Below, in pieces: positions 1 through 64,000 of a DNA stretch of 64,000 bases; within the stretch, counting starts at the first letter, position 1; each line of letters begins with the position of its first letter. A model generated the notes under the pieces. It was not told the DNA's origin. It saw nothing but the letters and a program-made list of their open reading frames with translations, and did not search any database. This DNA is from Shinella sp. SUS2. GTDB lineage: Bacteria; Pseudomonadota; Alphaproteobacteria; Rhizobiales; Rhizobiaceae. Where the stretch lies: positions 124,001-188,000 of the forward strand of contig NZ_KQ410732.1 of assembly GCF_001262505.1 (NCBI RefSeq). The letters run 5' to 3'. Both the position numbers and the translations under genes were made by a program.

Positions 1-2
1 AT

Positions 3-494
3 CTGGCGGCGGAGGTGGCGGCCGGACGGTTCCGGGCCGACCTCCTCTATCGGCTCAATGTCGCGACGCTGCATGTGCCCTCGCTCGCGCAGCGCCGGGC
101 GGATATTCCCCTGCTCTTCCTCCAGCTTGTGCGCGAGGCCGCGGCGCGATACGGCCGCAGCGACATTGACGTTCCCCCGCAGTTGACGGCGGACATTGCC
201 GGCCGGAGCTGGCCGGGCAACGTGCGGGAGCTGCGCAATTTCGCGGACAGGCTCGTGCTGGGGCTCGATACTGCGCCGGACGAGGCGTCGCCGGAGTCCG
301 CACCGCAGCGCCTTGCCGACAGGGTCGCCACCTACGAGCGAGGTCTGATCGCCTCGGCACTGGCTGCCCATGGCGGCAGTCTGAAGCCTGTTTACGAGCA
401 GCTCGGGGTCTCCCGCAAGACGCTTTACGAGAAGATGCAGAAGTACGGGCTCGATAAAAATTTCGCGTCTGGGCTGCTTCAGGACGACATTTGA
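3..494 (+). CDS. Sigma-54-dependent response regulator, C-terminal part (DctD-like), cut by window edge
   Basis: The reading frame is open to the first base, so only the last 163 or so residues of a sigma-54 activator are present. The visible part begins at the end of the AAA+ domain (GRFRADLLYRLNV, then the WPGNVREL block that closes this domain in NtrC-family proteins) and ends in a Fis-type helix-turn-helix (GVSRKTLYEKMQKYGL). The receiver domain, GAFTGA loop and Walker motifs lie upstream of the window. The arrangement matches DctD-type regulators of dicarboxylate uptake. It lies just upstream of tctCBA on the same strand, so it probably controls that transporter, with a sensor kinase expected upstream. 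Family assignment is firm; the exact regulon is inferred. Confidence 0.85.
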   Translation: MAAEVAAGRFRADLLYRLNVATLHVPSLAQRRADIPLLFLQLVREAAARYGRSDIDVPPQLTADIAGRSWPGNVRELRNFADRLVLGLDTAPDEASPESAPQRLADRVATYERGLIASALAAHGGSLKPVYEQLGVSRKTLYEKMQKYGLDKNFASGLLQDDI

Positions 495-501
495 GGCGTT
501 G

Positions 502-521
502 GTGGGTGGATTTCCACCCAC
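502..521. promoter_or_regulatory. Perfect 9-bp inverted repeat, candidate activator site or weak terminator
   Basis: GTGGGTGGA and TCCACCCAC are separated by two bases, directly after the regulator stop codon. A further half-site-like TCCACCCA lies at 545-552. Palindromes 150-200 bp upstream of a gene are typical of NtrC/DctD upstream activating sites; a terminator is also possible, but no T-run follows. Confidence 0.45.
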
Positions 522-561
522 TCGTGTGCAGGTTTGTTCCCATCTCCACCCATCGTGCCAA

Positions 562-577
562 GTTTACGGCGGTAAAC
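562..577. promoter_or_regulatory. Perfect 6-bp inverted repeat upstream of tctC
   Basis: GTTTAC-GGCG-GTAAAC, followed shortly by another GTAAA at 583-587. It lies in the 199-bp gap between the regulator and tctC and is a second candidate binding site for the DctD-like regulator. No convincing -24/-12 sigma-54 promoter was found on the plus strand. Confidence 0.35.
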
Positions 578-693
578 TCGCCCGTAAAATTCCCTCGCCG
601 CTTGCCGACTCGCCATCCCGGAGGCCCTTCTAGGTCATCCAGAACCGGCGCGGGAGGAGCCACGTCGGCTGGGCATTTCATCGGGAGGATTTG

Positions 694-1677
694 ATGAAGA
701 CATTGAAAGCCCTGTTCGGCGTCTCGGCCGCACTCGCCGTATCGCTGCTCGCCACGTCGGCACTCGGCCAGACCTATCCGGAACGGACCATCACCATGGT
801 GGTGCCCTTCTCCGCGGGCGGTCCGACCGATACGGTCACCCGCCTCGTCGCCGAAGCGATGTCAAAGGATCTTGGCCAGCAGATCGTGGTCGAGAATGTC
901 GGCGGCGCCGGCGGCACGCTGGGTGCGGGCCGTGTGGCCAGCGCAGACCCGGACGGTTACACGCTGCTGCTCCACCATATCGGCATGGCGACCAGCGCGA
1001 CGCTCTATCGCAAGCTCGCCTATGACACTTTGAACGCGTTCGAATATGTCGGCCTCGTCACCGATGTGCCGATGACGATCGTCGCCCGCAAGGATCTCGA
1101 GCCGACGGACCTCAAGGGCCTGATCGACTACATGAAGGCGAACAAGGATACGGTGACCGTGGCCAATGCCGGCATCGGCGCGGCCTCGCATCTGTGCGGC
1201 ATGCTGCTGATGAGCGCCATGCAGACGCAGTTCGTTACCGTTCCCTACAAGGGCACCGGCCCCGCGATGACGGATCTGCTCGGCGGCCAGGTCGACGTGA
1301 TGTGTGACCAGACGACCAACACGACGAAGCAGATCCAGGGCGGCACGATCAAGGCCTACGCGGTGACCTCCCCTGCCCGGCTCGGCAATCTGCCGGATGT
1401 CCCGACGGCGGAAGAAGCCGGTCTCTCCGGCTTCCAGGTCGGCATCTGGCACGGCGTCTATGCGCCCAAGGGTACGCCGGCCGACGTGACGGAACGCCTG
1501 TCCAAGTCGCTGCAGGCTGCGCTGAAGGACCCCAACGTCGTTGCCCGCTTTGCCGAACTCGGCACGGCGCCGTCGGCAGAGGCAGACGCAACGCCGGCTG
1601 CCCTGAAGGCAAAACTCGAAGGCGAGATTGCGCGCTGGAAGCCTGTCATCGAGGCGGCCGGCCAGTACGCTGACTGA
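694..1677 (+). CDS. tctC: Tripartite tricarboxylate transporter substrate-binding protein TctC (Bug family)
   Basis: This is a periplasmic binding protein of about 327 residues. It has a signal peptide ending near SALG-QTYP, then the family hallmarks PFSAGGPTDTVTR and VVENVGGAGG, which form the ligand carboxylate-binding loops. The TTG at 691 is in frame, but the ATG at 694 sits correctly behind the Shine-Dalgarno GGGAGGA (683-689) and is preferred. It delivers a carboxylic acid (citrate-like or another dicarboxylate or aromatic acid) to the TctAB membrane part. It is first in a tctC-tctB-tctA operon; a 146-bp gap containing a strong stem-loop separates it from tctB. The substrate cannot be read from the sequence. 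Confidence 0.92.
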   Translation: MKTLKALFGVSAALAVSLLATSALGQTYPERTITMVVPFSAGGPTDTVTRLVAEAMSKDLGQQIVVENVGGAGGTLGAGRVASADPDGYTLLLHHIGMATSATLYRKLAYDTLNAFEYVGLVTDVPMTIVARKDLEPTDLKGLIDYMKANKDTVTVANAGIGAASHLCGMLLMSAMQTQFVTVPYKGTGPAMTDLLGGQVDVMCDQTTNTTKQIQGGTIKAYAVTSPARLGNLPDVPTAEEAGLSGFQVGIWHGVYAPKGTPADVTERLSKSLQAALKDPNVVARFAELGTAPSAEADATPAALKAKLEGEIARWKPVIEAAGQYAD

Positions 1678-1695
1678 GGTCAACCGCTGCCGTCG

Positions 1696-1730
1696 CGTGT
1701 CGTTTCCGTCGAGATGACGGAAACGACACG
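1696..1730 (+). terminator. 15-bp perfect stem-loop between tctC and tctB
   Basis: Arms at 1696-1710 and 1716-1730 are perfectly complementary, with a GAGAT loop. There is no T-run, so this is more likely an mRNA-stabilising or partial-termination structure that favours the binding-protein message than a full terminator. Confidence 0.75.
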
Positions 1731-1823
1731 GCGGTGCACGGAGCGGCTCGCAGCGGCAGTCGATGTCGCCACGAGCCCTGACCGCCTGCGCGGCCCGTCC
1801 CGGCCGCTGGAAGAGGGGAACCC

Positions 1824-2285
1824 ATGAAACAATTACAGTTCGACGGTACCAATGCGATCTGCGGCCTGACCTTTATCGCGCTTGGCGGCTTCTTTATCTA
1901 TCAATGCCTCAACCTTGAGCTCGGCACGGCTTTCCGCATGGGGCCGGGTTACTTCCCGTTGATCCTCGCCGCGATCCTGACGCTGCTCGGCGTCGTCGTG
2001 CTGGTGCAGGCGACACGGGTGCAGGGCGAGCCCATAGCCCCGCTGGCGCTGCGCGGCATGTTGTTCATTCTGCCGGCGCCCGTTTTCTTCGGGCTCACCG
2101 TGCGCGGGCTCGGCTTCGTGCCGTCGCTGTTCTTCGCCGCGCTTATCGCCGCCTTCGCCTCGACGCGCATGAAGCCGCTGATGGCGCTGGTGCTCGCAGG
2201 GGCGATCACGCTCTTTTCCGTCCTGGTGTTCAGCTACGCCCTCGGGTTGCCGTTCGAACGCTTCGGCCCCTGGACCCGGCTTTAG
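1824..2285 (+). CDS. tctB: Tripartite tricarboxylate transporter small membrane subunit TctB
   Basis: A 153-residue membrane protein with four hydrophobic segments, normal length for TctB. The N-terminal GLTFIALGGFFIYQ stretch and the FRMGPGYFP motif are typical of the family. The start ATG follows GAGGGGAA at good spacing. TctB is the small partner of TctA in secondary carboxylate import driven by the ion gradient. It is followed after nine bases by tctA, so the two are co-translated. Sequence conservation in this family is low, but position between tctC and tctA makes the call secure. Confidence 0.9.
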   Translation: MKQLQFDGTNAICGLTFIALGGFFIYQCLNLELGTAFRMGPGYFPLILAAILTLLGVVVLVQATRVQGEPIAPLALRGMLFILPAPVFFGLTVRGLGFVPSLFFAALIAAFASTRMKPLMALVLAGAITLFSVLVFSYALGLPFERFGPWTRL

Positions 2286-2294
2286 GAGGCGCGC

Positions 2295-3800
2295 ATGGAT
2301 CTTGTCAGCAATCTCGCGCTCGGCTTTTCCACCGCGGCCTCGCCGGAAAACCTCGCCTTCTGCCTGATCGGCGTGCTGCTCGGAACGCTGATCGGTGTTC
2401 TGCCCGGTATCGGCGCGACGGCGACCATCGCCATGCTCCTGCCGATCACCTTCAAGCTGGAACCGGTCTCTTCGCTGATCATGCTCGCCGGCATCTACTA
2501 CGGCGCGCAATATGGTGGCTCGACCACGGCGATCCTGATCAACATGCCGGGCGAGTCTTCATCCGCCGTGACCGCCATCGACGGTTATCAGATGGCCCGC
2601 AAGGGCAGGGCAGGAGCGGCGCTCTCCATCGCTGCGCTCGGCTCGTTCTTCGCCGGCACGGTCTCCACCTTCCTCGTCGCGATCTTCGCCATTCCCCTGA
2701 CGGCCATCGCACTCGAATTCGGCGCTGCCGAGTATTTCTCTCTGATGGTCGTCGGTCTGGTTTCGTCCATCGCGCTGGCCCACGGCTCGATCGTCAAGGC
2801 ACTGGCCATGGTGGCGCTGGGCTTGCTGCTCGGCCTCGTCGGTACGGACATCTATACCGGCACGCCGCGCTTCACCCTCGGCATTCGCGAATATGCCGAC
2901 GGGCTCAACTTCGTTGCCGTTGCGGTCGGCGTCTTCGGCATCGCCGAGATCCTGCGCAACCTCGAGGGAGAGAAGACACGCAGCCTCATCATGGCCAAGG
3001 TGTCCGGGCTCTGGCCGACGAAGGACGACTTCCGGCGCATGGTCGGTCCGGTGCTGCGCGGCACGGCCATCGGCTCGGCGCTCGGCATCCTGCCGGGGGG
3101 AGGGGCGATCCTCGCGGCCTTCGCGTCCTACACGGTGGAAAAACGTGTATCGGATCATCCTGAAGAGTTCGGCCACGGCGCGGTTGCAGGTGTCGCCGGA
3201 CCGGAATCGGCCAACAATGCGGGTGCCCAAACCTCGTTCATCCCGCTGTTGACGCTCGGCATCCCCGCCAATCCCGTCATGGCGCTGATGGTCGGGGCGA
3301 TGATCATCCAGGGCATCGTGCCGGGGCCGAATGTCGCGACCGAGCAGCCGACGCTGTTCTGGGGCATCATCGCCTCGATGTGGATCGGCAACCTGATGCT
3401 TGTCGTGCTGAACCTGCCGCTGATCGGCCTCTGGGTGAAGCTGCTGACGGTGCCCTACTATGTGCTCTTCCCGATCATCATGGCGTTCTGCTCGATCGGG
3501 GTCTACAGCGTCAACTCGAACGTCTACGACCTCTATGCGGTCGCGCTGTTCGGCCTTGGCGGGTATCTGCTGGTCAAGTTGCGCTGCGAGCCGGCGCCGC
3601 TGCTGCTCGGCTTCGTGCTCGGGCCTTTGCTGGAGGAGAACCTGCGCCGCGCCATGATCCTGTCGCGCGGCGACCCGACGACCTTCGTCACACGTCCTAT
3701 CAGCGCAATCCTGCTGGCACTGGCGCTGGCGGTTCTCATCATCGTCTTCCTGCCTTCGGTCAAGAAGAAGCGTGAAGAGGTTTTCCAAGAAGAAGACTGA
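2295..3800 (+). CDS. tctA: Tripartite tricarboxylate transporter large membrane subunit TctA
   Basis: A 501-residue polytopic membrane protein with about 11-12 hydrophobic segments. Family motifs are easy to see: GVLPGIGATATIAMLLP near residue 35, YGGSTTAILINMPGE near 75 and the second repeat ILPGGGAILAAFASY near 265. It forms the transport pore of the TctABC system. The start ATG lies behind TAGGAGG. It ends the operon and is followed by a hairpin terminator. Length and motifs fit the family with nothing missing. Confidence 0.95.
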   Translation: MDLVSNLALGFSTAASPENLAFCLIGVLLGTLIGVLPGIGATATIAMLLPITFKLEPVSSLIMLAGIYYGAQYGGSTTAILINMPGESSSAVTAIDGYQMARKGRAGAALSIAALGSFFAGTVSTFLVAIFAIPLTAIALEFGAAEYFSLMVVGLVSSIALAHGSIVKALAMVALGLLLGLVGTDIYTGTPRFTLGIREYADGLNFVAVAVGVFGIAEILRNLEGEKTRSLIMAKVSGLWPTKDDFRRMVGPVLRGTAIGSALGILPGGGAILAAFASYTVEKRVSDHPEEFGHGAVAGVAGPESANNAGAQTSFIPLLTLGIPANPVMALMVGAMIIQGIVPGPNVATEQPTLFWGIIASMWIGNLMLVVLNLPLIGLWVKLLTVPYYVLFPIIMAFCSIGVYSVNSNVYDLYAVALFGLGGYLLVKLRCEPAPLLLGFVLGPLLEENLRRAMILSRGDPTTFVTRPISAILLALALAVLIIVFLPSVKKKREEVFQEED

Positions 3801-3824
3801 AACAGGAAAACCTGCGGGGGAGGG

Positions 3825-3860
3825 GAGGAGTGGCGACGAGCCGCTCCTCCTCGCATTTTA
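3825..3860 (+). terminator. Terminator of the tctCBA operon
   Basis: GAGGAGTGGC (3825-3834) pairs with GCCGCTCCTC (3840-3849) around a GACGA loop, with one G-U pair, followed by a short T-rich stretch (CGCATTTTAG). Confidence 0.6.
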
Positions 3861-3932
3861 GCGATATTGCATTGCGGCAGAAACCGGGTTAAAAAACTTG
3901 AGGAAAAATAGAAGGAATATCAGCAGGGGAAG

Positions 3933-4817
3933 ATGACGTTCCAGCCGCGCATGCAGAACAGGATCGAGGGCTTTTCCGTCGTCGGCGGTCTCAACCGTCG
4001 TCACTGGAACGGCATCGTCGCTGATGTCTGGGATGTCGAATGCGCGGCCCATGCAGGCGGCTATTATGTCGGCCGGGACCCGCGGCTTTTCATCCTGCTC
4101 GACAAGCAGGGGCCGGGCGATTCTCGCATTCGCCTCGCGCCTGGGGGGAGCGAATCCGTCGAGGACTGGCGGCATTGCCCGATTGCCTACATCCCCGCGA
4201 ATTTTGAACTCTGGGCGGATCTCGCCGATCACCAGTTCCTGCGCCATCTCGACCTGCATTTCGATGTGGAAACGGTTGGCCGGCGCCTGGCGGAGGATCT
4301 CGATCCGGAGCGGCTCGCTACCCCGAAGCTGTTCTTCTCCGATGACCGCCTGTTTTCGCTGGCGCAGCTCATCGCTGCCGAATGCATCAATCCGCTGCCG
4401 CTGCATGACCTCTATGGCGACGGCCTGGCGCTGGCGCTGATCATCGATGTCATGAAACTGGGTAAGATGCCGGGCCGTAAGCGCGGCAAACTGGCGGGCT
4501 GGCAACTTCGTCGCGCGACCGACTTCATTGAAGAAAACTGCTTGCGCAACATCCGGCTGGAGGAACTCGCCAGCCTGATCGGCCTGTCGCAATCCCATTT
4601 CAGCCATGCCTTCAAGGCATCGACCGGCATTGCGCCCCATCAATGGCAGGTGAATGCGCGGCTGCGCCGGGCCAAGCAATTGCTTTTGCAGGGTGATCAG
4701 CCTCTGACGGAGATCGCCGCCGAGACCGGATTTGCCGACCAGGCGCATTTCACCCGGGTTTTCCGCAAGAATTTCGGCACGACCCCGGCCCATTGGCAGA
4801 AAGTGCAGCTGACCTGA
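3933..4817 (+). CDS. AraC-family transcriptional regulator
   Basis: A 294-residue protein with a variable N-terminal half and a C-terminal double helix-turn-helix of the AraC type (about 195-294: the RLEELASLIGLSQSHFSHAFK first helix pair and the ITEIAAETGF-type second pair, here LTEIAAETGFADQAHFTRVF). The ATG follows AGCAGGGGA. It lies directly upstream of, and codirectional with, a TonB-dependent siderophore receptor. AraC-type regulators next to siderophore receptors usually activate the receptor when the ferric siderophore is present (PchR/AlcR-type logic), so that role is inferred here. A dyad at 4850-4877 in the gap to the receptor is a candidate binding site. Confidence 0.88.
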   Translation: MTFQPRMQNRIEGFSVVGGLNRRHWNGIVADVWDVECAAHAGGYYVGRDPRLFILLDKQGPGDSRIRLAPGGSESVEDWRHCPIAYIPANFELWADLADHQFLRHLDLHFDVETVGRRLAEDLDPERLATPKLFFSDDRLFSLAQLIAAECINPLPLHDLYGDGLALALIIDVMKLGKMPGRKRGKLAGWQLRRATDFIEENCLRNIRLEELASLIGLSQSHFSHAFKASTGIAPHQWQVNARLRRAKQLLLQGDQPLTEIAAETGFADQAHFTRVFRKNFGTTPAHWQKVQLT

Positions 4818-4849
4818 GCTTGCGCGGTCGGGCGATTGTTCGCTCCGTG

Positions 4850-4877
4850 GAAAATTGCCCAAGAACGTACAATTTTC
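4850..4877. promoter_or_regulatory. 8-bp inverted repeat upstream of the siderophore receptor
   Basis: GAAAATTG, 12 bases, CAATTTTC. The dyad continues imperfectly outward (TCCG before, CGGA after). Its place between an AraC regulator and the receptor gene makes it a candidate operator or activator site. Confidence 0.45.
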
Positions 4878-4977
4878 GCGGAATGCGACAAGCCCGATCA
4901 TTAAAACTGAGTTAAGCACTCACCTTATTGTTGGAAGACCGTTCTGGCTGGCGAACGGGTGAGTGGGGTATGCGCAG

Positions 4978-7161
4978 ATGATGATGAAATCGAAGGGGCC
5001 GGCGCCGCGGGCAAGGCTTTTGGCGGGTGTTGCAATGTCCATGCTCGCCGGACTGGGCCATGCCGAGGCCCAGGACAGCACGACGCTCAATCCCGTAGTC
5101 GTCGAGGGGGCCGGCGGGGAAGGGGAGGCCTCCGCGACGGGACCTGTCAGGGGTTATGTCGCCAAGGTGTCCGCTACCGGCTCGAAATCCGATACCGCGC
5201 TTCGCGATATCCCCCAGGCCGTTTCTGTCATCGGCCGGGATGAACTCGAAGACCGCGGCGTCGTCGGCAAGGTGGACGAAGCGCTGCGCTACACGTCCGG
5301 CGTCTTCGCCGAACCCTTCGGCTCCGATCCGGACACGGACTGGATCTACATTCGCGGTTTCGATGCCAGCCAGACAGGGCTTTTCCTCGATAGCCTCAAT
5401 CTCTTCAGTTATTCGTTCGGCAACTTCCAGGTTGATCCGTTCTTCCTCGAACGAGTGGAAGTGCTGAAGGGGCCGGCCTCCGTGCTCTACGGCGCGGCCA
5501 ATCCCGGCGGTCTTGTCAATATGGTCGGCAAGCGACCGCTCGAGGAGAAGCTGGTCTACAGCGAGATCGGCGTCAACAATTACGGCAATGCCTTCGCCGG
5601 TTTCGACGTCAACACACCGCTTGGGAGCGGCGTCAATTTCCGCCTTACGGGCAAGCTTGCGGGCGGTGACCAGACGACCGACTATTCGGAAGACCTGCGC
5701 GGCGGGATCATGCCGCAGGTTACCTGGCAGCCGGATGATGCGACGAAGCTCAACGTCTACGCCTTCTACAGCGCCATGGACCAGGTGCATGTCGGCAACG
5801 GCTTCTATCCCTACTACGGGACCGTGGAATCGGCGCGCTTCGGCAAGATCGATCCGGAAGGTTTCTATGGCGAGCCGTCGTCCGATGATGGCGGTTACCA
5901 GCAATTCCTGCTCGGCCACGAGTTCGAGCACACCTTCGACAATGGCTGGACCTTCTCGCAGAACGGTCGCTACGGTCACCTCTCGAAGGAGGAGACCATG
6001 GCCTACATTTACGGTTACTACAACCGGGATACGGATGCAGGCTGGCTGGAGCAGCCGGATGGCAGCACGGATACGTTTACCCGCATCGGCTTCCATGGCG
6101 ACACCGAGGTGGATACCTTCGCGCTCGACAACCGCCTGAACGGCACGTTCCAGACGGGCGGGCTGGAGCACGACCTGACGGTCGGTCTCGATTTCAAATA
6201 CTACAGGATCGAGCAGACCCAGGCCGCGGGCGGTGCGACGCCGATCGATGTGCTCGACCCGCTCTACGGTGTCGCTCAGGGTGACAAGTTCGTCTATCTC
6301 GATCAGGTGCTGACGCAGCGCCAGGTCGGCCTCTATGCGCAGGATCAGATCCGCTTCGGCGGCGGCTTCATCGCCACCTTGAACGGGCGCTACGACTTCG
6401 TGCGCACCGAATCCGATGCTGCGGTCGGCTATAGCTACACCTCCGACGACAAGGCCGTGAGCGGCCGTGCAGGCCTCGCCTACGAATTTGCCAACGGCTT
6501 TACCCCCTATGCCAGCGTTTCGACGTTCTTCCTGCCAGTTATCGGTGCAAGCGCGACAGCACCGATCAAGCCGGAGGAAGGCTATCAGCTCGAAGGCGGC
6601 TTCAAGTACGAGCCGACGGGCTTTGACGGCATGCTCACGGCTTCGGTCTTCCATCTCGTGAAACAGAACTGGACCGTCACCGACCCGTTGACCTTCCTGC
6701 AGTCGCAGATCGGCGAAGTGACCTCGACGGGGATCGAACTGGAAGCGAAGGCGCAGATCGCCAACGACTGGAAGGCGACGGCGGCCTTCACCTACCAGAA
6801 GCTGGAAATGACGGAACACGCCGACCGGACCCTGATCGGCAACAGCCCCTATCTGGTGCCGGAAGTCACCGCGTCGCTCTGGCTCGCCTACACTATCCCG
6901 GAAGGCGCCCTGGAAGGGCTCAGCGTCGGCGGCGGCGTGCGCTACCAGGGCGAATCTTGGGCGGATTACGCCAACACCAAGAAGGTGCCGGACGTGGTGC
7001 TCGCCGACGCGGCGCTGCGCTACGAGACGGACGGCTGGGGCGCGGCGCTCAACGTCACCAACCTCTTCGACAAGGAGTATGTGAAGGGGTGCCAGACCAC
7101 CATGGTCTGCGGCTACGGCGATGGCCGTACCATTACCTTCAAGCTCAGCCGCACCTGGTAA
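4978..7161 (+). CDS. TonB-dependent siderophore receptor
   Basis: An outer-membrane receptor of about 727 residues. A signal peptide (MKSKGPAPRARLLAGVAMSM and following) ends near AEAQ, then a TonB-box-like TLNPVVVEG, a plug domain (SALRDIPQAVSVI-type, here TALRDIPQAVSVIG, through VLYGAANPGGLVN) and a 22-strand barrel ending in an aromatic residue (FKLSRTW), as expected for BAM insertion. It resembles the ferrichrome/hydroxamate receptor class. Three consecutive ATGs occur at 4978, 4981 and 4984 behind GAGTGGGG; a GTG at 4963 is in frame but less likely. No siderophore ABC importer lies beside it. No clear Fur or RirA box was found upstream. Confidence 0.92.
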   Translation: MMMKSKGPAPRARLLAGVAMSMLAGLGHAEAQDSTTLNPVVVEGAGGEGEASATGPVRGYVAKVSATGSKSDTALRDIPQAVSVIGRDELEDRGVVGKVDEALRYTSGVFAEPFGSDPDTDWIYIRGFDASQTGLFLDSLNLFSYSFGNFQVDPFFLERVEVLKGPASVLYGAANPGGLVNMVGKRPLEEKLVYSEIGVNNYGNAFAGFDVNTPLGSGVNFRLTGKLAGGDQTTDYSEDLRGGIMPQVTWQPDDATKLNVYAFYSAMDQVHVGNGFYPYYGTVESARFGKIDPEGFYGEPSSDDGGYQQFLLGHEFEHTFDNGWTFSQNGRYGHLSKEETMAYIYGYYNRDTDAGWLEQPDGSTDTFTRIGFHGDTEVDTFALDNRLNGTFQTGGLEHDLTVGLDFKYYRIEQTQAAGGATPIDVLDPLYGVAQGDKFVYLDQVLTQRQVGLYAQDQIRFGGGFIATLNGRYDFVRTESDAAVGYSYTSDDKAVSGRAGLAYEFANGFTPYASVSTFFLPVIGASATAPIKPEEGYQLEGGFKYEPTGFDGMLTASVFHLVKQNWTVTDPLTFLQSQIGEVTSTGIELEAKAQIANDWKATAAFTYQKLEMTEHADRTLIGNSPYLVPEVTASLWLAYTIPEGALEGLSVGGGVRYQGESWADYANTKKVPDVVLADAALRYETDGWGAALNVTNLFDKEYVKGCQTTMVCGYGDGRTITFKLSRTW

Positions 7162-7166
7162 GGGGC

Positions 7167-7196
7167 AAAGGCGCACCGAGGCTCCGGTGCGCCTTT
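7167..7196. terminator. Terminator after the siderophore receptor
   Basis: A perfect 12-bp stem (7167-7178 with 7185-7196) around AGGCTC, six bases downstream of the stop codon. The 3' arm ends in CCTTTCG. Confidence 0.85.
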
Positions 7197-7293
7197 CGCT
7201 TGCCAATGAGGCACGCAAACCTTTCCTCCGTCATGGGCGGGCCTGACCTGCAGATGACGGAGGCGGGTGGGGCGGAGCTTGCCGTCGAAACCG

Positions 7294-7326
7294 AGGCGCG
7301 CCGGAAAATCCGACGCGCCTTTGTCG
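7294..7326. terminator. Second hairpin in the convergent gap, terminator of the LLM gene
   Basis: Arms 7294-7305 and 7309-7320 form a 12-bp stem with one A/C mismatch and an AAA loop. It lies just past the 3' end of the minus-strand oxidoreductase and can serve either strand. Confidence 0.65.
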
Positions 7327-7336
7327 TTTCAGCCAA

Positions 7337-8359
7337 TCAGCGCCAGCCCAGCGCCGGTGCTACGTGCTTCAGGATGGCCTCGATGACATGGGCATTGTAC
7401 TCGACGCCCAGCTGGTTCGGCACGGTCAGCAGCAGTGTATCGGCCTCCCGGATCGCCTCGTCGGCGGCAAGCTGCCCGATGAGCTTGTCCGGCTCGTCGG
7501 CATAGGAGCGGCCGAAGATCGCCCGCGTCTGGTCGTCGATGAAGCCGATCGAATCCGCCTCCTTGCCGCCGCGGCCGAAATAGGCCCGGTCGCGGTCGTC
7601 GACGAGCGCGAAGATACTGCGGCTGACCGAAACACGCGGTGTGCGGCCGTGGCCGGCTTCCTTCCATGCCTCGCGATAGGCGCGGATCTGCGCCGCCTGC
7701 TGGACATGGAACGGCTCGCCCGTCTCGTCGTTCTTCAGCGTCGAGCTCTGCAGGTTCATGCCGAGCTTCGCCGCCCAGACGGCGGTGGCGTTCGAGCTTG
7801 CACCCCACCAGATGCGCTCGCGCAAGCCTTCCGAATGCGGCTCCAGTCGCAGGAGGCCGGGCGGGTTGGGGAACATCGGCCGCGGGTTCGGCTGTGCGAA
7901 ACCTTCGCCTTTCAGCACATCCAGAAACACTTCGGCATGCCGTCGCCCCATGTCGGCGTCGCTCTGGCCTTCCTGCGGCTGGTAACCGAAGTAACGCCAG
8001 CCGTCGATAACCTGCTCGGGCGAGCCGCGGCTGATGCCGAGCTGCAGGCGTCCACGGGAGATGAGGTCGGCTGCGCCGGCGTCCTCTGCCATGTAGAGCG
8101 GGTTTTCGTAGCGCATGTCGATGACGGCCGTGCCGATCTCGATCCTGTCCGTCTTCGCGCCGACGGCGGCAAGGAGCGGAAAGGGGGAGGCGAGTTGCCG
8201 GGCGAAATGATGCACCCGGAAATAGGCACCGTCCGCGCCCAGTTCCTCCGCCGCGACGGCAAGGTCGATCGACTGGAGCAGCGTATCGCCGGCCGAGCGG
8301 GTCTCGGATTGGGGGGAGGGGGTCCAGTGCCCGAAGGAAAGGAAACCGATTTTCTTCAT
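7337..8359 (-). CDS. LLM-class flavin-dependent oxidoreductase (luciferase-like monooxygenase)
   Basis: About 340 residues beginning MKKIGFLSFGHW; the frame extends upstream to 8428, but that extra stretch is low-complexity and the start at 8359 is the conserved one. The bacterial-luciferase fold is indicated by AAEELGADGAYFRVHHFARQ, the GTAVIDMRYENP strand-loop and LQLGISRGSPEQVI. Such enzymes use reduced flavin from a separate reductase to oxidise a small organic substrate. It is convergent with the siderophore receptor and appears to be a single-gene unit. The substrate is unknown. Confidence 0.85.
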   Translation of the reverse strand: MKKIGFLSFGHWTPSPQSETRSAGDTLLQSIDLAVAAEELGADGAYFRVHHFARQLASPFPLLAAVGAKTDRIEIGTAVIDMRYENPLYMAEDAGAADLISRGRLQLGISRGSPEQVIDGWRYFGYQPQEGQSDADMGRRHAEVFLDVLKGEGFAQPNPRPMFPNPPGLLRLEPHSEGLRERIWWGASSNATAVWAAKLGMNLQSSTLKNDETGEPFHVQQAAQIRAYREAWKEAGHGRTPRVSVSRSIFALVDDRDRAYFGRGGKEADSIGFIDDQTRAIFGRSYADEPDKLIGQLAADEAIREADTLLLTVPNQLGVEYNAHVIEAILKHVAPALGWR

Positions 8360-8660
8360 GGATGTTTGCCTCGACGCCGGTGCGTCCGTTGGGATGGGTG
8401 TCGCCGGCGAAGATGGGGTATCGGGCAAGGCTTGAAAAGGTGTGGAACGAGAACGCTGCGTTCACCGTTCGATGCTTTTGCGCTGGTAAAGGCTACGGCA
8501 GGGTCAGGCGGTCACCGCTTGTTTGGATGGTTCCGGGTTCAGGAAAACTGGCTTTGTCCAGAGGTTCGAAAGAAACTCCATGCGCCCTGTGCGGTTTTCC
8601 CTGGAAAAGATTCAAAAACTGCACATTGCGGAAACGTCGCCAATGCGATCCCCGCCATGC
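8360..8660. other. Non-coding gap of 301 bp
   Basis: This is the upstream region of the LLM gene and the downstream region of the RHH gene, both on the minus strand. Overlapping frames on either strand have no family signature. I see no strong hairpin, repeat or RNA gene; the promoter of the LLM gene must lie here but was not recognised. Confidence 0.5.
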
Positions 8661-9011
8661 TCAGTGATATTTTTCCCGCTCCCGCAGGAGGATCGCCGGG
8701 GCGTTCAGCCCGGCGATCGGTTGGTTGACGTCTGCCGGAATGTCTCCGGTCAGCTGGAGATCGAGATAGCGCGCGCAGCACACCCTCAGGAAAGATGTGA
8801 AGTTTCCGAGGTCGTGGCCGGCGTCGATCGATTCATGGTGCAGCTTGGTGATCAGCTGCGTCACGTTCATGCGATCGCGGCGCGCGATCTCCTCGAGCTT
8901 CGACCAGAAGAAATTCTCCAGCCGCACGCTCGTCACCATGCCGTCGATCCGCAGCGAACGCGTGGTGCTCTCCCAGAGCTTCGCATCCGCCTTGATGAAC
9001 AGCTCACACAT
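8661..9011 (-). CDS. Ribbon-helix-helix domain protein (RHH_4 type)
   Basis: A 116-residue protein starting MCELFIKADAKLWES behind AAGGAGG. The middle part carries the RHH_4 signature: RSLRIDGMVTSVRLENFFW followed by LEEIARRDRMNVTQLITKL, that is a DNA-contacting strand and two helices, found mainly in alphaproteobacteria. It is the second gene after the DJ-1/PfpI gene (gap 22 bp) and probably co-transcribed. The role may be autoregulation of that pair, but such proteins are poorly characterised. A longer frame reading through from upstream is an artefact of high GC. Confidence 0.8.
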   Translation of the reverse strand: MCELFIKADAKLWESTTRSLRIDGMVTSVRLENFFWSKLEEIARRDRMNVTQLITKLHHESIDAGHDLGNFTSFLRVCCARYLDLQLTGDIPADVNQPIAGLNAPAILLREREKYH

Positions 9012-9033
9012 CCCGGCCTCCTTGTCCGCCTCC

Positions 9034-9630
9034 TCAGGCAGCGTCTGTTTGTAGCAGGGACGCGGCGTCCAGCACAGCCATGAACTGCCGCAGCCAGGAA
9101 GGGTGTGCCGGCCATGCGGGTGCCGTGACGAGATTGCCGTCGGAGACCGCATCGTCGATCGCGATATCCGCGTAGATGCCGCCGGCAAGTTCCACCTCAG
9201 GGCGGCAGGCGGGATAGGCCGAGCAGGTCCGGCCCTTGAGGACGCCGGCCGCTGCGAGAAGCTGGGCACCGTGGCAGATGGCGGCCACCGGCTTGCCGGC
9301 TTCGAAGAAGTGCCGCACCGCCTTGATGACCTCGGGGTTGAGGCGCAGATATTCCGGCGCGCGGCCGCCCGGGATGACCAGCGCGTCGTAGTCTTCGGCG
9401 CGGATGCTGGAGAAGGTGGCGTTGAGGGTGAAATTATGGCCACGTTTTTCGGTATAGGTCTGGTCGCCCTCGAAATCATGGATGGCGGTCGCGACGGTCT
9501 GGCCGGCATTCTTGCCGGGGCAGACGGCATGCACGGTGTAGCCGCAGGCAAGCAGCGTCTGGAACGGGACCATGGTTTCATAGTCCTCGGTGAAGTCGCC
9601 GGTGATCATCAGAATTTTCGAAGCTGGCAT
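9034..9630 (-). CDS. DJ-1/PfpI family protein
   Basis: A 198-residue class I glutamine amidotransferase-like protein. The nucleophile elbow is AAICHGAQ with Cys119-His120, and the upstream [14 protein letters not shown] segment matches the family. The ATG follows GGGAGGA. Members act as peptidases, glyoxalase/deglycase-like or stress-related enzymes; which applies here cannot be told. A ribbon-helix-helix gene follows in the same transcription unit. The length is normal and the family call is secure. Confidence 0.9.
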
Positions 9631-9726
9631 CTGTTTCCTCCCAAAACCAATGGGAGGAGCTTAGCAAGGCCGGCATGCGAGCGGGTACTATGGGAATACT
9701 ACAGTTAAGATTCAGCGATAGCGCCG

Positions 9727-10086
9727 TCAGACACCCTTCGCCGCCATCGTGTAGATCTTGCGGGTCCGCTCGTGGATCGTCCATTCGCCGCGCCAGCCGA
9801 GCGGCAGCACGAACATTTCACCCGCCCCGATTTCCCGGCTCGTGCCGTCAGCATTGTGCAGCGATACACGGCCGGTGAGGATGTGGCAGATTTCCGCAAT
9901 CTCGCTACGGTCGGCGGTGAAGCGGCCGGGGGTGCATTCCCATATGCCCGTCTCCATCTTGCCGTCCGGGCTCGTCCACAGGGGCAGCGTTGCCTCCTGC
10001 TGCTCGCCCTCGATGGAGGTGGGTTTTGCGACGAAGGCGCCGATATCGCGTTGGAGGAGGTCGCCGAAATTTTCGAAGCTGATCAT
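9727..10086 (-). CDS. Cupin-domain protein (EutQ/DUF861-like)
   Basis: A small single-domain cupin of about 119 residues starting MISFENFGDLL; the frame extends to 10131, but the start at 10086 fits an AGGAC sequence upstream. Cupin strands are seen in TGIWECTPGRF, EICHILTGRVSL and GAGEMFVLPLGWRGEW. Small cupins of this kind are common next to polyamine or amine oxidase genes. It is the last gene of the polyamine-type transporter operon, 19 bp behind the FAD oxidoreductase, and may handle or bind a product of that enzyme. Molecular function unknown. Confidence 0.82.
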   Translation of the reverse strand: MISFENFGDLLQRDIGAFVAKPTSIEGEQQEATLPLWTSPDGKMETGIWECTPGRFTADRSEIAEICHILTGRVSLHNADGTSREIGAGEMFVLPLGWRGEWTIHERTRKIYTMAAKGV

Positions 10087-10105
10087 GGTTCGTCCTGTCT
10101 CTGGC

Positions 10106-11491
10106 TCAATGGCCTGTGATGGTGTCGGCAAGCGCCGCGAGTTTCGACGTGTGCGGCAGGCCGGCGAACTCGCGCTCGTCGGCGATGCGGTAAAGCTGGT
10201 ACATGGAATGCACGCCGAGCCAGCGGAAGGGTTCCGGCTCCCACTTGCGCACGGTGCGGTTGACCCAGGGCAGGGCGGTCAGCTCTGTCTCACGGTTGAG
10301 CACGAGGTCGCAGAGCGTGCGGCCGGCAAGGTTGGAGCTGGAGACGCCGAGACCGACATAACCGCCGGCCCAGCCGATGCCCGTCGAGCGGTCGAAGCCG
10401 GCCGTCGTGCACCAGTCGCGCGGCACGCCGAGCACGCCGCACCAGGCATGGTCGATCTTCAGCGGTTTCGTCTGCGGCAGCAGGCGCGTGAGGATGGCAT
10501 GCAGGGCGTCGATGGTCGCTTGCTGCGTCTTTCCGTTCACGTCGGTCTTCGAGCCGAAACGATAGGGCACGCCGCGCCCGCCCATGGTGATGCGACCCTC
10601 GCGGGTGCGCTGGGCGTAACAATAGGCATGCGCCGCATCGCCGAGCAGTTCGTGGCCTTCCCAGCCGATCTCCCGCCACAGCGCTTCCGGTACGGGCTCG
10701 GTGACGATCTGGGCGCTGTTCAGCGGCAGCCAGGTGCGCTCCTCGCCGGGGAAGCCGGCGGAAAAGCCTTCCGTGGCGCGGATGATTTTCGCCGCGCGTA
10801 CCGTGCCGCGGTCGGTTTCGACCCGGCCCTTCTCGAAGCGGGTGACCGCGGTGCCTTCGAAGATCGGAACGCCAAGGGCTTCGACGACATTGGCAAGGCC
10901 ACGCACGAGCTTGGCCGGCTGCACGCGCGCGGTGTCGCGGATAACGAAGCCGCCCTGGACGTTGGCGATGCGGATGCGTTTTGCGACCTCCTCTGCGGAG
11001 AGCATTTCCAGGCGCTCGGCAGGCATCTGCCAATCGAGATAGAACTGGTACTCCTCGCGAGCGCGGGCGAGCTGCGGCGCGTTGGTGGCGACGGTGAAAT
11101 TGTCGACGCGGCGGATATCGGCGTCGATGCCCTCGGCCTCGGTGACACGGATCACTTCGTCCACCGTGCCCGCCATGGCGCGCTGCATGTCGATGACCGC
11201 GCCGCGCGTCGAGGTTTTCAGATATTTGTCGCGGGACCATCCGAAGCCGCCGGATAGCCAGCCGCCGTTTCGTCCGGATGCGCCGAAGCCCGCGAACTCC
11301 CGTTCCAGCACGACGATGTCGAGCGAGGGATCGGCCTTCTTCAGGTAGTAGGCCGTCCACAGGCCCGTATAGCCGGCGCCGATAATGCAGACATCGGCCT
11401 CGCGATCGCCGGGCAGGGGAGGGCGCTTTCGCGGTATGCCGCCGATATCGGCATACCAGAAGGAGATGTCACCGTTGGTCTTGACGTCCAT
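10106..11491 (-). CDS. FAD-dependent amine/amino acid oxidoreductase (DAO family, PuuB/OrdL-like)
   Basis: A 461-residue DAO-family flavoprotein. The dinucleotide-binding motif is VCIIGAGYTGLWTAYYLKKA near residue 35, followed by FGASGRNGGWLSGGFGW, the covalent- or tight-FAD loop typical of gamma-glutamylputrescine oxidase-like enzymes, and a C-terminal GWAGGYVGLGVSSSNLAGR motif. Its place inside a spermidine/putrescine-type ABC operon (17 bp after the ATPase gene) suggests oxidation of the imported amine. The frame runs upstream to 12091 only because of GC bias. The exact substrate is inferred from context. Confidence 0.87.
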   Translation of the reverse strand: MDVKTNGDISFWYADIGGIPRKRPPLPGDREADVCIIGAGYTGLWTAYYLKKADPSLDIVVLEREFAGFGASGRNGGWLSGGFGWSRDKYLKTSTRGAVIDMQRAMAGTVDEVIRVTEAEGIDADIRRVDNFTVATNAPQLARAREEYQFYLDWQMPAERLEMLSAEEVAKRIRIANVQGGFVIRDTARVQPAKLVRGLANVVEALGVPIFEGTAVTRFEKGRVETDRGTVRAAKIIRATEGFSAGFPGEERTWLPLNSAQIVTEPVPEALWREIGWEGHELLGDAAHAYCYAQRTREGRITMGGRGVPYRFGSKTDVNGKTQQATIDALHAILTRLLPQTKPLKIDHAWCGVLGVPRDWCTTAGFDRSTGIGWAGGYVGLGVSSSNLAGRTLCDLVLNRETELTALPWVNRTVRKWEPEPFRWLGVHSMYQLYRIADEREFAGLPHTSKLAALADTITGH

Positions 11492-11508
11492 GGGAGAGGC
11501 TTTCGGGT

Positions 11509-12624
11509 TCAGGTCAGCGTCACGTCGGCGCTGGCATCGTCGGGAAGAAGGATGAGGTCGGCGGGGGTGAAGGCGATGTCGACGGTGTCGCCAATGGCAA
11601 AATCGGTCGCGCCGAGGGGACTGCGCACCACGGCGACCGTGCCGTCCGTCAGCCGCACCTCGTATTTCGAGCCGGAGCCGAGATAGATCGCCTCGGCGAC
11701 CGTGCCGGACAGGCGGTTTTCGCCGGGGAGAGTGTCCATGCCGGGGCGTTTCAGCGCCACGCGCTCGGGCCGCAGCAGGATGACCGGGCGGGCATCGCCG
11801 GGAAGGCGGCCATGGGCAAGAATCCTTTGATCGCCGATGGTCATCACCGTGTCGTTGCCGGAGACCTCGGCCTTGCCGCGGAGAACCGTGGATTCGCCGA
11901 TGAAGCGGCCGACGAAGAGTGTCGCGGGGTGGTCGTAGAGTTCGCGGCCCGTGCCGATCTGCTCGATGCGCCCGCCGTTGAAGACGGCGATGCGGTCGGA
12001 GAGCACGAGGGCTTCCTCTTGATCGTGCGTGACGTAGACGAAGGTGGTGCCGAGTTCGCGGTGGATACGCTTGATTTCGAGTTGCAGCCATTCGCGCAGC
12101 TTTTTGTCGAGTGCGCCGAGCGGTTCGTCCATCAGGAGGAGCGGCGGATCGAAGACCAGCGCCCGGGCGAGCGCCACGCGCTGCTGCTGGCCGCCTGACA
12201 ACTCGTTGGGGTAGCGATGGGCGAAATCGGCCATCTTCACCATGTCGAGGGCGCGTTTGACGCGGCGCTCGCGGTCTTCGCCTTTGTTGCCGCGCAGCGT
12301 CAGGGGATAGGCGACGTTCTTCCCGACCGTCATGTGCGGGAAAAGCGCGTAGTGTTGGAAGACGACGCCGATATTGCGCTTGTGCGAGGGCAGGCCCGTC
12401 ACGCTCTTGCCGCCGATTTCCAGCGTGCCGGAGCTGATGTCGGTGAAACCGGCGATGAGGTTCAGTGTCGTCGTCTTGCCGGAGCCGGAGGGGCCGAGCA
12501 GCGTCATGAACTCGCCGGGGCGGATGTGCAGGTCGATATCGTTGAGGGCGGTGAACGCGCCGTAACGTTTGGACGCCTTGCGGATTTCGATCGCCGCGCC
12601 GGCGGAGCGTTGGGGTGCGTTCAT
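11509..12624 (-). CDS. Polyamine-type ABC transporter ATP-binding protein (PotA/PotG-like)
   Basis: 371 residues. Walker A GPSGSGKTT (about 44-52), signature LSGGQQQRVALARAL, Walker B LLLMDEPLGALD and the H-loop VTHDQEEAL are all intact, followed by a C-terminal TOBE domain (ILLRPERVALKRP onward). This layout is characteristic of the PotA/PotG family that energises spermidine/putrescine and related importers. The gene lies three bases after the second permease gene and 17 bp before the FAD oxidoreductase gene in one operon. Confidence 0.92.
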   Translation of the reverse strand: MNAPQRSAGAAIEIRKASKRYGAFTALNDIDLHIRPGEFMTLLGPSGSGKTTTLNLIAGFTDISSGTLEIGGKSVTGLPSHKRNIGVVFQHYALFPHMTVGKNVAYPLTLRGNKGEDRERRVKRALDMVKMADFAHRYPNELSGGQQQRVALARALVFDPPLLLMDEPLGALDKKLREWLQLEIKRIHRELGTTFVYVTHDQEEALVLSDRIAVFNGGRIEQIGTGRELYDHPATLFVGRFIGESTVLRGKAEVSGNDTVMTIGDQRILAHGRLPGDARPVILLRPERVALKRPGMDTLPGENRLSGTVAEAIYLGSGSKYEVRLTDGTVAVVRSPLGATDFAIGDTVDIAFTPADLILLPDDASADVTLT

Positions 12625-12627
12625 GGG

Positions 12628-13413
12628 TCAGGTCCTTCCGCGGCGCATGCCGAAAAGCAGGCCGGCGATGATGATGAGCGAGGTCGCGAGGAACAGCAGC
12701 GTGCCGACGGCGGCGACGGTCGGGTCGGCGTCGCGGGTGATCGAGGTGTAGATCTGCACCGGCAGGGTTTTGAGGTACGGGCTGGTGATGAACAGCGCGA
12801 CGATGATCTCGTCGAACGAGGTGATGAAGGCGAAGAGCGCGCCGGAGAGGATGCCGGGCAGGATGAGCGGCAACGTCACGGTGCGGAACACGGTGAGCCG
12901 GCCGGCGCCGAGGCTGGCGGCGGCGGTTTCAAGGCGGCGGTCGAAGACTTCGAGGCTCGCCTGCACGGCGATCAGCACGAAGGGGATGGCGAGCATGGTG
13001 TGCGCCAGCACGAAGCCGGTGACCGTGCCGACGAGATGGGCATCGAGATAGACCGCGTAGATTCCGATCGCCAGCACCACGCCCGGCACGACCATCGGCG
13101 TGATGAGGAGGGCGCGCAGCAGGCCGCCGGTGCGCGCCGCCGCTCTCGTGACGCCGAAGGCGGCGAGCGTGCCGACGACCGTCGCCACGACCGCGACGAT
13201 GAGGGCGATGATCAGCGAATTGGAGAAGCTGGTCGTCCAGTCGGGATTGCGGAAAAAATTGTCGTACCATTGCCAGGAGAAGCCGACCGGCGGGAAGGCG
13301 AGCGACTTGTTGCCGTTGAACGACATGGGGATGACGACGAGCGTCGGCGCGAGCAGGAGCACCGCGACGAGCAGGCAGAACAGGCCGAGGAGGACGCGGG
13401 GGAAGGATGGCAT
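12628..13413 (-). CDS. Polyamine-type ABC transporter permease (PotC/PotI-like)
   Basis: 261 residues with six hydrophobic segments. The EAA coupling motif appears as ETAAASLGAGRLTVFRTVTLP. The protein is the second of two permeases forming the membrane channel of the importer. It is separated by three bases from each neighbouring gene, which implies tight translational coupling. It resembles PotC/PotI rather than PotB/PotH in length and in its short N-terminal region. Confidence 0.9.
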   Translation of the reverse strand: MPSFPRVLLGLFCLLVAVLLLAPTLVVIPMSFNGNKSLAFPPVGFSWQWYDNFFRNPDWTTSFSNSLIIALIVAVVATVVGTLAAFGVTRAAARTGGLLRALLITPMVVPGVVLAIGIYAVYLDAHLVGTVTGFVLAHTMLAIPFVLIAVQASLEVFDRRLETAAASLGAGRLTVFRTVTLPLILPGILSGALFAFITSFDEIIVALFITSPYLKTLPVQIYTSITRDADPTVAAVGTLLFLATSLIIIAGLLFGMRRGRT

Positions 13414-13416
13414 CTC

Positions 13417-14283
13417 TTACGCCTCCCTGCGGGTCGAGGAATGTTTTTGGCGCATCAGCGGGGCGGCGATGGCGAGAAGCACGAAGGTGGCGACGAGCAG
13501 CACCACGCCCATGGCGCCGCCGCGGCCCCAGTTGAGCAGGCTCAACACCTGGTTCTGCACCAGCGAGGACAGCATGGTCGAGCGCGGGCCGCCGAGAAGG
13601 GCAGGGGTGATGTAGAAGCCGAGCGACAGGATGAAGACGATGATGACGCCGGCATAGACGCCGGGCAGCGAGAGCGGCACGTAGATCTGCAGGAAGGCGC
13701 GCCAGGGCTTTGCGCCGAGGCTGCGGGCGGCCTGGAGCAGGCGCGTGTCGATGCCCTTCATCACGGAATAGATCGGCAGGATCATGAAGGGCAGCAGCAC
13801 CTGCGTCATGCCGATGATGACGCCGGGCAGCGTGCGGATCAGTTTTACGGGCGGCAGGCCGATGCCGCGCAGGAAGGAGTTGATGACGCCGGAATCCTGC
13901 AACAGGATGACCCAGGCGAGCGTGCGCACCACGCCGCTCAGCCAGAAGGGCACGAGCACGCACAGGATGAGCGCGAGGCGCACGTTCTTGCCGACGATGG
14001 TCATGGCGTAGGCATAGGGATAGGCGCAGATCAGCGAGACGAGCGTCACCCAGGCGGCGACGACGAAGGTGCGTTGCAGCACGGTGCGGTTCACCGCGGA
14101 CTGGAAGAACCAGACATAATTGTCGAGGCCGGGCGCGGGATCGGTGAAGCTTCGGACGACGACGATGGCCAGCGGATAGGCGAGCGCGGAGAGCAGCACC
14201 AGTACGGCAGGGGCCGCGAGCCACACCGCACCGCGCGGGCGCCATCGCGTAAGGAGAGCGGGCCTGTCAGGCGTGTCGGTCAC
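13417..14283 (-). CDS. Polyamine-type ABC transporter permease (PotB/PotH-like)
   Basis: 288 residues starting with GTG behind AGGAGACGACC, with six membrane segments and the coupling motif QAARSLGAKPWRAFLQIYVP. The long periplasmic loop after the first segment (DPAPGLDNYVWFFQ) is typical of PotB/PotH. It is the first permease gene downstream of the binding-protein gene, from which it is separated by a 205-bp gap filled largely by a RIME-like repeat. Confidence 0.9.
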   Translation of the reverse strand: MTDTPDRPALLTRWRPRGAVWLAAPAVLVLLSALAYPLAIVVVRSFTDPAPGLDNYVWFFQSAVNRTVLQRTFVVAAWVTLVSLICAYPYAYAMTIVGKNVRLALILCVLVPFWLSGVVRTLAWVILLQDSGVINSFLRGIGLPPVKLIRTLPGVIIGMTQVLLPFMILPIYSVMKGIDTRLLQAARSLGAKPWRAFLQIYVPLSLPGVYAGVIIVFILSLGFYITPALLGGPRSTMLSSLVQNQVLSLLNWGRGGAMGVVLLVATFVLLAIAAPLMRQKHSSTRREA

Positions 14284-14332
14284 GGTCGTCTCCTGTGGTT
14301 CGGTTGGGTGGCGGCATTCTCAGTTGGGCTGG

Positions 14333-14470
14333 CCCCTCATCCGGCCTGCCGGCCACCTTCTCCCCGTAAACGGGGCGAAGGGGATAGGCCGCACCGTTTT
14401 CCGCAATGAGAACCGGTTCGTGGGGCAGGTCCCCTCTCCCCGCTTGCGGGGAGAGGGTTAGGGTGAGGGG
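14333..14470. repeat. RIME-like rhizobial intergenic mosaic repeat, copy 1
   Basis: A 138-bp GC-rich element bounded by inverted CCCCTCA/TGAGGGG ends, with two internal palindromes (CTTCTCCCCGTAAACGGGG and CCCTCTCCCCGCTTGCGGGG cores). It lies between the binding-protein gene and the first permease gene of the polyamine-type operon. A second copy in the opposite orientation occurs at 27180-27312. Its appearance matches the RIME elements described in Rhizobium and Sinorhizobium. Confidence 0.85.
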
Positions 14471-14488
14471 CAGTCGCCGCCGCAGGCC

Positions 14489-15559
14489 TCAGTTACCGGA
14501 AAGCAGCGCGTTCCACTTTTCCGCGGCGAGGTCGAAATTCTTCACCCAGAACGGAATGTTCTGCTGATAGCCCTGCGCGATGCGCTCGGGCGTCGAGGTG
14601 AGGAAGGCGGCGGTGGTGTCGTCGACCTTCGGCTTGGCGTCGAGGTTGATCGGCGTGTAGGAGGTCTTTTCGGTGAGGATCGCCTGCGCGTTCGCGCCGA
14701 GATAGGCGTTGAGCAGCGCATAGGCGGCATCTGTGTCTTTGACGCCGACCGGGATGGTCATCTGGTCCATGACGACCAGCCAGTCCTGCCAGACGGGCGT
14801 ATAGGCGGCGCCGTTCTTCACCGCGGTCATGGCGCGGCCGGTCCACATCATCACCATGTCGGCCTCGCCGGATTCGGCGAGCTGCTGGCTCTCCGCGCCG
14901 GTCTTCCAGTAGATCGTGTCGGGGCCGAGATCGCGCAGCTTCTGGATGCCCTTCTCGATATCGTCTGATGTCATCGCCTTGGGATCGCCGCCCGTCGCCT
15001 TGAAGGCCTGCTCGATCAGGCCGCCGGTCGGATCTCCGGAACCGTCGATGGCGCGCACGCCCGGGAATTTTTCCGTATCGAAGAAGTCGGCCCAGCTCTT
15101 CGGCGGATTGTCCTTGTAGGTCTCGTTCTTGTACATCAAGACGACGCCGTAGTTCATCGCCGGAACCGAGCATTCGCCGACCTGGCCGGGCGGGATTTTC
15201 GAAACGTCGAGCTTGGAGAAGTCCAGCTTCTGGAACAGCGTGCCGCAATGCACGTAAGGCGGCAGGTCGGCGGTGTCGACCACGTCCCAGGTGACGTTGC
15301 CGGCATCGACCTGGGCCTTGAGCTTGGCGATCTCCGTCGGGCCGTCATTGAGCAGCGTCACGCCGGATTTCGTGACGAAATCCTGGAGCGCCGCGACCTG
15401 GCCGTCCTGGTAGATGCCGCCGTAGGAGACGAAGGTCAGCGTCTTGCCCTTGAGCGAACCTTCCTTCACCTCGCCGGCGACCGGCTTTTCCTGTGCAAAC
15501 GCCGGCAACGCCAGGGCGCACGTCATCGTCAGGGCAAAAGCCCTCGCAAAATTCCTCAT
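14489..15559 (-). CDS. Polyamine-type ABC transporter substrate-binding protein (PotD/PotF-like)
   Basis: 356 residues with a signal peptide (MRNFARAFALTMTCALALPAFA). The mature part shows LTFVSYGGIYQDGQVAALQ and DVVDTADLPPYVHCGTLF, typical of the PotD/PotF group of family-1 binding proteins. A GTG at 15562 is in frame, but the ATG at 15559 is preferred because GGGAG lies nine bases upstream. It captures the amine in the periplasm for the permease pair encoded downstream. It lies 45 bp after the XRE-cupin regulator gene on the same strand. Confidence 0.9.
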   Translation of the reverse strand: MRNFARAFALTMTCALALPAFAQEKPVAGEVKEGSLKGKTLTFVSYGGIYQDGQVAALQDFVTKSGVTLLNDGPTEIAKLKAQVDAGNVTWDVVDTADLPPYVHCGTLFQKLDFSKLDVSKIPPGQVGECSVPAMNYGVVLMYKNETYKDNPPKSWADFFDTEKFPGVRAIDGSGDPTGGLIEQAFKATGGDPKAMTSDDIEKGIQKLRDLGPDTIYWKTGAESQQLAESGEADMVMMWTGRAMTAVKNGAAYTPVWQDWLVVMDQMTIPVGVKDTDAAYALLNAYLGANAQAILTEKTSYTPINLDAKPKVDDTTAAFLTSTPERIAQGYQQNIPFWVKNFDLAAEKWNALLSGN

Positions 15560-15604
15560 CACTGATACTCCCAGTAGCGCTCGCGTGAATTGTTCCTGCC
15601 GCGG

Positions 15605-16222
15605 TTACGAGCCCGGCCGTGGCAGGTATTTGTCGAGGTCATCGGCGACGCTGGTGGGCGGCGCGATCATCCAGAGGACTTCAGCCGTTTCCGTGCCGAT
15701 ATTGACGGTCTTGTGCGGAACCGAGGTCGGATATTCGATGCTGTCGCCAGCCGACAGCACATGGCGTTCCTCGCCGAGGGTGAGTTCCACCTCACCTCGC
15801 AGCACGAAGAAGAGTTCATGCGAGTCCCCGTGGCTGTAGGGCTTGTCGCCCGTCGACCCGCCGGGATCGAATTCGCCGATATAGACTTCCATGTCGCGGA
15901 TCGGCCGCCGTGACAGAAGCATTTTTCGATAACCCTCGGCCGGCGGCAGGGCCGGGCGCTCGTGCTTGCGCAGCACGCGGCCGACGGGCGGGGCGGCCTC
16001 TTCGAAGAGGTCCGTCAGGCTGATGCCGAGCGCGCCGGCAATGCGCATCAGCGTGCTGATGTTGACGCCGCTAAGGCCCCGTTCGAGCTGGCTGAGGAAA
16101 CTTGCGGTCGTTCCGGTCGCCTCGCCCAGCGTGCGCAACGACATGCGGCGGGCGGTGCGGAAGGCTTTTACCTTCTCGCCGACGGCAGCCTGGTTCCTCG
16201 TCGCGACCGCGATGTCGTCCAT
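15605..16222 (-). CDS. XRE-cupin transcriptional regulator (PuuR-like)
   Basis: 205 residues from the ATG at 16222, which has GAGGAG at correct distance; the upstream in-frame start at 16237 lacks this. An N-terminal XRE helix-turn-helix (KVKAFRTARRMSLRTLGEATG, then SFLSQLERGLSGVN) is followed by a cupin sensor domain (YSHGDSHELFFVLRGEVEL, VLSAGDSIEYPTSVPH). PuuR of E. coli has the same layout and represses putrescine use. Being first in the polyamine-type operon, it likely senses the substrate or a catabolite and represses its own operon. Candidate operators lie at 16235-16255 and 16262-16281. Confidence 0.88.
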   Translation of the reverse strand: MDDIAVATRNQAAVGEKVKAFRTARRMSLRTLGEATGTTASFLSQLERGLSGVNISTLMRIAGALGISLTDLFEEAAPPVGRVLRKHERPALPPAEGYRKMLLSRRPIRDMEVYIGEFDPGGSTGDKPYSHGDSHELFFVLRGEVELTLGEERHVLSAGDSIEYPTSVPHKTVNIGTETAEVLWMIAPPTSVADDLDKYLPRPGS

Positions 16223-16234
16223 GGTTTTGCTCCT

Positions 16235-16255
16235 CACTTAACAGCGTATTAAGTG
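16235..16255. promoter_or_regulatory. 7-bp inverted repeat in the leader of the XRE-cupin gene
   Basis: CACTTAA, seven bases, TTAAGTG; perfect arms. It lies 13-33 bp before the start codon, a usual place for an autoregulatory operator. Confidence 0.45.
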
Positions 16256-16261
16256 AATGGC

Positions 16262-16281
16262 ATTTTGGCAACTGCTAAAAT
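16262..16281. promoter_or_regulatory. 9-bp inverted repeat, candidate XRE-cupin operator
   Basis: ATTTTGGCA-AC-TGCTAAAAT, one mismatch. A/T-flanked palindromes of this size are the usual target of PuuR-type regulators. TGGCAACT recurs near 16375. Confidence 0.5.
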
Positions 16282-16381
16282 CAAGGTGCAACGATTTTCC
16301 CGAATTGCCCGGGATCCGCCCTCGGCGGATATCTGCTTGGCGGGAGGGCGTTCGGCAGCAAAGCCGTTTCAAAATGGCAAC

Positions 16382-18343
16382 TTAGAGAGCGGTTCCAGCC
16401 TTTAATCCGTCATAGACGGCTTCTTCGGCGGTGCGTGGCGCCAGACAGTCTCCGATGAGATGGATCTCCGGGACCAGTCCAGTCAGCATCGTCCGCAACG
16501 TGTCGTTTGGCGCATGCCCGAGACAGAGGACGAGCGTATCCACCTCCTCAAAGAGGATCGGCTGTTCGCTGACGGTGTGTTGCAGGTAGACCGTGCCGCC
16601 GTCGCAGCCGTAGAGCCGGGCATAGGGCGTGATGCCGATGCCCTTTCTATGCAGTTCCGCGGCGATGTTGTCGCGCACATAGAGCGGCAGAAGCTCTCCC
16701 GGATGGGTGCCGTTGACCGCAAGTTCGACGCTGCATCCCTCGTTGATCAGCAGTTCGGCAATGCCGGGGCCGATCCAGTCGCAGCGCCAGTCCGCGACGA
16801 CGACGCGGCTGCCGGTCTTGACTTCGCGGCGCAGCACCTGCCAGGCATCGACCACCTGCACGCTGTCGTCGGCGGGGATTTCCGGCAGGTAGGGGCTCGC
16901 GCCCGTCGCGAGCACGACGGCGTCCGGCCTTTCCTGTTCGATAAGGGCCACATCGACGCGAACGCCTTTGACCACGCGCACCTGCGCCAGTTCGAGTTCG
17001 CGCGACAGGTTGGTGACGATGCCGCCGAATTCGACGCGGCGCGGCAATTGCTGGGCGAGCAGGGCCTGCCCGCCGAGCTGGTTTGCGGCTTCATAGAGCG
17101 TGACCTGATGGCCGCGTGCGGCGGCGATGGCGGCGGCCTTCATGCCGCCCGGCCCGCCGCCGATCACCATGACCTTTTTCGGCCGGGCGGCCGGGGTCAG
17201 CGTGCCGAAGGCAAGTTCCCGGCCGGTCTCCGGATGCTGGATGCAGGAGATCGGCACGCCGCGGTGAAAATGGCCGATACAGGCCTGGTTGCAGGCGATG
17301 CAGGCACGGATATCGTCCGTGCGGCCTTCTTCGGCCTTAGCCGGCATCTCGGGATCGCAGATCAGCGCGCGCGTCATGCCGCAGACATCGGCTGCGCCCT
17401 CGGCGATGACGGCCTCGGCCTCCTGCGGCTGGTTGATACGGCCGGCAACGAAGACCGGTACGCTCAGCGCCTTGCGGAAGCGGGCGGCGTCGCTGGACAG
17501 ATAGGCGTTGCGATAGGCCATGGGCGGCACGATATGCACCGCGCCGCCGAGCGAGGCAGAGGTGCCGGCGGTGACGTTGACATAGTCGACCAGCGGTTCG
17601 AGCAGGCGACAGCCGTCGAGCGCCTCGTCCGGGGTGAGGCCGTTTTCATCGCGGTCCCCGGCGCTGATGCGCAGGCCGACGACGAAATCCTCCGACGTGG
17701 CTGATCGGATCGCCTTCAGCGCTTCCTCGGCAAAACGCAGCCGGTTTTCCAGCGCGCCGCCATAGGCATCCGTGCGGCGGTTGACGCGCGGGTTCAAAAA
17801 TTGCGCCGGCAGGTAGCCGTGGCTTGCCACCAGCTCCACGCCGTCGACACCGGCCTCCAGCATGCGCCGGGCGGCCGCACCATAGCCGGCGACGATCTCG
17901 TCGATCATCGCTTGGTCGAGCGCGCGCGGCATGACGCGAAACCGCTCGTTGGGCGTGACGGAGGGGGCATAGGCGACCGTCAGCAGGCCGTCGCCGCCCT
18001 CCATGATTTCGCGGCCGGGATGGAAAAGCTGCGAGAAGAGCGCGCAGCCGTGGGCGTGGCAGGTTTCCGCCAGTTTGCGATAGCCCTCGATGCAGCTGTC
18101 GTCCGTCGCCATCAGCATGTGCGAGGTGTAGCGCGCCGTCTCGTGCACGCCGGCCACCTGTGAGACGATAAGACCGACGCCGCCTTTGGCTCTGGCCTCG
18201 TGGTAGGCGACGAGAGCCGCGTTGACGCGGCCATCGGTCGGCAGCGTCGTGTCGTGGCCGGTGGACATGATGCGGTTCTTCAGCCGCACGCCGCGGATCG
18301 TCAGCGGCTGGAAGAGGTTCGGAAAGGCGGCGGACGCAGTCAT
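16382..18343 (-). CDS. NADH:flavin oxidoreductase with Fe-S cluster (dienoyl-CoA reductase / N-demethylase type)
   Basis: 653 residues in three parts: an Old Yellow Enzyme TIM barrel (FQPLTIRGVRLKNRIM; VELVASHGYLPAQFLNPRVN), a 4Fe-4S motif C-x2-C-x3-C-x11-C (CIACNQACIG and following, near residue 345), and a C-terminal FAD/NAD-binding region (KVMVIGGGPGGMKAAAIAA). The family includes 2,4-dienoyl-CoA reductase, trimethylamine dehydrogenase and demethylases of N-methylproline and dimethylglycine (StcD, DgcA). The start at 18343 follows GGGAG; the frame continues to 18418. It is divergent from an XRE-cupin regulator. N-demethylation is plausible in an amine-rich neighbourhood, but not proven. 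Confidence 0.85.
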   Translation of the reverse strand: MTASAAFPNLFQPLTIRGVRLKNRIMSTGHDTTLPTDGRVNAALVAYHEARAKGGVGLIVSQVAGVHETARYTSHMLMATDDSCIEGYRKLAETCHAHGCALFSQLFHPGREIMEGGDGLLTVAYAPSVTPNERFRVMPRALDQAMIDEIVAGYGAAARRMLEAGVDGVELVASHGYLPAQFLNPRVNRRTDAYGGALENRLRFAEEALKAIRSATSEDFVVGLRISAGDRDENGLTPDEALDGCRLLEPLVDYVNVTAGTSASLGGAVHIVPPMAYRNAYLSSDAARFRKALSVPVFVAGRINQPQEAEAVIAEGAADVCGMTRALICDPEMPAKAEEGRTDDIRACIACNQACIGHFHRGVPISCIQHPETGRELAFGTLTPAARPKKVMVIGGGPGGMKAAAIAAARGHQVTLYEAANQLGGQALLAQQLPRRVEFGGIVTNLSRELELAQVRVVKGVRVDVALIEQERPDAVVLATGASPYLPEIPADDSVQVVDAWQVLRREVKTGSRVVVADWRCDWIGPGIAELLINEGCSVELAVNGTHPGELLPLYVRDNIAAELHRKGIGITPYARLYGCDGGTVYLQHTVSEQPILFEEVDTLVLCLGHAPNDTLRTMLTGLVPEIHLIGDCLAPRTAEEAVYDGLKAGTAL

Positions 18344-18456
18344 GCTGCGCTCCCGGTCTTGCGACAGTGGCGCATGGCGCGATCGGTCCGTGCATTCTCC
18401 ATCATTCAGTCCTCCCATCCTGATTGAGCGAAGCCAGGTGCTTATATTTTATCCAA

Positions 18457-18483
18457 AGTAAAAAATCGACGATTTTTTTTACT
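18457..18483. promoter_or_regulatory. A/T-tract palindrome between divergent genes, candidate XRE-cupin operator
   Basis: AGTAAAAAATCG-A-CGATTTTTTTTACT: the inner 7-bp arms are perfect and the outer AGTA/TACT ends match with two extra T. It sits midway between the oxidoreductase and the regulator gene, so it could control both. Confidence 0.6.
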
Positions 18484-18532
18484 AACGGCAAAATCTGTTG
18501 CCACGTGCTCTATTCTGGGCAACCTTGCCGCC

Positions 18533-19165
18533 ATGCGCCGGTATCGCGTGGAAAGGGAAGAGGTGATGGTGGGCGAGGATGTTCTTGGAGGGCAGGGCGG
18601 CGCGGTGGCCGAGGATCCGGTGCTCGGCGAGCGTATCCGCGGCTTGCGCAAGCGGCGGGGCATGACGCTCGCCCAGTTGGCCGAAAGTTGCGACCTTTCG
18701 ACCGGCTATATCAGCCAGATCGAGCGCAATCTTGCCTACCCGTCGATCCCGGCCCTGGTCGGCATTGCCCGCAGTCTCGGGGTGACCGTGCAATGGTTCT
18801 TCGGCGGTGCGGCGGCGGTGCCGCAGGCCGAGCAGGGGTACGTCATCCGCCGCGGCAACCGTCTGCGCATCCAGTATGACGGCGGCATCGTCGACGAACT
18901 GCTGACGCCGAAGATGAGCCTCCAGGTCGAGATGATTCACACCCGCCTGCCGCCGGGCAGCGAAAGCGCGGAAAGCTACACCCATGCGGGTGACGCCGTC
19001 GGGTTCGTCGTGACAGGCGAATTGGAGATGTGGGTCGGCGAACGGCATTTCCACCTGCGCGAGGGCGACAGCTGCTCCTATTCCGCCGGTGAGCCGCACC
19101 GCTACCGCAATCCGGGAAGCCGGGAGGCCGTCGTGCTCTGGGCGATCAGCCCGCCCAGCTTCTGA
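18533..19165 (+). CDS. XRE-cupin transcriptional regulator
   Basis: Up to 210 residues: XRE helix-turn-helix (LGERIRGLRKRRGMTLAQLA, then GYISQIERNLAYPSI) followed by a cupin domain (YTHAGDAVGFVVTGELEMWV; LREGDSCSYSAGEPHRYRNP). An internal ATG at 18566 is preceded by AGGGAAG and may be the true start. Divergent from the OYE/Fe-S oxidoreductase, which it probably controls through the A/T palindrome between them. Its stop codon lies two bases from the stop codon of the convergent LysR gene. Confidence 0.87.
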   Translation: MRRYRVEREEVMVGEDVLGGQGGAVAEDPVLGERIRGLRKRRGMTLAQLAESCDLSTGYISQIERNLAYPSIPALVGIARSLGVTVQWFFGGAAAVPQAEQGYVIRRGNRLRIQYDGGIVDELLTPKMSLQVEMIHTRLPPGSESAESYTHAGDAVGFVVTGELEMWVGERHFHLREGDSCSYSAGEPHRYRNPGSREAVVLWAISPPSF

Positions 19166-19167
19166 CG

Positions 19168-20073
19168 TCAGCGCACCGTTTCGATTTCCTGCAGCAGCCA
19201 GTCGCGGAAGCGGGCGAGGGCGGGGTTGCCCTCGATACTCTCCTTCGGACAGAGGAATTTATAGGATTCCTCCGGCTGGAAGGTCTCTTCCGAGAGCACG
19301 CACAGGGTGCCGCGCGCAATGTCGGCCTCGACGAAGGCGCGGTGCGAGAAGCCGATACCGTGGCCGGAGCGCGCGGCGGCAAGCAGCGTATGCTGGTCGT
19401 CGAAGAAGAGATTGGCGTTCGTCTGCGTCTCCTGCAGGTTGTTGTGGGTCAGCCAGTTCTTCCAGTCATTGGCGTTGCGATAGTGCAGGCGCGCGACGCT
19501 GCGGCTGAACAGGAGATCTCTGGCCTGCGCGACGCTGGCGAGCAGCGCCGGGCTGCAGACGGGGACAAGGCGTTCGCGCAGCACCTCGACGGCATAGTCT
19601 CCGGCCGGAGGATGGACGCAGTACTTGATCTGGGCGTCCTCACGCTCGACGGCGCCGCTGCGCTCCTCCAGATTGCTGAGATGGAGCTGGATGCCGGGGT
19701 TCTGTTCGAGGAAGCCCGCCATGCGGGGTACCAGCACCTCCATGGCGAAGAAGGGGCCAGTGCGGATACGCAGGATCTTCGCCTCGGTCTCCTGGCCGAT
19801 GAGCGAGAGCACATTGGCGACATCCTCGAAGGCGCGTGTGCAGACGTCGAGCAGCAGGCTGCCTTCCGAGGTGAGGCTGACCCCGCGCGAGTTGCGCTCC
19901 AGAAGGCGGCGGCCGAGCCGCTCCTCCAGCTGCTTGATCTGATGGCTGACGGCGCCCTGGCTGACGGCAAGCTCGCTCGCCGCCGCCGTGAAGCTGCGGT
20001 GGTGGCCCACGGCCTCGAAGGCGCGCAATGCGCGCAGATTGGCGAGTTGTCGACGGTGGTGCCTGTCTGTCAT
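19168..20073 (-). CDS. LysR-family transcriptional regulator (GcvA-like)
   Basis: About 301 residues from the ATG at 20073. The N-terminal winged helix LRALRAFEAVGHHRSFTAAASELAVSQGAVSHQIKQLEERLG is of the GcvA subtype, followed by the LysR substrate-binding fold (LHLSNLEERSGAVEREDAQIKY). An upstream in-frame ATG at 20136 would add 21 residues; neither start has a strong Shine-Dalgarno. It is divergent from the polar amino acid ABC operon at 20289 and most likely controls it, sensing the transported compound. Confidence 0.87.
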   Translation of the reverse strand: MTDRHHRRQLANLRALRAFEAVGHHRSFTAAASELAVSQGAVSHQIKQLEERLGRRLLERNSRGVSLTSEGSLLLDVCTRAFEDVANVLSLIGQETEAKILRIRTGPFFAMEVLVPRMAGFLEQNPGIQLHLSNLEERSGAVEREDAQIKYCVHPPAGDYAVEVLRERLVPVCSPALLASVAQARDLLFSRSVARLHYRNANDWKNWLTHNNLQETQTNANLFFDDQHTLLAAARSGHGIGFSHRAFVEADIARGTLCVLSEETFQPEESYKFLCPKESIEGNPALARFRDWLLQEIETVR

Positions 20074-20288
20074 CGAGCCATGAGGAAAACTAATAGTTAG
20101 GAATATATCTTTTGCATTGTTGCAGCGTCGGCTCAACAGTAATCCTACAGGGGCAGAACGAAAACCGACCGGATGTATCGTTCGCCAAGACCCGGAAAAT
20201 TCAGGTTGTTGCCTTCACTTCGGTGTCATGCGCTGGAAGGTGGGGCTGTGGGCGAGGCAATCCGGCGACACAACACGATGAGGGAACG

Positions 20289-21086
20289 ATGATGAGAAAA
20301 ATGGCGCTCTATGCGTGCACGGCGGTCGCGATCGTCCTGTCGGGGGCAGCATCGGCCGCAGCCGAGACGATCCGCATGGGTGCGGAAGGTGCCTATCCGC
20401 CCTTCAACTATGTTGCCGAGGATGGCCAGCTCAAGGGCTTCGACATCGATCTCGGCAACGCGATCTGCGCGGAGCTGAAGGCGGAATGCGTGTGGAGCAC
20501 CAACGAGTGGAGCGGCATCATTCCGGCGCTGCAGGCCAGCAAGTTCGACATCATCGCCTCGTCGATGGCGATCACGGAAGCGCGCAGGGAGCAGGTAAGC
20601 TTCTCCGAGCCGTACTATTTCAACGCCATGCGTTTCGTCGCGTCGAAGGACCTGGACCTGAAGGACGTCACGCCCGCCACCGCCGAGGGCATGGTGATCG
20701 GCACGCAGTCGGGCTCGATTGCGGCCGACATGCTCAAGGAGTTCTTCCCCGACAATGAGGTTAAGCTCTATCCGACGCTGGGCGAGGCCTTCCTCGACAT
20801 GAAGAGCAGCCGCCTCGACCTCCTGGTGGAATCGAAGATCGCCAGCGCGGATTGGCTGGCCAAGGGCGAGGACTGCTGCGTCTTCGTCGGCGAGGAGTTC
20901 CTCCAGGACGGTACGCTCGGCGCCGGTCTTGCCTTCCGCAAGGAGGACAACGCCCTTCGCGAGCGCGTGAACGCGGCGCTGGCGACCCTCGTCGGCAACG
21001 GCACCTATGAGACGATCCGCAAGAAATACTTCGACTTCGATATCCGTCAGAAGCCGAAGAATGCGAGCGAGCTGTTCGCAAAATAA
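20289..21086 (+). CDS. Polar amino acid ABC transporter substrate-binding protein (family 3)
   Basis: 265 residues. The signal peptide ends near SAAA-ETIRMG. Family-3 hallmarks are GAEGAYPPFNYVAEDGQLKGFDIDLGNAICAEL and the C-terminal NGTYETIRKKYFDFD. The closest functional class is ArgT/HisJ/AotJ/OccT, which take up basic amino acids and opines. The ATG at 20289 follows AGGGAAC; another ATG follows immediately. It heads an operon of two permeases, an ATPase and an M81 peptidase. A 12-bp perfect stem-loop separates it from the first permease gene. Confidence 0.92.
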   Translation: MMRKMALYACTAVAIVLSGAASAAAETIRMGAEGAYPPFNYVAEDGQLKGFDIDLGNAICAELKAECVWSTNEWSGIIPALQASKFDIIASSMAITEARREQVSFSEPYYFNAMRFVASKDLDLKDVTPATAEGMVIGTQSGSIAADMLKEFFPDNEVKLYPTLGEAFLDMKSSRLDLLVESKIASADWLAKGEDCCVFVGEEFLQDGTLGAGLAFRKEDNALRERVNAALATLVGNGTYETIRKKYFDFDIRQKPKNASELFAK

Positions 21087-21111
21087 TCCGGTCCTGACCG
21101 CATGAAACGTT

Positions 21112-21138
21112 GGCGCAGCCCGGCAACCGGGCTGCGCC
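21112..21138 (+). terminator. 12-bp perfect stem-loop between binding-protein and permease genes
   Basis: GGCGCAGCCCGG and CCGGGCTGCGCC with a CAA loop, 25 bp after the binding-protein stop. No T-run follows, which fits an intercistronic stabiliser or partial terminator. Confidence 0.75.
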
Positions 21139-21166
21139 CGCCGTCAGCCCTTGTCCGGACAGGTTC

Positions 21167-21892
21167 ATGAACCAGCTATCCCTTCTTGCCTTCGGCGCGG
21201 GCGGATGGGGCGACGAGATCCTTCGGGGCCTTGCCGTCACCCTCGCGCTGGCGCTGGCCACCTTTCCGGTGGCGATCGCGCTGTCCTTCGCCGTGCATTG
21301 GGCACGCACCGCGTCTTTGGCGCCGGTGCGGCTCTTCGGGCAGGCCTATGCGACGCTCTTCAAGAGCCTGCCGGAAATCCTGACGCTTCTCATCCTCTAC
21401 TACCAGGCCCAGGCGGTGCTGAACTGGCTGGCGCAGCGCCTATCGCCGGGAAGCGATTTCTCCATCAGCCCCTTCATCGCCGGGCTTGTCGCGCTCAGCC
21501 TCGTCATCAGCGCCTATGGCAGCGAGGTCGTGCGTGCAGCGATGAACGCGGTGGGCCGCGGGCAGTTCGAGGCGGCCGCGGCGCTGGGATTGTCCCCCAT
21601 GCGAGCGTTCCAGAAGGTGATCCTGCCGCAGCTCTGGCGCCATGCGCTGCCGGGCTTCGGCAATCTCTGGGTGATCCTCTTGAAGGATACCTCGCTCGTT
21701 TCGGTGATCGCGCTCAGCGACCTCACCCATGTCGCCGTCATGGCGATCAACACGACGCGCGAACCGTTCCTGTTCTATCTCGCCATCGGCGTGCTCTATG
21801 TCGCGTTGGTGACCCTGTCGTCACGGGCGCAGAAGGCACTGGAGCTGCGGGCATCACGCGGGTTTTCCGCCGCCGGAGGCTCGCATGCTTGA
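21167..21892 (+). CDS. Polar amino acid ABC transporter permease (HisQ-like)
   Basis: 241 residues from the ATG at 21167 (MNQLSLLAFGAGGWGDEILRG). It has five to six hydrophobic segments and the coupling motif EAAAALGLSPMRAFQKVILPQ. One of a pair of permeases for a family-3 importer. The frame is open upstream to 21110, but that stretch overlaps the intergenic stem-loop and is not expected to be translated. It overlaps the next permease gene by eight bases. Confidence 0.9.
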   Translation: MNQLSLLAFGAGGWGDEILRGLAVTLALALATFPVAIALSFAVHWARTASLAPVRLFGQAYATLFKSLPEILTLLILYYQAQAVLNWLAQRLSPGSDFSISPFIAGLVALSLVISAYGSEVVRAAMNAVGRGQFEAAAALGLSPMRAFQKVILPQLWRHALPGFGNLWVILLKDTSLVSVIALSDLTHVAVMAINTTREPFLFYLAIGVLYVALVTLSSRAQKALELRASRGFSAAGGSHA

Positions 21893-22562
21893 TCTCTGGT
21901 TCGACAATCTGCCGCTCTGGCGCGACGGCCTCCTCACCACGATCGGTCTCACCGTCTCGGCGGTCGTCATCGGCTTCTTCCTCGCTGTGCCGATCGGCGT
22001 GGCGCGTTCGCGCTCCAGGGGCGTGCTCGGCCTCCTTGCGCTCGGCTATGTCAACGTGCTGCGCGGCCTGCCACTCCTGGTGCTGTTGTTCCTCATCTAT
22101 TACGGCGTGGGCCAGTTCAACCGTGAACTCAGGCAGTTGGGGCTCTGGTGGTTCTTCCGTGACGCCACCTATTGCGGCCTTCTGGCTCTGGTGCTCAACA
22201 CCGCCGCCTACCAGGCCGAGATCATCCGCGGCAGCCTCGATACGATTTCCAAGTCTGTGCTTGAAACCAACGCGGCGCTCAACCTGACGCGCTGGACGGC
22301 CTTCCGGCGGGTGCTGTTGCCGATCGCGCTTTCCAAGGCGCTGCCGGCGCTCGGCAACGAGGTGATCCTGCTTCTGAAGTCCACCTCGCTCGTCGCCATC
22401 ATTACCGTCTTCGACCTGATGGGGCAGGCGCGGTTCATCTTCTCGAAGACCTTTGACCTTGGTGTCTATTACGTGGCGGCGGTGCACTATCTGGTCGTCG
22501 TCCTTCTCATCGAATGGGCCGTGCGGCGGATCGAGGCGCGCACGCCCTGGGTCGCGCGGTAG
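21885..22562 (+). CDS. Polar amino acid ABC transporter permease (HisM-like)
   Basis: 225 residues with five hydrophobic segments and coupling motif ETNAALNLTRWTAFRRVLLP. The short length and the NVLRGLPLLVLLFLIYYG segment are typical of HisM/GltK-type subunits. It begins inside the end of the preceding permease gene, so the two are translationally coupled, and ends nine bases before the ATPase gene. Confidence 0.92.
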   Translation: MLDLWFDNLPLWRDGLLTTIGLTVSAVVIGFFLAVPIGVARSRSRGVLGLLALGYVNVLRGLPLLVLLFLIYYGVGQFNRELRQLGLWWFFRDATYCGLLALVLNTAAYQAEIIRGSLDTISKSVLETNAALNLTRWTAFRRVLLPIALSKALPALGNEVILLLKSTSLVAIITVFDLMGQARFIFSKTFDLGVYYVAAVHYLVVVLLIEWAVRRIEARTPWVAR

Positions 22563-22571
22563 GAGAGCTTC

Positions 22572-23315
22572 ATGCAGCAGCAGCCCGCCGTCCGCTTCGA
22601 GCGGCTCAACAAGTTCTACGGCGCCTTTCATGTGCTGAAGGATATCGACCTTTCGGTCGCCCGCGGCGAGCGCATCGTGCTGTGCGGTCCGTCCGGCTCG
22701 GGAAAATCCACGCTGATCCGCTGTATCAACCGGCTGGAACCCCATCAGTCCGGCCGGCTGACTGTCGATGGCATCCTGCTCGACGATACGCCGAAGACCA
22801 TTCGCGCGGTGCGCAACCGGGTCGGCATGTGCTTCCAGCATTTCAACCTGATCCCGCACCTGACCGTGCTTGGCAACTGCACCCTGTCGCCGATCCATAC
22901 ACATGGCGTCGCGAAGGAAGAGGCGGAGGCGCTTGCCATGGCGCTGCTCGCGCGGGTGCGCATGGACGGCCATGCCGGCAAATATCCCCATCAGCTTTCC
23001 GGCGGCCAGCAGCAGCGTGTCGCCATCGCGCGCGGCCTCTGCCTCCGGCCTGAGATCATGCTCTTCGACGAGCCGACCTCCGCGCTCGATCCGGAATCGA
23101 TCGCCGAAGTGCTCGAGGTGATGGCCGGGCTTGCCGCCGAGGGCATGACGATGCTGTGCGTGACCCACGAAATGGGCTTCGCCCGCAAGGTCGCGGACCG
23201 CATCGTGTTCATGGAAAAGGGGGAAATCATCGAGGCGGTGCCGCCGGACGTGTTCTTCGGCGTCGACGCGAAGGAGCGGTCCCGACGTTTCCTCAGCCGT
23301 ATCGCGCAGAGCTGA
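22572..23315 (+). CDS. Polar amino acid ABC transporter ATP-binding protein (HisP/GlnQ-like)
   Basis: 247 residues: Walker A GPSGSGKST (39-47), Q-loop MCFQHFNLIPHLTVLGN, signature LSGGQQQRVAIARGL, Walker B IMLFDEPTSALDPE and H-loop VTHEMGFA are complete. The single nucleotide-binding domain with no regulatory tail is the norm in the polar amino acid family. It completes the importer encoded from 20289. The M81 peptidase gene follows after 111 bp. Confidence 0.93.
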   Translation: MQQQPAVRFERLNKFYGAFHVLKDIDLSVARGERIVLCGPSGSGKSTLIRCINRLEPHQSGRLTVDGILLDDTPKTIRAVRNRVGMCFQHFNLIPHLTVLGNCTLSPIHTHGVAKEEAEALAMALLARVRMDGHAGKYPHQLSGGQQQRVAIARGLCLRPEIMLFDEPTSALDPESIAEVLEVMAGLAAEGMTMLCVTHEMGFARKVADRIVFMEKGEIIEAVPPDVFFGVDAKERSRRFLSRIAQS

Positions 23316-23397
23316 CGGGGGCGTCATGGCTTCCTGAAACTTTGCGCCACCTCGAAAACCGGGCCGCATTCCGCATTTTTCCACGCCAGTTCATCGT

Positions 23398-23413
23398 CTG
23401 CCCTTGCGGGCAG
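23398..23413 (+). promoter_or_regulatory. Small hairpin directly before the ribosome-binding site of the M81 gene
   Basis: CTGCCC-TTGC-GGGCAG, immediately followed by the GGAAGGG Shine-Dalgarno. It could modulate translation of the peptidase or protect a processed 5' end. Confidence 0.35.
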
Positions 23414-23426
23414 GGAAGGGTATTTC

Positions 23427-24941
23427 ATGTCCTATCGTGTCGCCATCATAGAGTTCATCAACGAATCCAACACGTTCACGCTGAAGCGGACCGGGATCGA
23501 CGATTTCCGTGCCTCGCATTACTTCAAGGGCGATGAGATTCCGCAGAACTTCGCGGGCACGGGATCGGAAGTGGGCGGAGCGATGGAGGTTGCCCATGCG
23601 CGGGGCTGGACGCCGGTCTATATCGTTGCTGCCCACGCCGAACCGAACGGCATCATCCTTGAAGAGGCACGCGCGGAGATCACGCAGGAATGCCTGCGCC
23701 GGCTGAAGGAAAGCGGACCCTTCGACGGGATCTTCGTGGCGCTGCACGGCGCGATGGTGACGGAGACGGACGAGGACGGTGATTGCCAGTTCCTGCGGGA
23801 AATTCGTGCCGTGGTGGGGGATGCCGTGCCCGTCGCCATCACGCTGGACCTGCATGCCAACATCTTCGACGACCTGGCGGACCTTGCCCAGATCTCCGTT
23901 TCCTTCCGCACCTATCCGCATGTCGACATGCGGGAGGTCGGCGTCGAGGCCTGCGATCTGCTGCACCGGGCGATGGCCGGCGAGATCGCGCCGAAACTCG
24001 CCATCCGCCGCCCGCCCATGCTGCTCGGCTGCGACGACGGGCGCACGACGGACAACGGGCCGATGTGCCGCCTACTGGAAAAAGCGGCGGCGGAAGCAGC
24101 GGCGCCGGGCGTGCTCGCCGTCTCGATCAATGCCGGCTTCACCGATGCCGATGTCTGGGCCGCCGGGCCAAGCGTTGTCGTCACCTATGACAGCGCCACC
24201 GTGCCGGTCGCAGCGGCGGAGGGCGTCGGGGAAAGGCTCTGCGCGGCCATCTGGTCCTACCGCAACGAGTGGACGCAGCCGGTGCCGCTCTCGGCATGCA
24301 TCGCGGAACTGACGGACGCCGATCCCAGGGACGGCATCGTCGTGGTGGCGGATTTTTCCGACAATCCCGGATCGGGCGCCTATAGCGACTGCACGGCCCT
24401 GATCGCCGCCATGCTGGACGCGCAGCTCACCGATGCCGCCGCCGGGGCGTTGCTGGATCCCGATGCGGTCCGCGAGATCGCAGAGGCTGGCGTCGGGGCA
24501 AAGGTCACGGTGACGATTGGCGGGCGCACGGACCCGGCGGTCGGTGGCGGTCCCCTGACGGTGACCGGCACGGTGATGGCGATCACCGACGGCAGGTTCG
24601 TCTTCGAGGGGCCGATGTTCACCGGCCTGCCCGGCACCTGCGGCACGAGTGTTTGCCTGCGCGTCGATGGGCTCGACATCATGATCGTTTCCGAGCGCAT
24701 GCAGATGCTGGACAAGAACATCTTCCGCGCCGTCGGCATAGAGCCGACCAAAAGGGCGATCCTCGCGGTGAAATCCATGCAGCATTTCAAGGGCGCCTTC
24801 GGGCCGATCGCCGCGCGCATGATCGTGACGGATGCTGGCGGGCTGAGCTCGCCGGATCTTGCGCGCAGGACCTATACGCGCCTTCGCCGCCCGGCTTTTC
24901 CTCTGGATTCTGAACAGCTTGCTGCAGCGTCATCAAACTGA
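23427..24941 (+). CDS. M81 family metallopeptidase (MlrC/microcystinase C-like)
   Basis: 504 residues, full length for the family. Recognisable blocks are FINESNTFTLKRT near the N-terminus, VALHGAMVTETDEDGDC, ITLDLHANIFDDL and RTYPHVDMREVG, which include the predicted zinc ligands (Asp/His). MlrC of microcystin degraders is the namesake, but most homologues sit beside amino acid or peptide transporters in organisms that never meet microcystin. Here it follows a family-3 importer, so the natural substrate is probably a small imported amino acid conjugate. It is the last gene of that unit. Confidence 0.88.
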   Translation: MSYRVAIIEFINESNTFTLKRTGIDDFRASHYFKGDEIPQNFAGTGSEVGGAMEVAHARGWTPVYIVAAHAEPNGIILEEARAEITQECLRRLKESGPFDGIFVALHGAMVTETDEDGDCQFLREIRAVVGDAVPVAITLDLHANIFDDLADLAQISVSFRTYPHVDMREVGVEACDLLHRAMAGEIAPKLAIRRPPMLLGCDDGRTTDNGPMCRLLEKAAAEAAAPGVLAVSINAGFTDADVWAAGPSVVVTYDSATVPVAAAEGVGERLCAAIWSYRNEWTQPVPLSACIAELTDADPRDGIVVVADFSDNPGSGAYSDCTALIAAMLDAQLTDAAAGALLDPDAVREIAEAGVGAKVTVTIGGRTDPAVGGGPLTVTGTVMAITDGRFVFEGPMFTGLPGTCGTSVCLRVDGLDIMIVSERMQMLDKNIFRAVGIEPTKRAILAVKSMQHFKGAFGPIAARMIVTDAGGLSSPDLARRTYTRLRRPAFPLDSEQLAAASSN

Positions 24942-25021
24942 CGACGTGTGCTTCCGGCGGTCGCTTTCCACGGGAACGCTGCCGCCGGCCGCTGTTTTCC
25001 ACCGGCAAAAAACGGCGCCGA

Positions 25022-25049
25022 TTGACAATGTTTTAAACTGTGCTAATGT
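25022..25049 (+). promoter_or_regulatory. Candidate promoter of the lacI-led nucleoside operon
   Basis: A perfect -35 hexamer TTGACA occurs at 25022-25027. The -10 is unclear (TAATGT-like at 25044-25049, 16-bp spacing). The operator palindrome overlaps its downstream edge, a layout that suits repression. Confidence 0.45.
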
Positions 25050-25065
25050 GATTAAACGTTTAATC
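25050..25065. promoter_or_regulatory. Perfect 16-bp LacI-type operator
   Basis: GATTAAACGTTTAATC is self-complementary with a central CG, the standard architecture of LacI/GalR-family operators. It ends 16 bp before the GTG start of the LacI gene, so the repressor likely controls itself and the operon behind it. Confidence 0.8.
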
Positions 25066-25081
25066 ATGTCGGTGACCAGCC

Positions 25082-26128
25082 GTGAAGCCTTCGCGACCCA
25101 ACCTTTCGGAACTGGCGCGCCACCTTGGGGTGTCGATTGCGACGGTATCGAATGCGCTGTCGGGCAAGGGGCGGCTGTCGCCGGAACTTGCCAAGCGCAT
25201 CCGCGATGCGGCGGACGAATTGGGCTATGTGCCGAGCCAGGCGGGCAGGGCCCTGCGCACCGGCCGCAGCGGCGTTCTCGGCCTCGTTCTGCCCGATATC
25301 GGCAATCCGCTCTATCCGGAAATCGCGCAGGAAATCGAGCGCGTGGCGACGGGGGCGGGCTACGGCGTGCTGATCGCCAACTCGCGCGACGAGATCGCCG
25401 CGCAGGACAAGGCGATCTTCCAGCTCATCGAGCGCGGGGTGGACGGCATCGTCATCGTTCCCCGCCGCGGCACGACGGTGCCGGAAACGCGCTGCCCCAT
25501 TGCGATCATCGACACGCCGACGACCCCGCGCAACACCGTCTCGGCGGATCATTTCGCCGGCGGCGCGGAGGCTGCCGGCCATCTTGCTGCGCTCGGCCAC
25601 AGCAGGATCCTTCTGATCGGTGACGATCCGAGCTCGAATGTGCAGAACGCCCGTATCAATGGCATGCGTTCCGCGCTGTCGGGCATCAGGACGGAGACCA
25701 TCTGGATCGTCGAACTGGAGGCCCGGCACGGCAAGGGCTGTGCGCTCGGGCTTGCAGACTGGCGGAAGCGGGGCTTTACCGCCTTCGCCTGCGTCTCCGA
25801 TCCCCACGCACTGCGTGCGCTCACCGAGCTGCAATCGGCCGGCATCGCCATTCCGGCGGAGGCCAGCATCACCGGTTTCGACAATCTGCAATGGTCGTCC
25901 TTCATCTCGCCGCCGCTGACGACCGTGAAGATGAACATGCCGGAAATCGCGACGCTGGCGCTCGATGCGCTGGTCGAGGCGATCCAGTCCCGCGAGGCCT
26001 CGGACGACACGCCGAGCCCGCCCGTCACCGCTCGCAAGGCCGCCGTGCCGATGGAGCTTGTCATCCGCCGTTCCAGTGGTCCCGCGCCATCTGCCGGTTT
26101 TTTTGAGGAGGAGTCCCCGCATGCATAA
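25082..26128 (+). CDS. LacI-family transcriptional repressor
   Basis: 348 residues starting with GTG. The DNA-binding headpiece NLSELARHLGVSIATVSNALSGKGRLS with the hinge YVPSQAGRALRTGRSG is classical, and the core is a periplasmic-binding-protein fold (LVLPDIGNPLYPEIAQEIE; ITGFDNLQWSSFISPPLTTV). It is first in a codirectional series with overlapping genes encoding an ABC importer, nucleoside hydrolase, adenine deaminase, EamA exporter and M20 hydrolase, so the effector is probably a purine or nucleoside, as in PurR-type members. Its end overlaps the binding-protein gene by eight bases. Confidence 0.92.
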   Translation: MKPSRPNLSELARHLGVSIATVSNALSGKGRLSPELAKRIRDAADELGYVPSQAGRALRTGRSGVLGLVLPDIGNPLYPEIAQEIERVATGAGYGVLIANSRDEIAAQDKAIFQLIERGVDGIVIVPRRGTTVPETRCPIAIIDTPTTPRNTVSADHFAGGAEAAGHLAALGHSRILLIGDDPSSNVQNARINGMRSALSGIRTETIWIVELEARHGKGCALGLADWRKRGFTAFACVSDPHALRALTELQSAGIAIPAEASITGFDNLQWSSFISPPLTTVKMNMPEIATLALDALVEAIQSREASDDTPSPPVTARKAAVPMELVIRRSSGPAPSAGFFEEESPHA

Positions 26129-27143
26129 GAAAGTACTGGCCGCCAGCGTCTTCTGGCTCATGAGCGGAGCGCTTGCATCCGCCGAGGAGCAGACGCTGAC
26201 CATTTCCGTCTATGGCTTCGTCCAGGAGGAATTCACCGAGGCGCTCTACAAGCCCTTCGAGGCCGAATGCGGCTGCAAGCTGGTCGTCGAGACCGGCAAC
26301 AGCATCGAGCGCCTGGCCAAGCTGGACGCCAACAAGGACGCTCCGGTCATCGACATGGCCGTCTTCTCGCTTGCCGATGCGCTTTCCGCCGCGCGCAAGG
26401 GCCTGACCGACAAGATCGATACGACGAAGCTTTCCAACTACGACAAGCTCTATGATTTCGCCAAGGACCCGAACGGCGACGGCATGAGCGTCGGCTACAC
26501 GATCTACAAGACCGGCATCGCCTACCGCACCGACAAGATGAAGATCGAATCCTGGGCGGATCTCCTGAAGGACGACTATGCCGGCCATGTCGCCCTGCCG
26601 AACATCACCACCAACCAGGGTGGACCGGTGCTGAACATGATCGGCAAGGCGCTCGGCAAGGATTCACCCGATCTCAAGGATGCCATGGCCGCCGTCGGCG
26701 AGAAGCGCGACGAGTTCGTCACCTTCTACGTCAAGAGCTCGCAGCTCGTGCAGCTCATGCAGCAGGAAGAGATCTGGGCCGCGCCGATGGGGCACTTCTC
26801 CTGGGCCGGCATCTCGAAGCTGGACCTGCCGATCGGCTGGGCCGCCACCAAGGAAGGCGACGCCGGCGATATGAACGCCATGGTGCTCGTCAAGGGCTCC
26901 AAGAACCAGGAATTGGCCCTGAAGTTCATGGATTTCTGGCTTTCGACGCCGATGCAGACCAAGATCGCCGAAATGCTGATCGACAGCCCGGCGAACAAGG
27001 AAGTCGTCGTCGCGCCCGAGATCGCCGAAAAGCTGACCTACGGCGCTGACGTCGCCAACAAGCTGACCTTCCTGCCGGCCGCCACCACCCTCGACTACCG
27101 TGAGAAGTGGCTTGCCGAGTGGAACGCGACGGTCGCGCAGTAA
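26121..27143 (+). CDS. ABC transporter substrate-binding protein (family 1/PotD-like), predicted nucleoside or purine binder
   Basis: 340 residues with a signal peptide (MHKKVLAASVFWLMSGALA, then SAEE). The mature part (LTISVYGFVQEEFTEALYKPFEAECGC cut here; IDMAVFSLADALSAARKGL; GVAYRTD-like GIAYRTDKMKIESWADLL) belongs to the iron/polyamine cluster of binding proteins. The ATG is inside the lacI 3' end behind GAGGAGGAG. Gene order, not the sequence, points to nucleosides: a nucleoside hydrolase and adenine deaminase lie in the same operon. A RIME-like repeat occupies the 281-bp gap to the first permease gene. Confidence 0.85.
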   Translation: MHKKVLAASVFWLMSGALASAEEQTLTISVYGFVQEEFTEALYKPFEAECGCKLVVETGNSIERLAKLDANKDAPVIDMAVFSLADALSAARKGLTDKIDTTKLSNYDKLYDFAKDPNGDGMSVGYTIYKTGIAYRTDKMKIESWADLLKDDYAGHVALPNITTNQGGPVLNMIGKALGKDSPDLKDAMAAVGEKRDEFVTFYVKSSQLVQLMQQEEIWAAPMGHFSWAGISKLDLPIGWAATKEGDAGDMNAMVLVKGSKNQELALKFMDFWLSTPMQTKIAEMLIDSPANKEVVVAPEIAEKLTYGADVANKLTFLPAATTLDYREKWLAEWNATVAQ

Positions 27144-27179
27144 AAGGCGTTCTGAACCGAAGGCGATCGCACTAAGTTG

Positions 27180-27312
27180 CCCCTCACCCTCTCCCCGCAA
27201 GCGGGGAGAGGGGACTTGCCCTACGAACCGTTGAGGAATTGGGCAAGCCGGCACGGCATATCTCCTTCGCCCCGCTTGCGGGGGGAAGGTGGCCGGCAGG
27301 CCGGATGAGGGG
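27180..27312. repeat. RIME-like rhizobial intergenic mosaic repeat, copy 2
   Basis: 133 bp, opposite in orientation to copy 1 at 14333-14470. Both share the CCCCTCACCCT end, the CTCCCCGCAAGCGGGGAGAG palindrome, a CCTTCGCCCCG core, and the GGTGGCCGGCAGGCCGGATG end. It fills the space between a binding-protein gene and its first permease gene. Confidence 0.87.
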
Positions 27313-27424
27313 CAATCTCTATACGCGACCGCTCCCCCTCGTGGGGAGATGCCGGCAGGCAGAGGGAAGCCCTCTGCGCTTCCCATCACCCCGAACCGCT
27401 GCCCTCTTTTCGGCAGGAGCACGC

Positions 27425-28252
27425 ATGTTTCAAAATCGCGCTGAAGCCTTGGCGCTGGCCTTGCCGGCCGCCGTCTTTGCGACCGTCATCTTCCTGGTGC
27501 CCGTGGTCATCGTGCTGGCGGAAGGCTTTCGCAGCCCGGCCGGCTGGACCTTCTCGGCCTATACAAACTTCTTCTCCGAGCCACTGAACAGGCTGGTTCT
27601 GCTGCGCACGTTCAAGCTCGGCATCGCCGTGACGGTGGCGTCCGCCATCATCGGTTATGCCGCCGCCTTTGCGATCGTCAATCTCAGCGCCTCCGGCAAG
27701 GGGCGCATGATCGGCCTCATCTCGCTGCCGCTGATGATCTCGCCGGTCGCGCGCACCTATGCCTGGATCGTCATCCTCGGCCGCACCGGCATCGTCAACC
27801 AGGCGCTGCAGGCCGTCGGCCTCAGCGACGAGCCGATCCGCCTGCTCTTTACCGAGACGGCCGTCTTTATCGGCCTCCTGCAGCTCTTCCTGCCGCTGAT
27901 GATCCTGTCGCTGATCAGCGCGCTGGAAAACATGCCCAAGGATGCCATCCTCGCCGCCCGGGTGCTCGGCGCCAACTGGTTCCAGGTTTTCTGGAAGGTC
28001 ATCCTGCCCTTGACGCGCGAAGGCCTCGTTGTCGGCGGCACTCTGGTCTTCACCGGTTCGCTGACGGCCTACATCACGCCCGCCATCCTCGGCGGCTCCA
28101 AGGTGCTGATGCTGGAGACGTTGCTCTTCCAGCGCGTCACCGTCGCCAACGACTTTGTCTCCGCAAGCGTCATCGCCTTCATCCTGATCGCCATGTGCTT
28201 TGCCGCGAACCTTCTCCTGAAACGGCTCGCCACCGCGAGGAACAAGCGATGA
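27425..28252 (+). CDS. ABC transporter permease (PotB/PotH-like), nucleoside operon
   Basis: 275 residues with six membrane segments starting MFQNRAEALALALPAAVFA. The coupling motif is AARVLGANWFQVFWKVILPL. The frame is open far upstream through the RIME-like repeat, but the ATG at 27425 is the natural start, with GGCAGGAG upstream. Its TGA overlaps the ATG of the next permease gene (ATGA), so the two products are made together as the membrane heterodimer. Confidence 0.9.
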   Translation: MFQNRAEALALALPAAVFATVIFLVPVVIVLAEGFRSPAGWTFSAYTNFFSEPLNRLVLLRTFKLGIAVTVASAIIGYAAAFAIVNLSASGKGRMIGLISLPLMISPVARTYAWIVILGRTGIVNQALQAVGLSDEPIRLLFTETAVFIGLLQLFLPLMILSLISALENMPKDAILAARVLGANWFQVFWKVILPLTREGLVVGGTLVFTGSLTAYITPAILGGSKVLMLETLLFQRVTVANDFVSASVIAFILIAMCFAANLLLKRLATARNKR

Positions 28253-29025
28253 ACCGCACGCTGTCCTTCACCATCCTCACCGCGCTGATCGTCTTCCTGA
28301 TCGGTCCGTTCCTGATCATCGTCGCCGCCTCGCTTTCGGCCGGCGATACGCTTGTCTTCCCGCCGCAGGGCCTGTCGCTCAAATGGGTGCTGAAGGTCTT
28401 CACCGTCGAGAGTTTCCGCGACAGCTTCATCATGTCGATGATCCTCGCCGTCGGCGGCACCTTCGTCGCGCTGTTGCTCGGCGTGCCGGCGGCCTATGCG
28501 CTGTCGCGCTACAAGCTGCCCTTCGGCGAGACGATCAACACCATCGTTACCCTGCCGATCATCGTGCCCGGCATCATCGTCGGTCTCGCGCTCCTGCGCT
28601 ATCTCGTCGTGCCCTTCAGTTTCTCGATCGGCGTCGCGCTGTTCCTTGCCCATACGGCCCTCGTGCTGCCCTATACGGTGCGCGTCGTCTCCTCCAGCTT
28701 CAACAACCTGCGCTCCGACATGGAGGAGGCGGCGGTGCTGCTCGGCGCCACCCGCCTCGGCGCCTTCTTCATGGTGGTGCTGCCGAACATCCGGGCGGGC
28801 ATTCTCGCCGCCTTCATCCTCGGCTTCGTAACGAGCTTCAACCAGGTGCCCGTCTCGCTGTTCCTGTCCGGTCCTGGCGTGCGCACGCTGCCCATCGACA
28901 TGCTCTCCTACATGGAAACCACCTACGATCCCTCCGTCGCTGCGCTGTCGGCCCTTCTGGCCCTGATGTCGATCGGCATCGTCTTCCTCGCAGAACGCTT
29001 CCTTGGATTCTCCCGCTATGTCTGA
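28249..29025 (+). CDS. ABC transporter permease (PotC/PotI-like), nucleoside operon
   Basis: 258 residues with six membrane segments and the coupling motif EEAAVLLGATRLGAFFMVVLP. The start overlaps the previous stop by four bases. It pairs with the permease encoded at 27425. The end overlaps the ATPase gene by eight bases, continuing the chain of overlapping genes that runs through this operon. Confidence 0.9.
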   Translation: MNRTLSFTILTALIVFLIGPFLIIVAASLSAGDTLVFPPQGLSLKWVLKVFTVESFRDSFIMSMILAVGGTFVALLLGVPAAYALSRYKLPFGETINTIVTLPIIVPGIIVGLALLRYLVVPFSFSIGVALFLAHTALVLPYTVRVVSSSFNNLRSDMEEAAVLLGATRLGAFFMVVLPNIRAGILAAFILGFVTSFNQVPVSLFLSGPGVRTLPIDMLSYMETTYDPSVAALSALLALMSIGIVFLAERFLGFSRYV

Positions 29026-30046
29026 TCGCGCTTTCCTCTCCCTCGAAAACCTGACGCTCTCCTACGGCAATTCGATCGCCGTCGACAAATTCAACCTCGA
29101 CATCAGGAAGGGCGAACTCGTCGCCTTTCTCGGCCCGTCCGGCTGCGGCAAGACGACGACCATGCGCTCGATCGCCGGCCTCCTGACGCCGACCTCCGGT
29201 CGCATCACGCTCGACGGCACGGACATCACCCGCGTTTCCGCCAACAAGCGCAATGTCGGCCTGGTCTTTCAGTCCTACGCGCTCTTCCCGCATCTGACCG
29301 TTTTCGAAAACGTCGCCTTCGGTCTGCGTTTGAAGCGCATGCCGGCCGCCGACATCGAGGCGCGTGTCACCGCCGGCCTGAAGTCGGTCGGCCTTTCCGC
29401 CTTCTCCGGCCGCAAGCCGGCGGAACTTTCCGGCGGCCAGCAGCAGCGCGTGGCGCTCGCCCGTTCCATGGTCATGGAGCCGAAGGTGCTCTTGCTCGAC
29501 GAGCCGCTCTCCAATCTCGATGCGCGCCTGCGCGTCGAGATGCGCGCCGAGCTGCAGCGCGTGCAGAAGGAGACCGGGGTCACCATGATCTTCGTCACCC
29601 ACGACCAGGCCGAAGCCCTGTCGCTCGCCGACCGCATCGTCGTGATGCGTGACGGCCTGGTCGAGCAGATCGGCACGCCTGAGGAAATCTACAACAACCC
29701 CGTCTCTTCCTTCGTCGCCGACTTCGTCGGATTCGAAAATGTCTTCGCGCTGAAGGACGGCAAGCTTGCTACGCCCGCGGGCGCGACCGCGCTTGCCGAG
29801 ACGCTGCCCGGCAATGCCGCGGGTCTTGCCTGGCGCCCGGCAGGCGTCGTGCTCGATGCCGGCCCGTTCAGGGGCAAGGTGAAGAGCGTTTCCTTCACGG
29901 GCAATCTGCGCGAATACCTGCTCGACACGCCGCTCGGCCCCATCACGGCCGAGGTCAGTGCCGCGCTGCCGGTCCATGCGCTCGGTGCTGACCTCGCCTT
30001 CGACCTGCCGCTGAAGGCCGCTGCGCCCCTCCAGCGTTTCGCGTGA
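29018..30046 (+). CDS. ABC transporter ATP-binding protein (PotA-like), nucleoside operon
   Basis: 342 residues from the ATG at 29018. Walker A GPSGCGKTT (39-47), signature LSGGQQQRVALARSM, Walker B LLLDEPLSNLDARL and H-loop VTHDQAEAL are intact, followed by a shorter TOBE region (LAWRPAGVVLDAGPF). Its last codons overlap the GTG of the nucleoside hydrolase gene (GTGA), which ties import directly to cleavage of the imported compound. Confidence 0.92.
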   Translation: MSDRAFLSLENLTLSYGNSIAVDKFNLDIRKGELVAFLGPSGCGKTTTMRSIAGLLTPTSGRITLDGTDITRVSANKRNVGLVFQSYALFPHLTVFENVAFGLRLKRMPAADIEARVTAGLKSVGLSAFSGRKPAELSGGQQQRVALARSMVMEPKVLLLDEPLSNLDARLRVEMRAELQRVQKETGVTMIFVTHDQAEALSLADRIVVMRDGLVEQIGTPEEIYNNPVSSFVADFVGFENVFALKDGKLATPAGATALAETLPGNAAGLAWRPAGVVLDAGPFRGKVKSVSFTGNLREYLLDTPLGPITAEVSAALPVHALGADLAFDLPLKAAAPLQRFA

Positions 30047-30975
30047 CGGCGATGGGCGTCTGGATCGATACGGATATGGGGTTCGACGACATCGCCGCCA
30101 TCCTCGTGGTGGCGCATGCGAGGGAGCCCATCGACGGCATATCGCTGGTCTTCGGCAATTCCGGCTTTGCGCAGGTGCGGCAGAATGCGGCCTCGGCTGC
30201 CGCAGCCTTCGGCTGGAGCTTCCCCCTCCACGACGGCCGGTCCGTGCCGGTCCTGGGCCGTCTCGAAACCGCGGAAAACATCCTTTCCGAAGCCGGCATG
30301 CTGACCGCCGGCCGCAGCCTGCCGCCGGCGCCGCTGCTGCCGGAGAGCGATGCCTTCTCGGCCCTCTGCCATTGGCTGGAGACGACGGAAAGCCCGCGCC
30401 GCATCCTCGCCCTCGGCCCGCTCACCAACATCGCCGCGCTCGCGCTCGCCCGGCCGGATCTGGCGAAGAAGATCGACGATCTTACCTGGATGGGCGGCGG
30501 CGTCACCGCCGGCAACCACACGGCCTCGGCCGAATTCAACGCCTTCGCCGACCCGGAAGCGCTCGCCATCGTGCTCGCCCATGGCCTGCCGCTGCGCATG
30601 GTCGATCTCGACCTCTGCCGCAAGGTCGTCGCTTTTCCGGACGACGCCGCGCCGGTCCGCACTGCAGGCGGGCGGAATGCCGACCTTCTGGCCGATCTTC
30701 TTGCCGGATACATCTCCATCGGGACAAGCCGTGGCCGCCCCGGCATGGCCATCTACGACCCTTGCGCTGCCGTCGTCTTCGTGCGACCGGAGCTGGTGAC
30801 CTTTACTGCTGCTCGCATCGACGTGGAACTGTCCGGAATGCTGACCCGTGGACGCACGGTTGTGGATGTTCGCGCCGCCGCGGAAAGACGCAATGCCGCC
30901 TTCGTCTCCGATATCGACGTGGATGCCGCCCGTGCGGTCATCCTTGGCGCGCTGACTGCGGAGGCGCAGCGATGA
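30043..30975 (+). CDS. Nucleoside hydrolase (IUNH family)
   Basis: 310 residues. The calcium/ribose-binding signature appears as WIDTDMGFDDIAAI (usual form DTDPGxDD, here with Met for Pro), followed by GISLVFGNSGFAQVRQNA and later GVTAGNHTASAEFNAFADPEA, the second metal/substrate segment. These enzymes split purine or pyrimidine nucleosides into base and ribose. GTG at 30043 overlaps the ATPase stop; an ATG at 30052 is the alternative start. Together with the next gene (adenine deaminase) it would convert imported adenosine-type nucleosides to hypoxanthine. Confidence 0.9.
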   Translation: MTAMGVWIDTDMGFDDIAAILVVAHAREPIDGISLVFGNSGFAQVRQNAASAAAAFGWSFPLHDGRSVPVLGRLETAENILSEAGMLTAGRSLPPAPLLPESDAFSALCHWLETTESPRRILALGPLTNIAALALARPDLAKKIDDLTWMGGGVTAGNHTASAEFNAFADPEALAIVLAHGLPLRMVDLDLCRKVVAFPDDAAPVRTAGGRNADLLADLLAGYISIGTSRGRPGMAIYDPCAAVVFVRPELVTFTAARIDVELSGMLTRGRTVVDVRAAAERRNAAFVSDIDVDAARAVILGALTAEAQR

Positions 30976-32762
30976 CCGGCCGGACCGACGCTAGCGACCT
31001 CGACGACGAGACCCTGAGGGAAAACGCCGTCGCGGCGGCCCGCGGCGACCGCGCCTTCGATATCCTCATCCGTGGCGGCACGCTGGTCGACATGGTGACG
31101 GGCGAGTGCCGCTCTGCCGATATCGGCCTCGTCGGCCCGCTGATTGCGAGCGTTCATGCGCCGGATGCCCGGCAGGATACGGCGGAGATAGTCGACGCCA
31201 CCGGGCTCTTCGTCTCACCCGGCCTCATCGATACGCATATGCATGTCGAAAGCTCGATGATCACCCCCGCGGCCTATGCCGCGGCGACGCTGCCGCGCGG
31301 CGTCACCACGCTTGTCTGGGATCCACACGAGCTCGGCAATGTGCACGGTGTCGCCGGTGTCGACTGGGCGGCGGAGGCAGCCGGCGCGCTGGCGCAGCGC
31401 AATGTGCTGCTTGCACCCTCCTGCGTGCCGTCCGCGCCGGATCTGGAAATGGCAGGCGCTGATTTTCCCGCGGAAACCATCGCCGCACTGCTCGCCCGCC
31501 CGGAGATCGGCGGCATTGCCGAGGTGATGGACATGCGCGCCGTCATCGAGGGGAGGGCACGCATGAGCGCCATCCTCGCTGCCGGACGCCGGTCCGGCAA
31601 GCCGATCCACGGCCATGCGCGCAGCCTGGACGGTGCCGATCTGCAGGCTTTCGTGACGTCGGGTATCAGCTCCGATCATGAGATCGTCTCCGGTGAGGAC
31701 CTCGTGCAGAAACTGCGTGCCGGCCTCACCATCGAATTGCGCGGTTCGCACGATCACCTTCTTCCCGAATGCGTCGCGGCCCTCAACGCGCTGCCCCACT
31801 TCCCGCAGACGGTGACGCTGTGCACCGACGACGTCTTCCCGGACGACCTTTTTTCCGCCGGCGGCCTCGATGACGTGGTGCGCCGCCTTGTGCGCTACGG
31901 CATGAAGCCGGAATGGGCCTTGCAGGCCGCCACGCTGAACGCTGCCCGCCGCATCCGCCGCGACGATCTCGGCCTCATCGCTCCCGGCCGCCGGGCCGAT
32001 ATCGTGCTGTTCCGGGATCTTGCCGATTTTCAAGCGAAACGGGTCTTTTGCAGCGGTCGTCTTGTTGCCCGTGATGGTGCCCTCATCGAAGCGGCACAGG
32101 AAATCGACGCGGCGCCGCTCCGCGGCTCCATGCATCTTGCGCCGCTCGTGGATGATGATTTCCGTATTCCCTGTGCGGGCAGCGAGGCGACCGTCGCCCT
32201 GATCGCCAAACCGCGCTTCACCGAATGGGGCGAGGCCGTCGCGAAGGTCGAGAACGGCTTTGTCGTTCCGCCCGCCGGAACCACGCTGATCGCGGTGGCA
32301 CATCGGCACGGCAAGACGGATGCACGCCCTCGCGTCGGCCTCCTGTCCGGCTGGGGTGACTGGCGCGGCGCGCTTGCCACCACCGTCTCGCATGACAGCC
32401 ATAACCTCACGGTCTTCGGTAGCAACACGCGGGACATGGCCGTGGCGGCCAATGCGGTGATTGCCGCCGGCGGCGGCATGGCCGTAGCGGCGGAGGGCAA
32501 GGTGCTGGCGCTGCTCGCGCTGCCGCTCTCCGGCCTGATTTCCGATGCGCCGCTTGAGGACGTGGCCGCGACCTTCTCGGCGCTGCGCACCGCGGCCGAT
32601 GGCATCGTCGACTGGCAACCGCCCTATCTGGTGTTCAAGGCCGTTTTCGGCGCGACGCTCGCTTGCAATGCCGGCCCGCACCAGACCGACCGCGGCATCG
32701 CCGACGGCACGACCGGCGTGCTGCTCAAAAACCCGGTCTTGAGTATTCGGGGCCTTCCGTGA
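30972..32762 (+). CDS. ade: Adenine deaminase
   Basis: 596 residues, normal for the Ade family. The diagnostic metal motif is GLIDTHMHVESSM, followed by WDPHELGNVHG, the GHARSLDGADL helix and the TLCTDDVFPDDL segment; a C-terminal domain carries SHDSHNLTVFGSN. It deaminates adenine to hypoxanthine with ammonia release. Start ATG overlaps the nucleoside hydrolase stop by four bases and its own stop overlaps the next GTG, so it is embedded in the operon. With the nucleoside hydrolase it defines the pathway served by the ABC importer upstream. Confidence 0.93.
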   Translation: MTGRTDASDLDDETLRENAVAAARGDRAFDILIRGGTLVDMVTGECRSADIGLVGPLIASVHAPDARQDTAEIVDATGLFVSPGLIDTHMHVESSMITPAAYAAATLPRGVTTLVWDPHELGNVHGVAGVDWAAEAAGALAQRNVLLAPSCVPSAPDLEMAGADFPAETIAALLARPEIGGIAEVMDMRAVIEGRARMSAILAAGRRSGKPIHGHARSLDGADLQAFVTSGISSDHEIVSGEDLVQKLRAGLTIELRGSHDHLLPECVAALNALPHFPQTVTLCTDDVFPDDLFSAGGLDDVVRRLVRYGMKPEWALQAATLNAARRIRRDDLGLIAPGRRADIVLFRDLADFQAKRVFCSGRLVARDGALIEAAQEIDAAPLRGSMHLAPLVDDDFRIPCAGSEATVALIAKPRFTEWGEAVAKVENGFVVPPAGTTLIAVAHRHGKTDARPRVGLLSGWGDWRGALATTVSHDSHNLTVFGSNTRDMAVAANAVIAAGGGMAVAAEGKVLALLALPLSGLISDAPLEDVAATFSALRTAADGIVDWQPPYLVFKAVFGATLACNAGPHQTDRGIADGTTGVLLKNPVLSIRGLP

Positions 32763-33661
32763 ACGCACCCGCCAACACCACCGCTCTATCGGCCAGCACC
32801 GGTCTCTTGCTGCCGGCGATCTTTGTGCCGCTCTGGTCGAGCGGCTTCGTGCTGGCGCGGCTCGTCGCACCCCATGCGGAGCCGCTGACCTTCCTTGCCG
32901 TGCGCTTCTGCCTTGCCTTTCTGGCACTCGCTGCCATCGCGCTCTGGAAGGGGGCCCGCTGGCCGCGCGCGGCGCGGGAATGGCGACAGGCGCTGCTTGC
33001 CGGCGTGCTGATCCACGGGCTTTATCTCGGTGGTGTCTTCTGGTCGGTGGCAAACGGCCTGCCGACGGCGATTTCCGCGCTGATGGCGGGCATGCAGCCG
33101 CTGCTCGTGACGTTGCTGGCCGGCCGGCTGCTCGGTGAGCGCATGTCGCGGCGCGGCGCCATCGGCATCGTCATCGGCGCCATCGGCACGCTGGTCACCC
33201 TGGCGCCGAAGCTCGGCGCGACGGATGCCGGCGGCATTCCTCTCGTGCCGCTTCTCGTCTGCCTTGCGGGCGTGCTTGCTATTACCACCGGCTCCATCCT
33301 GGTCAAGCGCACCAGGATCACCGCCGATCCGCTGACCAACACCGCTGCACAATATATCGGCGCGCTGGTGCCGACTGCGATCCTCGTGCCCTTCGTCGGC
33401 GGGCCGGCCTTCGATACGACGGCGGTGCCGTTGTGGATCGGCCTTGCCTGGTCGGTTTTCGGCATGTCGCTCGGGGCGATCCTCTTGCTCCTGCACATGA
33501 TCCGCCAGGGCGCGCTGTCCAAGGTGTCGTCGCTCTTCTTCCTCGTGCCTGGCGTCTCGGCCCTGATGGCCTGGATCGGTTTTGGCGAAAGCCTCACCCT
33601 GGTCCAGATTGCCGGCCTCTGCATCGCCACGCTCGGCGTTTCCCTTGCCAGCCGCGGCTAA
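32759..33661 (+). CDS. EamA/DMT-family transporter
   Basis: 300 residues with ten hydrophobic segments in two EamA repeats (PAIFVPLWSSGFVLARLVAP; second repeat near PLTNTAAQYIGALVPTAI). The GTG start overlaps the adenine deaminase stop (GTGA). Proteins of this family export metabolites, often amino acids or, in some cases, purine bases and nucleosides (for example RhtA- or YdcZ-like relatives). In this operon it could release a surplus base or product; that is inference from position. Confidence 0.87.
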   Translation: MNAPANTTALSASTGLLLPAIFVPLWSSGFVLARLVAPHAEPLTFLAVRFCLAFLALAAIALWKGARWPRAAREWRQALLAGVLIHGLYLGGVFWSVANGLPTAISALMAGMQPLLVTLLAGRLLGERMSRRGAIGIVIGAIGTLVTLAPKLGATDAGGIPLVPLLVCLAGVLAITTGSILVKRTRITADPLTNTAAQYIGALVPTAILVPFVGGPAFDTTAVPLWIGLAWSVFGMSLGAILLLLHMIRQGALSKVSSLFFLVPGVSALMAWIGFGESLTLVQIAGLCIATLGVSLASRG

Positions 33662-33677
33662 ACTGACAGGAACCACC

Positions 33678-34979
33678 ATGACCCTTGCCGAGATGATCGC
33701 CACCAGCAATGCGCCCGCCGTCACCGTGCGCCGCGACCTGCATCGCCATCCGGAAACGGCCTTCCTCGAATACCGTACCGCCTCGCGCGTTGCCGCCTAT
33801 CTCGACCATCTCGGTTTTGCCGTGCGCACCGGCCGGGACGTGATGGATCCAGCCGTCGTCATCGATCCGCCCTCGGCCGAGGTGGTGGTGGCAGCAAAGC
33901 AGGCGGCTCTTGCCACGGGCGGCGATCCCGCCTGGATGGACCGTATGCCGGCAGGCCTTACCGGGGTCGTCGCGGACTATCGTTTTGGCGACGGGCCGAT
34001 CGTCGCCTTCCGCTTTGACATGGATGCGCTGCCGGTCAACGAGACCGGGGCCGAGACGCACCGGCCGAATGCGGAGGACTACCGCTCGCGTTTTGCCGGC
34101 CGCATGCATGCCTGCGGTCATGATGGCCATGTTGGCATCGGCCTTGCGCTCGCCCGCCGGCTTTGCGCGGAGAAGGGACTTTCCGGCACTCTGCGCCTGA
34201 TCTTCCAGCCGGCGGAGGAAAGCGCCCGCGGTGCCGCGCCCATGGTGGCGGGCGGCGCGGTCGACGCTGTCGATCATCTCTTTGTCGGCCATCTCGGCTG
34301 CCTGTTGCCGTCCGGCAGGATCGGTGCCAGCGCTGTCGGCTTCCTGTTTTCCAGCCGCTTTGTCGTCACGTTCCGCGGGGCTGTCGCCCATGCGGCGATG
34401 GGGCCGCAGGAGGGGCGCAACGCACTGCTGGCCGGGGCCTCGGCGGCGCTCGGCTTGCACGGCATTTCGCGTTTTGCCGGTGCGGAAACCTTCGTCAATG
34501 TCGGCGTTCTGCGCGCCGGCACGGCCTTCAACATCGTGGCCGACACCTGCGAGATGCTGGTGGAGGTGCGGGCCGACGACCGTGCGGCGCACGACTACAT
34601 GGTCGAGCGGCTGCACGCGGTCATCGAGGGCGCCGCCGCCATGCAGCAATGCGGCGTGGATATCGTTCGCAAGAACCACATGCCCGGCAACGAGAACAGC
34701 GGGGACGCCACCGACCTCATCGCCGACGTGGCGCGTGGCCTGCCCGGCGTCACCGAGGTGCTGCCGGAATGGTCGATCGGGGGGGGCGACGATGCCTGCC
34801 TGATGATCCGCCATGTGCGGGAGAACGGCGGCTCGGCCGCCTATTGCATCATCGGCAGCGATATACCAGCCGTGCACCACGCTGCTGATTTCGATATCGA
34901 CGAGGCATCGCTCGAAACTGGCGTCGCGCTGTTTGCCGGCATCGCGCAGCGTCTGCTGGGTGGCGAAGCGCGCGCATAG
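33678..34979 (+). CDS. M20-family amidohydrolase (AbgB / aminobenzoyl-glutamate hydrolase-like)
   Basis: 433 residues. Zinc-binding blocks are RRDLHRHPETAFLEYRT at the start, FDMDALPVNE, HACGHDGHVGIGLALA and QPAEESARGAAPM, with a dimerisation domain between. The insertion-rich N-terminal part resembles the AbgB/HipO branch of M20D. It would cut an amide bond in an N-acyl amino acid or similar conjugate. It is the last gene of the lacI operon, 16 bp after the EamA gene. How it relates to nucleoside use is not clear; it may process another imported conjugate. Confidence 0.87.
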   Translation: MTLAEMIATSNAPAVTVRRDLHRHPETAFLEYRTASRVAAYLDHLGFAVRTGRDVMDPAVVIDPPSAEVVVAAKQAALATGGDPAWMDRMPAGLTGVVADYRFGDGPIVAFRFDMDALPVNETGAETHRPNAEDYRSRFAGRMHACGHDGHVGIGLALARRLCAEKGLSGTLRLIFQPAEESARGAAPMVAGGAVDAVDHLFVGHLGCLLPSGRIGASAVGFLFSSRFVVTFRGAVAHAAMGPQEGRNALLAGASAALGLHGISRFAGAETFVNVGVLRAGTAFNIVADTCEMLVEVRADDRAAHDYMVERLHAVIEGAAAMQQCGVDIVRKNHMPGNENSGDATDLIADVARGLPGVTEVLPEWSIGGGDDACLMIRHVRENGGSAAYCIIGSDIPAVHHAADFDIDEASLETGVALFAGIAQRLLGGEARA

Positions 34980-34984
34980 CACCC

Positions 34985-35005
34985 TGCTGCCGCTTTCTGG
35001 CAGCG
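34985..35005. promoter_or_regulatory. Candidate WYL-regulator operator 1
   Basis: TGCTGCC, seven bases, GGCAGCG (six of seven outer positions pair perfectly). It is 24 bp upstream of the WYL regulator start and matches operator 2 at 35723. Confidence 0.7.
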
Positions 35006-35028
35006 GTGGGTGCGTATAGAGTGCCGAC

Positions 35029-35733
35029 ATGTCCCGCTCCGAACGCCTCTTCGCTCTCCTGCAAGCCCTCCGCCGTCATCGCCGGCCGGTGAGCGGGCGG
35101 GTTCTGGCGGAGGAGACGGGCGTCAGCCTGCGCACGCTCTACCGCGACATTGCCAGCCTCCAGGCGCAGGGTGCCGGCATCGAGGGGGAGGCGGGACTGG
35201 GTTATGTTCTGAAGCCCGGCTTTCTCCTGCCGCCGCTGATGTTTTCGCCGGAGGAGATCGAGGCTCTTGTCCTTGGCGCCCGCTGGGTGGCGAACCGCGG
35301 CGACGACCCGCTGCAGGATGCCGCCCGCAACGCACTGGCCCGGATATCGGCAGTGCTGCCGCCTGAACTGCGCGAGACGCTGGAGGCATCGCCGCTGCTC
35401 GTCGGTCCGGGGAATGCGCTTCCGGCAAGTTCGGTGGACCTTGCCGTTCTGCGGCAGGCGATCCGCACGGAGCGCAGGCTTTCCATCACCTATCGCTCGG
35501 CGGAGGGCACGGCGTCGGCTCGCGTGATCTGGCCCTTCGCGCTCTCCTTTTTCGACCATGCGCGGGTGGTGATCGGATGGTGCGAGCTGCGCGAGGCCTT
35601 CCGGCATTTCCGCACCGACCGGATCGATGCGGTTGAGGTGTTAGACGACCGCTATCCCAGGCGCCGTCAGGCCCTGTTGCGGGCATGGCGCGAGGCGGAA
35701 AACATTCCGCAGCAGCGCATGCTGCTGCCATAA
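35029..35733 (+). CDS. WYL-domain transcriptional regulator (YafY family)
   Basis: 234 residues. An N-terminal winged helix (RSERLFALLQALRRHRRPVS and SLRTLYRDIASLQAQG) is followed by a WYL domain (AIRTERRLSITYRSAEG; VIWPFALSFFDHARVVIGWC) whose motif is slightly altered. It lies just upstream of a VOC-family gene. Near-identical inverted repeats flank the gene, one before the start and one over the stop codon, which strongly suggests that it represses itself and the downstream gene. Effectors for such YafY proteins are mostly unknown. Confidence 0.9.
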   Translation: MSRSERLFALLQALRRHRRPVSGRVLAEETGVSLRTLYRDIASLQAQGAGIEGEAGLGYVLKPGFLLPPLMFSPEEIEALVLGARWVANRGDDPLQDAARNALARISAVLPPELRETLEASPLLVGPGNALPASSVDLAVLRQAIRTERRLSITYRSAEGTASARVIWPFALSFFDHARVVIGWCELREAFRHFRTDRIDAVEVLDDRYPRRRQALLRAWREAENIPQQRMLLP

Positions 35734-35743
35734 ACTGGCAGCA
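35723..35743. promoter_or_regulatory. Candidate WYL-regulator operator 2
   Basis: TGCTGCC, seven bases (ATAAACT), GGCAGCA; perfect arms. It overlaps the regulator stop codon and lies 45 bp upstream of the VOC gene, the proper place for that gene's operator. Confidence 0.75.
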
Positions 35744-35759
35744 GGGGATGGTAGCTGTT

Positions 35760-35780
35760 TCCTGTCTTTCAACGACAGGA
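35760..35780 (+). promoter_or_regulatory. Inverted repeat that would cover the VOC gene Shine-Dalgarno
   Basis: TCCTGTC, seven bases, GACAGGA; perfect arms. The 3' arm overlaps the ACAGGAGG ribosome-binding site of the gene at 35788, so the hairpin could hide it, or the repeat could be a third protein site. Confidence 0.45.
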
Positions 35781-35787
35781 GGCTCCG

Positions 35788-36168
35788 ATGAGCAACATCA
35801 ACAGCGTTCTTCTCTATGTGGCGGATGCAGCGGCAAGTGCCCGCTATTATGCACGTCTTCTCGGCCAGGAGCCGGTGGAGGCGAGCGCGACCTTCGCGAT
35901 TTTCGTGCTGCCGTCCGGCCTCGGTCTCGGCCTGTGGGGCAGGGAGGGCGTGGCGCCGGCTCCGGCAGCGGCCGGTGGCGGAAGCGAGATCGGTTTCAAG
36001 GTCGAGACCGTGGAAGAGGTCGATCGCCGTCATGCCGCGTGGCGGGAGAGAGGCGCCGACATCCTGATGCCGCCGACCGATCTCGACTTCGGCCGCAGCT
36101 TTGTCGCCGTCGATCCCGATGGCCATCGCCTGCGCGTCTATACGGTGACGGACAACTCCCGAGCCTAG
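35788..36168 (+). CDS. VOC-family (glyoxalase/bleomycin-resistance-like) protein
   Basis: 126 residues with the two beta-alpha-beta-beta-beta modules of the vicinal oxygen chelate fold: INSVLLYVADAAASARYYARLLG at the N-terminus and ILMPPTDLDFGRSFVAVDPDGHRLRVYT at the C-terminus, where the final acidic metal ligand is replaced by Arg/Val context. Such small proteins are lyases, dioxygenases or ligand-binding resistance proteins. It is controlled, by inference, by the WYL regulator directly upstream. Substrate unknown. Confidence 0.85.
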   Translation: MSNINSVLLYVADAAASARYYARLLGQEPVEASATFAIFVLPSGLGLGLWGREGVAPAPAAAGGGSEIGFKVETVEEVDRRHAAWRERGADILMPPTDLDFGRSFVAVDPDGHRLRVYTVTDNSRA

Positions 36169-36189
36169 CGGCCGCCGGATATAGGAGAA

Positions 36190-36216
36190 GACCGGTCAGG
36201 GTTTCCCCGGCCGGTC
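36190..36216. terminator. Bidirectional terminator between convergent VOC and APC genes
   Basis: A 12-bp stem (36190-36201 with 36205-36216) with one mismatch and one G-U pair around a TTT loop, in the 62-bp space between the two 3' ends. Confidence 0.7.
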
Positions 36217-36230
36217 GGCAGAGAGCGCGG

Positions 36231-37748
36231 CTATTCTGCCGGGGCAGACTTGTATTCCGCGCCGCGATCGGCATCGAGGATGCTGTCGATGGCGATGAGG
36301 TCGGGCATCTTCAGGCCGTTGGCACCGCCGCGCGAGACGAGCAGGTAGCCGAGGTAGACGGCGCCGATGGCGAACATGATCGCGACATAGGACCACGGCT
36401 TTGCGAAGGAGGCGTCGCGGAAGATCGCCAGTTCGAAGGCAAGCCATGCGATGGCGAGGACGAGCACCGGAACCTCCCAGGCGCCGAGCGTGAAGCCCTG
36501 GCTCGGCGGCAGCTGGTGGCGCTTGGCCGCATACATCAGCACGGTCACCGCATAGATGATCGCCGGCAGCAGCGTTGCGGCGGAGAACAGCGAGAACAGT
36601 GCATCGGTCTGCTGCGAGAACAGCGCGAGGATGACCTGCCCGATGACGGCGACGAAGATGGTCGCGTTGACCGGCGTGTGCAGGGTCGGGCTGATCTTGT
36701 GCCAGAGCTGCCATCCCGGGAAGCGCTCGTCGCGTGACATGGCCCAGACGAGGCGTGTGCCGCTGAGAAGGATGACGAGGCCGCAGGAGAAGATGGAGAT
36801 GACCACCAGAACCAGCAGGAAATTGCCGACGATAGGGCCGAGCACGCGTGTGATGACATCCGCGATCGGCGTTGCAGAGGCACCGAGTGCTGTCGGATCG
36901 CCGAGAAGGGCGGTGACGGCGATGAGGAACAGCATGCCGATGATGCCGAGGCTGAGAACCGCCTGCCACATCGCCTTCGGCACGACACGCGCCGGTTCGC
37001 GGGTTTCCTCGGCAAGGTTTGCCGCCGATTCGAAACCGACGATGGTGAAGGCGCCGAGCAGCGTGCCCATGATCCACGGGCCGGCCTTGGTCAGTTCACC
37101 GAAGGCATAATAGCCTTCCGCGCCGATCGTGCCCGTACTCGTCAAATTGGCGAAGTCGAGTTCGTTGTTGATGGCGCCGACCGCAAAGAGCAGCACGACG
37201 AGCCCGATCATGCCGACGAGCTGGATGGTGACGGCGACCGCGTTGAAGCGCTGGGTGAACTTCGTGGAGAAGGCGATCATCACGGCCTGGGCGACGATGA
37301 CGAGGCTGGTGATCCACCAGGCGTTCATGGTCGTGCCCTCGTAGCCGAAGAGGACCGGCAGCACGGTGGAGGCGATGGTGTAGTCTACCGCGCAGAGCAC
37401 GATGGCAAGGAAGGTGAAGCTGATCCAGCCCATGATCCAGCCGAAGACCGGATTGGAGATGCGCGACGTCCACTGGTAGACGTAGCCGGTCACCGGAATG
37501 CGTGCGGCGAGCGAGCCGAGGATGAGAGCGACCATCAGCTGGCCGACGACAACCACCGGCCAGGTCCAGATGCCCATCGGGCCCGATGTCGAGAGCATGG
37601 CGCCGTAGGCGGTGAAGATGCCGGTCGCGATCGAGACGAAGCCGAAGGCGACGGCGAAGGATTGAAAGGCGGTGACGTCACGCTTCAGCGTGTCGTGCTG
37701 GCTTGCGTGATGGGATGGCGCGGGCCGTCCCGTGGTGTTCTTGCTCAT
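36231..37748 (-). CDS. APC-superfamily amino acid/amine permease
   Basis: 505 residues with twelve membrane segments. The first helix region FQSFAVAFGFVSIATGIFTAYG and the AARIPVTGYVYQWTSRISNP loop match the amino acid/choline/GABA branch of the APC superfamily. The ATG has AGGAGGGGAA upstream. It is the last gene of a minus-strand run that also encodes two FAD enzymes, an FGGY kinase and a DUF1937 protein (37-bp gap to the last). An amine or amino acid carrier in a glycerol-type operon is unusual and hints that the pathway substrate contains nitrogen. Confidence 0.88.
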   Translation of the reverse strand: MSKNTTGRPAPSHHASQHDTLKRDVTAFQSFAVAFGFVSIATGIFTAYGAMLSTSGPMGIWTWPVVVVGQLMVALILGSLAARIPVTGYVYQWTSRISNPVFGWIMGWISFTFLAIVLCAVDYTIASTVLPVLFGYEGTTMNAWWITSLVIVAQAVMIAFSTKFTQRFNAVAVTIQLVGMIGLVVLLFAVGAINNELDFANLTSTGTIGAEGYYAFGELTKAGPWIMGTLLGAFTIVGFESAANLAEETREPARVVPKAMWQAVLSLGIIGMLFLIAVTALLGDPTALGASATPIADVITRVLGPIVGNFLLVLVVISIFSCGLVILLSGTRLVWAMSRDERFPGWQLWHKISPTLHTPVNATIFVAVIGQVILALFSQQTDALFSLFSAATLLPAIIYAVTVLMYAAKRHQLPPSQGFTLGAWEVPVLVLAIAWLAFELAIFRDASFAKPWSYVAIMFAIGAVYLGYLLVSRGGANGLKMPDLIAIDSILDADRGAEYKSAPAE

Positions 37749-37785
37749 GGTTCCCCTCCTGTTTCAGGTTTGGTATGCGGTCAAG

Positions 37786-38145
37786 TCATGCGGGAAAGTC
37801 GCCCTCGGCCTCGCTCCAGAGGCTGACGCGGCGGTTGCGTTGCTTGAAGAAATCGATCTCGCGCGCGACGCCGGCGCTTTCTTTCCAGCCGTCGGCATCG
37901 ATGACGATCAGCTCGTCCATCGCCTCCATGAAAACGGCATCGACCGGCCCCCAGAGCTTGCCGATGCCCGCCTTGTCGAGATCGGCAAGGTGGCCGTTGA
38001 TCGGATGGGACATCGACACCTGGCTGAAGACGGCGCCGCCGCCCCGCACGATGCGGGCGGCCACGGCGTTCGACAGCGTGAAACGCTGTTCCACGACCGT
38101 TTTGTCGGCATGCCCGTAGGGGCATGCGAGAAAGATCTTTCGCAT
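37786..38145 (-). CDS. DUF1937 family protein (nucleoside 2-deoxyribosyltransferase-like fold)
   Basis: 119 residues beginning MRKIFLACPYGHAD. The start and the segments FSQVSMSHPINGHL and DELIVIDADGWKESAGVAREIDFF (split here by meaning only) resemble DUF1937 and the broader nucleoside deoxyribosyltransferase-like fold, where the last Glu is the usual nucleophile. Real activity is unknown. It is located between the FGGY kinase gene (40-bp gap) and the APC permease gene (37-bp gap) on the same strand, so it is probably part of that operon. Overlapping frames on both strands are shadows. Confidence 0.78.
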   Translation of the reverse strand: MRKIFLACPYGHADKTVVEQRFTLSNAVAARIVRGGGAVFSQVSMSHPINGHLADLDKAGIGKLWGPVDAVFMEAMDELIVIDADGWKESAGVAREIDFFKQRNRRVSLWSEAEGDFPA

Positions 38146-38185
38146 GTTCTAAGCTCCGGAAATGGTCTGTCTGTGGTCGAGGGCG

Positions 38186-39580
38186 TCACTGACGCCAGGC
38201 TCGAGCCCTCTCGATGGCGCGCGCGAAGCGCGCATGGTCGGCCGTGCTGACGGAAGCATCCGGCGTGAAGGTCTGCGCCGCCTTGCGGGCGCCGCTGACG
38301 TCGATGCCGCAGAGTTCGGCAAGGCCGAGCGCCGTCAGCTCGTGCATCGGCGGCACGGTGATCGACCGCCTGCTCGCCGAGGCGAGGAACTGGGCGAAAT
38401 AGCTGCTCTGCGACAGGCCGCCGTCGATGGAGATGCTTTCACCGAGCGGGACGACCTGCGCGGCGGCCTCGATGAGGCCCACCGTCAGCATCGCGATGCC
38501 CTCCAGCACCGCGCGAACCATGTCCCGTCGGTCCGTTGCATGGTCCATGCCGATGAAGAGTGGCGCAGCCTGGCGGTCCCAGTAGGGTGCGGCAAGGCCG
38601 GAAAGCGCCGGCACGAAAACGATGCCGCGGCTGAGGGCCGACGGCCCCTCGAAGCTGCCGAGCTCCTCCATTGCCGAGAAGAGGCCGATATTGCGCGCCC
38701 ATTCGAGCGCCGAGCCGGCATCGTAGACGCCGCCCTCGACGGCGAAGGTCGGCGCTTCGCCCTTACGATGCCAGGCGATGGTCGGCAGAAGGTCTGAAGC
38801 GGGCGGACGCCTGTCTCCGGTGACGGACAAAAGGAAGGCGCCGGTGCCGAAGGTGATCTTGCAATCACCGGGCTTGCGGCAATCGTGGCCGTAAAGAGCG
38901 GCCTGCTGGTCGACGATCGAGACCTTGACGGGCGTTCCGCCGATGGTCCCGAAGGTTTCGTTGACGGCGGCGATATCGGGAAGGCAGTGTCGAGGGACGC
39001 CGTGTAGGTCGCACATCTCCTCGCTCCAGCTGCCGGTGGCAAGATCAATGAGGCCCGTACGCGAGGCGGTTGCCAGATCCGTACGGAACGTGCCGCACAG
39101 CCGGTCGAGGAAGAAGGCGTCCGTCGTGCCGAGCCGCAGGCGGCCGGCCTGAAGCGCGGTGGAGACCGCCGGGATGTTCTTGACCAGCCAGGCGAGTTTG
39201 CTGGCGGAGAAATAGGGATCGAGCGGCAGGCCGCAGACGCTCTTGGAGCGTTCCTCCGCGGCAGGCGGCAGGGCGGCAAGGTCGTCCGCCGTCCGCGCAT
39301 CCTGCCAGACGATGACAGGAGAGAGGGCCTTTCCGGTCTCTGCGTCCCAGGCAAGGCAGCTTTCGCCCTGGTTGGAAATGCCGATCGCATCCACCGGCCC
39401 GGCGCCCTCCAGCACGGCCTCGATGTTGCGCAGCAGTTCCTCCGGATCGTGCTCCACCCAGCCGGGTGCCGGATGGTGCTGCGCATGGCGGCGCGTGCCG
39501 GCGACCGTCCAGGCCCCGCCATCCTCGACGACGAGGCAGCGGGTGGACGTCGTGCCCTGATCTATGGCGGCTACCCGCAT
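38186..39580 (-). CDS. FGGY-family carbohydrate kinase (glycerol kinase-like)
   Basis: 464 residues from ATG 39580, which follows GGGAGGAATC. The N-terminal phosphate loop is AAIDQGTTSTRCLVVE, with later ISNQGESCLAWD, ITFGTGAFLLSV and the C-terminal adenosine segment SIDGGLSQSSYFAQFLA. This is the glycerol kinase subgroup by its DQGTTSTR start. The ATG overlaps the stop of the preceding flavoprotein gene (TAATG). It would phosphorylate glycerol or another polyol before oxidation by the GlpA-like enzyme, or the reverse order. The longer frame upstream to 39688 is not needed. Confidence 0.87.
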   Translation of the reverse strand: MRVAAIDQGTTSTRCLVVEDGGAWTVAGTRRHAQHHPAPGWVEHDPEELLRNIEAVLEGAGPVDAIGISNQGESCLAWDAETGKALSPVIVWQDARTADDLAALPPAAEERSKSVCGLPLDPYFSASKLAWLVKNIPAVSTALQAGRLRLGTTDAFFLDRLCGTFRTDLATASRTGLIDLATGSWSEEMCDLHGVPRHCLPDIAAVNETFGTIGGTPVKVSIVDQQAALYGHDCRKPGDCKITFGTGAFLLSVTGDRRPPASDLLPTIAWHRKGEAPTFAVEGGVYDAGSALEWARNIGLFSAMEELGSFEGPSALSRGIVFVPALSGLAAPYWDRQAAPLFIGMDHATDRRDMVRAVLEGIAMLTVGLIEAAAQVVPLGESISIDGGLSQSSYFAQFLASASRRSITVPPMHELTALGLAELCGIDVSGARKAAQTFTPDASVSTADHARFARAIERARAWRQ

Positions 39581-40806
39581 TATGATTCCTCCCTGAAACG
39601 AAAATGGACGTGCTGCGCCTGCGGCGCCGCCGCCGGAATGGGCACGAGGACGCGCCGCTCGGGCATCCAGGTGCCGCTGGCGTGCCACACTTCGCGCCCC
39701 TCCAGTTCAAGCGACAGGCGGCCCTTCGCGCGGCGCAGGAAGCGCAGCTGGAAGTCCTGGAATGCCGCAGGCAGAGAGGCCGCACGGCGCAGGATGTTCG
39801 GCACGACGAGCTTGACCGGATCGTCGAAGGTGACGGCAACCGGTTGTACTGCCTCCGGGTCGCGGCCGATATCCGCAGCCAACGAGCGCCCGATCGCGCG
39901 GCCTTCGCGATAGGCCCAGCCGCCGGTCTCGACCGCGCGCAGCACGTTGCCGGCAGCGAAATGCAGCGGATCGCGCGCGCGTCCATATTGATCGACCGCC
40001 GGGCCGTCGCTGCCGGTATCGACCCCGATAGAAGACTGCAGGAACAGCGCCGATTCCGGCGTGAACTGTCCCGTCAGCAGCACGCCGTCACAGGCGAGGG
40101 TTTCGAACTCACCGTTCCGGCGGATGGTGACGGCCTCGACGCGATCGCGCCCGATGATGTCGACGACGTCGGTACCGCGGTGGAACGGCACGCCGACCAG
40201 TGTGGGAAACCAGTGCAGGGGTGCCCGGGCAAGGGCATGGGAGCGCGGCTCTATCATCGCGACGGGCCTTGCCCCGTGGGTGAGGCAGGTCAGCACGGCC
40301 GACAAAGAGACGAGTTCGGATCCGACGATGAGCGGGCGGCGGAACGGCACGAGGCCGTGGAAGGCGATGTAGGCCTGGAGCGTGCCCGTGGTGACGACGC
40401 CGATCGGCCGGTCGCCGGAGAGCAGGCGCGCAGAGCGTGGCTTTTCGCGCGCGCCGGTCGTCACCAGGATGCGGCTTGCACGGAGGGTCTCGACGCCGCG
40501 GCCCGAGGTGACCGTGACGGCCCCACCTTCTTCCAGCCGCACGACGGAATGGCCCGTGCGGATATCGACGCCGGCCTTGGCGGCTTCCCGTTCGAGTTTG
40601 CGCCCATAGGCCGCTCCGAAATAGACGCGGCCGAATTCCAGCATGCCAAAGGGGGAATGGCTGCAGTGGCGGGTTGCGCCACCGAGTGCCGGCTCACGGT
40701 CGAGCAGGGTGACCCGCCCGGCGCCGCGCTTGCGCATCTCGATGGCTGCCGCGACGCCCGAGGGGCCGCCGCCGATGACGATGACATCCGCGTCGAACGG
40801 GCTCAT
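39580..40806 (-). CDS. NAD(P)/FAD-dependent oxidoreductase (GlpB-like / opine oxidase subunit-like)
   Basis: 408 residues. The flavin motif DVIVIGGGPSGVAAAIEMRK lies at the N-terminus, a second nucleotide-binding segment FRRPLIVGSELVSLSAVLTC in the middle, and LHFAAGNVLRAVETGGWAY near residue 310 fits the FAD-contact ATG-type motif. It overlaps the GlpA-like gene by four bases and the kinase gene by one. Pairs of this kind occur in anaerobic glycerol-3-phosphate dehydrogenase (GlpAB) and in opine oxidases, where the second subunit passes electrons on. A GlpC-like partner is not present in the window. Confidence 0.83.
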   Translation of the reverse strand: MSPFDADVIVIGGGPSGVAAAIEMRKRGAGRVTLLDREPALGGATRHCSHSPFGMLEFGRVYFGAAYGRKLEREAAKAGVDIRTGHSVVRLEEGGAVTVTSGRGVETLRASRILVTTGAREKPRSARLLSGDRPIGVVTTGTLQAYIAFHGLVPFRRPLIVGSELVSLSAVLTCLTHGARPVAMIEPRSHALARAPLHWFPTLVGVPFHRGTDVVDIIGRDRVEAVTIRRNGEFETLACDGVLLTGQFTPESALFLQSSIGVDTGSDGPAVDQYGRARDPLHFAAGNVLRAVETGGWAYREGRAIGRSLAADIGRDPEAVQPVAVTFDDPVKLVVPNILRRAASLPAAFQDFQLRFLRRAKGRLSLELEGREVWHASGTWMPERRVLVPIPAAAPQAQHVHFRFREES

Positions 40807-42212
40807 CGGCTCTCCCCCGTTTCGCTGGCCAGTGGTGTCGCAAGCTTTCCGCGGGTCATCTCGGCAAGGCGTGCATTGCAGTAGAAGCCCTGGCAGCGCC
40901 CCATGCCGGCGCGCGTGCGCCGGCGCAGGCCGCCGAAATCGCCGGGCGGGACGGGGCTGTCGAAGGTCGCCTCGATCTCGCGGCGCGTGACCAGCTCGCA
41001 GTGACAGACGATCTCGCCATGGTCGGGGCGTTGCCAGTCGCGCTCCCGGCATTCGGCCAGATTGGGGACTGAGACCGGCGGAACCTCGGAAGGGTGTGCA
41101 AAATCACCGGCAAAATCCGAATACAGCTTCAGGGCGTGCTGCGCGAGGCCAAGAGCAGAGCTGAGGCCTGTCGAGCGGATGCCGCCGAGCGTGATGGCGC
41201 GCTTGTCGGGTCGCACGAAAACCCGATAGCCCTTTTCCTCGCTGGCGGGGCGTAGCCCGGCATAGACCGCCGTCACCGGAATACCGGCAAGGGCGGGCAC
41301 GATTTCCGCCGCGCGGCGCAAGAGGGCGTCGAGCGTTTCCGTCTCGACCGTGGCGCGCACCCGGTCCTCCTGCTCCTCCGCCGTCGGGCCGACGAGCACG
41401 TTGCCGAAGGCGGTGGGACAGACGACGATGCCCTTGGTGATTTCCGTCGGGACCGGCAGGATGATGCGGGGGACATGGCGCGCGGCGGCCTTGTCGAGCA
41501 CGACGAACTGGCCCTTGCGCGGCTTGATGCGGAAGGCCGCTTCGAAGCCGAGGCGGCTATCGACGATATCGCCGTAAAGGCCGGCCGTATTGATCACGCT
41601 GCCCGCCTCGATGATGCCGGCCGACGTTTCCAGCCACCAGCTCCCGTCGAACGCGCCTTTGAGAAGTTCCGCGCCGCGCAGGAAGATCGCGCCGAGCGAA
41701 ACGGCCTGCGTGAGATAGGCGAGCGGCGCCGACCAGGGATCGATGACATGTTCGCCCGGCACTTCGAGGGCGCCGGCAAGGCGTTCCGACAGCGTCGGCA
41801 TTGCGGCGCGCGCTTCGGCGCCTGAGCGGAGCACGACATCCGTGATGCCGTTTTCGTGCGCCTGGGCGTCGATGGCGGCCAGCTTGTCGGCCTCGAGGCT
41901 GTTCCAGGCGCAGACGAAGGCCGTTGTGGTGACGAGGGGCAGGTTCAGCGTGTCGCGGATCGCGAGATACTCCCGCCGGCCTGCGCGGACCAGATCGAGC
42001 TCGAGGCTGCCGGGCGGGGCGTCGAAGCCCGTATGCAGGATCGCGCTGTTCGCCTTGGACGCTCCGGAGAGAATGTCCGTTCCCTTCTCTATGAGCACGA
42101 CCTTCGCACCGGCCAGCGCAAACCGCCGGGCGACCGCACAGCCCACGACGCCTGCGCCGATGATCGCGATGTCGAATGATCCGCTGATGGCGGGGGGAAG
42201 GGGCACTGACAT
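40803..42212 (-). CDS. FAD-dependent dehydrogenase with BFD 2Fe-2S domain (GlpA-like)
   Basis: 469 residues. A DAO-type FAD domain begins at IAIIGAGVVGCAVARRFALA (residue 15 onward), with SGASKANSAILHTGFD following as in glycerol-3-phosphate dehydrogenases. The C-terminus carries a BFD-like 2Fe-2S domain: IVCHCELVTRREI, then CQGFYCNARL, giving four cysteines in CxC and Cx4C pairs. This is the GlpA layout. ATG with CGGGAGAA upstream. It is first in a minus-strand operon divergent from a DeoR-type repressor, with several TGACCGA operator-like repeats between. Confidence 0.87.
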   Translation of the reverse strand: MSVPLPPAISGSFDIAIIGAGVVGCAVARRFALAGAKVVLIEKGTDILSGASKANSAILHTGFDAPPGSLELDLVRAGRREYLAIRDTLNLPLVTTTAFVCAWNSLEADKLAAIDAQAHENGITDVVLRSGAEARAAMPTLSERLAGALEVPGEHVIDPWSAPLAYLTQAVSLGAIFLRGAELLKGAFDGSWWLETSAGIIEAGSVINTAGLYGDIVDSRLGFEAAFRIKPRKGQFVVLDKAAARHVPRIILPVPTEITKGIVVCPTAFGNVLVGPTAEEQEDRVRATVETETLDALLRRAAEIVPALAGIPVTAVYAGLRPASEEKGYRVFVRPDKRAITLGGIRSTGLSSALGLAQHALKLYSDFAGDFAHPSEVPPVSVPNLAECRERDWQRPDHGEIVCHCELVTRREIEATFDSPVPPGDFGGLRRRTRAGMGRCQGFYCNARLAEMTRGKLATPLASETGESR

Positions 42213-42219
42213 TTCTCCC

Positions 42220-42242
42220 GTTCGGTCAATGATTGACTGAAC
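42220..42242. promoter_or_regulatory. DeoR/GlpR operator candidate 1
   Basis: GTTCGGTCAA-TGA-TTGACTGAAC, a 10-bp inverted repeat with one mismatch, eight bases upstream of the GlpA-like start codon. A further TTTGACCGAA half-site lies at 42254-42263. Confidence 0.65.
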
Positions 42243-42356
42243 GGTATTTAACGTTTGACCGAATGTAAAGCGGGATTGCGAGCCAGTTCGGGCTCTGCGT
42301 GACGAGAATCCCTGATTTTCAGTGCGTGCGGTGCAAGAGTAAAAACCTCAGGTTTT

Positions 42357-42393
42357 GACCGATCGGTCTCTTTTCGGTCATTGACTTGACCGA
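42357..42393. promoter_or_regulatory. DeoR/GlpR operator candidates 2 and 3
   Basis: GACCGATCGGTC (42357-42368) is a perfect palindrome; TCGGTCA (42374-42380) and TGACCGA (42387-42393) form an inverted pair six bases apart. Together with candidate 1 they make at least five copies of one heptamer in 175 bp. Confidence 0.68.
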
Positions 42394-42467
42394 TCATCGC
42401 GCTACAACGGGAAAGCATAGCAAACGAGTGGCTTTGCATTCGAAAACCGTTGCCGGAAAGGACCATT

Positions 42468-43238
42468 GTGAGGCCTGCGGATCGCCACGAAAAAATTGTG
42501 CGGCTGGTGCACAAGGCTGGGGAAATCAGTGTCGATGAGCTGGCCCAGACGCTCTCCGCTTCCCGGGAAACCATCCGGCGCGATCTCTCGAACCTCGATG
42601 CGATGGGGCGCCTGAAGAAATTCCATGGCGGCGCGCGGGTTCGCTCCACGCCATCGGTCGAGCCGGCCGTGGAGGGACCCTTCGCGCTGCGCATGGCGGA
42701 AAACCTCACCGCAAAACGACGGATCGCCTATGCCGCCGCCCGGCTGCTTGCGCCGGGGGATTCGGTGTTCATCGACACGGGCACTACGACGCTGATCCTG
42801 GCGGAGGCGCTCGTCGACCTGCCGGCGCTGGTCGTCATCACCAATTCCTGGAAGATCGCCGCGACGGTTTCGGCCAATGCCGATCACAAGGTCTTCCTGC
42901 TCGGCGGAGCCTATGGCGCGGATGCGGGGGAGACGCTCGGGCAGTTCGCTGTCGAGCAAGTGCGGAAGTTCCGCGCGCGCCACGCCTTTCTCACCGTCGG
43001 GGCGGTGGACCAGCATTCGGTCATGGACTTCGACGCGCAGGTAACGGAGGTGGCGCAGACCATGATCGAGCGCGCGGAGGCGGTCACCGTGCTGGCGGAT
43101 GGTTCGAAATTCGGCAAGCACGGCATTTTCGAGGTCGCGCCCTGGTCCGCGCTGGACCGGCTGGTGACGGAACAGGAACCGCCGGCCTCGATCGCCGAGG
43201 CGCTGGCGGCCGCCGGGACGGAAGTCGTGATCGCCTGA
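42468..43238 (+). CDS. DeoR/GlpR-family transcriptional repressor
   Basis: 256 residues from GTG 42468, which follows AAAGGA; a TTG 18 bp upstream is in frame but poorly placed. The winged helix is RHEKIVRLVHKAGEISVDEL and ASRETIRRDLSNLDAMGRLK, followed by the DeoR sensor domain (DSVFIDTGTTTLILAEAL; VFLLGGAYGADAGETLGQ) that binds phosphorylated sugars or glycerol-3-phosphate. Divergent from the GlpA-like operon, which it likely represses through the repeats between the genes. Confidence 0.9.
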   Translation: MRPADRHEKIVRLVHKAGEISVDELAQTLSASRETIRRDLSNLDAMGRLKKFHGGARVRSTPSVEPAVEGPFALRMAENLTAKRRIAYAAARLLAPGDSVFIDTGTTTLILAEALVDLPALVVITNSWKIAATVSANADHKVFLLGGAYGADAGETLGQFAVEQVRKFRARHAFLTVGAVDQHSVMDFDAQVTEVAQTMIERAEAVTVLADGSKFGKHGIFEVAPWSALDRLVTEQEPPASIAEALAAAGTEVVIA

Positions 43239-43247
43239 GCGGGTAGA

Positions 43248-43271
43248 CCGTGCCCCGAGCTGGGGGCACGG
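43248..43271. terminator. Bidirectional terminator between GlpR-like and NCS1 genes
   Basis: CCGTGCCCC and GGGGCACGG form a perfect 9-bp stem around a six-base loop, ten bases after the repressor stop and ten before the 3' end of the convergent permease gene. Confidence 0.72.
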
Positions 43272-43281
43272 CCAAGCGGGC

Positions 43282-44637
43282 TCAGCCCGCCACGAGGAAC
43301 CAGGAACGGCGCGCCTGCATCAGCCCCACGGCATAGATGGAGAAAGCAAGGACCGCAGTCGCGGGTGCCGAGAGTTCCGCATAGGCGCCGCCCCAGACAT
43401 GGAGCGCGATGCCGACCGCGGCGGCGACGAACCAGGCGCTGATACCGAGCGGATTGAAGGCCGGCACATGGCTGGAGCGGTATTCGATGGCTGAACCCAC
43501 CAGCGTGCTGTAGCGGTCGATCAGGATATGCGCCATGGCGACGGCGACCCAGGCGACGACGAAGATGCCCTGGTAGGCGAGGGCCTGGAGCAGGTAGGAG
43601 AAGACGTCGGCGAGCATCAGGAGATAGACGATGACGCCGACCGCGATCGCCCAGCCGACGCGGCCGAAGGGCAGGCGGCCGAAGAGCTGCACCAGTGCTT
43701 CGAGGTTGACGGCGGCGAGGTAGTAGTTCGCCGTGTTGATGCGTGTCTGCGTGACCCAGACGAAGGCGAGGCCCCAGATGCCCATGAGCTTCAAGAGCGC
43801 CAGCAGCACGCTGACCTCCGAGAGCGCGCCGAGATCCGGCACGGTGCCGATCATGAACATGCCGAAGAGGCCGCTCACCAGGAAGGCGACGGCGTAGAAG
43901 GGCGTGCCGAAGTTGAACCAGGCGTGATAGCCGGCGTCTTCCTGGCGACCGAAGCGGGCATAGTCGAAGGTGAACATCATCAGCACCCAGACGCCCATGT
44001 AATAGACGAAGCAGGACCACCAGCCGCCGGCCGGTTCGCCGGTTTCCGGGCCGAGGTTCAACCATTTGTCGCTGTAGCCGTATTCGCCGATGGCGAGCGC
44101 GACGGCGACGACGAGGCCGAGGATGTAGAAGGGCAGGAGCACGCCGTTGAACTTGTCGAGCCAGGTCTGGATGCTGCCGAAGATCAGGGGCACGCTGTAG
44201 AGCACGACGATGAGCGCGGCGACGGGATAGGAGATCGACGGCATGACGGTGTTGATGCCGACGGCGATGACCGAGCCTTCGAAGACGGCGTAGTAGATCG
44301 CCGTGGCGCAGAAGATCAGCGCTGCGAGCCCAGCCCCGACATTGCCGAAGAGGACGCGCGAGAACAGCGCGACGGAAAGCCCGGTGCGGATGGCGAAGCG
44401 GCTCAGCACCGCATTGACGACGCCATAGGCGATGACCGACAGCACGATACCGATGATGGCGTTGCGCGTGCCGAAATTGAGCGCCATTGCCGCGCCGACG
44501 ACGATATAGAAGACGGCGCTGCACACGGCCCACCAGGCCATGGTCAAGGCGCCTTTCGGCATGCGCGCGTGCGGCGGGACCGCCACGTTGGAAAAATCCG
44601 AATTGTCGGCTTCGGTGGCCGATACATTGCCTGCCAT
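43282..44637 (-). CDS. NCS1-family permease (purine-cytosine / hydantoin type)
   Basis: 451 residues with twelve membrane segments. The family is indicated by the N-terminal cytoplasmic stretch, MAWWAVCSAVFYIVVGAAMA, the FSRVLFGNVGAGLAAL loop and WVTQTRINTANYYLAAVNLE, a conserved stretch in CodB-like carriers. NCS1 proteins import nucleobases, hydantoins, allantoin or creatinine-like rings with a cation. It lies downstream of hyuB-hyuA on the same strand but 479 bp away, so it has its own promoter. A hydantoin-like ring is the natural guess given the neighbours. Confidence 0.87.
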   Translation of the reverse strand: MAGNVSATEADNSDFSNVAVPPHARMPKGALTMAWWAVCSAVFYIVVGAAMALNFGTRNAIIGIVLSVIAYGVVNAVLSRFAIRTGLSVALFSRVLFGNVGAGLAALIFCATAIYYAVFEGSVIAVGINTVMPSISYPVAALIVVLYSVPLIFGSIQTWLDKFNGVLLPFYILGLVVAVALAIGEYGYSDKWLNLGPETGEPAGGWWSCFVYYMGVWVLMMFTFDYARFGRQEDAGYHAWFNFGTPFYAVAFLVSGLFGMFMIGTVPDLGALSEVSVLLALLKLMGIWGLAFVWVTQTRINTANYYLAAVNLEALVQLFGRLPFGRVGWAIAVGVIVYLLMLADVFSYLLQALAYQGIFVVAWVAVAMAHILIDRYSTLVGSAIEYRSSHVPAFNPLGISAWFVAAAVGIALHVWGGAYAELSAPATAVLAFSIYAVGLMQARRSWFLVAG

Positions 44638-45116
44638 CTTGTTCCCCTCGATTGTTGCAGGTGATGCGGTTCGACCGGCGACAGTGTCAGCCGGGCGGGC
44701 GATTGGGTGCGTATCTGTCTGGTGGCGAGGTGCTTGGGTCTGATCCGCCGGCTTCGGATTGCCGATGCGAAGGGGATCAGGGACCTCGGGGAAGCGTCAT
44801 CGACATCGGTGCGTGCATTGCTCCTCCCCACGCATGTCCTCTTTGACCAGACAACGCTAGGCCGATTGCCTCCTTTTGAAAAATTCTATTTTTGCATGTT
44901 CTGCATCTGAAAATCAGAACTGCTCATTTGCTGCCATGGCCTTAAAAATCGCCTATTATACAGACGCTTAGGCGTATCTCGCCAAACGCATTTGTGGTTT
45001 CATTGGCGTGTATGCAAAGCGCCTTCTGTTTTTTTGATACATGGCCGCCATAAACCAGAAGGCGCTTTGCAACGGGACGTTTCGGGCGGCTCCGCTGGCG
45101 CAACCGCCCGCTCCGA
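44638..45116. other. 479-bp intergenic region between hyuA and the NCS1 permease gene
   Basis: It holds the 3' flank of hyuA (weak hairpin 45083-45110, CGGGCGG/CCGCCCG) and the promoter region of the permease gene. Its middle (44870-45010) is AT-richer than the surroundings. A 15-bp perfect inverted repeat at 45014-45070 is listed separately. No coding sequence or RNA gene is recognised. Confidence 0.6.
45014..45070. repeat. 15-bp perfect inverted repeat with 27-nt loop
   Basis: GCAAAGCGCCTTCTG at 45014-45028 and its exact complement at 45056-45070. The loop includes seven T in a row and ATGGCCGCCAT, itself palindromic. No transposase lies nearby. It may form a long stem in the hyuA 3' region or be a protein-binding site. 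Confidence 0.7.
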
Positions 45117-47195
45117 TCAGGTGCGTGTGAGCAGGTAGCTGCCGCTTTCATGCAGCACGCTCGTCCAGCCTGGCTCGATCACGATGGTCGTCGTCACCTC
45201 CTCGATGATCGCCGGTCCCTCGATGTGGGCGCCCGCGCCGAACTTCGCGCCGTCATAGATCGGCGTGGACGTCGCCTTGCCGGATTGGTCGAAGATCGCA
45301 TCGCGGTAGCCTTTCAGGGCCGCTTTCGCCTCGCCGCCTTCGGCGAGTTTCGGCGGGCGAACCTTTTCGATGAGGCCGTAGACGGTGGATTCGAGGTTCA
45401 CCACCTCGACCGCACTGTGGCGTTCGGCATAGGTGTAGAGTTCCTCGTGACGGGCGTGGAAGGCGTCCTTGACCTTCTCGATGGTCGTCGCGTCGATCGG
45501 GAAGGTGCCGATATCGACCGTGCATTCATGCACCTGGCCGACATAGCGCATGTCGATCGAGCGCTTGATGGCGATCGCGTCGTCGGCAAAACCGTCGGCC
45601 TTCAGATGCGAAACGCCCTTCTCCTCGATCTCGTGGAACAGACTGTCGATGCGCTGGTAGGCGGCAGCATTGTCGAGGCGCACCGGGGCCGGAGCCATAT
45701 AGTTGTATTTGACGTCGGAAATGATCTGGCCGAAGGCGCAGAGGCCGGAGGCGAGTTTCGGCAGGATGATCGTGTCGATGCCCATCTCGCTTGCCAGCGC
45801 CGTGATATGCGCTGCCGTCGCGCCGCCCGCGCCGACCAGCACGAAATCGCGCGGATCATAGCCGCGTTCGACGGAGACGCGGCGGATGCCGTTGACCATG
45901 CTGTTGTTGACGATGGCGAACATGCCGTAGGCGGCCTGCTCGACGGAGATGCCGAGCGGCTCGGCGACCCGGGCCACTGCGGCGCGCGCCTTCTCGATGT
46001 CGAGCGGCAGCTTGCCGCCGAGCAGGCCCTCGGGATTGAGATAGCCGAGCACGAGGTTGGCATCCGAGGTGGTCGGCTCGGTGCCGCCGCGCCCGTAGCA
46101 GGCGGGACCGGGCTCCGAGCCGGCCGACTGCGGGCCGACCTGCAACAGGCCGAGCGGGTCGATCCAGCCGATGGAGCCGCCGCCGGCGCCGAGCGTCTCC
46201 ACCTGGATCATCGGCACGCCGATGCGGTAGCGCAGGAAGTCGATGTTCTTGTTGAGGTTGGTCTGGCCGTTGCGCGTCAGCGTGATGTCGAAGGAGGTGC
46301 CGCCCATGTCGACGGTGATGACGTTCTTCTGGTCGAAGGGCGCGCCGGCATAAAGCCCCGCCTGCGGCGCGGAGGCCGGGCCGGAATTGATGGCATAGAC
46401 GGAGCGGTCGGTCATCACCTGGCCGATCGCAAGGCCCCCGTTCGACTGGAAATAGCGCACCGGCTGCTTGGCGCCGAGTTTGCGGAAATAGGCATCGACG
46501 GCGGCGACGTAGCGGCGCATGACGGGTGCCAGATAGGCATTGGTGACGGCGGTGGAGGTGCGGGTGTATTCGCGCACCTGCGGGTAAAGCTCGCCGCCGA
46601 CGGTCAGGATCGCGTCCGGCATCATCTCGCGTACGATCTCCGCGGCACGCCGCTCGTGGCTCGGGTCGAGCACGGACCAGACGAAGGAGATGGCGACGGT
46701 CTCGACGCCCTCCTTCAGGAACAGGCGGCAGGCCTCGCGCACGTCTTCCTCATGCAGCGGCGTGCGCACCGAGCCGTCGGACAGGATGCGCTCGCGTACG
46801 CCGCGGCGGAGATAGCGCGGCACGAGCATGGTCGCGGCGGGATAATCCGGGTCGTAGCGGAAACCGTCTTCCTTGTGGCCATTGCGGATCTCGATGGAAT
46901 CCTCGTGGCCGGCGGTGCAGATCAGCCCCGTCTTGCCGCCGCGATGGGTGATCAGCGCGTTGAGGCCGACCGTCGTGCCGTTGATGCAGAGATCGCAGCT
47001 CGCGATGATCTCCTCGATCGGCTTCCTGAGATCGGCGGCGATGAGGCCGAGGCCGTTTTCGATGGCCTTGGTCGGGTCGGTGGGCGTGGAGAGCGCCTTG
47101 AACAGTTTTACCTCTCCGCTGGCGCGGTCGGCGATGACGAAGTCGGTGAAGGTGCCGCCGGCGTCGATGCCGAGACGGTAGGAATGCAGGGTCAT
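45117..47195 (-). CDS. hyuA: Hydantoinase/oxoprolinase subunit A (HyuA)
   Basis: 692 residues. The N-terminal ATP-binding half starts YRLGIDAGGTFTDFVIADRA with the acetate/sugar kinase-Hsp70 phosphate loop, and further motifs are KTGLICTAGHEDSIEIRNG, NSGPASAPQAGLYAG, VDMGGTSFDITL and VGAGGATAAHITALASE. HyuA activates a cyclic amide with ATP, and HyuB completes ring opening. The family includes N-methylhydantoinase, 5-oxoprolinase and, more distantly, acetone and acetophenone carboxylases. The gene follows hyuB after 12 bp. Which ring is opened cannot be decided from sequence alone. Confidence 0.92.
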   Translation of the reverse strand: MTLHSYRLGIDAGGTFTDFVIADRASGEVKLFKALSTPTDPTKAIENGLGLIAADLRKPIEEIIASCDLCINGTTVGLNALITHRGGKTGLICTAGHEDSIEIRNGHKEDGFRYDPDYPAATMLVPRYLRRGVRERILSDGSVRTPLHEEDVREACRLFLKEGVETVAISFVWSVLDPSHERRAAEIVREMMPDAILTVGGELYPQVREYTRTSTAVTNAYLAPVMRRYVAAVDAYFRKLGAKQPVRYFQSNGGLAIGQVMTDRSVYAINSGPASAPQAGLYAGAPFDQKNVITVDMGGTSFDITLTRNGQTNLNKNIDFLRYRIGVPMIQVETLGAGGGSIGWIDPLGLLQVGPQSAGSEPGPACYGRGGTEPTTSDANLVLGYLNPEGLLGGKLPLDIEKARAAVARVAEPLGISVEQAAYGMFAIVNNSMVNGIRRVSVERGYDPRDFVLVGAGGATAAHITALASEMGIDTIILPKLASGLCAFGQIISDVKYNYMAPAPVRLDNAAAYQRIDSLFHEIEEKGVSHLKADGFADDAIAIKRSIDMRYVGQVHECTVDIGTFPIDATTIEKVKDAFHARHEELYTYAERHSAVEVVNLESTVYGLIEKVRPPKLAEGGEAKAALKGYRDAIFDQSGKATSTPIYDGAKFGAGAHIEGPAIIEEVTTTIVIEPGWTSVLHESGSYLLTRT

Positions 47196-47207
47196 GTGGG
47201 ATCTTCC

Positions 47208-48977
47208 TTATTCGCTGGCGCGCAGCCGCGCGGTCTCGGCGGTATCGACGGCGAGGGTTTGCGGGTTGGCGAATGCGACGCCGTAGTCTGCGCGCGCACC
47301 CTCGATGGAGACGAGGCCGTTGCGCACGTCCCAGACGACTTTCTCCACCGGCCGCTCGAAGGGATTGCCGTAGCCGCCGCCGCCCGGATTGAGGTTGGTG
47401 ATGGTCTGGCCCGGCTTGATGGTTTCAATGATGTTCTTGCGCTCGACCTCGACCTTGCCGTCGCGGCGCAGCTCCACGCGGCCGACCTTGGTGTCGACCA
47501 TCGCCGATTTTGCGCCCGCCGCGCCCATGGCGGGAATGCGCCGGCCTTCGCCGAAACCGATGCACAGCATGTCGCCGTTGAGCGGCTCGACCTCCCAGGC
47601 GGTGCCGGAGCCGCCGCGGAATTTTCCTGCGCCGCCGGAATCGGTCATCAGGGAGTAGCGGTGGATGACGATGGGGTAGGAATATTCGAGCAGTTCGACG
47701 TCGCCGGAGGTGAGCGCGCCGAAGCAGCATTCCGGGCCGACGGCGTGCCAGCCGTCCTGCTTGGGCGTCGCGCCGCCGCCGGAGATGATGGTGGCGAGCA
47801 CCATGGTCACGAATTCCTCGTTAGTGCGGGAATCGCGGCCGGCAATGTTGAGGCCGTTGGCATGGCCCCAGGAGGCGGAGACTTTTGAGGGCATCGCCTT
47901 TTCGAAGGCGAGGCGCACGGCGTCGGTCAGCGTCTCCATCGGCGTCGTCGTGCAATTCATGTGCGGGGCGGGTTCCTGCGCGTTGCAGAGCGTGCCCTTC
48001 GGCCCGAAATCGAGGCTGACGCAGCGATAGAGGCCCTCGTTGTAGGGTGGCGGCAGGGCGGCGAACATCATCAGGCCGAGATAGACGCCGGAATGGGAAT
48101 TGCCCTCGTAGGAGTTGATGAAATAGGGGATCTGCGGCGGGCTCGCGATGGCGATGTGGCAGCTATCGCCCGTGACCGTCACGGTCGCCTTGATCTCGAA
48201 ATCGCCGAAACCGTGGCCGGCATCTTCCAGGATCGCGGACCCCTCGTAGGTGCCGTCGGGCACGGTGGATATCAGCGCGCGCATGTGCCGGTCGGCCATG
48301 TCGAGCAACGTGTCGACGCAGGCGTCCACCTGCGCCTTGCCGTATTTGTCGAGCATGGCGATGAGGTTGCGCTCGCCGACCTGGCAGGCGCCGATCAGCG
48401 CCCGGAAATCGCCCTCCTGGTCACGGCGGGCGCGCATGTTGGTGAGGATCATGTTGAGCACGTCGTGGCGCGGCGTGCCGCGGTCCCAGATTTTGACCGG
48501 CGGAATGCGCAGGCACTCGGCGTAGATTTCCGTGGCGTTGGGGTTGTAGCCGGCCGGAACGGGGCCGCCGATATCGGTGAGATGGCCCTTGCAGACGGTC
48601 CAGTAGACGAGTTCGCCCTTGTAGAAGACCGGCTTGTACATGCAGGTGTCGATGGCGTGGCTGCCGCCGAAGGCCGGGTCGTTGTGCAGGAACAGATCGC
48701 CCTCGTGGATGTCGTCGCCGAAGAACGCGGCGACCGCCTTCATGGCGGGAATGAGCGAGCCGAGATGGATCGGGATGTCCTGGCCTTGCAGGATCATTTC
48801 CGGCCGGGCGTTGAACAGCGCCGTCGAATAGTCGTGTGCCAGGTTGAAGACCGACGAGCGGGCCGTCTTTTCGAGCGCGAGCGTCATTTCACGCTGGGTC
48901 GTCTCGAGCATGCCGCGCACGACCGACAGGGTGATCGGGTCTACCTTGGAAGTCTGGGTATGATTCATCGTGTTCAC
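47208..48977 (-). CDS. hyuB: Hydantoinase/oxoprolinase subunit B (HyuB)
   Basis: 589 residues if read from the GTG at 48977, or three fewer from the ATG at 48968; no strong Shine-Dalgarno distinguishes them. HyuB hallmarks are VDPITLSVVRGMLETTQREM at the start, DLFLHNDPAFGGSHAIDTCM, and the glycine-rich GGAGKFRGGSGTAWEVEPL and NLNPGGGGYGNPFERP near the end. It is the catalytic partner of HyuA. It is first in the hyuBA pair and divergent from an AraC-type regulator, with 233 bp between. Confidence 0.92.
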   Translation of the reverse strand: MNTMNHTQTSKVDPITLSVVRGMLETTQREMTLALEKTARSSVFNLAHDYSTALFNARPEMILQGQDIPIHLGSLIPAMKAVAAFFGDDIHEGDLFLHNDPAFGGSHAIDTCMYKPVFYKGELVYWTVCKGHLTDIGGPVPAGYNPNATEIYAECLRIPPVKIWDRGTPRHDVLNMILTNMRARRDQEGDFRALIGACQVGERNLIAMLDKYGKAQVDACVDTLLDMADRHMRALISTVPDGTYEGSAILEDAGHGFGDFEIKATVTVTGDSCHIAIASPPQIPYFINSYEGNSHSGVYLGLMMFAALPPPYNEGLYRCVSLDFGPKGTLCNAQEPAPHMNCTTTPMETLTDAVRLAFEKAMPSKVSASWGHANGLNIAGRDSRTNEEFVTMVLATIISGGGATPKQDGWHAVGPECCFGALTSGDVELLEYSYPIVIHRYSLMTDSGGAGKFRGGSGTAWEVEPLNGDMLCIGFGEGRRIPAMGAAGAKSAMVDTKVGRVELRRDGKVEVERKNIIETIKPGQTITNLNPGGGGYGNPFERPVEKVVWDVRNGLVSIEGARADYGVAFANPQTLAVDTAETARLRASE

Positions 48978-49210
48978 GCTGGTTGAGGGCGAGAACCGAC
49001 GGCCTGGAAACCGTTGGAGGTGCTGATGTGACTGTTCCCTTAAGCCGCCGGTATCTGTCGCACCGTTGAAGCCGGGGTCAATCTAGGCAGAGTTTTCCGC
49101 TTCGGTCTTTGCAGTGCGGGAACGACAAATTGCGCTGGGGCGCACAAGCTGTCATTTTCGTTGCCTGGCGGAAATCCTGTGCGTACCTTTGTCCGAAGAG
49201 GGGAAGCCGC

Positions 49211-50173
49211 ATGAAGACGAGCATCACCACAAGCACGACACGCGCCCCGGACCGCAGCCGGCACTGGCACGAGGCCATCGCCTCGGCCTATTTCCCGCTC
49301 GACCTGCGTTTCCGTGATCCCGACCGGTTTTCCGGCGACCTGACGACCTGGCAGTTCGGCGACGTCTCGATCTCGCGGCTCACCTCGGATGCCCTGCAAT
49401 ACCACCGCCTGCCGCATCATTTTCGCGCCGCGCGCGACGAGGAGTTTCTGGTGACGGTGCCGGCCAAGGCGGAGGTGTTCTTCTCCCAGTGCGGCAAGGA
49501 CATCAGATGCCCGCCCGGCGGCTTCTTCCTGGAGCGCAGCAGCGAGCCCTACCAGTTCAGCCATGCCGAGCCGGCGGACATGTGGGTGCTGAAGGTGGAG
49601 GGCGATGCGCTGGCGGGCCGCATGCGCGCGCCCGATCGCTTCTGCACCCTGCAATTCGAGGCGGACAACGGGGCGGGCGGCCTCTTCACCGACATGCTGC
49701 ATCTCCTGCCGGCGCGTTTCGACGGCATGACGCAGGAGGCGCGTATCACGGTCGGCCGGCAGCTTGTCGACCTGCTCGTTCTGGCGATCAAGGCGGACGA
49801 CCGGGTGCTGGTCTCGGGCAATTCCACCGTGCGCGGCGCCCATCTCGCCCGCATCGAAGCGTATGTCCGTGCCAATCTCCAGGACTTTCGCCTGGATCCG
49901 GAGCGTATCGCGCGGGCCTGTGGTATCTCCACCCGCTACCTGCACGAACTCTTCCGCGATACGGGGCAGACGGTGCGGAGCTGGATCCGTGACCAGCGGT
50001 TGATGGCTTGCCGGGAGGCGCTGGAAGACCCGAACAATGTCGAGACGGCGGCGGAGATCGCCTATCGCTGGGGTTTCGGCGACCAGACGCAGTTTTCCCG
50101 CGTCTTCAAGGCTGAGTTCGGCGTGCCGCCGGGCGAATTCCGCGAAAACGCCCGGGCTGGCCGTCTGTCATAG
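49211..50173 (+). CDS. AraC-family transcriptional regulator (AraC_binding_2 type)
   Basis: 320 residues from ATG 49211 behind GAGGGGAAG; the frame is open 102 bp further upstream. The N-terminal part (FPLDLRFRDPDRFSGDL; HHFRAARDEEFLVTVP) matches the ligand-binding domain seen in regulators of aromatic or amine catabolism, and the C-terminus is an AraC double helix-turn-helix (LDPERIARACGISTRYLHEL; AAEIAYRWGFGDQTQFSRVF). It is divergent from hyuBA and is the likely activator of that operon. Its 3' end overlaps that of the convergent amidohydrolase gene by six bases. Confidence 0.88.
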   Translation: MKTSITTSTTRAPDRSRHWHEAIASAYFPLDLRFRDPDRFSGDLTTWQFGDVSISRLTSDALQYHRLPHHFRAARDEEFLVTVPAKAEVFFSQCGKDIRCPPGGFFLERSSEPYQFSHAEPADMWVLKVEGDALAGRMRAPDRFCTLQFEADNGAGGLFTDMLHLLPARFDGMTQEARITVGRQLVDLLVLAIKADDRVLVSGNSTVRGAHLARIEAYVRANLQDFRLDPERIARACGISTRYLHELFRDTGQTVRSWIRDQRLMACREALEDPNNVETAAEIAYRWGFGDQTQFSRVFKAEFGVPPGEFRENARAGRLS

Positions 50174-51370
50174 GCTGAAGCGGCTGGAAATTTCCGCCAC
50201 CGGCTCGCCGTTCCGCACGAGCACGCGGCCACGGCGGATGACGGTGCGTTTTTGCGGCGTCAGCGCCACGGCTTCTGCGAGCGTTCGGGCGGGAACCAGC
50301 ACGACGTCACCGAAATCGCCATTCGCAAAACCGTAGCCCGAAAGGCCGATGCCTTCGGCGCCGCCGAAGGTGCAGATGCGCATCGTTTCCGCAAGGTCCG
50401 CATCGTTGGTCATGCCGTTGCGCTGAGCGAGGTATTTTGCCCGTTCCAGCATGTCGCCATTGCCCCAGGGCTCCCAGGTACCCTGGATGCCGTCCGAGCC
50501 GGAGGCGGTCGTGAGGCCGCATTCGCGCATCAGGCGCAGCGGCAGGGCAGGCGCCGCGGGGCTGCCGACCGTCATGACAGAAATGTTTTCCGCTGCCATT
50601 GCCTCGATCAGCGCGCGCTGGCGGGCCGGATCCAGCATGCCGAGGCAATAGGCGTGGCTGACCATGACGCGGCCCTGCATGGCGAGCGCCCGCGTCCGCT
50701 CGACGATCAGTTCGAGGCAGAAGGCGCCGAGATCGCCGGGTTCGTGCAGGTGGATGTCGATCGGCTTTCCGTAACGCTCCGCGAGGGCGAAAATTTCGTC
50801 GAGATGGCGCACCGGATCGCGGTCGATGGTGGCGGGATCGATGCCGCCGACGATATCGGCTCCGGCCCGCATCGCGGCGTCCATCAGGTCCAGCGTGCCC
50901 GCGCGCGGCAGCATGCCGCTCTGCGGGAAGGCGACGATCTGCACGTCCACGAGATCGCGCACCGCCTCGCGGGTTTCGATGACACCCTCGATATTGGCGG
51001 TGCCGATCTCCGTATCGACGTCGATATGGCTGCGGATGTGCAGCACGCCGTATTTCAGTGTCTGGAGAACCTGGCGGGCGGATTGGCGACGGGCGTTGAT
51101 GCCGAGGTCGCGCTTGGCCTTGCGGTCGGCGAGGATGCGGTCGTTGCGGTTCGGGCCGATGCGGTTCTCGAACCAGTCCATGCCGATCAGCGTCTTGTCG
51201 AGATGAGTATGGGCTTCGACGAGGCCGGGAAGCGCGATGAAACCGGCGGCGTCGATCACCTCTGCCGGCGGCTGATCGCCGGGCGGGCTGAAGTGGCCGT
51301 CGCGGATGACGAGATCGACCGGTGCGCCGCCGAGGGGGCGGGCATTGCGGATGAGAAGGTTTTGGGTCAT
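50168..51370 (-). CDS. Amidohydrolase, cytosine deaminase/AtzC-like
   Basis: 400 residues from ATG 51370, placed well behind GGGGAG; an ATG at 51391 overlaps the upstream stop (TGATG) and is the alternative. Metal and catalytic motifs are those of CodA-type enzymes: VEAHTHLDKTL (HxH), IDIHLHEPGD (His-Glu), MVSHAYCLG and ASGSDGIQGTWEPWG (Asp). Family members deaminate cytosine, creatinine or isocytosine, or remove amines from s-triazines. Being in one unit with another amidohydrolase gene and beside hyuBA, it may deaminate a ring that HyuAB then opens. Confidence 0.88.
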   Translation of the reverse strand: MTQNLLIRNARPLGGAPVDLVIRDGHFSPPGDQPPAEVIDAAGFIALPGLVEAHTHLDKTLIGMDWFENRIGPNRNDRILADRKAKRDLGINARRQSARQVLQTLKYGVLHIRSHIDVDTEIGTANIEGVIETREAVRDLVDVQIVAFPQSGMLPRAGTLDLMDAAMRAGADIVGGIDPATIDRDPVRHLDEIFALAERYGKPIDIHLHEPGDLGAFCLELIVERTRALAMQGRVMVSHAYCLGMLDPARQRALIEAMAAENISVMTVGSPAAPALPLRLMRECGLTTASGSDGIQGTWEPWGNGDMLERAKYLAQRNGMTNDADLAETMRICTFGGAEGIGLSGYGFANGDFGDVVLVPARTLAEAVALTPQKRTVIRRGRVLVRNGEPVAEISSRFSL

Positions 51371-51390
51371 GGCGGTCTCCCCTTCCGGCA

Positions 51391-52758
51391 TCAGGCGAGG
51401 CCGGCGCGGTGCATGGCGAGGCGATAAGCTCTTTCGGCGCGGTCGAGGATCGCGGCCTCGTCGGCCTGCACCAGTTTACGCCCGCGCATCAGGATGCGGC
51501 CTCCGACGATCGTCGTGTCGACATCCGCGCCGTTGGCGAAGCGCGCGAGGCGCTGCATCGGATCGACCGGCGGCCAGAGATGCGGCTGACGCATGTTGAC
51601 AAGGAGAATGTCGGCGCGCTTGCCGACCTCCAGCGAGCCGATCTCGTCTTCCATGCCGAGCGCCCGGGCGCCCTCGATCGTCGCCATTTCGAGAAGCTGT
51701 TGCGGCGGCAGCACGGCGTCGTCGCGAAAATGCCGGGCGTGGTAGCGGTGCGCCTGGAACATGTTGCGGAACATGTCGAAGGAGCGGTCGGGCGCGGCGG
51801 CATCGGTGCCGAGCGAGACGGTGACACCGTCCTCCATCAGCTCCGGCGCCGGGCAGCGGCCGGAAACCGACATCAGCGCGCTCGGATTGTGCGCCACCTT
51901 GGCGCCGGTACGCTTCAGCACGGCGCGGTCCTCGTCGGTGAGGTCGATGCAGTGGGCGAGCAGCGAACGGGTGTCGAAGAGGTCGAGGCTGGCGTCGTTG
52001 GCGGCGATCGAGCCGTCACGGTGGCCGTCCTGCACCAGGAGCACGCCCTTTTCCCGGGCAAGGTCGCGCGCCTTCAGGCAAAGGGCGCGCACGGCGGGGT
52101 CTTGGAGGTCGCATGCATCGAAGACCGGCAGCGAGACGGCGAGCCGTACCCGGTCATTGCGGCTGGCCCAGGCATCGATCAGGGCCGTGCACACCTTCAG
52201 TTGTGTATCCGGTAAAACAGCGATTTCGTCATACGATTTGGCGTTGTATCTTCGGTAGATGCTCTTTGCCGAGAGCCGGTTGGGGCCGATGGCCAGCACT
52301 TCCCGCAGTCCCATTTCGGCGATAACGGCAAGATGCGCGTCGGCGGCGTCCGGCGCTTCGGTGCGCATGATATCCGGCCCGCCGCCGAAGAGGAGAGCGG
52401 CGGTGGTCGTGCCGCATTTGATGCGTTCCGCGGCTGAAAGCGCTGCTTCCGCTGCCCAGAATTCCGCATCCGTCGCCTCGGCGTAGACCCGGCCGGTGAT
52501 CGCCATCCAGTCTTCTGAATCCCCGCCCAGACCCTTGGTCAGCATGTGTCCGGCGTGAGCATGGGTGTCGATCAGCCCCGGCATGACAACCATGCCGGCG
52601 GCGTCGATGCGAGACGTTTCGGGCGGCATGGCAGGCACATCCGCGCCGATGGCGGCGATCCGCCCGTCACGCACCAGCAGGGATGCCCCCTCCAGCACTC
52701 TTCGGCCGGCATCCATGGCGAGGATCACGCCATTTTCGATCAGCAATGTGTCGGTCAC
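51391..52758 (-). CDS. Amidohydrolase, AtzB/TrzN/8-oxoguanine deaminase-like
   Basis: 455 residues of the amidohydrolase superfamily. Motifs: MPGLIDTHAHAGHMLTKGLGG (residues around 58-78, HxH, longer form not quoted), QDGHRDGS, LLAHCIDLTDED, KVAHNPSALMS and LGTDAAAPDRSFDM. The HAHAGH signature and the absence of the usual HxE at the third site set it apart from classical guanine and cytosine deaminases. It resembles the enzyme at 58393, which shares HAGH, QDGH and HNPSA. The two genes 51391 and 50168 overlap end to start and form one unit divergent from the dipeptide-type importer. Confidence 0.87.
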   Translation of the reverse strand: MTDTLLIENGVILAMDAGRRVLEGASLLVRDGRIAAIGADVPAMPPETSRIDAAGMVVMPGLIDTHAHAGHMLTKGLGGDSEDWMAITGRVYAEATDAEFWAAEAALSAAERIKCGTTTAALLFGGGPDIMRTEAPDAADAHLAVIAEMGLREVLAIGPNRLSAKSIYRRYNAKSYDEIAVLPDTQLKVCTALIDAWASRNDRVRLAVSLPVFDACDLQDPAVRALCLKARDLAREKGVLLVQDGHRDGSIAANDASLDLFDTRSLLAHCIDLTDEDRAVLKRTGAKVAHNPSALMSVSGRCPAPELMEDGVTVSLGTDAAAPDRSFDMFRNMFQAHRYHARHFRDDAVLPPQQLLEMATIEGARALGMEDEIGSLEVGKRADILLVNMRQPHLWPPVDPMQRLARFANGADVDTTIVGGRILMRGRKLVQADEAAILDRAERAYRLAMHRAGLA

Positions 52759-52786
52759 TCAAAATCCTCCTAAATTGGATACAATT

Positions 52787-52807
52787 TTTGCATATAGTGT
52801 GTGCAAA
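52787..52807. promoter_or_regulatory. Inverted repeat in the divergent promoter region
   Basis: TTTGCA, nine bases, TGCAAA, 29 bp upstream of the minus-strand amidohydrolase start. The whole 155-bp gap is unusually AT-rich for this window. Confidence 0.4.
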
Positions 52808-52885
52808 TTCTAGCACTGGTATCTTGATATTCCATTTTCATTATGTACAGTCATATTCGGAGTGATCGTATGCAAAAATAGTATG

Positions 52886-52895
52886 GTATGCATAC
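52886..52895. promoter_or_regulatory. GTATGCATAC palindrome, GntR-type operator candidate
   Basis: A perfect 10-bp palindrome 18 bp upstream of the binding-protein start; GTATGCA also occurs 18 bp earlier at 52868-52874. The GTAT-N2-ATAC form is typical of FadR/FCD-type GntR operators. No such regulator is found in this window. Confidence 0.5.
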
Positions 52896-52913
52896 AAATC
52901 TGGGAGAATCCGC

Positions 52914-54488
52914 ATGAAGACCTATGTGAAAACCCTGCTGGCGGGGCTGGCCATGCTGGCGCCGCTTTCCGTACCTGCCCTTGCCGAGACGCTGCGCTGG
53001 GCGTCGTCCGGTGATGTCATTTCCTACGACCCGAATGCGCAGGTCGACAGCTTTACCCAGAGCGTGCACCACATGGTGTTCGACCCGCTGGTGCGGCGGA
53101 ACAAGGAGCTGAAGCTGGAGCCGGCGCTCGCCACCTCCTGGGAGGTCATCGAGCCGACGCGCTGGCGCTTCAAGCTGCGCCAGGGCGTGAAGTACCATGA
53201 AGGCCAGCCCTTCAATGCCGACGACGTGGTGGCGACGATCCAGCGCCAGATCGATCCCGGCGCGCGCAACCGCGAAAATCTCTCCACCGTTACCGGCGTC
53301 GAGAAGGTGGACGACTATACCGTCGATCTCATCCTGCGCGGCCCCTATCCGCTGCTTCTCAACGACCTCGCCGCCATCTACATCATGAGCAAGCCCTGGA
53401 TGGAGGAGCATGATGCGCTGAAGCCGGGCAACGCGTCGACGGGCGTCGTCACCTATGCGAGCAACCACGCCAACGGCACGGGCGCCTTCAAGCTGAAGAG
53501 CTACGAGCCGGATTCCCGCTCGGTCTTCGAGGTGAACAAGGACTGGTGGGACAAGCCCGAGCACAATCTCGACGAGGTGGAGTTCCGCCCGATCGCTTCC
53601 GATGCGACGCGTGTTGCCGCGCTGCTGTCCGGTGAAGTCGACATGATCGCGCCGGTGCCGTTGCAGGATGTCGACCGCATCGCCGCCACGGACGGGCTGA
53701 AGGTGGCCGAGAATCCGTCGCTGCGCACCATCTTCCTCGTCTTCAGCTACCGGCCAGAGCTTCATGCCGCCCCCGGAAAACCCAACCCGATGCTCGACGT
53801 GCGGGTGCGCCAGGCGCTCTGGCATGCCATCGACATGAACACGATCCAGAAGCGCCTGATGCGCGGAAAGTCGCGTATCGCCGCCATGCTCGTCGCCCCT
53901 GCCGTCACCGGCTATGACGAAACCATCGACGTGCCGCTGCCCTACGACATCGACAAGGCCAAGGCGCTGCTCGCCGAGGCGGGCTATGCCGATGGCTTCA
54001 AGACGGGGCTTGCCTGCCCGAACGATCGCTACATCGCCGACGAGCAGATCTGCCTGGCGATTGCCTCCATGTGGGCGAAGGTCGGCGTCCAGGTGGATCT
54101 CAGCGTCGAGAGCAAGACGACCTATTTCCCGCGCACCGACAAGGGCGAGTTCGACACCTATCTGCTCGGCTGGGCCTCGCTGCCGCCAATGGACGGTTTC
54201 AGCCCGCTGCAGTCCCTGCTGGCCACCAATGACGGGGTCTTCGGCGGCAGCAATGCGGATGGGTTGTCCAATCCCGAGATTGACAAGCTGGCGCATGCCG
54301 CGGCCGTCGAACTCGACGAAGCCAAGCGTGTCGACATGCTGAAGCAGGCCTTCCGCATCACTCATGACCAGGTGCTCTATCTGCCGCTGCACCAGCAGCC
54401 CGTCGCCTGGGCGATGAGCACCAAGGTCGACATGCCGCAGTTCCCCGACGAATACGTTCGTCCCTGGTTCGCGAAGGTCAAGAAGTAA
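52914..54488 (+). CDS. Dipeptide-type ABC transporter substrate-binding protein (family 5)
   Basis: 524 residues with a signal peptide ending near VPALA-ETLRW. Family-5 motifs are LEPALATSWEVIEPTRWRFK (split in sense), VKYHEGQPFNADDVV, NHANGTGAFKLKSYEPDS and the C-terminal YLPLHQQPVAWAM. Binding proteins of this family carry di- and oligopeptides, nickel, opines and other amphipathic small molecules. The start follows TGGGAG. It heads an operon of two permeases, a double ATPase and an amidohydrolase, and is divergent from two amidohydrolases, so the ligand is probably an amide or N-heterocycle rather than a peptide. Confidence 0.9.
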   Translation: MKTYVKTLLAGLAMLAPLSVPALAETLRWASSGDVISYDPNAQVDSFTQSVHHMVFDPLVRRNKELKLEPALATSWEVIEPTRWRFKLRQGVKYHEGQPFNADDVVATIQRQIDPGARNRENLSTVTGVEKVDDYTVDLILRGPYPLLLNDLAAIYIMSKPWMEEHDALKPGNASTGVVTYASNHANGTGAFKLKSYEPDSRSVFEVNKDWWDKPEHNLDEVEFRPIASDATRVAALLSGEVDMIAPVPLQDVDRIAATDGLKVAENPSLRTIFLVFSYRPELHAAPGKPNPMLDVRVRQALWHAIDMNTIQKRLMRGKSRIAAMLVAPAVTGYDETIDVPLPYDIDKAKALLAEAGYADGFKTGLACPNDRYIADEQICLAIASMWAKVGVQVDLSVESKTTYFPRTDKGEFDTYLLGWASLPPMDGFSPLQSLLATNDGVFGGSNADGLSNPEIDKLAHAAAVELDEAKRVDMLKQAFRITHDQVLYLPLHQQPVAWAMSTKVDMPQFPDEYVRPWFAKVKK

Positions 54489-54506
54489 CGGGTTTCTCCC
54501 GAGGCA

Positions 54507-54539
54507 TGGTTCCGGCCGGCGAAAGCGGCCGGGACCATT
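54507..54539 (+). terminator. 13-bp stem-loop between binding-protein and permease genes
   Basis: ATGGTTCCGGCCG (54507-54519) pairs with CGGCCGGGACCAT (54527-54539), with one G-U pair and a seven-base loop, 18 bp after the binding-protein stop. It is followed by no clear T-run. Confidence 0.75.
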
Positions 54540-54706
54540 TCGCAAACCGGTTTGATCCTCCCGGCCTGCCAAGACGGTACGCGGGGAGGCGGGGCGAAGA
54601 GCCGGTTCACCGGCGTGTTTCGATGCCGTTCCGGATGCCGGGCCGCTACGGCCGTTTGCCGGAATTGCCCGTGGAGCGCAGGCGCTCCCTAGCAAGGACT
54701 ATAACG

Positions 54707-55672
54707 ATGCTCAGACTTTTCTCGGTGAGGCTGCTCCAGGCGGTCCTCGTCATGCTGGCCGTGACGGCTATCGCCTTCGTCATGTTCCGCTTCGTCGGCG
54801 ATCCCGTTGCCTCCATGGTGCGCGAAGGGGCGACCCAGGCGGAAAAGGACGCGCTGCGCGCGGCCCTCGGCCTCGACAAGCCTGTGCTGATGCAGTTCAT
54901 GGATTTCGTCGGCCAGGTGCTGACAGGGGATCTCGGCACGAGCTTCCGCTACCAGCAGCCCGTCGTGAGCCTGCTGATGAGCCGCCTGCCGGCAACGCTG
55001 GAACTGGTGATCGTGGCGACCTTCCTGGCACTCGCCGTCGGCATTCCCCTGGGTGTGCTCTGCGCGCTCAAGCCCAATTCCGTTCTGTCCCGTCTCACCC
55101 AGGCGACGACGCTGGTCGGCATTTCCATGCCCACGTTCGTCACCGGCCTGCTGCTGATCCTGGTCTTTGCCGTCAACCTGCGCTGGCTGCCATCCTCCGG
55201 CCGAGGCGATCTTGTCGACCTCGGCTTCTGGCAGACGGGCTTCCTCAGTTTCTCGGGCCTGAAATCGCTGATCCTGCCGTCGATCACGCTGGCGCTCTTT
55301 CAGCTCACGCTGATCATGCGGCTGGTGCGCTCGGAGATGATCGACGTGCTGTCGTCGGATTACATCCGCTTCGCCTTCGCCCGCGGCCTGCCGCGCGCCT
55401 ATATCTACGGGCGGCTGGCACTGCGCAACGCGCTGATGCCCGTCGTGACCGTCACCGGCCTGCAGATCGGCCAGCTCATCGCGTTTGCCATCGTCACCGA
55501 GACGGTGTTCCAGTGGCCGGGCATGGGCCTGCTCTTCACCAATGCCGTCGGCTATCCCGACGTGCCTGTTCTTGCCGCCTATCTGCTCTTCGTCGGCTTC
55601 CTCTTCGTCATGATCAACATGATCGTCGACATCCTCTACACCTTCATGGATCCGCGCCTGAGGACACGATAA
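54707..55672 (+). CDS. Dipeptide-type ABC transporter permease (DppB-like)
   Basis: 321 residues from ATG 54707 (AAGGA upstream); an open frame further upstream runs through the intergenic stem-loop and is ignored. Six membrane segments. Typical sequences are the FRFVGDPVASMVREGATQAE loop after the first helix, the GDLGTSFRYQQPV segment and the coupling motif YIRFAFARGLPRAYIYGRLALRNA. It forms the channel with the DppC-like subunit, whose ATG overlaps its stop (TAATG). Confidence 0.92.
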   Translation: MLRLFSVRLLQAVLVMLAVTAIAFVMFRFVGDPVASMVREGATQAEKDALRAALGLDKPVLMQFMDFVGQVLTGDLGTSFRYQQPVVSLLMSRLPATLELVIVATFLALAVGIPLGVLCALKPNSVLSRLTQATTLVGISMPTFVTGLLLILVFAVNLRWLPSSGRGDLVDLGFWQTGFLSFSGLKSLILPSITLALFQLTLIMRLVRSEMIDVLSSDYIRFAFARGLPRAYIYGRLALRNALMPVVTVTGLQIGQLIAFAIVTETVFQWPGMGLLFTNAVGYPDVPVLAAYLLFVGFLFVMINMIVDILYTFMDPRLRTR

Positions 55673-56568
55673 TGGCCACGCAATCCCTGATGCGCCGGCT
55701 GCCGCCGGTTTCCGTGATGATCGCCGGCCTGGTGCTTGCCATCATGCTCGTGCTCGTCCTTTTCGCCCCGCTGATCGCGCCGATGGACCCGCGCGACGTT
55801 TCCTCCTACTCGCTGATCGACATGGAGATCCCCCCGGCTTTCATGGAGGGGGGCGATCCGCGCTTCCTGCTGGGCACGGACAACCAGGGCCGCGATCTCG
55901 TCTCGGTCATCCTGTTCGGCCTCAGGATCTCCGTCGTCATCGGCCTCGGCGCGGTGCTGTTTGCCGCCGCGTTCGGCGTCGTTCTGGGGCTTGTCGCCGG
56001 TTTCTTCGGTGGCCTGGTCGACAATGTGGTGATGCGCATCGCGGATGTGCTGGTCAGCTTCCCGACGATCCTCGTGGCGCTCCTCATCAGCGGCATCGCC
56101 CGCGCGCAGCTCAGCGCCGATACGATGCTCGCCTGGGCGCCGCTCGTCCTGATCTTCTCCATCGCGATCAACGAATGGGTGCAATATGCCCGTACGGTCC
56201 GCGCCTCGACCATGGTGGAGGTCGCGCGTGACTATGTCCGCGCCGCCAAGGTGATCGGCCTGCCCTCCGGGCGCATCATGGGCCGCCACATCCTGCCGAA
56301 CGTCATGAGCTCGGTTATGGTCATCGCCACGATCAACCTCGCCGGGGCGATCCTGACGGAGGCGACGCTCTCTTTCCTCGGCGCAGGCATGCCGCCGACC
56401 TATCCCTCGCTCGGCACACTGATCCGCATCGGCAACCAGTTCCTGTTCTCCGGCCTCTGGTGGATTGCCGTCATGCCGGCGGCGGTTCTCGTCATCCTCG
56501 TGCTCGCCGTCAACGTCATCGGCGACTATCTGCGCGATCGCTTCAACCCGAAACTGATGGCCCGCTAA
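55672..56568 (+). CDS. Dipeptide-type ABC transporter permease (DppC-like)
   Basis: 298 residues with six membrane segments. The segment FLLGTDNQGRDLVSVILFGLR is the standard DppC signature, and the coupling motif is DYVRAAKVIGLPSGRIMGRHILPN. The start overlaps the DppB-like stop by one base and the gene ends one base before the ATPase ATG. The order B-C-ATPase is that of most opp/dpp operons. Confidence 0.92.
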   Translation: MATQSLMRRLPPVSVMIAGLVLAIMLVLVLFAPLIAPMDPRDVSSYSLIDMEIPPAFMEGGDPRFLLGTDNQGRDLVSVILFGLRISVVIGLGAVLFAAAFGVVLGLVAGFFGGLVDNVVMRIADVLVSFPTILVALLISGIARAQLSADTMLAWAPLVLIFSIAINEWVQYARTVRASTMVEVARDYVRAAKVIGLPSGRIMGRHILPNVMSSVMVIATINLAGAILTEATLSFLGAGMPPTYPSLGTLIRIGNQFLFSGLWWIAVMPAAVLVILVLAVNVIGDYLRDRFNPKLMAR

Positions 56569-56569
56569 G

Positions 56570-58285
<1,716 letters not shown>

Positions 58286-58298
58286 CGTTGCGCTCCGT

Positions 58299-58323
58299 CC
58301 CTTCTCCCCGCTGGGGAGAAGGG
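58299..58323. repeat. 11-bp hairpin between the fused ATPase and amidohydrolase genes
   Basis: CCCTTCTCCCC (58299-58309) and GGGGAGAAGGG (58313-58323), perfect arms, three-base loop. The core resembles one palindrome of the RIME-like repeats, so it may be a fragment of that element. There is no T-run. Confidence 0.6.
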
Positions 58324-58392
58324 AAGATGCTGCACCGGTTCACGTTAAGGCGTCCGTGTGTCAGAGACTGAACCGAACCAATGGAGACCGCC

Positions 58393-59835
58393 ATGGCCGA
58401 CATCCTCATCAAGAACGGCACCGTCATCGCCATCGATCCGGACCGCCGCATCATCGCCGACGGGGCGGTCGCCATCACCGGTGACCGTATCGTCGCCGTC
58501 GGGCCGACCGCCGAGGTGGAGGTCGCGCATCCGGCGGCAGAGGTCATCGATGCGCGCGGTATGGTGATCATGCCGGGCTTCGTCGATGCGCATGCTCATG
58601 CCGGCCATGGCCTGATCAAGACGCTCGGTGGCGGGAAGAGCGATCCGTGGTATCAGGCCTGCCGCGGCGCCTATACCGTCGGCTCGACGCCGGATTTCTG
58701 GTATGCCGAAGCGCAACTTGCCGCGCTGGAGCGCTTGCGCTTCGGCGTCACGACGGGCGTCTCGCTGCTTGGCGGCGGCGATTCCGTCATGCGCACCGAC
58801 GAACCGCAATATGGCGATGCCCATATGGAAGGCGTGCTTGGTATCGGAACACGCTCTGTGGTGGCGGTCGGCACGACCCGCCCGCCTCATCCCCTGACCT
58901 ATGCCCGCTGGCACGGCGAGACACGCATCGACTATCCCGTTTCCTTCGACCAGCAGTTTTCGACCTGCAAGGCGCTTATCGACCGCTGGCACGGCAGCCA
59001 TGGCGGCCGCCTGCACCTCGCCTTGCTGACGCCCACCTTGCATCAGGGTTATCGGGACACGGCGGGAGCGCAGGAGGCCGTCGCCCAGTCACGTGCCGTC
59101 AAGCGCCATGCCGAGGAACGCGGCCTCGTCTTCACCCAGGACGGCCACACCAGCGGCAGTGTGCGCATCGCGCATGAGATCGGGATCCTTGGCCCGCGCA
59201 CCCTCCTGTCCCATGCAACGGGCCTCGATGCGGAAGAAGTTTCGATCTGCGCCGAGACCGGCACGACCATCGTGCACAATCCGAGCGCCGTTGCCGCTAT
59301 CTTGGCGCGGTGCCCCGTGCCGGAACTGCTGGATGCGGGTGTCACCGTGGCCATTGGTTCGGATGCGACGGCACCGGATCGTTCGGCCGACATGTTCCGC
59401 CACATGCAGCAATGCATGCATTACCACCGCACCCATTTTCACGATCCAAGCTGGCTTCCGCCCGGCAAGGTGCTGGAAATGTGCACCATCGACGCCGCGC
59501 GGGTGCTCGGGCTCGAGGCGGAGATCGGCTCGCTCGAGCCGGGCAAGAAGGCCGATGTTATCCTCGTAGACCTGCGCCGCCCGCACCTCTACCCCGCCCA
59601 CATGCCGGAATTCCGCGTCACCTGTTTTGCCAACGGCAACGACGTGCACACCGTTCTGGTCGATGGCAGGGTGTTGCTGCGCGACCGCAGGCCCGTCCAT
59701 GTCGATCAGGACGCGGTGCTCGACGCGGCGCAGCGCGAGGCCGAGCGTATGATCGACCGGCTGGATTTGCGTTACGCGCTGGAGACGCCGCGTATGTTCT
59801 GGCGCCACAGCCGGGACCTCGACGTGCTCGACTGA
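58393..59835 (+). CDS. Amidohydrolase, AtzB/TrzN/8-oxoguanine deaminase-like (paralogue of 51391)
   Basis: 480 residues from ATG 58393, which has GGAGACC upstream; an ATG at 58381 is also in frame. It shares the distinctive blocks of the enzyme at 51391: FVDAHAHAGHGLIKTLGGG, QDGHTSGS, LLSHATGLDAEE, IVHNPSAVAAIL and IGSDATAPDRSADMF. It hydrolyses a C-N bond in a ring or exocyclic amine, by family. As last gene of the dipeptide-type transporter operon, it likely acts on the imported compound. The C-terminal tail RMFWRHSRDLDVLD is longer than in the paralogue. Confidence 0.87.
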   Translation: MADILIKNGTVIAIDPDRRIIADGAVAITGDRIVAVGPTAEVEVAHPAAEVIDARGMVIMPGFVDAHAHAGHGLIKTLGGGKSDPWYQACRGAYTVGSTPDFWYAEAQLAALERLRFGVTTGVSLLGGGDSVMRTDEPQYGDAHMEGVLGIGTRSVVAVGTTRPPHPLTYARWHGETRIDYPVSFDQQFSTCKALIDRWHGSHGGRLHLALLTPTLHQGYRDTAGAQEAVAQSRAVKRHAEERGLVFTQDGHTSGSVRIAHEIGILGPRTLLSHATGLDAEEVSICAETGTTIVHNPSAVAAILARCPVPELLDAGVTVAIGSDATAPDRSADMFRHMQQCMHYHRTHFHDPSWLPPGKVLEMCTIDAARVLGLEAEIGSLEPGKKADVILVDLRRPHLYPAHMPEFRVTCFANGNDVHTVLVDGRVLLRDRRPVHVDQDAVLDAAQREAERMIDRLDLRYALETPRMFWRHSRDLDVLD

Positions 59836-59864
59836 ACGGCGACGGGGTAGCCGCAAGCAGGCGC

Positions 59865-59877
59865 GCGCCTTTGGCGC
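59865..59877. terminator. Small hairpin between convergent genes
   Basis: GCGCC-TTT-GGCGC in the 48-bp gap between the amidohydrolase and tauR 3' ends. Short stem and no T-run; weak support. Confidence 0.3.
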
Positions 59878-59883
59878 AACATG

Positions 59884-61362
59884 TCATCCCGCCATCAGGC
59901 GTTCGATGCCCGCCCTGAGACGTGAAACGCCCTCGACGATATTGGCACGCGGGATCGAGGAATAGCCCATGCGGAAGTAGCGGCATGGCTGGTCGTTTCT
60001 CGGGAAGAACGGCGAGCCGGATTCGACGAGGACGCCGTCCTGGCGAAGTGCGGTGACCAGCCTGTCGGCATCGAGCCCGTTTGGCCCTTCCATCCAGAAG
60101 GACGTGCCGCCGAAGGCTGAGGAGCCGACGACCGTCAATCCCTCGCGCTCCAACGCATCGGCCATGAGGACATGGCGCTTGTGGTACTCGGTGCGCATGC
60201 GGTGGAGCACGGCGTCATAGTGGCCGAGCGCCAGGAAATAGGCGGCCGTGCGTTGCAGGTGGCCGGGCGGATGGCGCAGCATCAGCGAGCGCAACGCCCG
60301 CGCCTCGCGGATGAACGGCGCGGGCGCGACGAGATAGCCGAGGCGAAGCCCCGGAAACAGCGATTTCGAAAAACTGCCGATATAGAGCACGCGCCCGGTG
60401 GAATCGAAGGCTTTCAGCGCCGGCGAGGGCGGGGCGAGATAGCTGATCTCGAATTCGTAGTCGTCCTCGACGATGACGAAATCCTTCTCCGCCGCCGCCT
60501 GCAAAAGCCGCGTGCGCCGGTCGATCGGCATGGTCGCGCCGGTCGGCGAATGGTGGCTCGGCGTGACGAAGACGGCATCGGTATCGTCGGGCAGCCCATC
60601 CGGCGGCAGGCCCTCGCCATCGACGTCGACAGTGGTGACCTTTGCGCCGCTGAGGAGCAGCGAGGCGCTGATATCGGGATGGCACGGGTTTTCACACACC
60701 GCGCTGGAGCCCCTGTCGAGGATCAGCCGCGTGACCATCCACAGCGCATTCTGCGCGCCGACGGTGATGAGCACCTCGTCCGGATTGGCATGGATGCCGC
60801 GCCGCGGCAGGGTGCGCGAGCAGATGTAATTGACCAGCCGCACGTCGTCGGCCGCCGCAAAATCGCTCGCCATCAGGATGAAATCCTCGCGCGCCAAGGC
60901 GCGGCGGGCGCAATCGCGCCAGGCGTTGAGATCGAACAGCGTCGGGTCCATCTGGCCATAGAGGAAAGGGTAGGGATAGCGCCGCCAGTCGAGCGGTTTT
61001 GAGACCTGGCGCACCACCTCGAAGCGCATCTTCATCTTGCCCGTCCAATCGACCGGGGCGGAGCCGGCCGAGGGGCGGTCGCCTTCGACGCCGCGTCCCG
61101 GCGGATTGCCGGCGATGCGATAGGAGCTGCGGTCGGCGGCCTCGACATAGCCCTGCGACACCAGCTCCTGATAGGCGAGCGTTACCGTGATGCGGGAAAT
61201 GTTGAGGTAATCGGCAAGCTTGCGGGTGGAGGGCAGGTGCGCGCCGGGCTGCACGCGGCCGGCCAGCACCGCCGAGACCAGCGTTTCGCGCAACTGCGCC
61301 TGCAGACCCAGTCCGCTCTCCCGGTCGATGAAGAAAATCGTCTCGGAAACGTTGGTGCGCAC
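59884..61362 (-). CDS. tauR: MocR/GntR-family regulator with aminotransferase domain (TauR-like)
   Basis: 492 residues from GTG 61362 behind GGAGGACGG; the frame is open to 61515 but would then cover the tau operator. An N-terminal GntR winged helix (LQAQLRETLVSAVLAGRVQP; HLPSTRKLADYLNISRITV) is joined to a fold-type-I aminotransferase domain (VGAQNALWMVTRLI; TPSHHSPTGATMP; GSFSKSLFPGLRLGYL, where the Lys binds PLP). TauR activates taurine genes using PLP-taurine as signal. It is divergent from tauABC with TauR-like direct repeats between, which supports the name. Confidence 0.88.
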   Translation of the reverse strand: MRTNVSETIFFIDRESGLGLQAQLRETLVSAVLAGRVQPGAHLPSTRKLADYLNISRITVTLAYQELVSQGYVEAADRSSYRIAGNPPGRGVEGDRPSAGSAPVDWTGKMKMRFEVVRQVSKPLDWRRYPYPFLYGQMDPTLFDLNAWRDCARRALAREDFILMASDFAAADDVRLVNYICSRTLPRRGIHANPDEVLITVGAQNALWMVTRLILDRGSSAVCENPCHPDISASLLLSGAKVTTVDVDGEGLPPDGLPDDTDAVFVTPSHHSPTGATMPIDRRTRLLQAAAEKDFVIVEDDYEFEISYLAPPSPALKAFDSTGRVLYIGSFSKSLFPGLRLGYLVAPAPFIREARALRSLMLRHPPGHLQRTAAYFLALGHYDAVLHRMRTEYHKRHVLMADALEREGLTVVGSSAFGGTSFWMEGPNGLDADRLVTALRQDGVLVESGSPFFPRNDQPCRYFRMGYSSIPRANIVEGVSRLRAGIERLMAG

Positions 61363-61387
61363 GTCTTCCGTCCTCCGCTCCGCCAGT

Positions 61388-61418
61388 CTGGATCTATTCA
61401 ACTTCCAAACTGGATATA
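61388..61418. promoter_or_regulatory. TauR-type direct repeats
   Basis: CTGGATCTA (61388-61396) and CTGGATATA (61410-61418), 22 bp apart, that is two helical turns on the same face. They resemble the CTGGAC-type direct repeats described for TauR of Rhodobacter and lie between tauR and tauA. Confidence 0.72.
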
Positions 61419-61501
61419 ACGCAAGGCGGACTTCACCCTTATCACTTTCATCAAGAAGACCGGGAGGAAACCGGCTCAAGCACCAATCGATGAGGAGAAC
61501 G

Positions 61502-62521
61502 ATGATGCTTTTCAAACATTTTCAACGCATGACCGCGACCGCCGGCCTTCTGGCGGGCCTTCTTGCTTCCAGTGCCGCCTATGCGGAAACCAATCTGGTC
61601 GTCGGCTATCAGCAGATCGTCGGCCCGTTCGTCGCCGCCATCGCCGACGGCCGTTTCGACGCGGCGGCCAAGGAGGTCGGTTACACGATCGACTGGCGCC
61701 AGTTCTCGTCGGCCGGCGACATCACCACGGCGCTCGCCTCCGGCGACGTGCCGATCGGCGTGCTCGGCTCGACCGGCACGGCGGCGGCCGCGACCCGCGG
61801 CGTCGAGCTGCAACTGTTCTGGATCCTCGACAACATCGGCAAGTCCGAGGCGCTGGTCGCCCGCGATGGCTCGGGCATCGAGACACCCGCCGACCTCAAG
61901 GGCAAGAAGGTCGCCGTGCCCTTCGTCTCGACCTCGCATTTCCACCTTCTGGTCGGCATGAGCAAGGTGTGGAACGTCGATCCGCGCGAGGTGGAGATTT
62001 TGAACCTGAAGCCGCCGCAGATCGTCGCCGCCTGGCAGCGCGGCGATATCGACGCCGCCTATGTCTGGCCGCCGGCGCTCTCGGAAATCCTCAAGACCGG
62101 CAAGGCGATCTCGGACAGCGAGGTCATCGGCGCGGCCAGCGTGCCGACCTTCGACGGGCTGGTGGTCGACAAGGCCTGGGCGGCGGAGAACCCCAAGCTG
62201 ATGGAGGCCTTCACCAAGGTTCTCGCCGAATCCTATGCCGACTACAACGCCAACAAGACGAAGTGGACGGTGGACTCGCCCGAGGTACAGGGTATCGTCA
62301 AGCTGATCGGCGGCGACGGGCCGAGCACGGTGGAGGCGCTGGGGCTGCTCTCCTTCCCCAATGCGGACGAACAGGCCTCCGACACCTGGCTCGGCGGCGG
62401 GGCGACGCGGGCGCTCACCGAAAGCGCCAAATTCCTCGTCGAGCAGAAGCAGATCGGCAAGTCGCTCGACGATTATACGCCCTTCGTCAATGCGGATTTC
62501 GCCGCGGCGGCGGCGAAGTAA
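61502..62521 (+). CDS. tauA: Taurine/sulfonate ABC transporter substrate-binding protein
   Basis: 339 residues from the ATG at 61502 behind GAGGAG; ATGs at 61490 and 61505 are also in frame. Signal peptide ends near SAAYA-ETNLV. TauA-like blocks are LVVGYQQIVGPFVAAIADG, YTIDWRQFSSAGDITTALAS, GDVPIGVLGSTGTAAAATRG and KKVAVPFVSTSHFHLLVGM. The close match to TauA and the neighbouring TauR support taurine or a related sulfonate as ligand. A stem-loop separates it from tauB. Confidence 0.9.
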   Translation: MMLFKHFQRMTATAGLLAGLLASSAAYAETNLVVGYQQIVGPFVAAIADGRFDAAAKEVGYTIDWRQFSSAGDITTALASGDVPIGVLGSTGTAAAATRGVELQLFWILDNIGKSEALVARDGSGIETPADLKGKKVAVPFVSTSHFHLLVGMSKVWNVDPREVEILNLKPPQIVAAWQRGDIDAAYVWPPALSEILKTGKAISDSEVIGAASVPTFDGLVVDKAWAAENPKLMEAFTKVLAESYADYNANKTKWTVDSPEVQGIVKLIGGDGPSTVEALGLLSFPNADEQASDTWLGGGATRALTESAKFLVEQKQIGKSLDDYTPFVNADFAAAAAK

Positions 62522-62536
62522 CCATCCGTCGATGGC

Positions 62537-62562
62537 GCACCGGCCGGTGGAGCGGCCGGTGC
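62537..62562 (+). terminator. 9-bp stem-loop between tauA and tauB
   Basis: GCACCGGCC (62537-62545) and GGCCGGTGC (62554-62562), perfect arms, eight-base loop; the outer TGGC/GCCA extends the stem past a one-base bulge. No T-run. Confidence 0.7.
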
Positions 62563-62610
62563 TGCCATCTTCGCTTAGAGACGTGATCGAGGTGCAGGGA
62601 GGCATTTCTC

Positions 62611-63423
62611 ATGGAAACACTCAGCGTCAGGAACATCAGTCTGACCTATCCGGGCTTGTACTCGGACCAGGCGGTGATCGCCCTGAAAGGCGTCAATCTG
62701 ACCATCAAGAGCGGCGATTTCGTCGTCGCGCTCGGCGCTTCGGGCTGCGGAAAGACCACGCTGCTCAACCTGATGGCGGGCTTCATGGCCCCCTCTGAGG
62801 GTGATATCTCGCTGGGCAATCACCGGGTCAACGGTCCCGGCGCCGAGCGCGGCGTGGTGTTCCAGAAACATGCTCTTCTGCCCTGGCTCAACGTCATCGA
62901 GAACACCGAATTCGGCCTGAAGCTGCGCGGCGTCGACAAGGCGGAGCGGCGGGAGATCGCGACGAAAAACCTCGCCCTCGTCGGCTTGCAGGATTTCCAC
63001 CGTCACATGATCTATCATCTCTCCGGCGGCATGCAGCAGCGCGTCGGCATTGCGCGGGCGCTGACCTGCGACCCCGCCATGCTTTTGATGGACGAGCCGA
63101 TGGCGGCGCTTGACGCGCTGACGCGCGAGACCATCCAGGAACTGCTGCTGGAGGTCTGGCAGCTCACCAACAAGATGTTCTTCTTCATCACGCACAGCGT
63201 CGAGGAGGCGCTGTTCCTCGGTTCGCGGCTGATCGTCATGTCGCCGCGCCCGGGCCGCATCCCCCATCCCTACGAGCTTGATTTCAACCGCCGTTTCCTC
63301 GCCGAAGGCAATGCCCGCGCGATCAAGTCGAGCCCGGAATTCATCCGCATGCGCGAGGAAGTGCTCGGCATCATCTATGGCGACGAACGTGCGTCCGGCA
63401 ACCCGGAGGTGGCCCATGCTTGA
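62611..63423 (+). CDS. tauB: Taurine ABC transporter ATP-binding protein
   Basis: 270 residues of the NitT/TauT family. Walker A GASGCGKTT (42-50), Q-loop VVFQKHALLPWLNVIENTEF, signature LSGGMQQRVGIARAL, Walker B LLMDEPMAALDAL and H-loop ITHSVEEALFLGSR are complete. The RGVVFQKHALLPWLNV form is typical of TauB/SsuB. The start follows AGGGAGG. It overlaps tauC by eight bases. Confidence 0.93.
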   Translation: METLSVRNISLTYPGLYSDQAVIALKGVNLTIKSGDFVVALGASGCGKTTLLNLMAGFMAPSEGDISLGNHRVNGPGAERGVVFQKHALLPWLNVIENTEFGLKLRGVDKAERREIATKNLALVGLQDFHRHMIYHLSGGMQQRVGIARALTCDPAMLLMDEPMAALDALTRETIQELLLEVWQLTNKMFFFITHSVEEALFLGSRLIVMSPRPGRIPHPYELDFNRRFLAEGNARAIKSSPEFIRMREEVLGIIYGDERASGNPEVAHA

Positions 63424-64000
63424 CAGAGTGACACGGGCCAAGCCCGCCAAGGCCGGCAAGATTTTTGGCGCGCCGGGCGACGGCAGCAGCGGCCTGATCA
63501 GCTTCGTGACGGCGGCCGTGCTCGTCGCAATGTGGTTCCTCGTGACGGAGTCCGGCTGGGTCAAACCGCTCTTCCTGCCCTCGCCGCTGTCCGTCTGGGA
63601 CAAGTTCTGGCTGGCGATGACGGAGGGCGTTTCGAACTCGACGCTGGCGCAGCACACGCTGGCCAGCATCGGCCGCGTCTTCGGCGCCTTCCTGCTGGCG
63701 CTGGTCACGGCCGTGCCGATCGGCATCCTGATGGGCGTCAACCGCTTCGTGCGCGGCTTGTTCGATCCGATCATCGAATTCTACCGCCCGCTGCCGCCGC
63801 TCGCCTACCTGCCGCTGGTCATCATCTGGCTCGGCATCGGTGAATTCCCCAAGGTCTTCCTGATTTATCTGGCGATCTTCGCGCCGATGGCGATTGCCGC
63901 AAGGGCAGGGGTGCGTTCGGTCTCGACGGAGCAGATCCATGCGGCCTATGCGATGGGCGCCACCCGCGGGCAGGTCATCAGCCAGGTCATCATGAAGGCC
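63416..64000 (+). CDS. tauC: Taurine ABC transporter permease, 5' part, cut by window edge
   Basis: The first 195 codons are present; the reading frame is open to the end of the window. An N-terminal cytoplasmic stretch (MLDRVTRAKPAKAGKIFGAP) precedes the first membrane helix, and the segments ESGWVKPLFLPSPLSVWDKF, FGAFLLALVTAVPIGILMGV and EFYRPLPPLAYLPLVIIWLG are those of TauC/SsuC permeases. The coupling motif is just reached (HAAYAMGATRGQVISQVIMK). The ATG lies inside tauB, so translation is coupled. Confidence 0.92.
   Translation, partial: MLDRVTRAKPAKAGKIFGAPGDGSSGLISFVTAAVLVAMWFLVTESGWVKPLFLPSPLSVWDKFWLAMTEGVSNSTLAQHTLASIGRVFGAFLLALVTAVPIGILMGVNRFVRGLFDPIIEFYRPLPPLAYLPLVIIWLGIGEFPKVFLIYLAIFAPMAIAARAGVRSVSTEQIHAAYAMGATRGQVISQVIMKA

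Follow-up and report, generated by a model that had tools for sequence, protein, structure and literature searches.

Organization of the locus

The stretch of DNA analysed here (the window) comprises 64,000 nucleotides of Shinella sp. SUS2 (NZ_KQ410732.1), and all positions given below are window positions. Between 25,022 and 34,979 it carries nine genes, all on the forward strand, whose products belong to families recognized by Pfam. A LacI-family repressor (LacI and Peripla_BP_3 domains; 25082-26128, GTG start) is followed by a periplasmic binding protein of the PotD/FbpA class (26121-27143), two ABC permeases with BPD_transp_1 domains, the first of PotB/PotH type (27425-28252) and the second of PotC/PotI type (28249-29025), and an ATPase with a single ABC domain (ABC_tran, matched in one stretch; 29018-30046). 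Downstream are genes for a nucleoside hydrolase with Leu and Tyr in place of the usual His pair (IU_nuc_hydro, 219.7 bits; 30043-30975, GTG start), an adenine deaminase of the Atu4426 (PDB 3nqb) type (Amidohydro_1 and Adenine_deam_C; 30972-32762), an EamA/DMT transporter (EamA; 32759-33661, GTG start), and an AbgA-like M20 hydrolase (Peptidase_M20; 33678-34979).

Six of the eight junctions overlap, namely by 8 bases (lacI/binding protein and second permease/ATPase), by ATGA (between the permeases and at hydrolase/deaminase), or by GTGA (ATPase/hydrolase and deaminase/EamA). Gaps of 281 and 16 bases separate the binding protein gene from the first permease gene and the EamA gene from the M20 gene, respectively. 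An earlier note on this DNA, which described genes in a single direction with mostly overlapping junctions, was thus accurate in this respect, and every protein family that it named was matched by Pfam. The 281-base gap was absent from that note; it contains an inverted repeat (27178-27298, no strand assigned), and at 14432-14457 there is another palindromic core of this type. Terminator-like sites were found by the consensus scan at about the level of shuffled sequence (9 versus a mean of 7.5).

Regulatory region

A candidate promoter on the forward strand consists of TTGACA (25022-25027), a 16-base spacer, and a weak -10 box, TAATGT (25044-25049); position 25022, at which the earlier note had let the locus begin, is the first base of the TTGACA box. 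The consensus promoter scan reported no promoter. Directly downstream lies a perfect palindrome, GATTAAACGTTTAATC (25050-25065, strand not assigned), a candidate LacI operator and the sole site within two mismatches in the 7.0 Mb genome of the strain. Its scan gave a CG centre a one-point bonus and hence was not blind. The operator core TTAAWCGWTTAA, a pattern derived from the very named loci in which it was counted, precedes lacI in 74 of these 80 loci and occurs nowhere else in their 1.39 Mb. In 68 of the 74 core-bearing loci a hexamer that differs from TTGACA by one base at most is found within 50 bases upstream of the core, most commonly starting 31-34 bases before it, compared to 225 of 1480 random stretches from the same loci.

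The NCBIfam matches listed for the LacI protein are all far below their cut-offs. As expected of a regulator of the AdeR type, the local lacI gene is preceded by a conserved CG-centred palindrome, and AdeR may be the regulator of the present operon. SM_b21272 may be a tag of the S. meliloti operon. It is listed among LacI factors in the literature text available, which does not mention its function. LacI-family regulons of nucleoside use (AdeR, HpxR, and UriR) were predicted by Ravcheev et al. (2014; PMC4052901). AdeR and our operon have in common a LacI regulator that is local and tied to nucleoside use; the available text of that paper does not state in which taxa AdeR occurs or which genes belong to it. 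The novelty of the present finding is moderate, because such regulators, including one named AdeR, had been predicted there.

Conservation of the gene order

Conservation of the gene order outside this strain had been set beforehand as a refuting test. The core of seven genes (lacI, binding protein, two permeases, ATPase, nucleoside hydrolase, and adenine deaminase) is contiguous, collinear, and on one strand in 79 of the 80 named loci that match the binding protein best; the exception, L093, lacks the deaminase. The closest named relatives of the window are Shinella plasmids, and the core is also contiguous on pSymB of S. meliloti. In a draw of 297 genomes of the order, and leaving the own genome aside, 16 loci had a binding protein of at least 50% identity, and all seven genes were present in 14 of them. 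The proposal of a conserved order therefore passed this test.

As a control, the surroundings (14-20 kb) of 11 other PotD-like places in the own genome were searched with tblastn (E 1e-5), and a match to the hydrolase or deaminase of the window was found near none of them. The conserved core in comparison with these paralogous places rules out a chance neighbourhood.

The nucleoside hydrolase gene is contiguous in all 80 best-matching loci including the deaminase-less one, and hence is the more constant partner there. Other arrangements were found beyond these. A plasmid locus of Paroceanicella profunda has the order lacI, binding protein, two permeases, ATPase, and deaminase without a hydrolase gene in between, and in Deinococcus sp. 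QL22 the deaminase gene precedes the hydrolase gene. L049 has neither gene on a contig of 9.2 kb, of which 2.3 kb are left past the ATPase. Seven remoter binding proteins (30-36% identity) are encoded near deaminase and/or hydrolase genes. Such genes were found near 2 of 9 second-set binding proteins (L058 and L077) and near 0 of 9 in the third set (28-34% identity). This was counted against the proposed function, as were the incomplete loci L093, L049, and that of P. profunda.

The importer

By fold the binding protein belongs to the PotD/FbpA class, and its partners are PotBC-like permeases and a PotA-like ATPase. The operon thus resembles PotABCD and PotFGHI of E. coli in the fold of the binding protein, the two BPD_transp_1 permeases, and the single-domain ATPase. 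In contrast, the scores fall far under the NCBIfam cut-offs of the polyamine systems: 55.4 bits for PotD (cut-off 582) and 27.3 for PotF (636) with the binding protein, 140.3 for PotB (348) as best match of the first permease, and 112 for PotC (326) as that of the second. The best matches of the ATPase, PhnT2 and PotA, are each below cut-off as well.

A further difference lies in the ligand pocket, which was compared by sequence alignment of 104 core sequences at about 20-26% identity (values for 15 rows) rather than on a ligand-bound structure. We take E36 and D257 of PotD to be amine-holding carboxylates. The roles of the PotF and most PotD pocket residues are those given in PMC8666671, as far as its available text covers them. 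Among the amine-binding carboxylates tested (PotF D39, E185, D247, and D278; PotD E36, D168, E171, and D257) only the D39/E36 column remains acidic, with Asp in 101 and Glu in 3 of the 104 sequences. The column of PotF D278 holds Asn in all 104, D247 is replaced by Ser, Ala, or Thr, E185 by Ala, Thr, Ser, or Val, PotD D168 by Val or Ile, and E171 by Asn, Thr, or Ser. Trp229 and Trp244 of the aromatic box are Gly throughout, so that most of the amine-binding set is lost. In ferric binders of the FbpA class two adjacent tyrosines hold the iron; residues 201-203 of the core family are Thr-Phe-Tyr.

Binders of agropinic acid, mannopine, GABA, and glucose-6-phosphate are among the structures closest in fold. 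The two best matches, 4edp and 3pu5, have entry titles that name no ligand; 4edp is a binding protein of Clostridium perfringens and counts among the closest known systems. In the tree, the clade of the core binding proteins is supported by 100/97. The purine-linked binding proteins as a whole do not form one clade (4 label changes, with none of 500 shuffles as low); the deep joins are unsure due to the long branches of PotD, PotF, L070, and L080.

To our knowledge, BmpA systems are the known ABC importers of nucleosides. The Bmp domain (PF02608) is absent from the Pfam matches of the binding protein at E 0.001, and no BmpA-fold entry is among the 50 structure matches listed, an absence that carries no weight because such a listing does not exclude other families. 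The presumed substrate class, judged from the operon partners, is the one that BmpA/PnrA-NupABC systems share, but the present importer differs from these in lacking the Bmp domain and in its BPD_transp_1 permeases. Its ATPase has one ABC domain, whereas the Bmp loci of the own genome mostly show two ATPase matches in a row. PF02608 was found at five other places only in this genome, two of which adjoin another nucleoside hydrolase gene. Hence, the importer would be an additional route, and a replacement of the BmpA systems is ruled out. By the same token, a second importer of adenosine needs a reason.

The purine enzymes

In the hydrolase, the IU_nuc_hydro domain is present and the DxDxGxDD motif is kept as DTDMGFDD. 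An unexpected observation was that Leu and Tyr replace the two histidines of group I, at the columns of His82 and His240 of RihA (the latter being His241 of the reviews). The loop Leu is found in 101 and the Tyr preceding the Asp in 97 of 107 aligned rows, which include near-copies and second-set rows. According to the available text of two reviews (PMC8910321, PMC10526354), groups I, II, and III have His, Trp, and Cys, respectively, before the last Ca-binding Asp, and groups I and II have His or Trp in the beta3-alpha3 loop. The hydrolase of the window fits none of these groups. Since both histidines of group I are missing, activity on adenosine is not to be assumed.

The deaminase combines an amidohydrolase domain with the C-terminal domain of adenine deaminases. 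It scores 357.4 bits against TIGR01178, which is under the equivalog cut-off of 472.5, and matches 3nqb, 'Adenine deaminase 2' (Atu4426), with an E-value of 2.6e-255 over residues 6-594. The deaminase from the copy of the operon in A. tumefaciens UMA610 reaches 1168 bits over 594 residues against the same entry. Atu4426 is a characterised adenine deaminase that deaminates unmethylated adenine (PMC12133300); this was an enzyme-level study, and the literature text available on Atu4426 mentions no transporter operon. Two adenine deaminases of R. etli are likewise listed in available literature text without operon information. Away from the operon, an xdhA gene and a TIGR03212 (PuuE-type) gene adjoin each other in the own genome.

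Neighbouring genes

Of the 80 named loci, only that of Shinella yambaruensis has the EamA and AbgA-like M20 genes; otherwise they were found in those close relatives on plasmids that were examined. EamA is present in the plasmid loci L039, L192, L193, and L194, and copies of the M20 gene with 85-90% identity only in these four and L082; its nearest solved structure is 3io1, an aminobenzoyl-glutamate utilization protein (E 1.9e-89). Both genes are additions of one lineage. As they were found only in the closest relatives of the window, they were rejected as members of the conserved pathway.

In 51 of the 80 named loci, the operon has as a neighbour the gene for a different M20 enzyme, an aminoacylase 72-94% identical to that of S. 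meliloti. This gene is on the opposite strand in 47 of the 51 and thus not co-transcribed with the operon there; among solved structures, the closest relatives of the enzyme are ordinary N-acyl-amino-acid hydrolases. A phosphoribosyltransferase gene adjoins the operon in 37 of the 80. Both genes also lie next to the second-set operons L056 and L057, and the aminoacylase gene alone is found by L065, all three with binding proteins of only 30-36% identity. On a plasmid of S. meliloti RCAM1115, the operon is followed by genes for M20, phosphoribosyltransferase, an NCS2 permease, allantoicase, allantoinase, uraH, and xdhA, the last of which starts about 7.4 kb after the operon. In one branch of the second set, the operon includes a carbon-nitrogen hydrolase, annotated as N-carbamoyl-D-amino-acid hydrolase in named records. 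Its partner is an alanine-racemase/BhcC-like enzyme in L078 (by annotation) and L079 and an N-carbamoyl-amino-acid hydrolase in L060. For neither these carbon-nitrogen hydrolases nor the BhcC-like enzyme does any NCBIfam match reach its cut-off.

Proposed function and alternatives

With a probability of roughly 70%, we regard this as a LacI-regulated operon for uptake of a purine nucleoside, most likely adenosine, and use of its base and ribose. The nucleoside would be captured by the binding protein in the periplasm and brought into the cell by the two permeases and the ATPase, as in PotABCD and PotFGHI. The hydrolase, which has no obvious signal peptide as judged by eye and so probably is cytoplasmic, would release adenine and ribose, and the deaminase would convert adenine to hypoxanthine and ammonia. 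Hypoxanthine may then enter salvage, or be passed to xanthine dehydrogenase for degradation of the ring. When substrate is absent, LacI would block transcription by occupying the palindrome that directly follows the promoter, and would come off on binding a purine or nucleoside. The ligands of the binding protein and of LacI and the direction of flow are as we infer them. The earlier note had suggested a nucleoside or purine importer of the polyamine/iron class, which the conserved gene order and the missing polyamine carboxylates favour by context. From its proposed chain, import, base release, and deamination are supported by the genomic context of the conserved operon; the export of surplus is not supported, since EamA and this M20 were found only in the closest relatives of the window.

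Uptake of a free purine base, such as adenine, is unlikely but has some points in its favour. The hydrolase would then serve nucleosides that arrive by another route or arise within the cell, which agrees with the deaminase acting on a base and with the gene orders of P. profunda and Deinococcus sp. QL22. The hydrolase gene next to the importer genes in every best-matching locus, even where the deaminase is missing, speaks against it. A link to purines through an adenosine carrying an amide- or urea-linked N6 side chain, e.g. t6A from tRNA breakdown, which adjoining hydrolases strip before the deaminase acts, seems improbable. The aminoacylase and phosphoribosyltransferase genes that stay with the operon even at 30-36% identity, the carbon-nitrogen hydrolase branch, the other M20 enzyme in the operon of the window, and the unusual active site of the hydrolase could be understood in this way. 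However, the aminoacylase gene mostly lies on the opposite strand, its solved relatives are ordinary, the branch enzymes score below cut-off, and N-carbamoyl hydrolases and BhcC-type enzymes also suit plain breakdown of the purine ring via allantoate and glyoxylate. An extension of this idea, for which we see a slim chance, is that the operon and its remoter cousins serve to take apart modified adenosines from RNA turnover such as N6-threonylcarbamoyl-adenosine. The modified nucleoside would enter through the polyamine-class importer, and its base would be freed, still modified, by a hydrolase whose active site, lacking both histidines, is of a type not yet described. The side chain would then be removed by M20 or N-carbamoyl hydrolases, and the deaminase would send adenine to purine breakdown.

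Readings in which the importer has nothing to do with purines fare worse. Transport of an opine-like or amino-acid-like compound or a sugar phosphate, as by other members of the fold class, would suit the nearest structures and the ligand-free titles of 4edp and 3pu5, but is hard to reconcile with the constant association with a repressor of its own and a pair of purine enzymes, and we give it little credence. A polyamine importer beside purine genes by accident was judged very unlikely from the pocket residues and NCBIfam scores. It has on its side the Pot-like fold and gene set, the acidic D39/E36 column, and the annotation of NZ_OZ000531.1 as 'polyamine ABC transporter substrate-binding protein'; against it, the linkage to purine genes is too constant for an accident.

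Implications

No paper on the function of this importer was recognised in the open-licence literature searched. The presence of the operon on pSymB makes it open to testing in S. meliloti. The hydrolase lacking the histidines would provide another mode of leaving-group activation to study. If nucleoside binding holds true, proteins annotated as polyamine-binding, such as that of NZ_OZ000531.1, include a mis-named purine branch, and ABC-type nucleoside uptake would have been reached by a second class of binding proteins besides BmpA.

Operon structure and conservation

The operon encodes an ABC importer of the PotD class with predicted purine-nucleoside specificity; in the open-licence literature we found no experimental work on it. 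The nine genes (25,082-34,979, plus strand) lie on contig 10 of the genome (7.0 Mb), and the closest named binding proteins, encoded by Shinella plasmids, are 97% identical. The earlier note had described genes in one direction with mostly overlapping junctions, and 6 of 8 junctions indeed overlap, each by four or eight bases. The two remaining junctions are gaps, of 281 bases after the binding protein gene and of 16 bases ahead of the M20 gene. Pfam also gave each gene the family assignment proposed previously. Between the binding protein and permease genes, the 281-base gap contains an inverted repeat with one copy of the palindromic intergenic element CCCTCTCCCCGC-N2-GCGGGGAGAGGG, which occurs twice in the window (14432-14457 and 27187-27212) with no copy expected by chance.

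A contig scan confirmed at least 295 relatives of the binding protein, the best 80 of which (56-97% identity) constitute the named loci. In 79 of these 80 best-matching loci the genes for the LacI regulator, binding protein, two permeases, ATPase, nucleoside hydrolase and adenine deaminase are contiguous on one strand, the sole exception (L093) being without the deaminase; since the loci were picked as close relatives, this proportion speaks for the core family and not for all PotD-like proteins. According to the record titles the 80 loci mostly belong to Rhizobiales, together with Rhodobacterales (Haematobacter, Salipiger, Pseudooceanicola and others) and Thalassospira. Among 297 drawn genomes of the order, 16 including our own contained a binding protein relative of at least 50% identity, and all seven genes were present in 14 of the 16 such loci outside our own genome. 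L046 had no lacI match, and L049, near a contig end, matched neither hydrolase nor deaminase. Matches at E 1e-70 or better were obtained in 5 of 385 drawn genomes of the class, our own counted. The complete loci of the order draw and the contiguous named loci thus bear out conservation of the gene order in other Rhizobiales.

The seven genes are present on pSymB of S. meliloti 1021, and in S. meliloti RCAM1115 the operon is followed by genes for an M20 hydrolase, a phosphoribosyltransferase, an NCS2 permease, allantoicase and allantoinase as well as uraH and xdhA. Plasmids of Haematobacter and Loktanella carry the same core, the Paroceanicella version is devoid of the hydrolase, and in Deinococcus the genes are rearranged and the binding protein is 42% identical.

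The EamA and AbgA-like M20 genes (the latter product matching 3io1 at E 1.9e-89) were found in 1 of the 80 named loci and in all four of the close plasmid loci that were examined (L039, L192, L193 and L194), two of which are named Roseateles sp. XES5 (marked unverified) and Sinorhizobium sp. RAC02. Found only among close relatives, they place the previously proposed export of surplus outside the conserved system. In our own genome the protein closest to the M20 enzyme of S. meliloti is only 49% identical to it; hence the M20 enzyme in the operon of the window lineage is a different one.

Predicted regulation

A candidate operator, the palindrome GATTAAACGTTTAATC, is located at 25,050-25,065 directly after a TTGACA/TAATGT pair, and is the sole site within two mismatches across the genome. 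A search for palindromes in front of lacI, with a CG centre given one extra point, found this motif again in the majority of 101 loci. The operator core TTAAWCGWTTAA, a pattern derived from the same 80 named loci in which it was counted, is present upstream of lacI in 74 of them and nowhere else in their 1.39 Mb. It is preceded by a TTGACA-like hexamer in 68 of these 74 loci, compared to 225 of 1480 random stretches; a generic promoter scan found no promoter. The conserved palindrome fits a predicted role of the LacI protein as local autorepressor. Nucleoside use has been predicted to be controlled by the local LacI-family regulators AdeR, HpxR and UriR (Ravcheev et al. 2014, PMC4052901).

Enzymes of the operon

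The nucleoside hydrolase (window 30043-30975) retains the DxDxGxDD motif and carries Leu and Tyr at the positions of the group-I His pair. Of 107 hydrolase rows, second-set rows and near-copies counted, 101 have this Leu and 97 this Tyr. There are five hydrolase places in our own genome, and the three of the other four that were read by eye (L172, L173, L175) have His at both positions. In review passages on hydrolase grouping, the classes are told apart by the residue at these positions (His, Trp or Cys, with some proline cases), and the Leu/Tyr combination is absent from these passages (PMC8910321, PMC10526354). The enzyme is possibly an undescribed active-site type.

The deaminase aligned to 3nqb (Atu4426) over residues 6-594 (E 2.6e-255) and scored under the NCBIfam adenine deaminase cut-off. 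The operon copy of A. tumefaciens UMA610 encodes a deaminase that closely resembles 3nqb (1168 bits over 594 residues). Deamination of unmethylated adenine by Atu4426 is described in a passage of PMC12133300. Our own genome encodes two adenine-deaminase C-terminal domains, and its xdhA adjoins an allantoinase-type gene.

Other genes of the window

Directly upstream of the operon (20112-24941) are apparent polar-amino-acid ABC importer genes, whose binding protein is closest to lysine/arginine/ornithine types but under the cut-off, followed by an M81 (MlrC-type) gene that is present in L039, L082 and L194 and absent in L192 and L193. A second PotABCD-like importer is encoded at 11509-15562 on the minus strand, its ATPase barely exceeding the polyamine ATPase subfamily cut-off (356.1 vs 355.6). 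Its L039 counterpart is annotated as ATPase, two permeases and binding protein, with an FAD oxidoreductase and cupins alongside. Two genes at 45117-48977, minus strand, exceed the NCBIfam cut-offs of 1000 each for the caprolactamase subunits (alpha, CapA 1240.8; beta, CapB 1096.6).

Distant relatives and possible substrates

In the tree of binding proteins the core clade had support of 100/97; the purine label takes four changes, and the deep joins depend on long branches. Deaminase and/or hydrolase genes were located near seven more distant binding proteins of 30-36% identity (L056, L057, L060, L062, L065, L078, L079). Neither was found near L058 and L077 of the same second set, nor in the stretches examined of the nine loci of a third set (L059, L061, L063, L064, L066-L069, L081).

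An M20 aminoacylase, 72-94% identical to that of S. meliloti, adjoins the core operon in 51 of the 80 named loci, in 47 of these cases on the opposite strand. A phosphoribosyltransferase does so in 37 of the 80. These neighbours, exemplified by L072:20448-22478, occupy the same place in many loci, and the aminoacylase is also encoded beside three second-set operons with merely 30-36% identical binding proteins. In one second-set branch (L060:2194-7006, L079:13729-18569 and L078:13759-18369) the operons themselves include carbon-nitrogen hydrolase genes, annotated as N-carbamoyl hydrolases in named records, in addition to an XRE-family regulator and an adenine-deaminase-like protein. The L060 operon encodes a further N-carbamoyl-L-amino-acid hydrolase, in place of which those of L079 and, by annotation, L078 have an alanine-racemase/BhcC-like enzyme. 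Because M20, phosphoribosyltransferase and N-carbamoyl hydrolase genes recur in this way, the operon and its distant cousins might serve uptake of adenosine with an N6 side chain (e.g. t6A), which M20 or N-carbamoyl hydrolases would then cut off; we regard this as very improbable.

The purine-nucleoside importer predicted here was also compared with other systems of the same genome. Eleven further places resemble the binding protein, and none of them had a match to the hydrolase or deaminase of the window (E 1e-5) within the surrounding 14-20 kb. Of five Bmp loci, two had a hydrolase match and one a partial deaminase match of 32% identity. BmpA-type genes at C27:35173-40616 and C3:316604-322397 are located about 5 kb or less from other nucleoside hydrolase genes. 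Thus, the genome has both BmpA-type and PotD-type candidate nucleoside systems.
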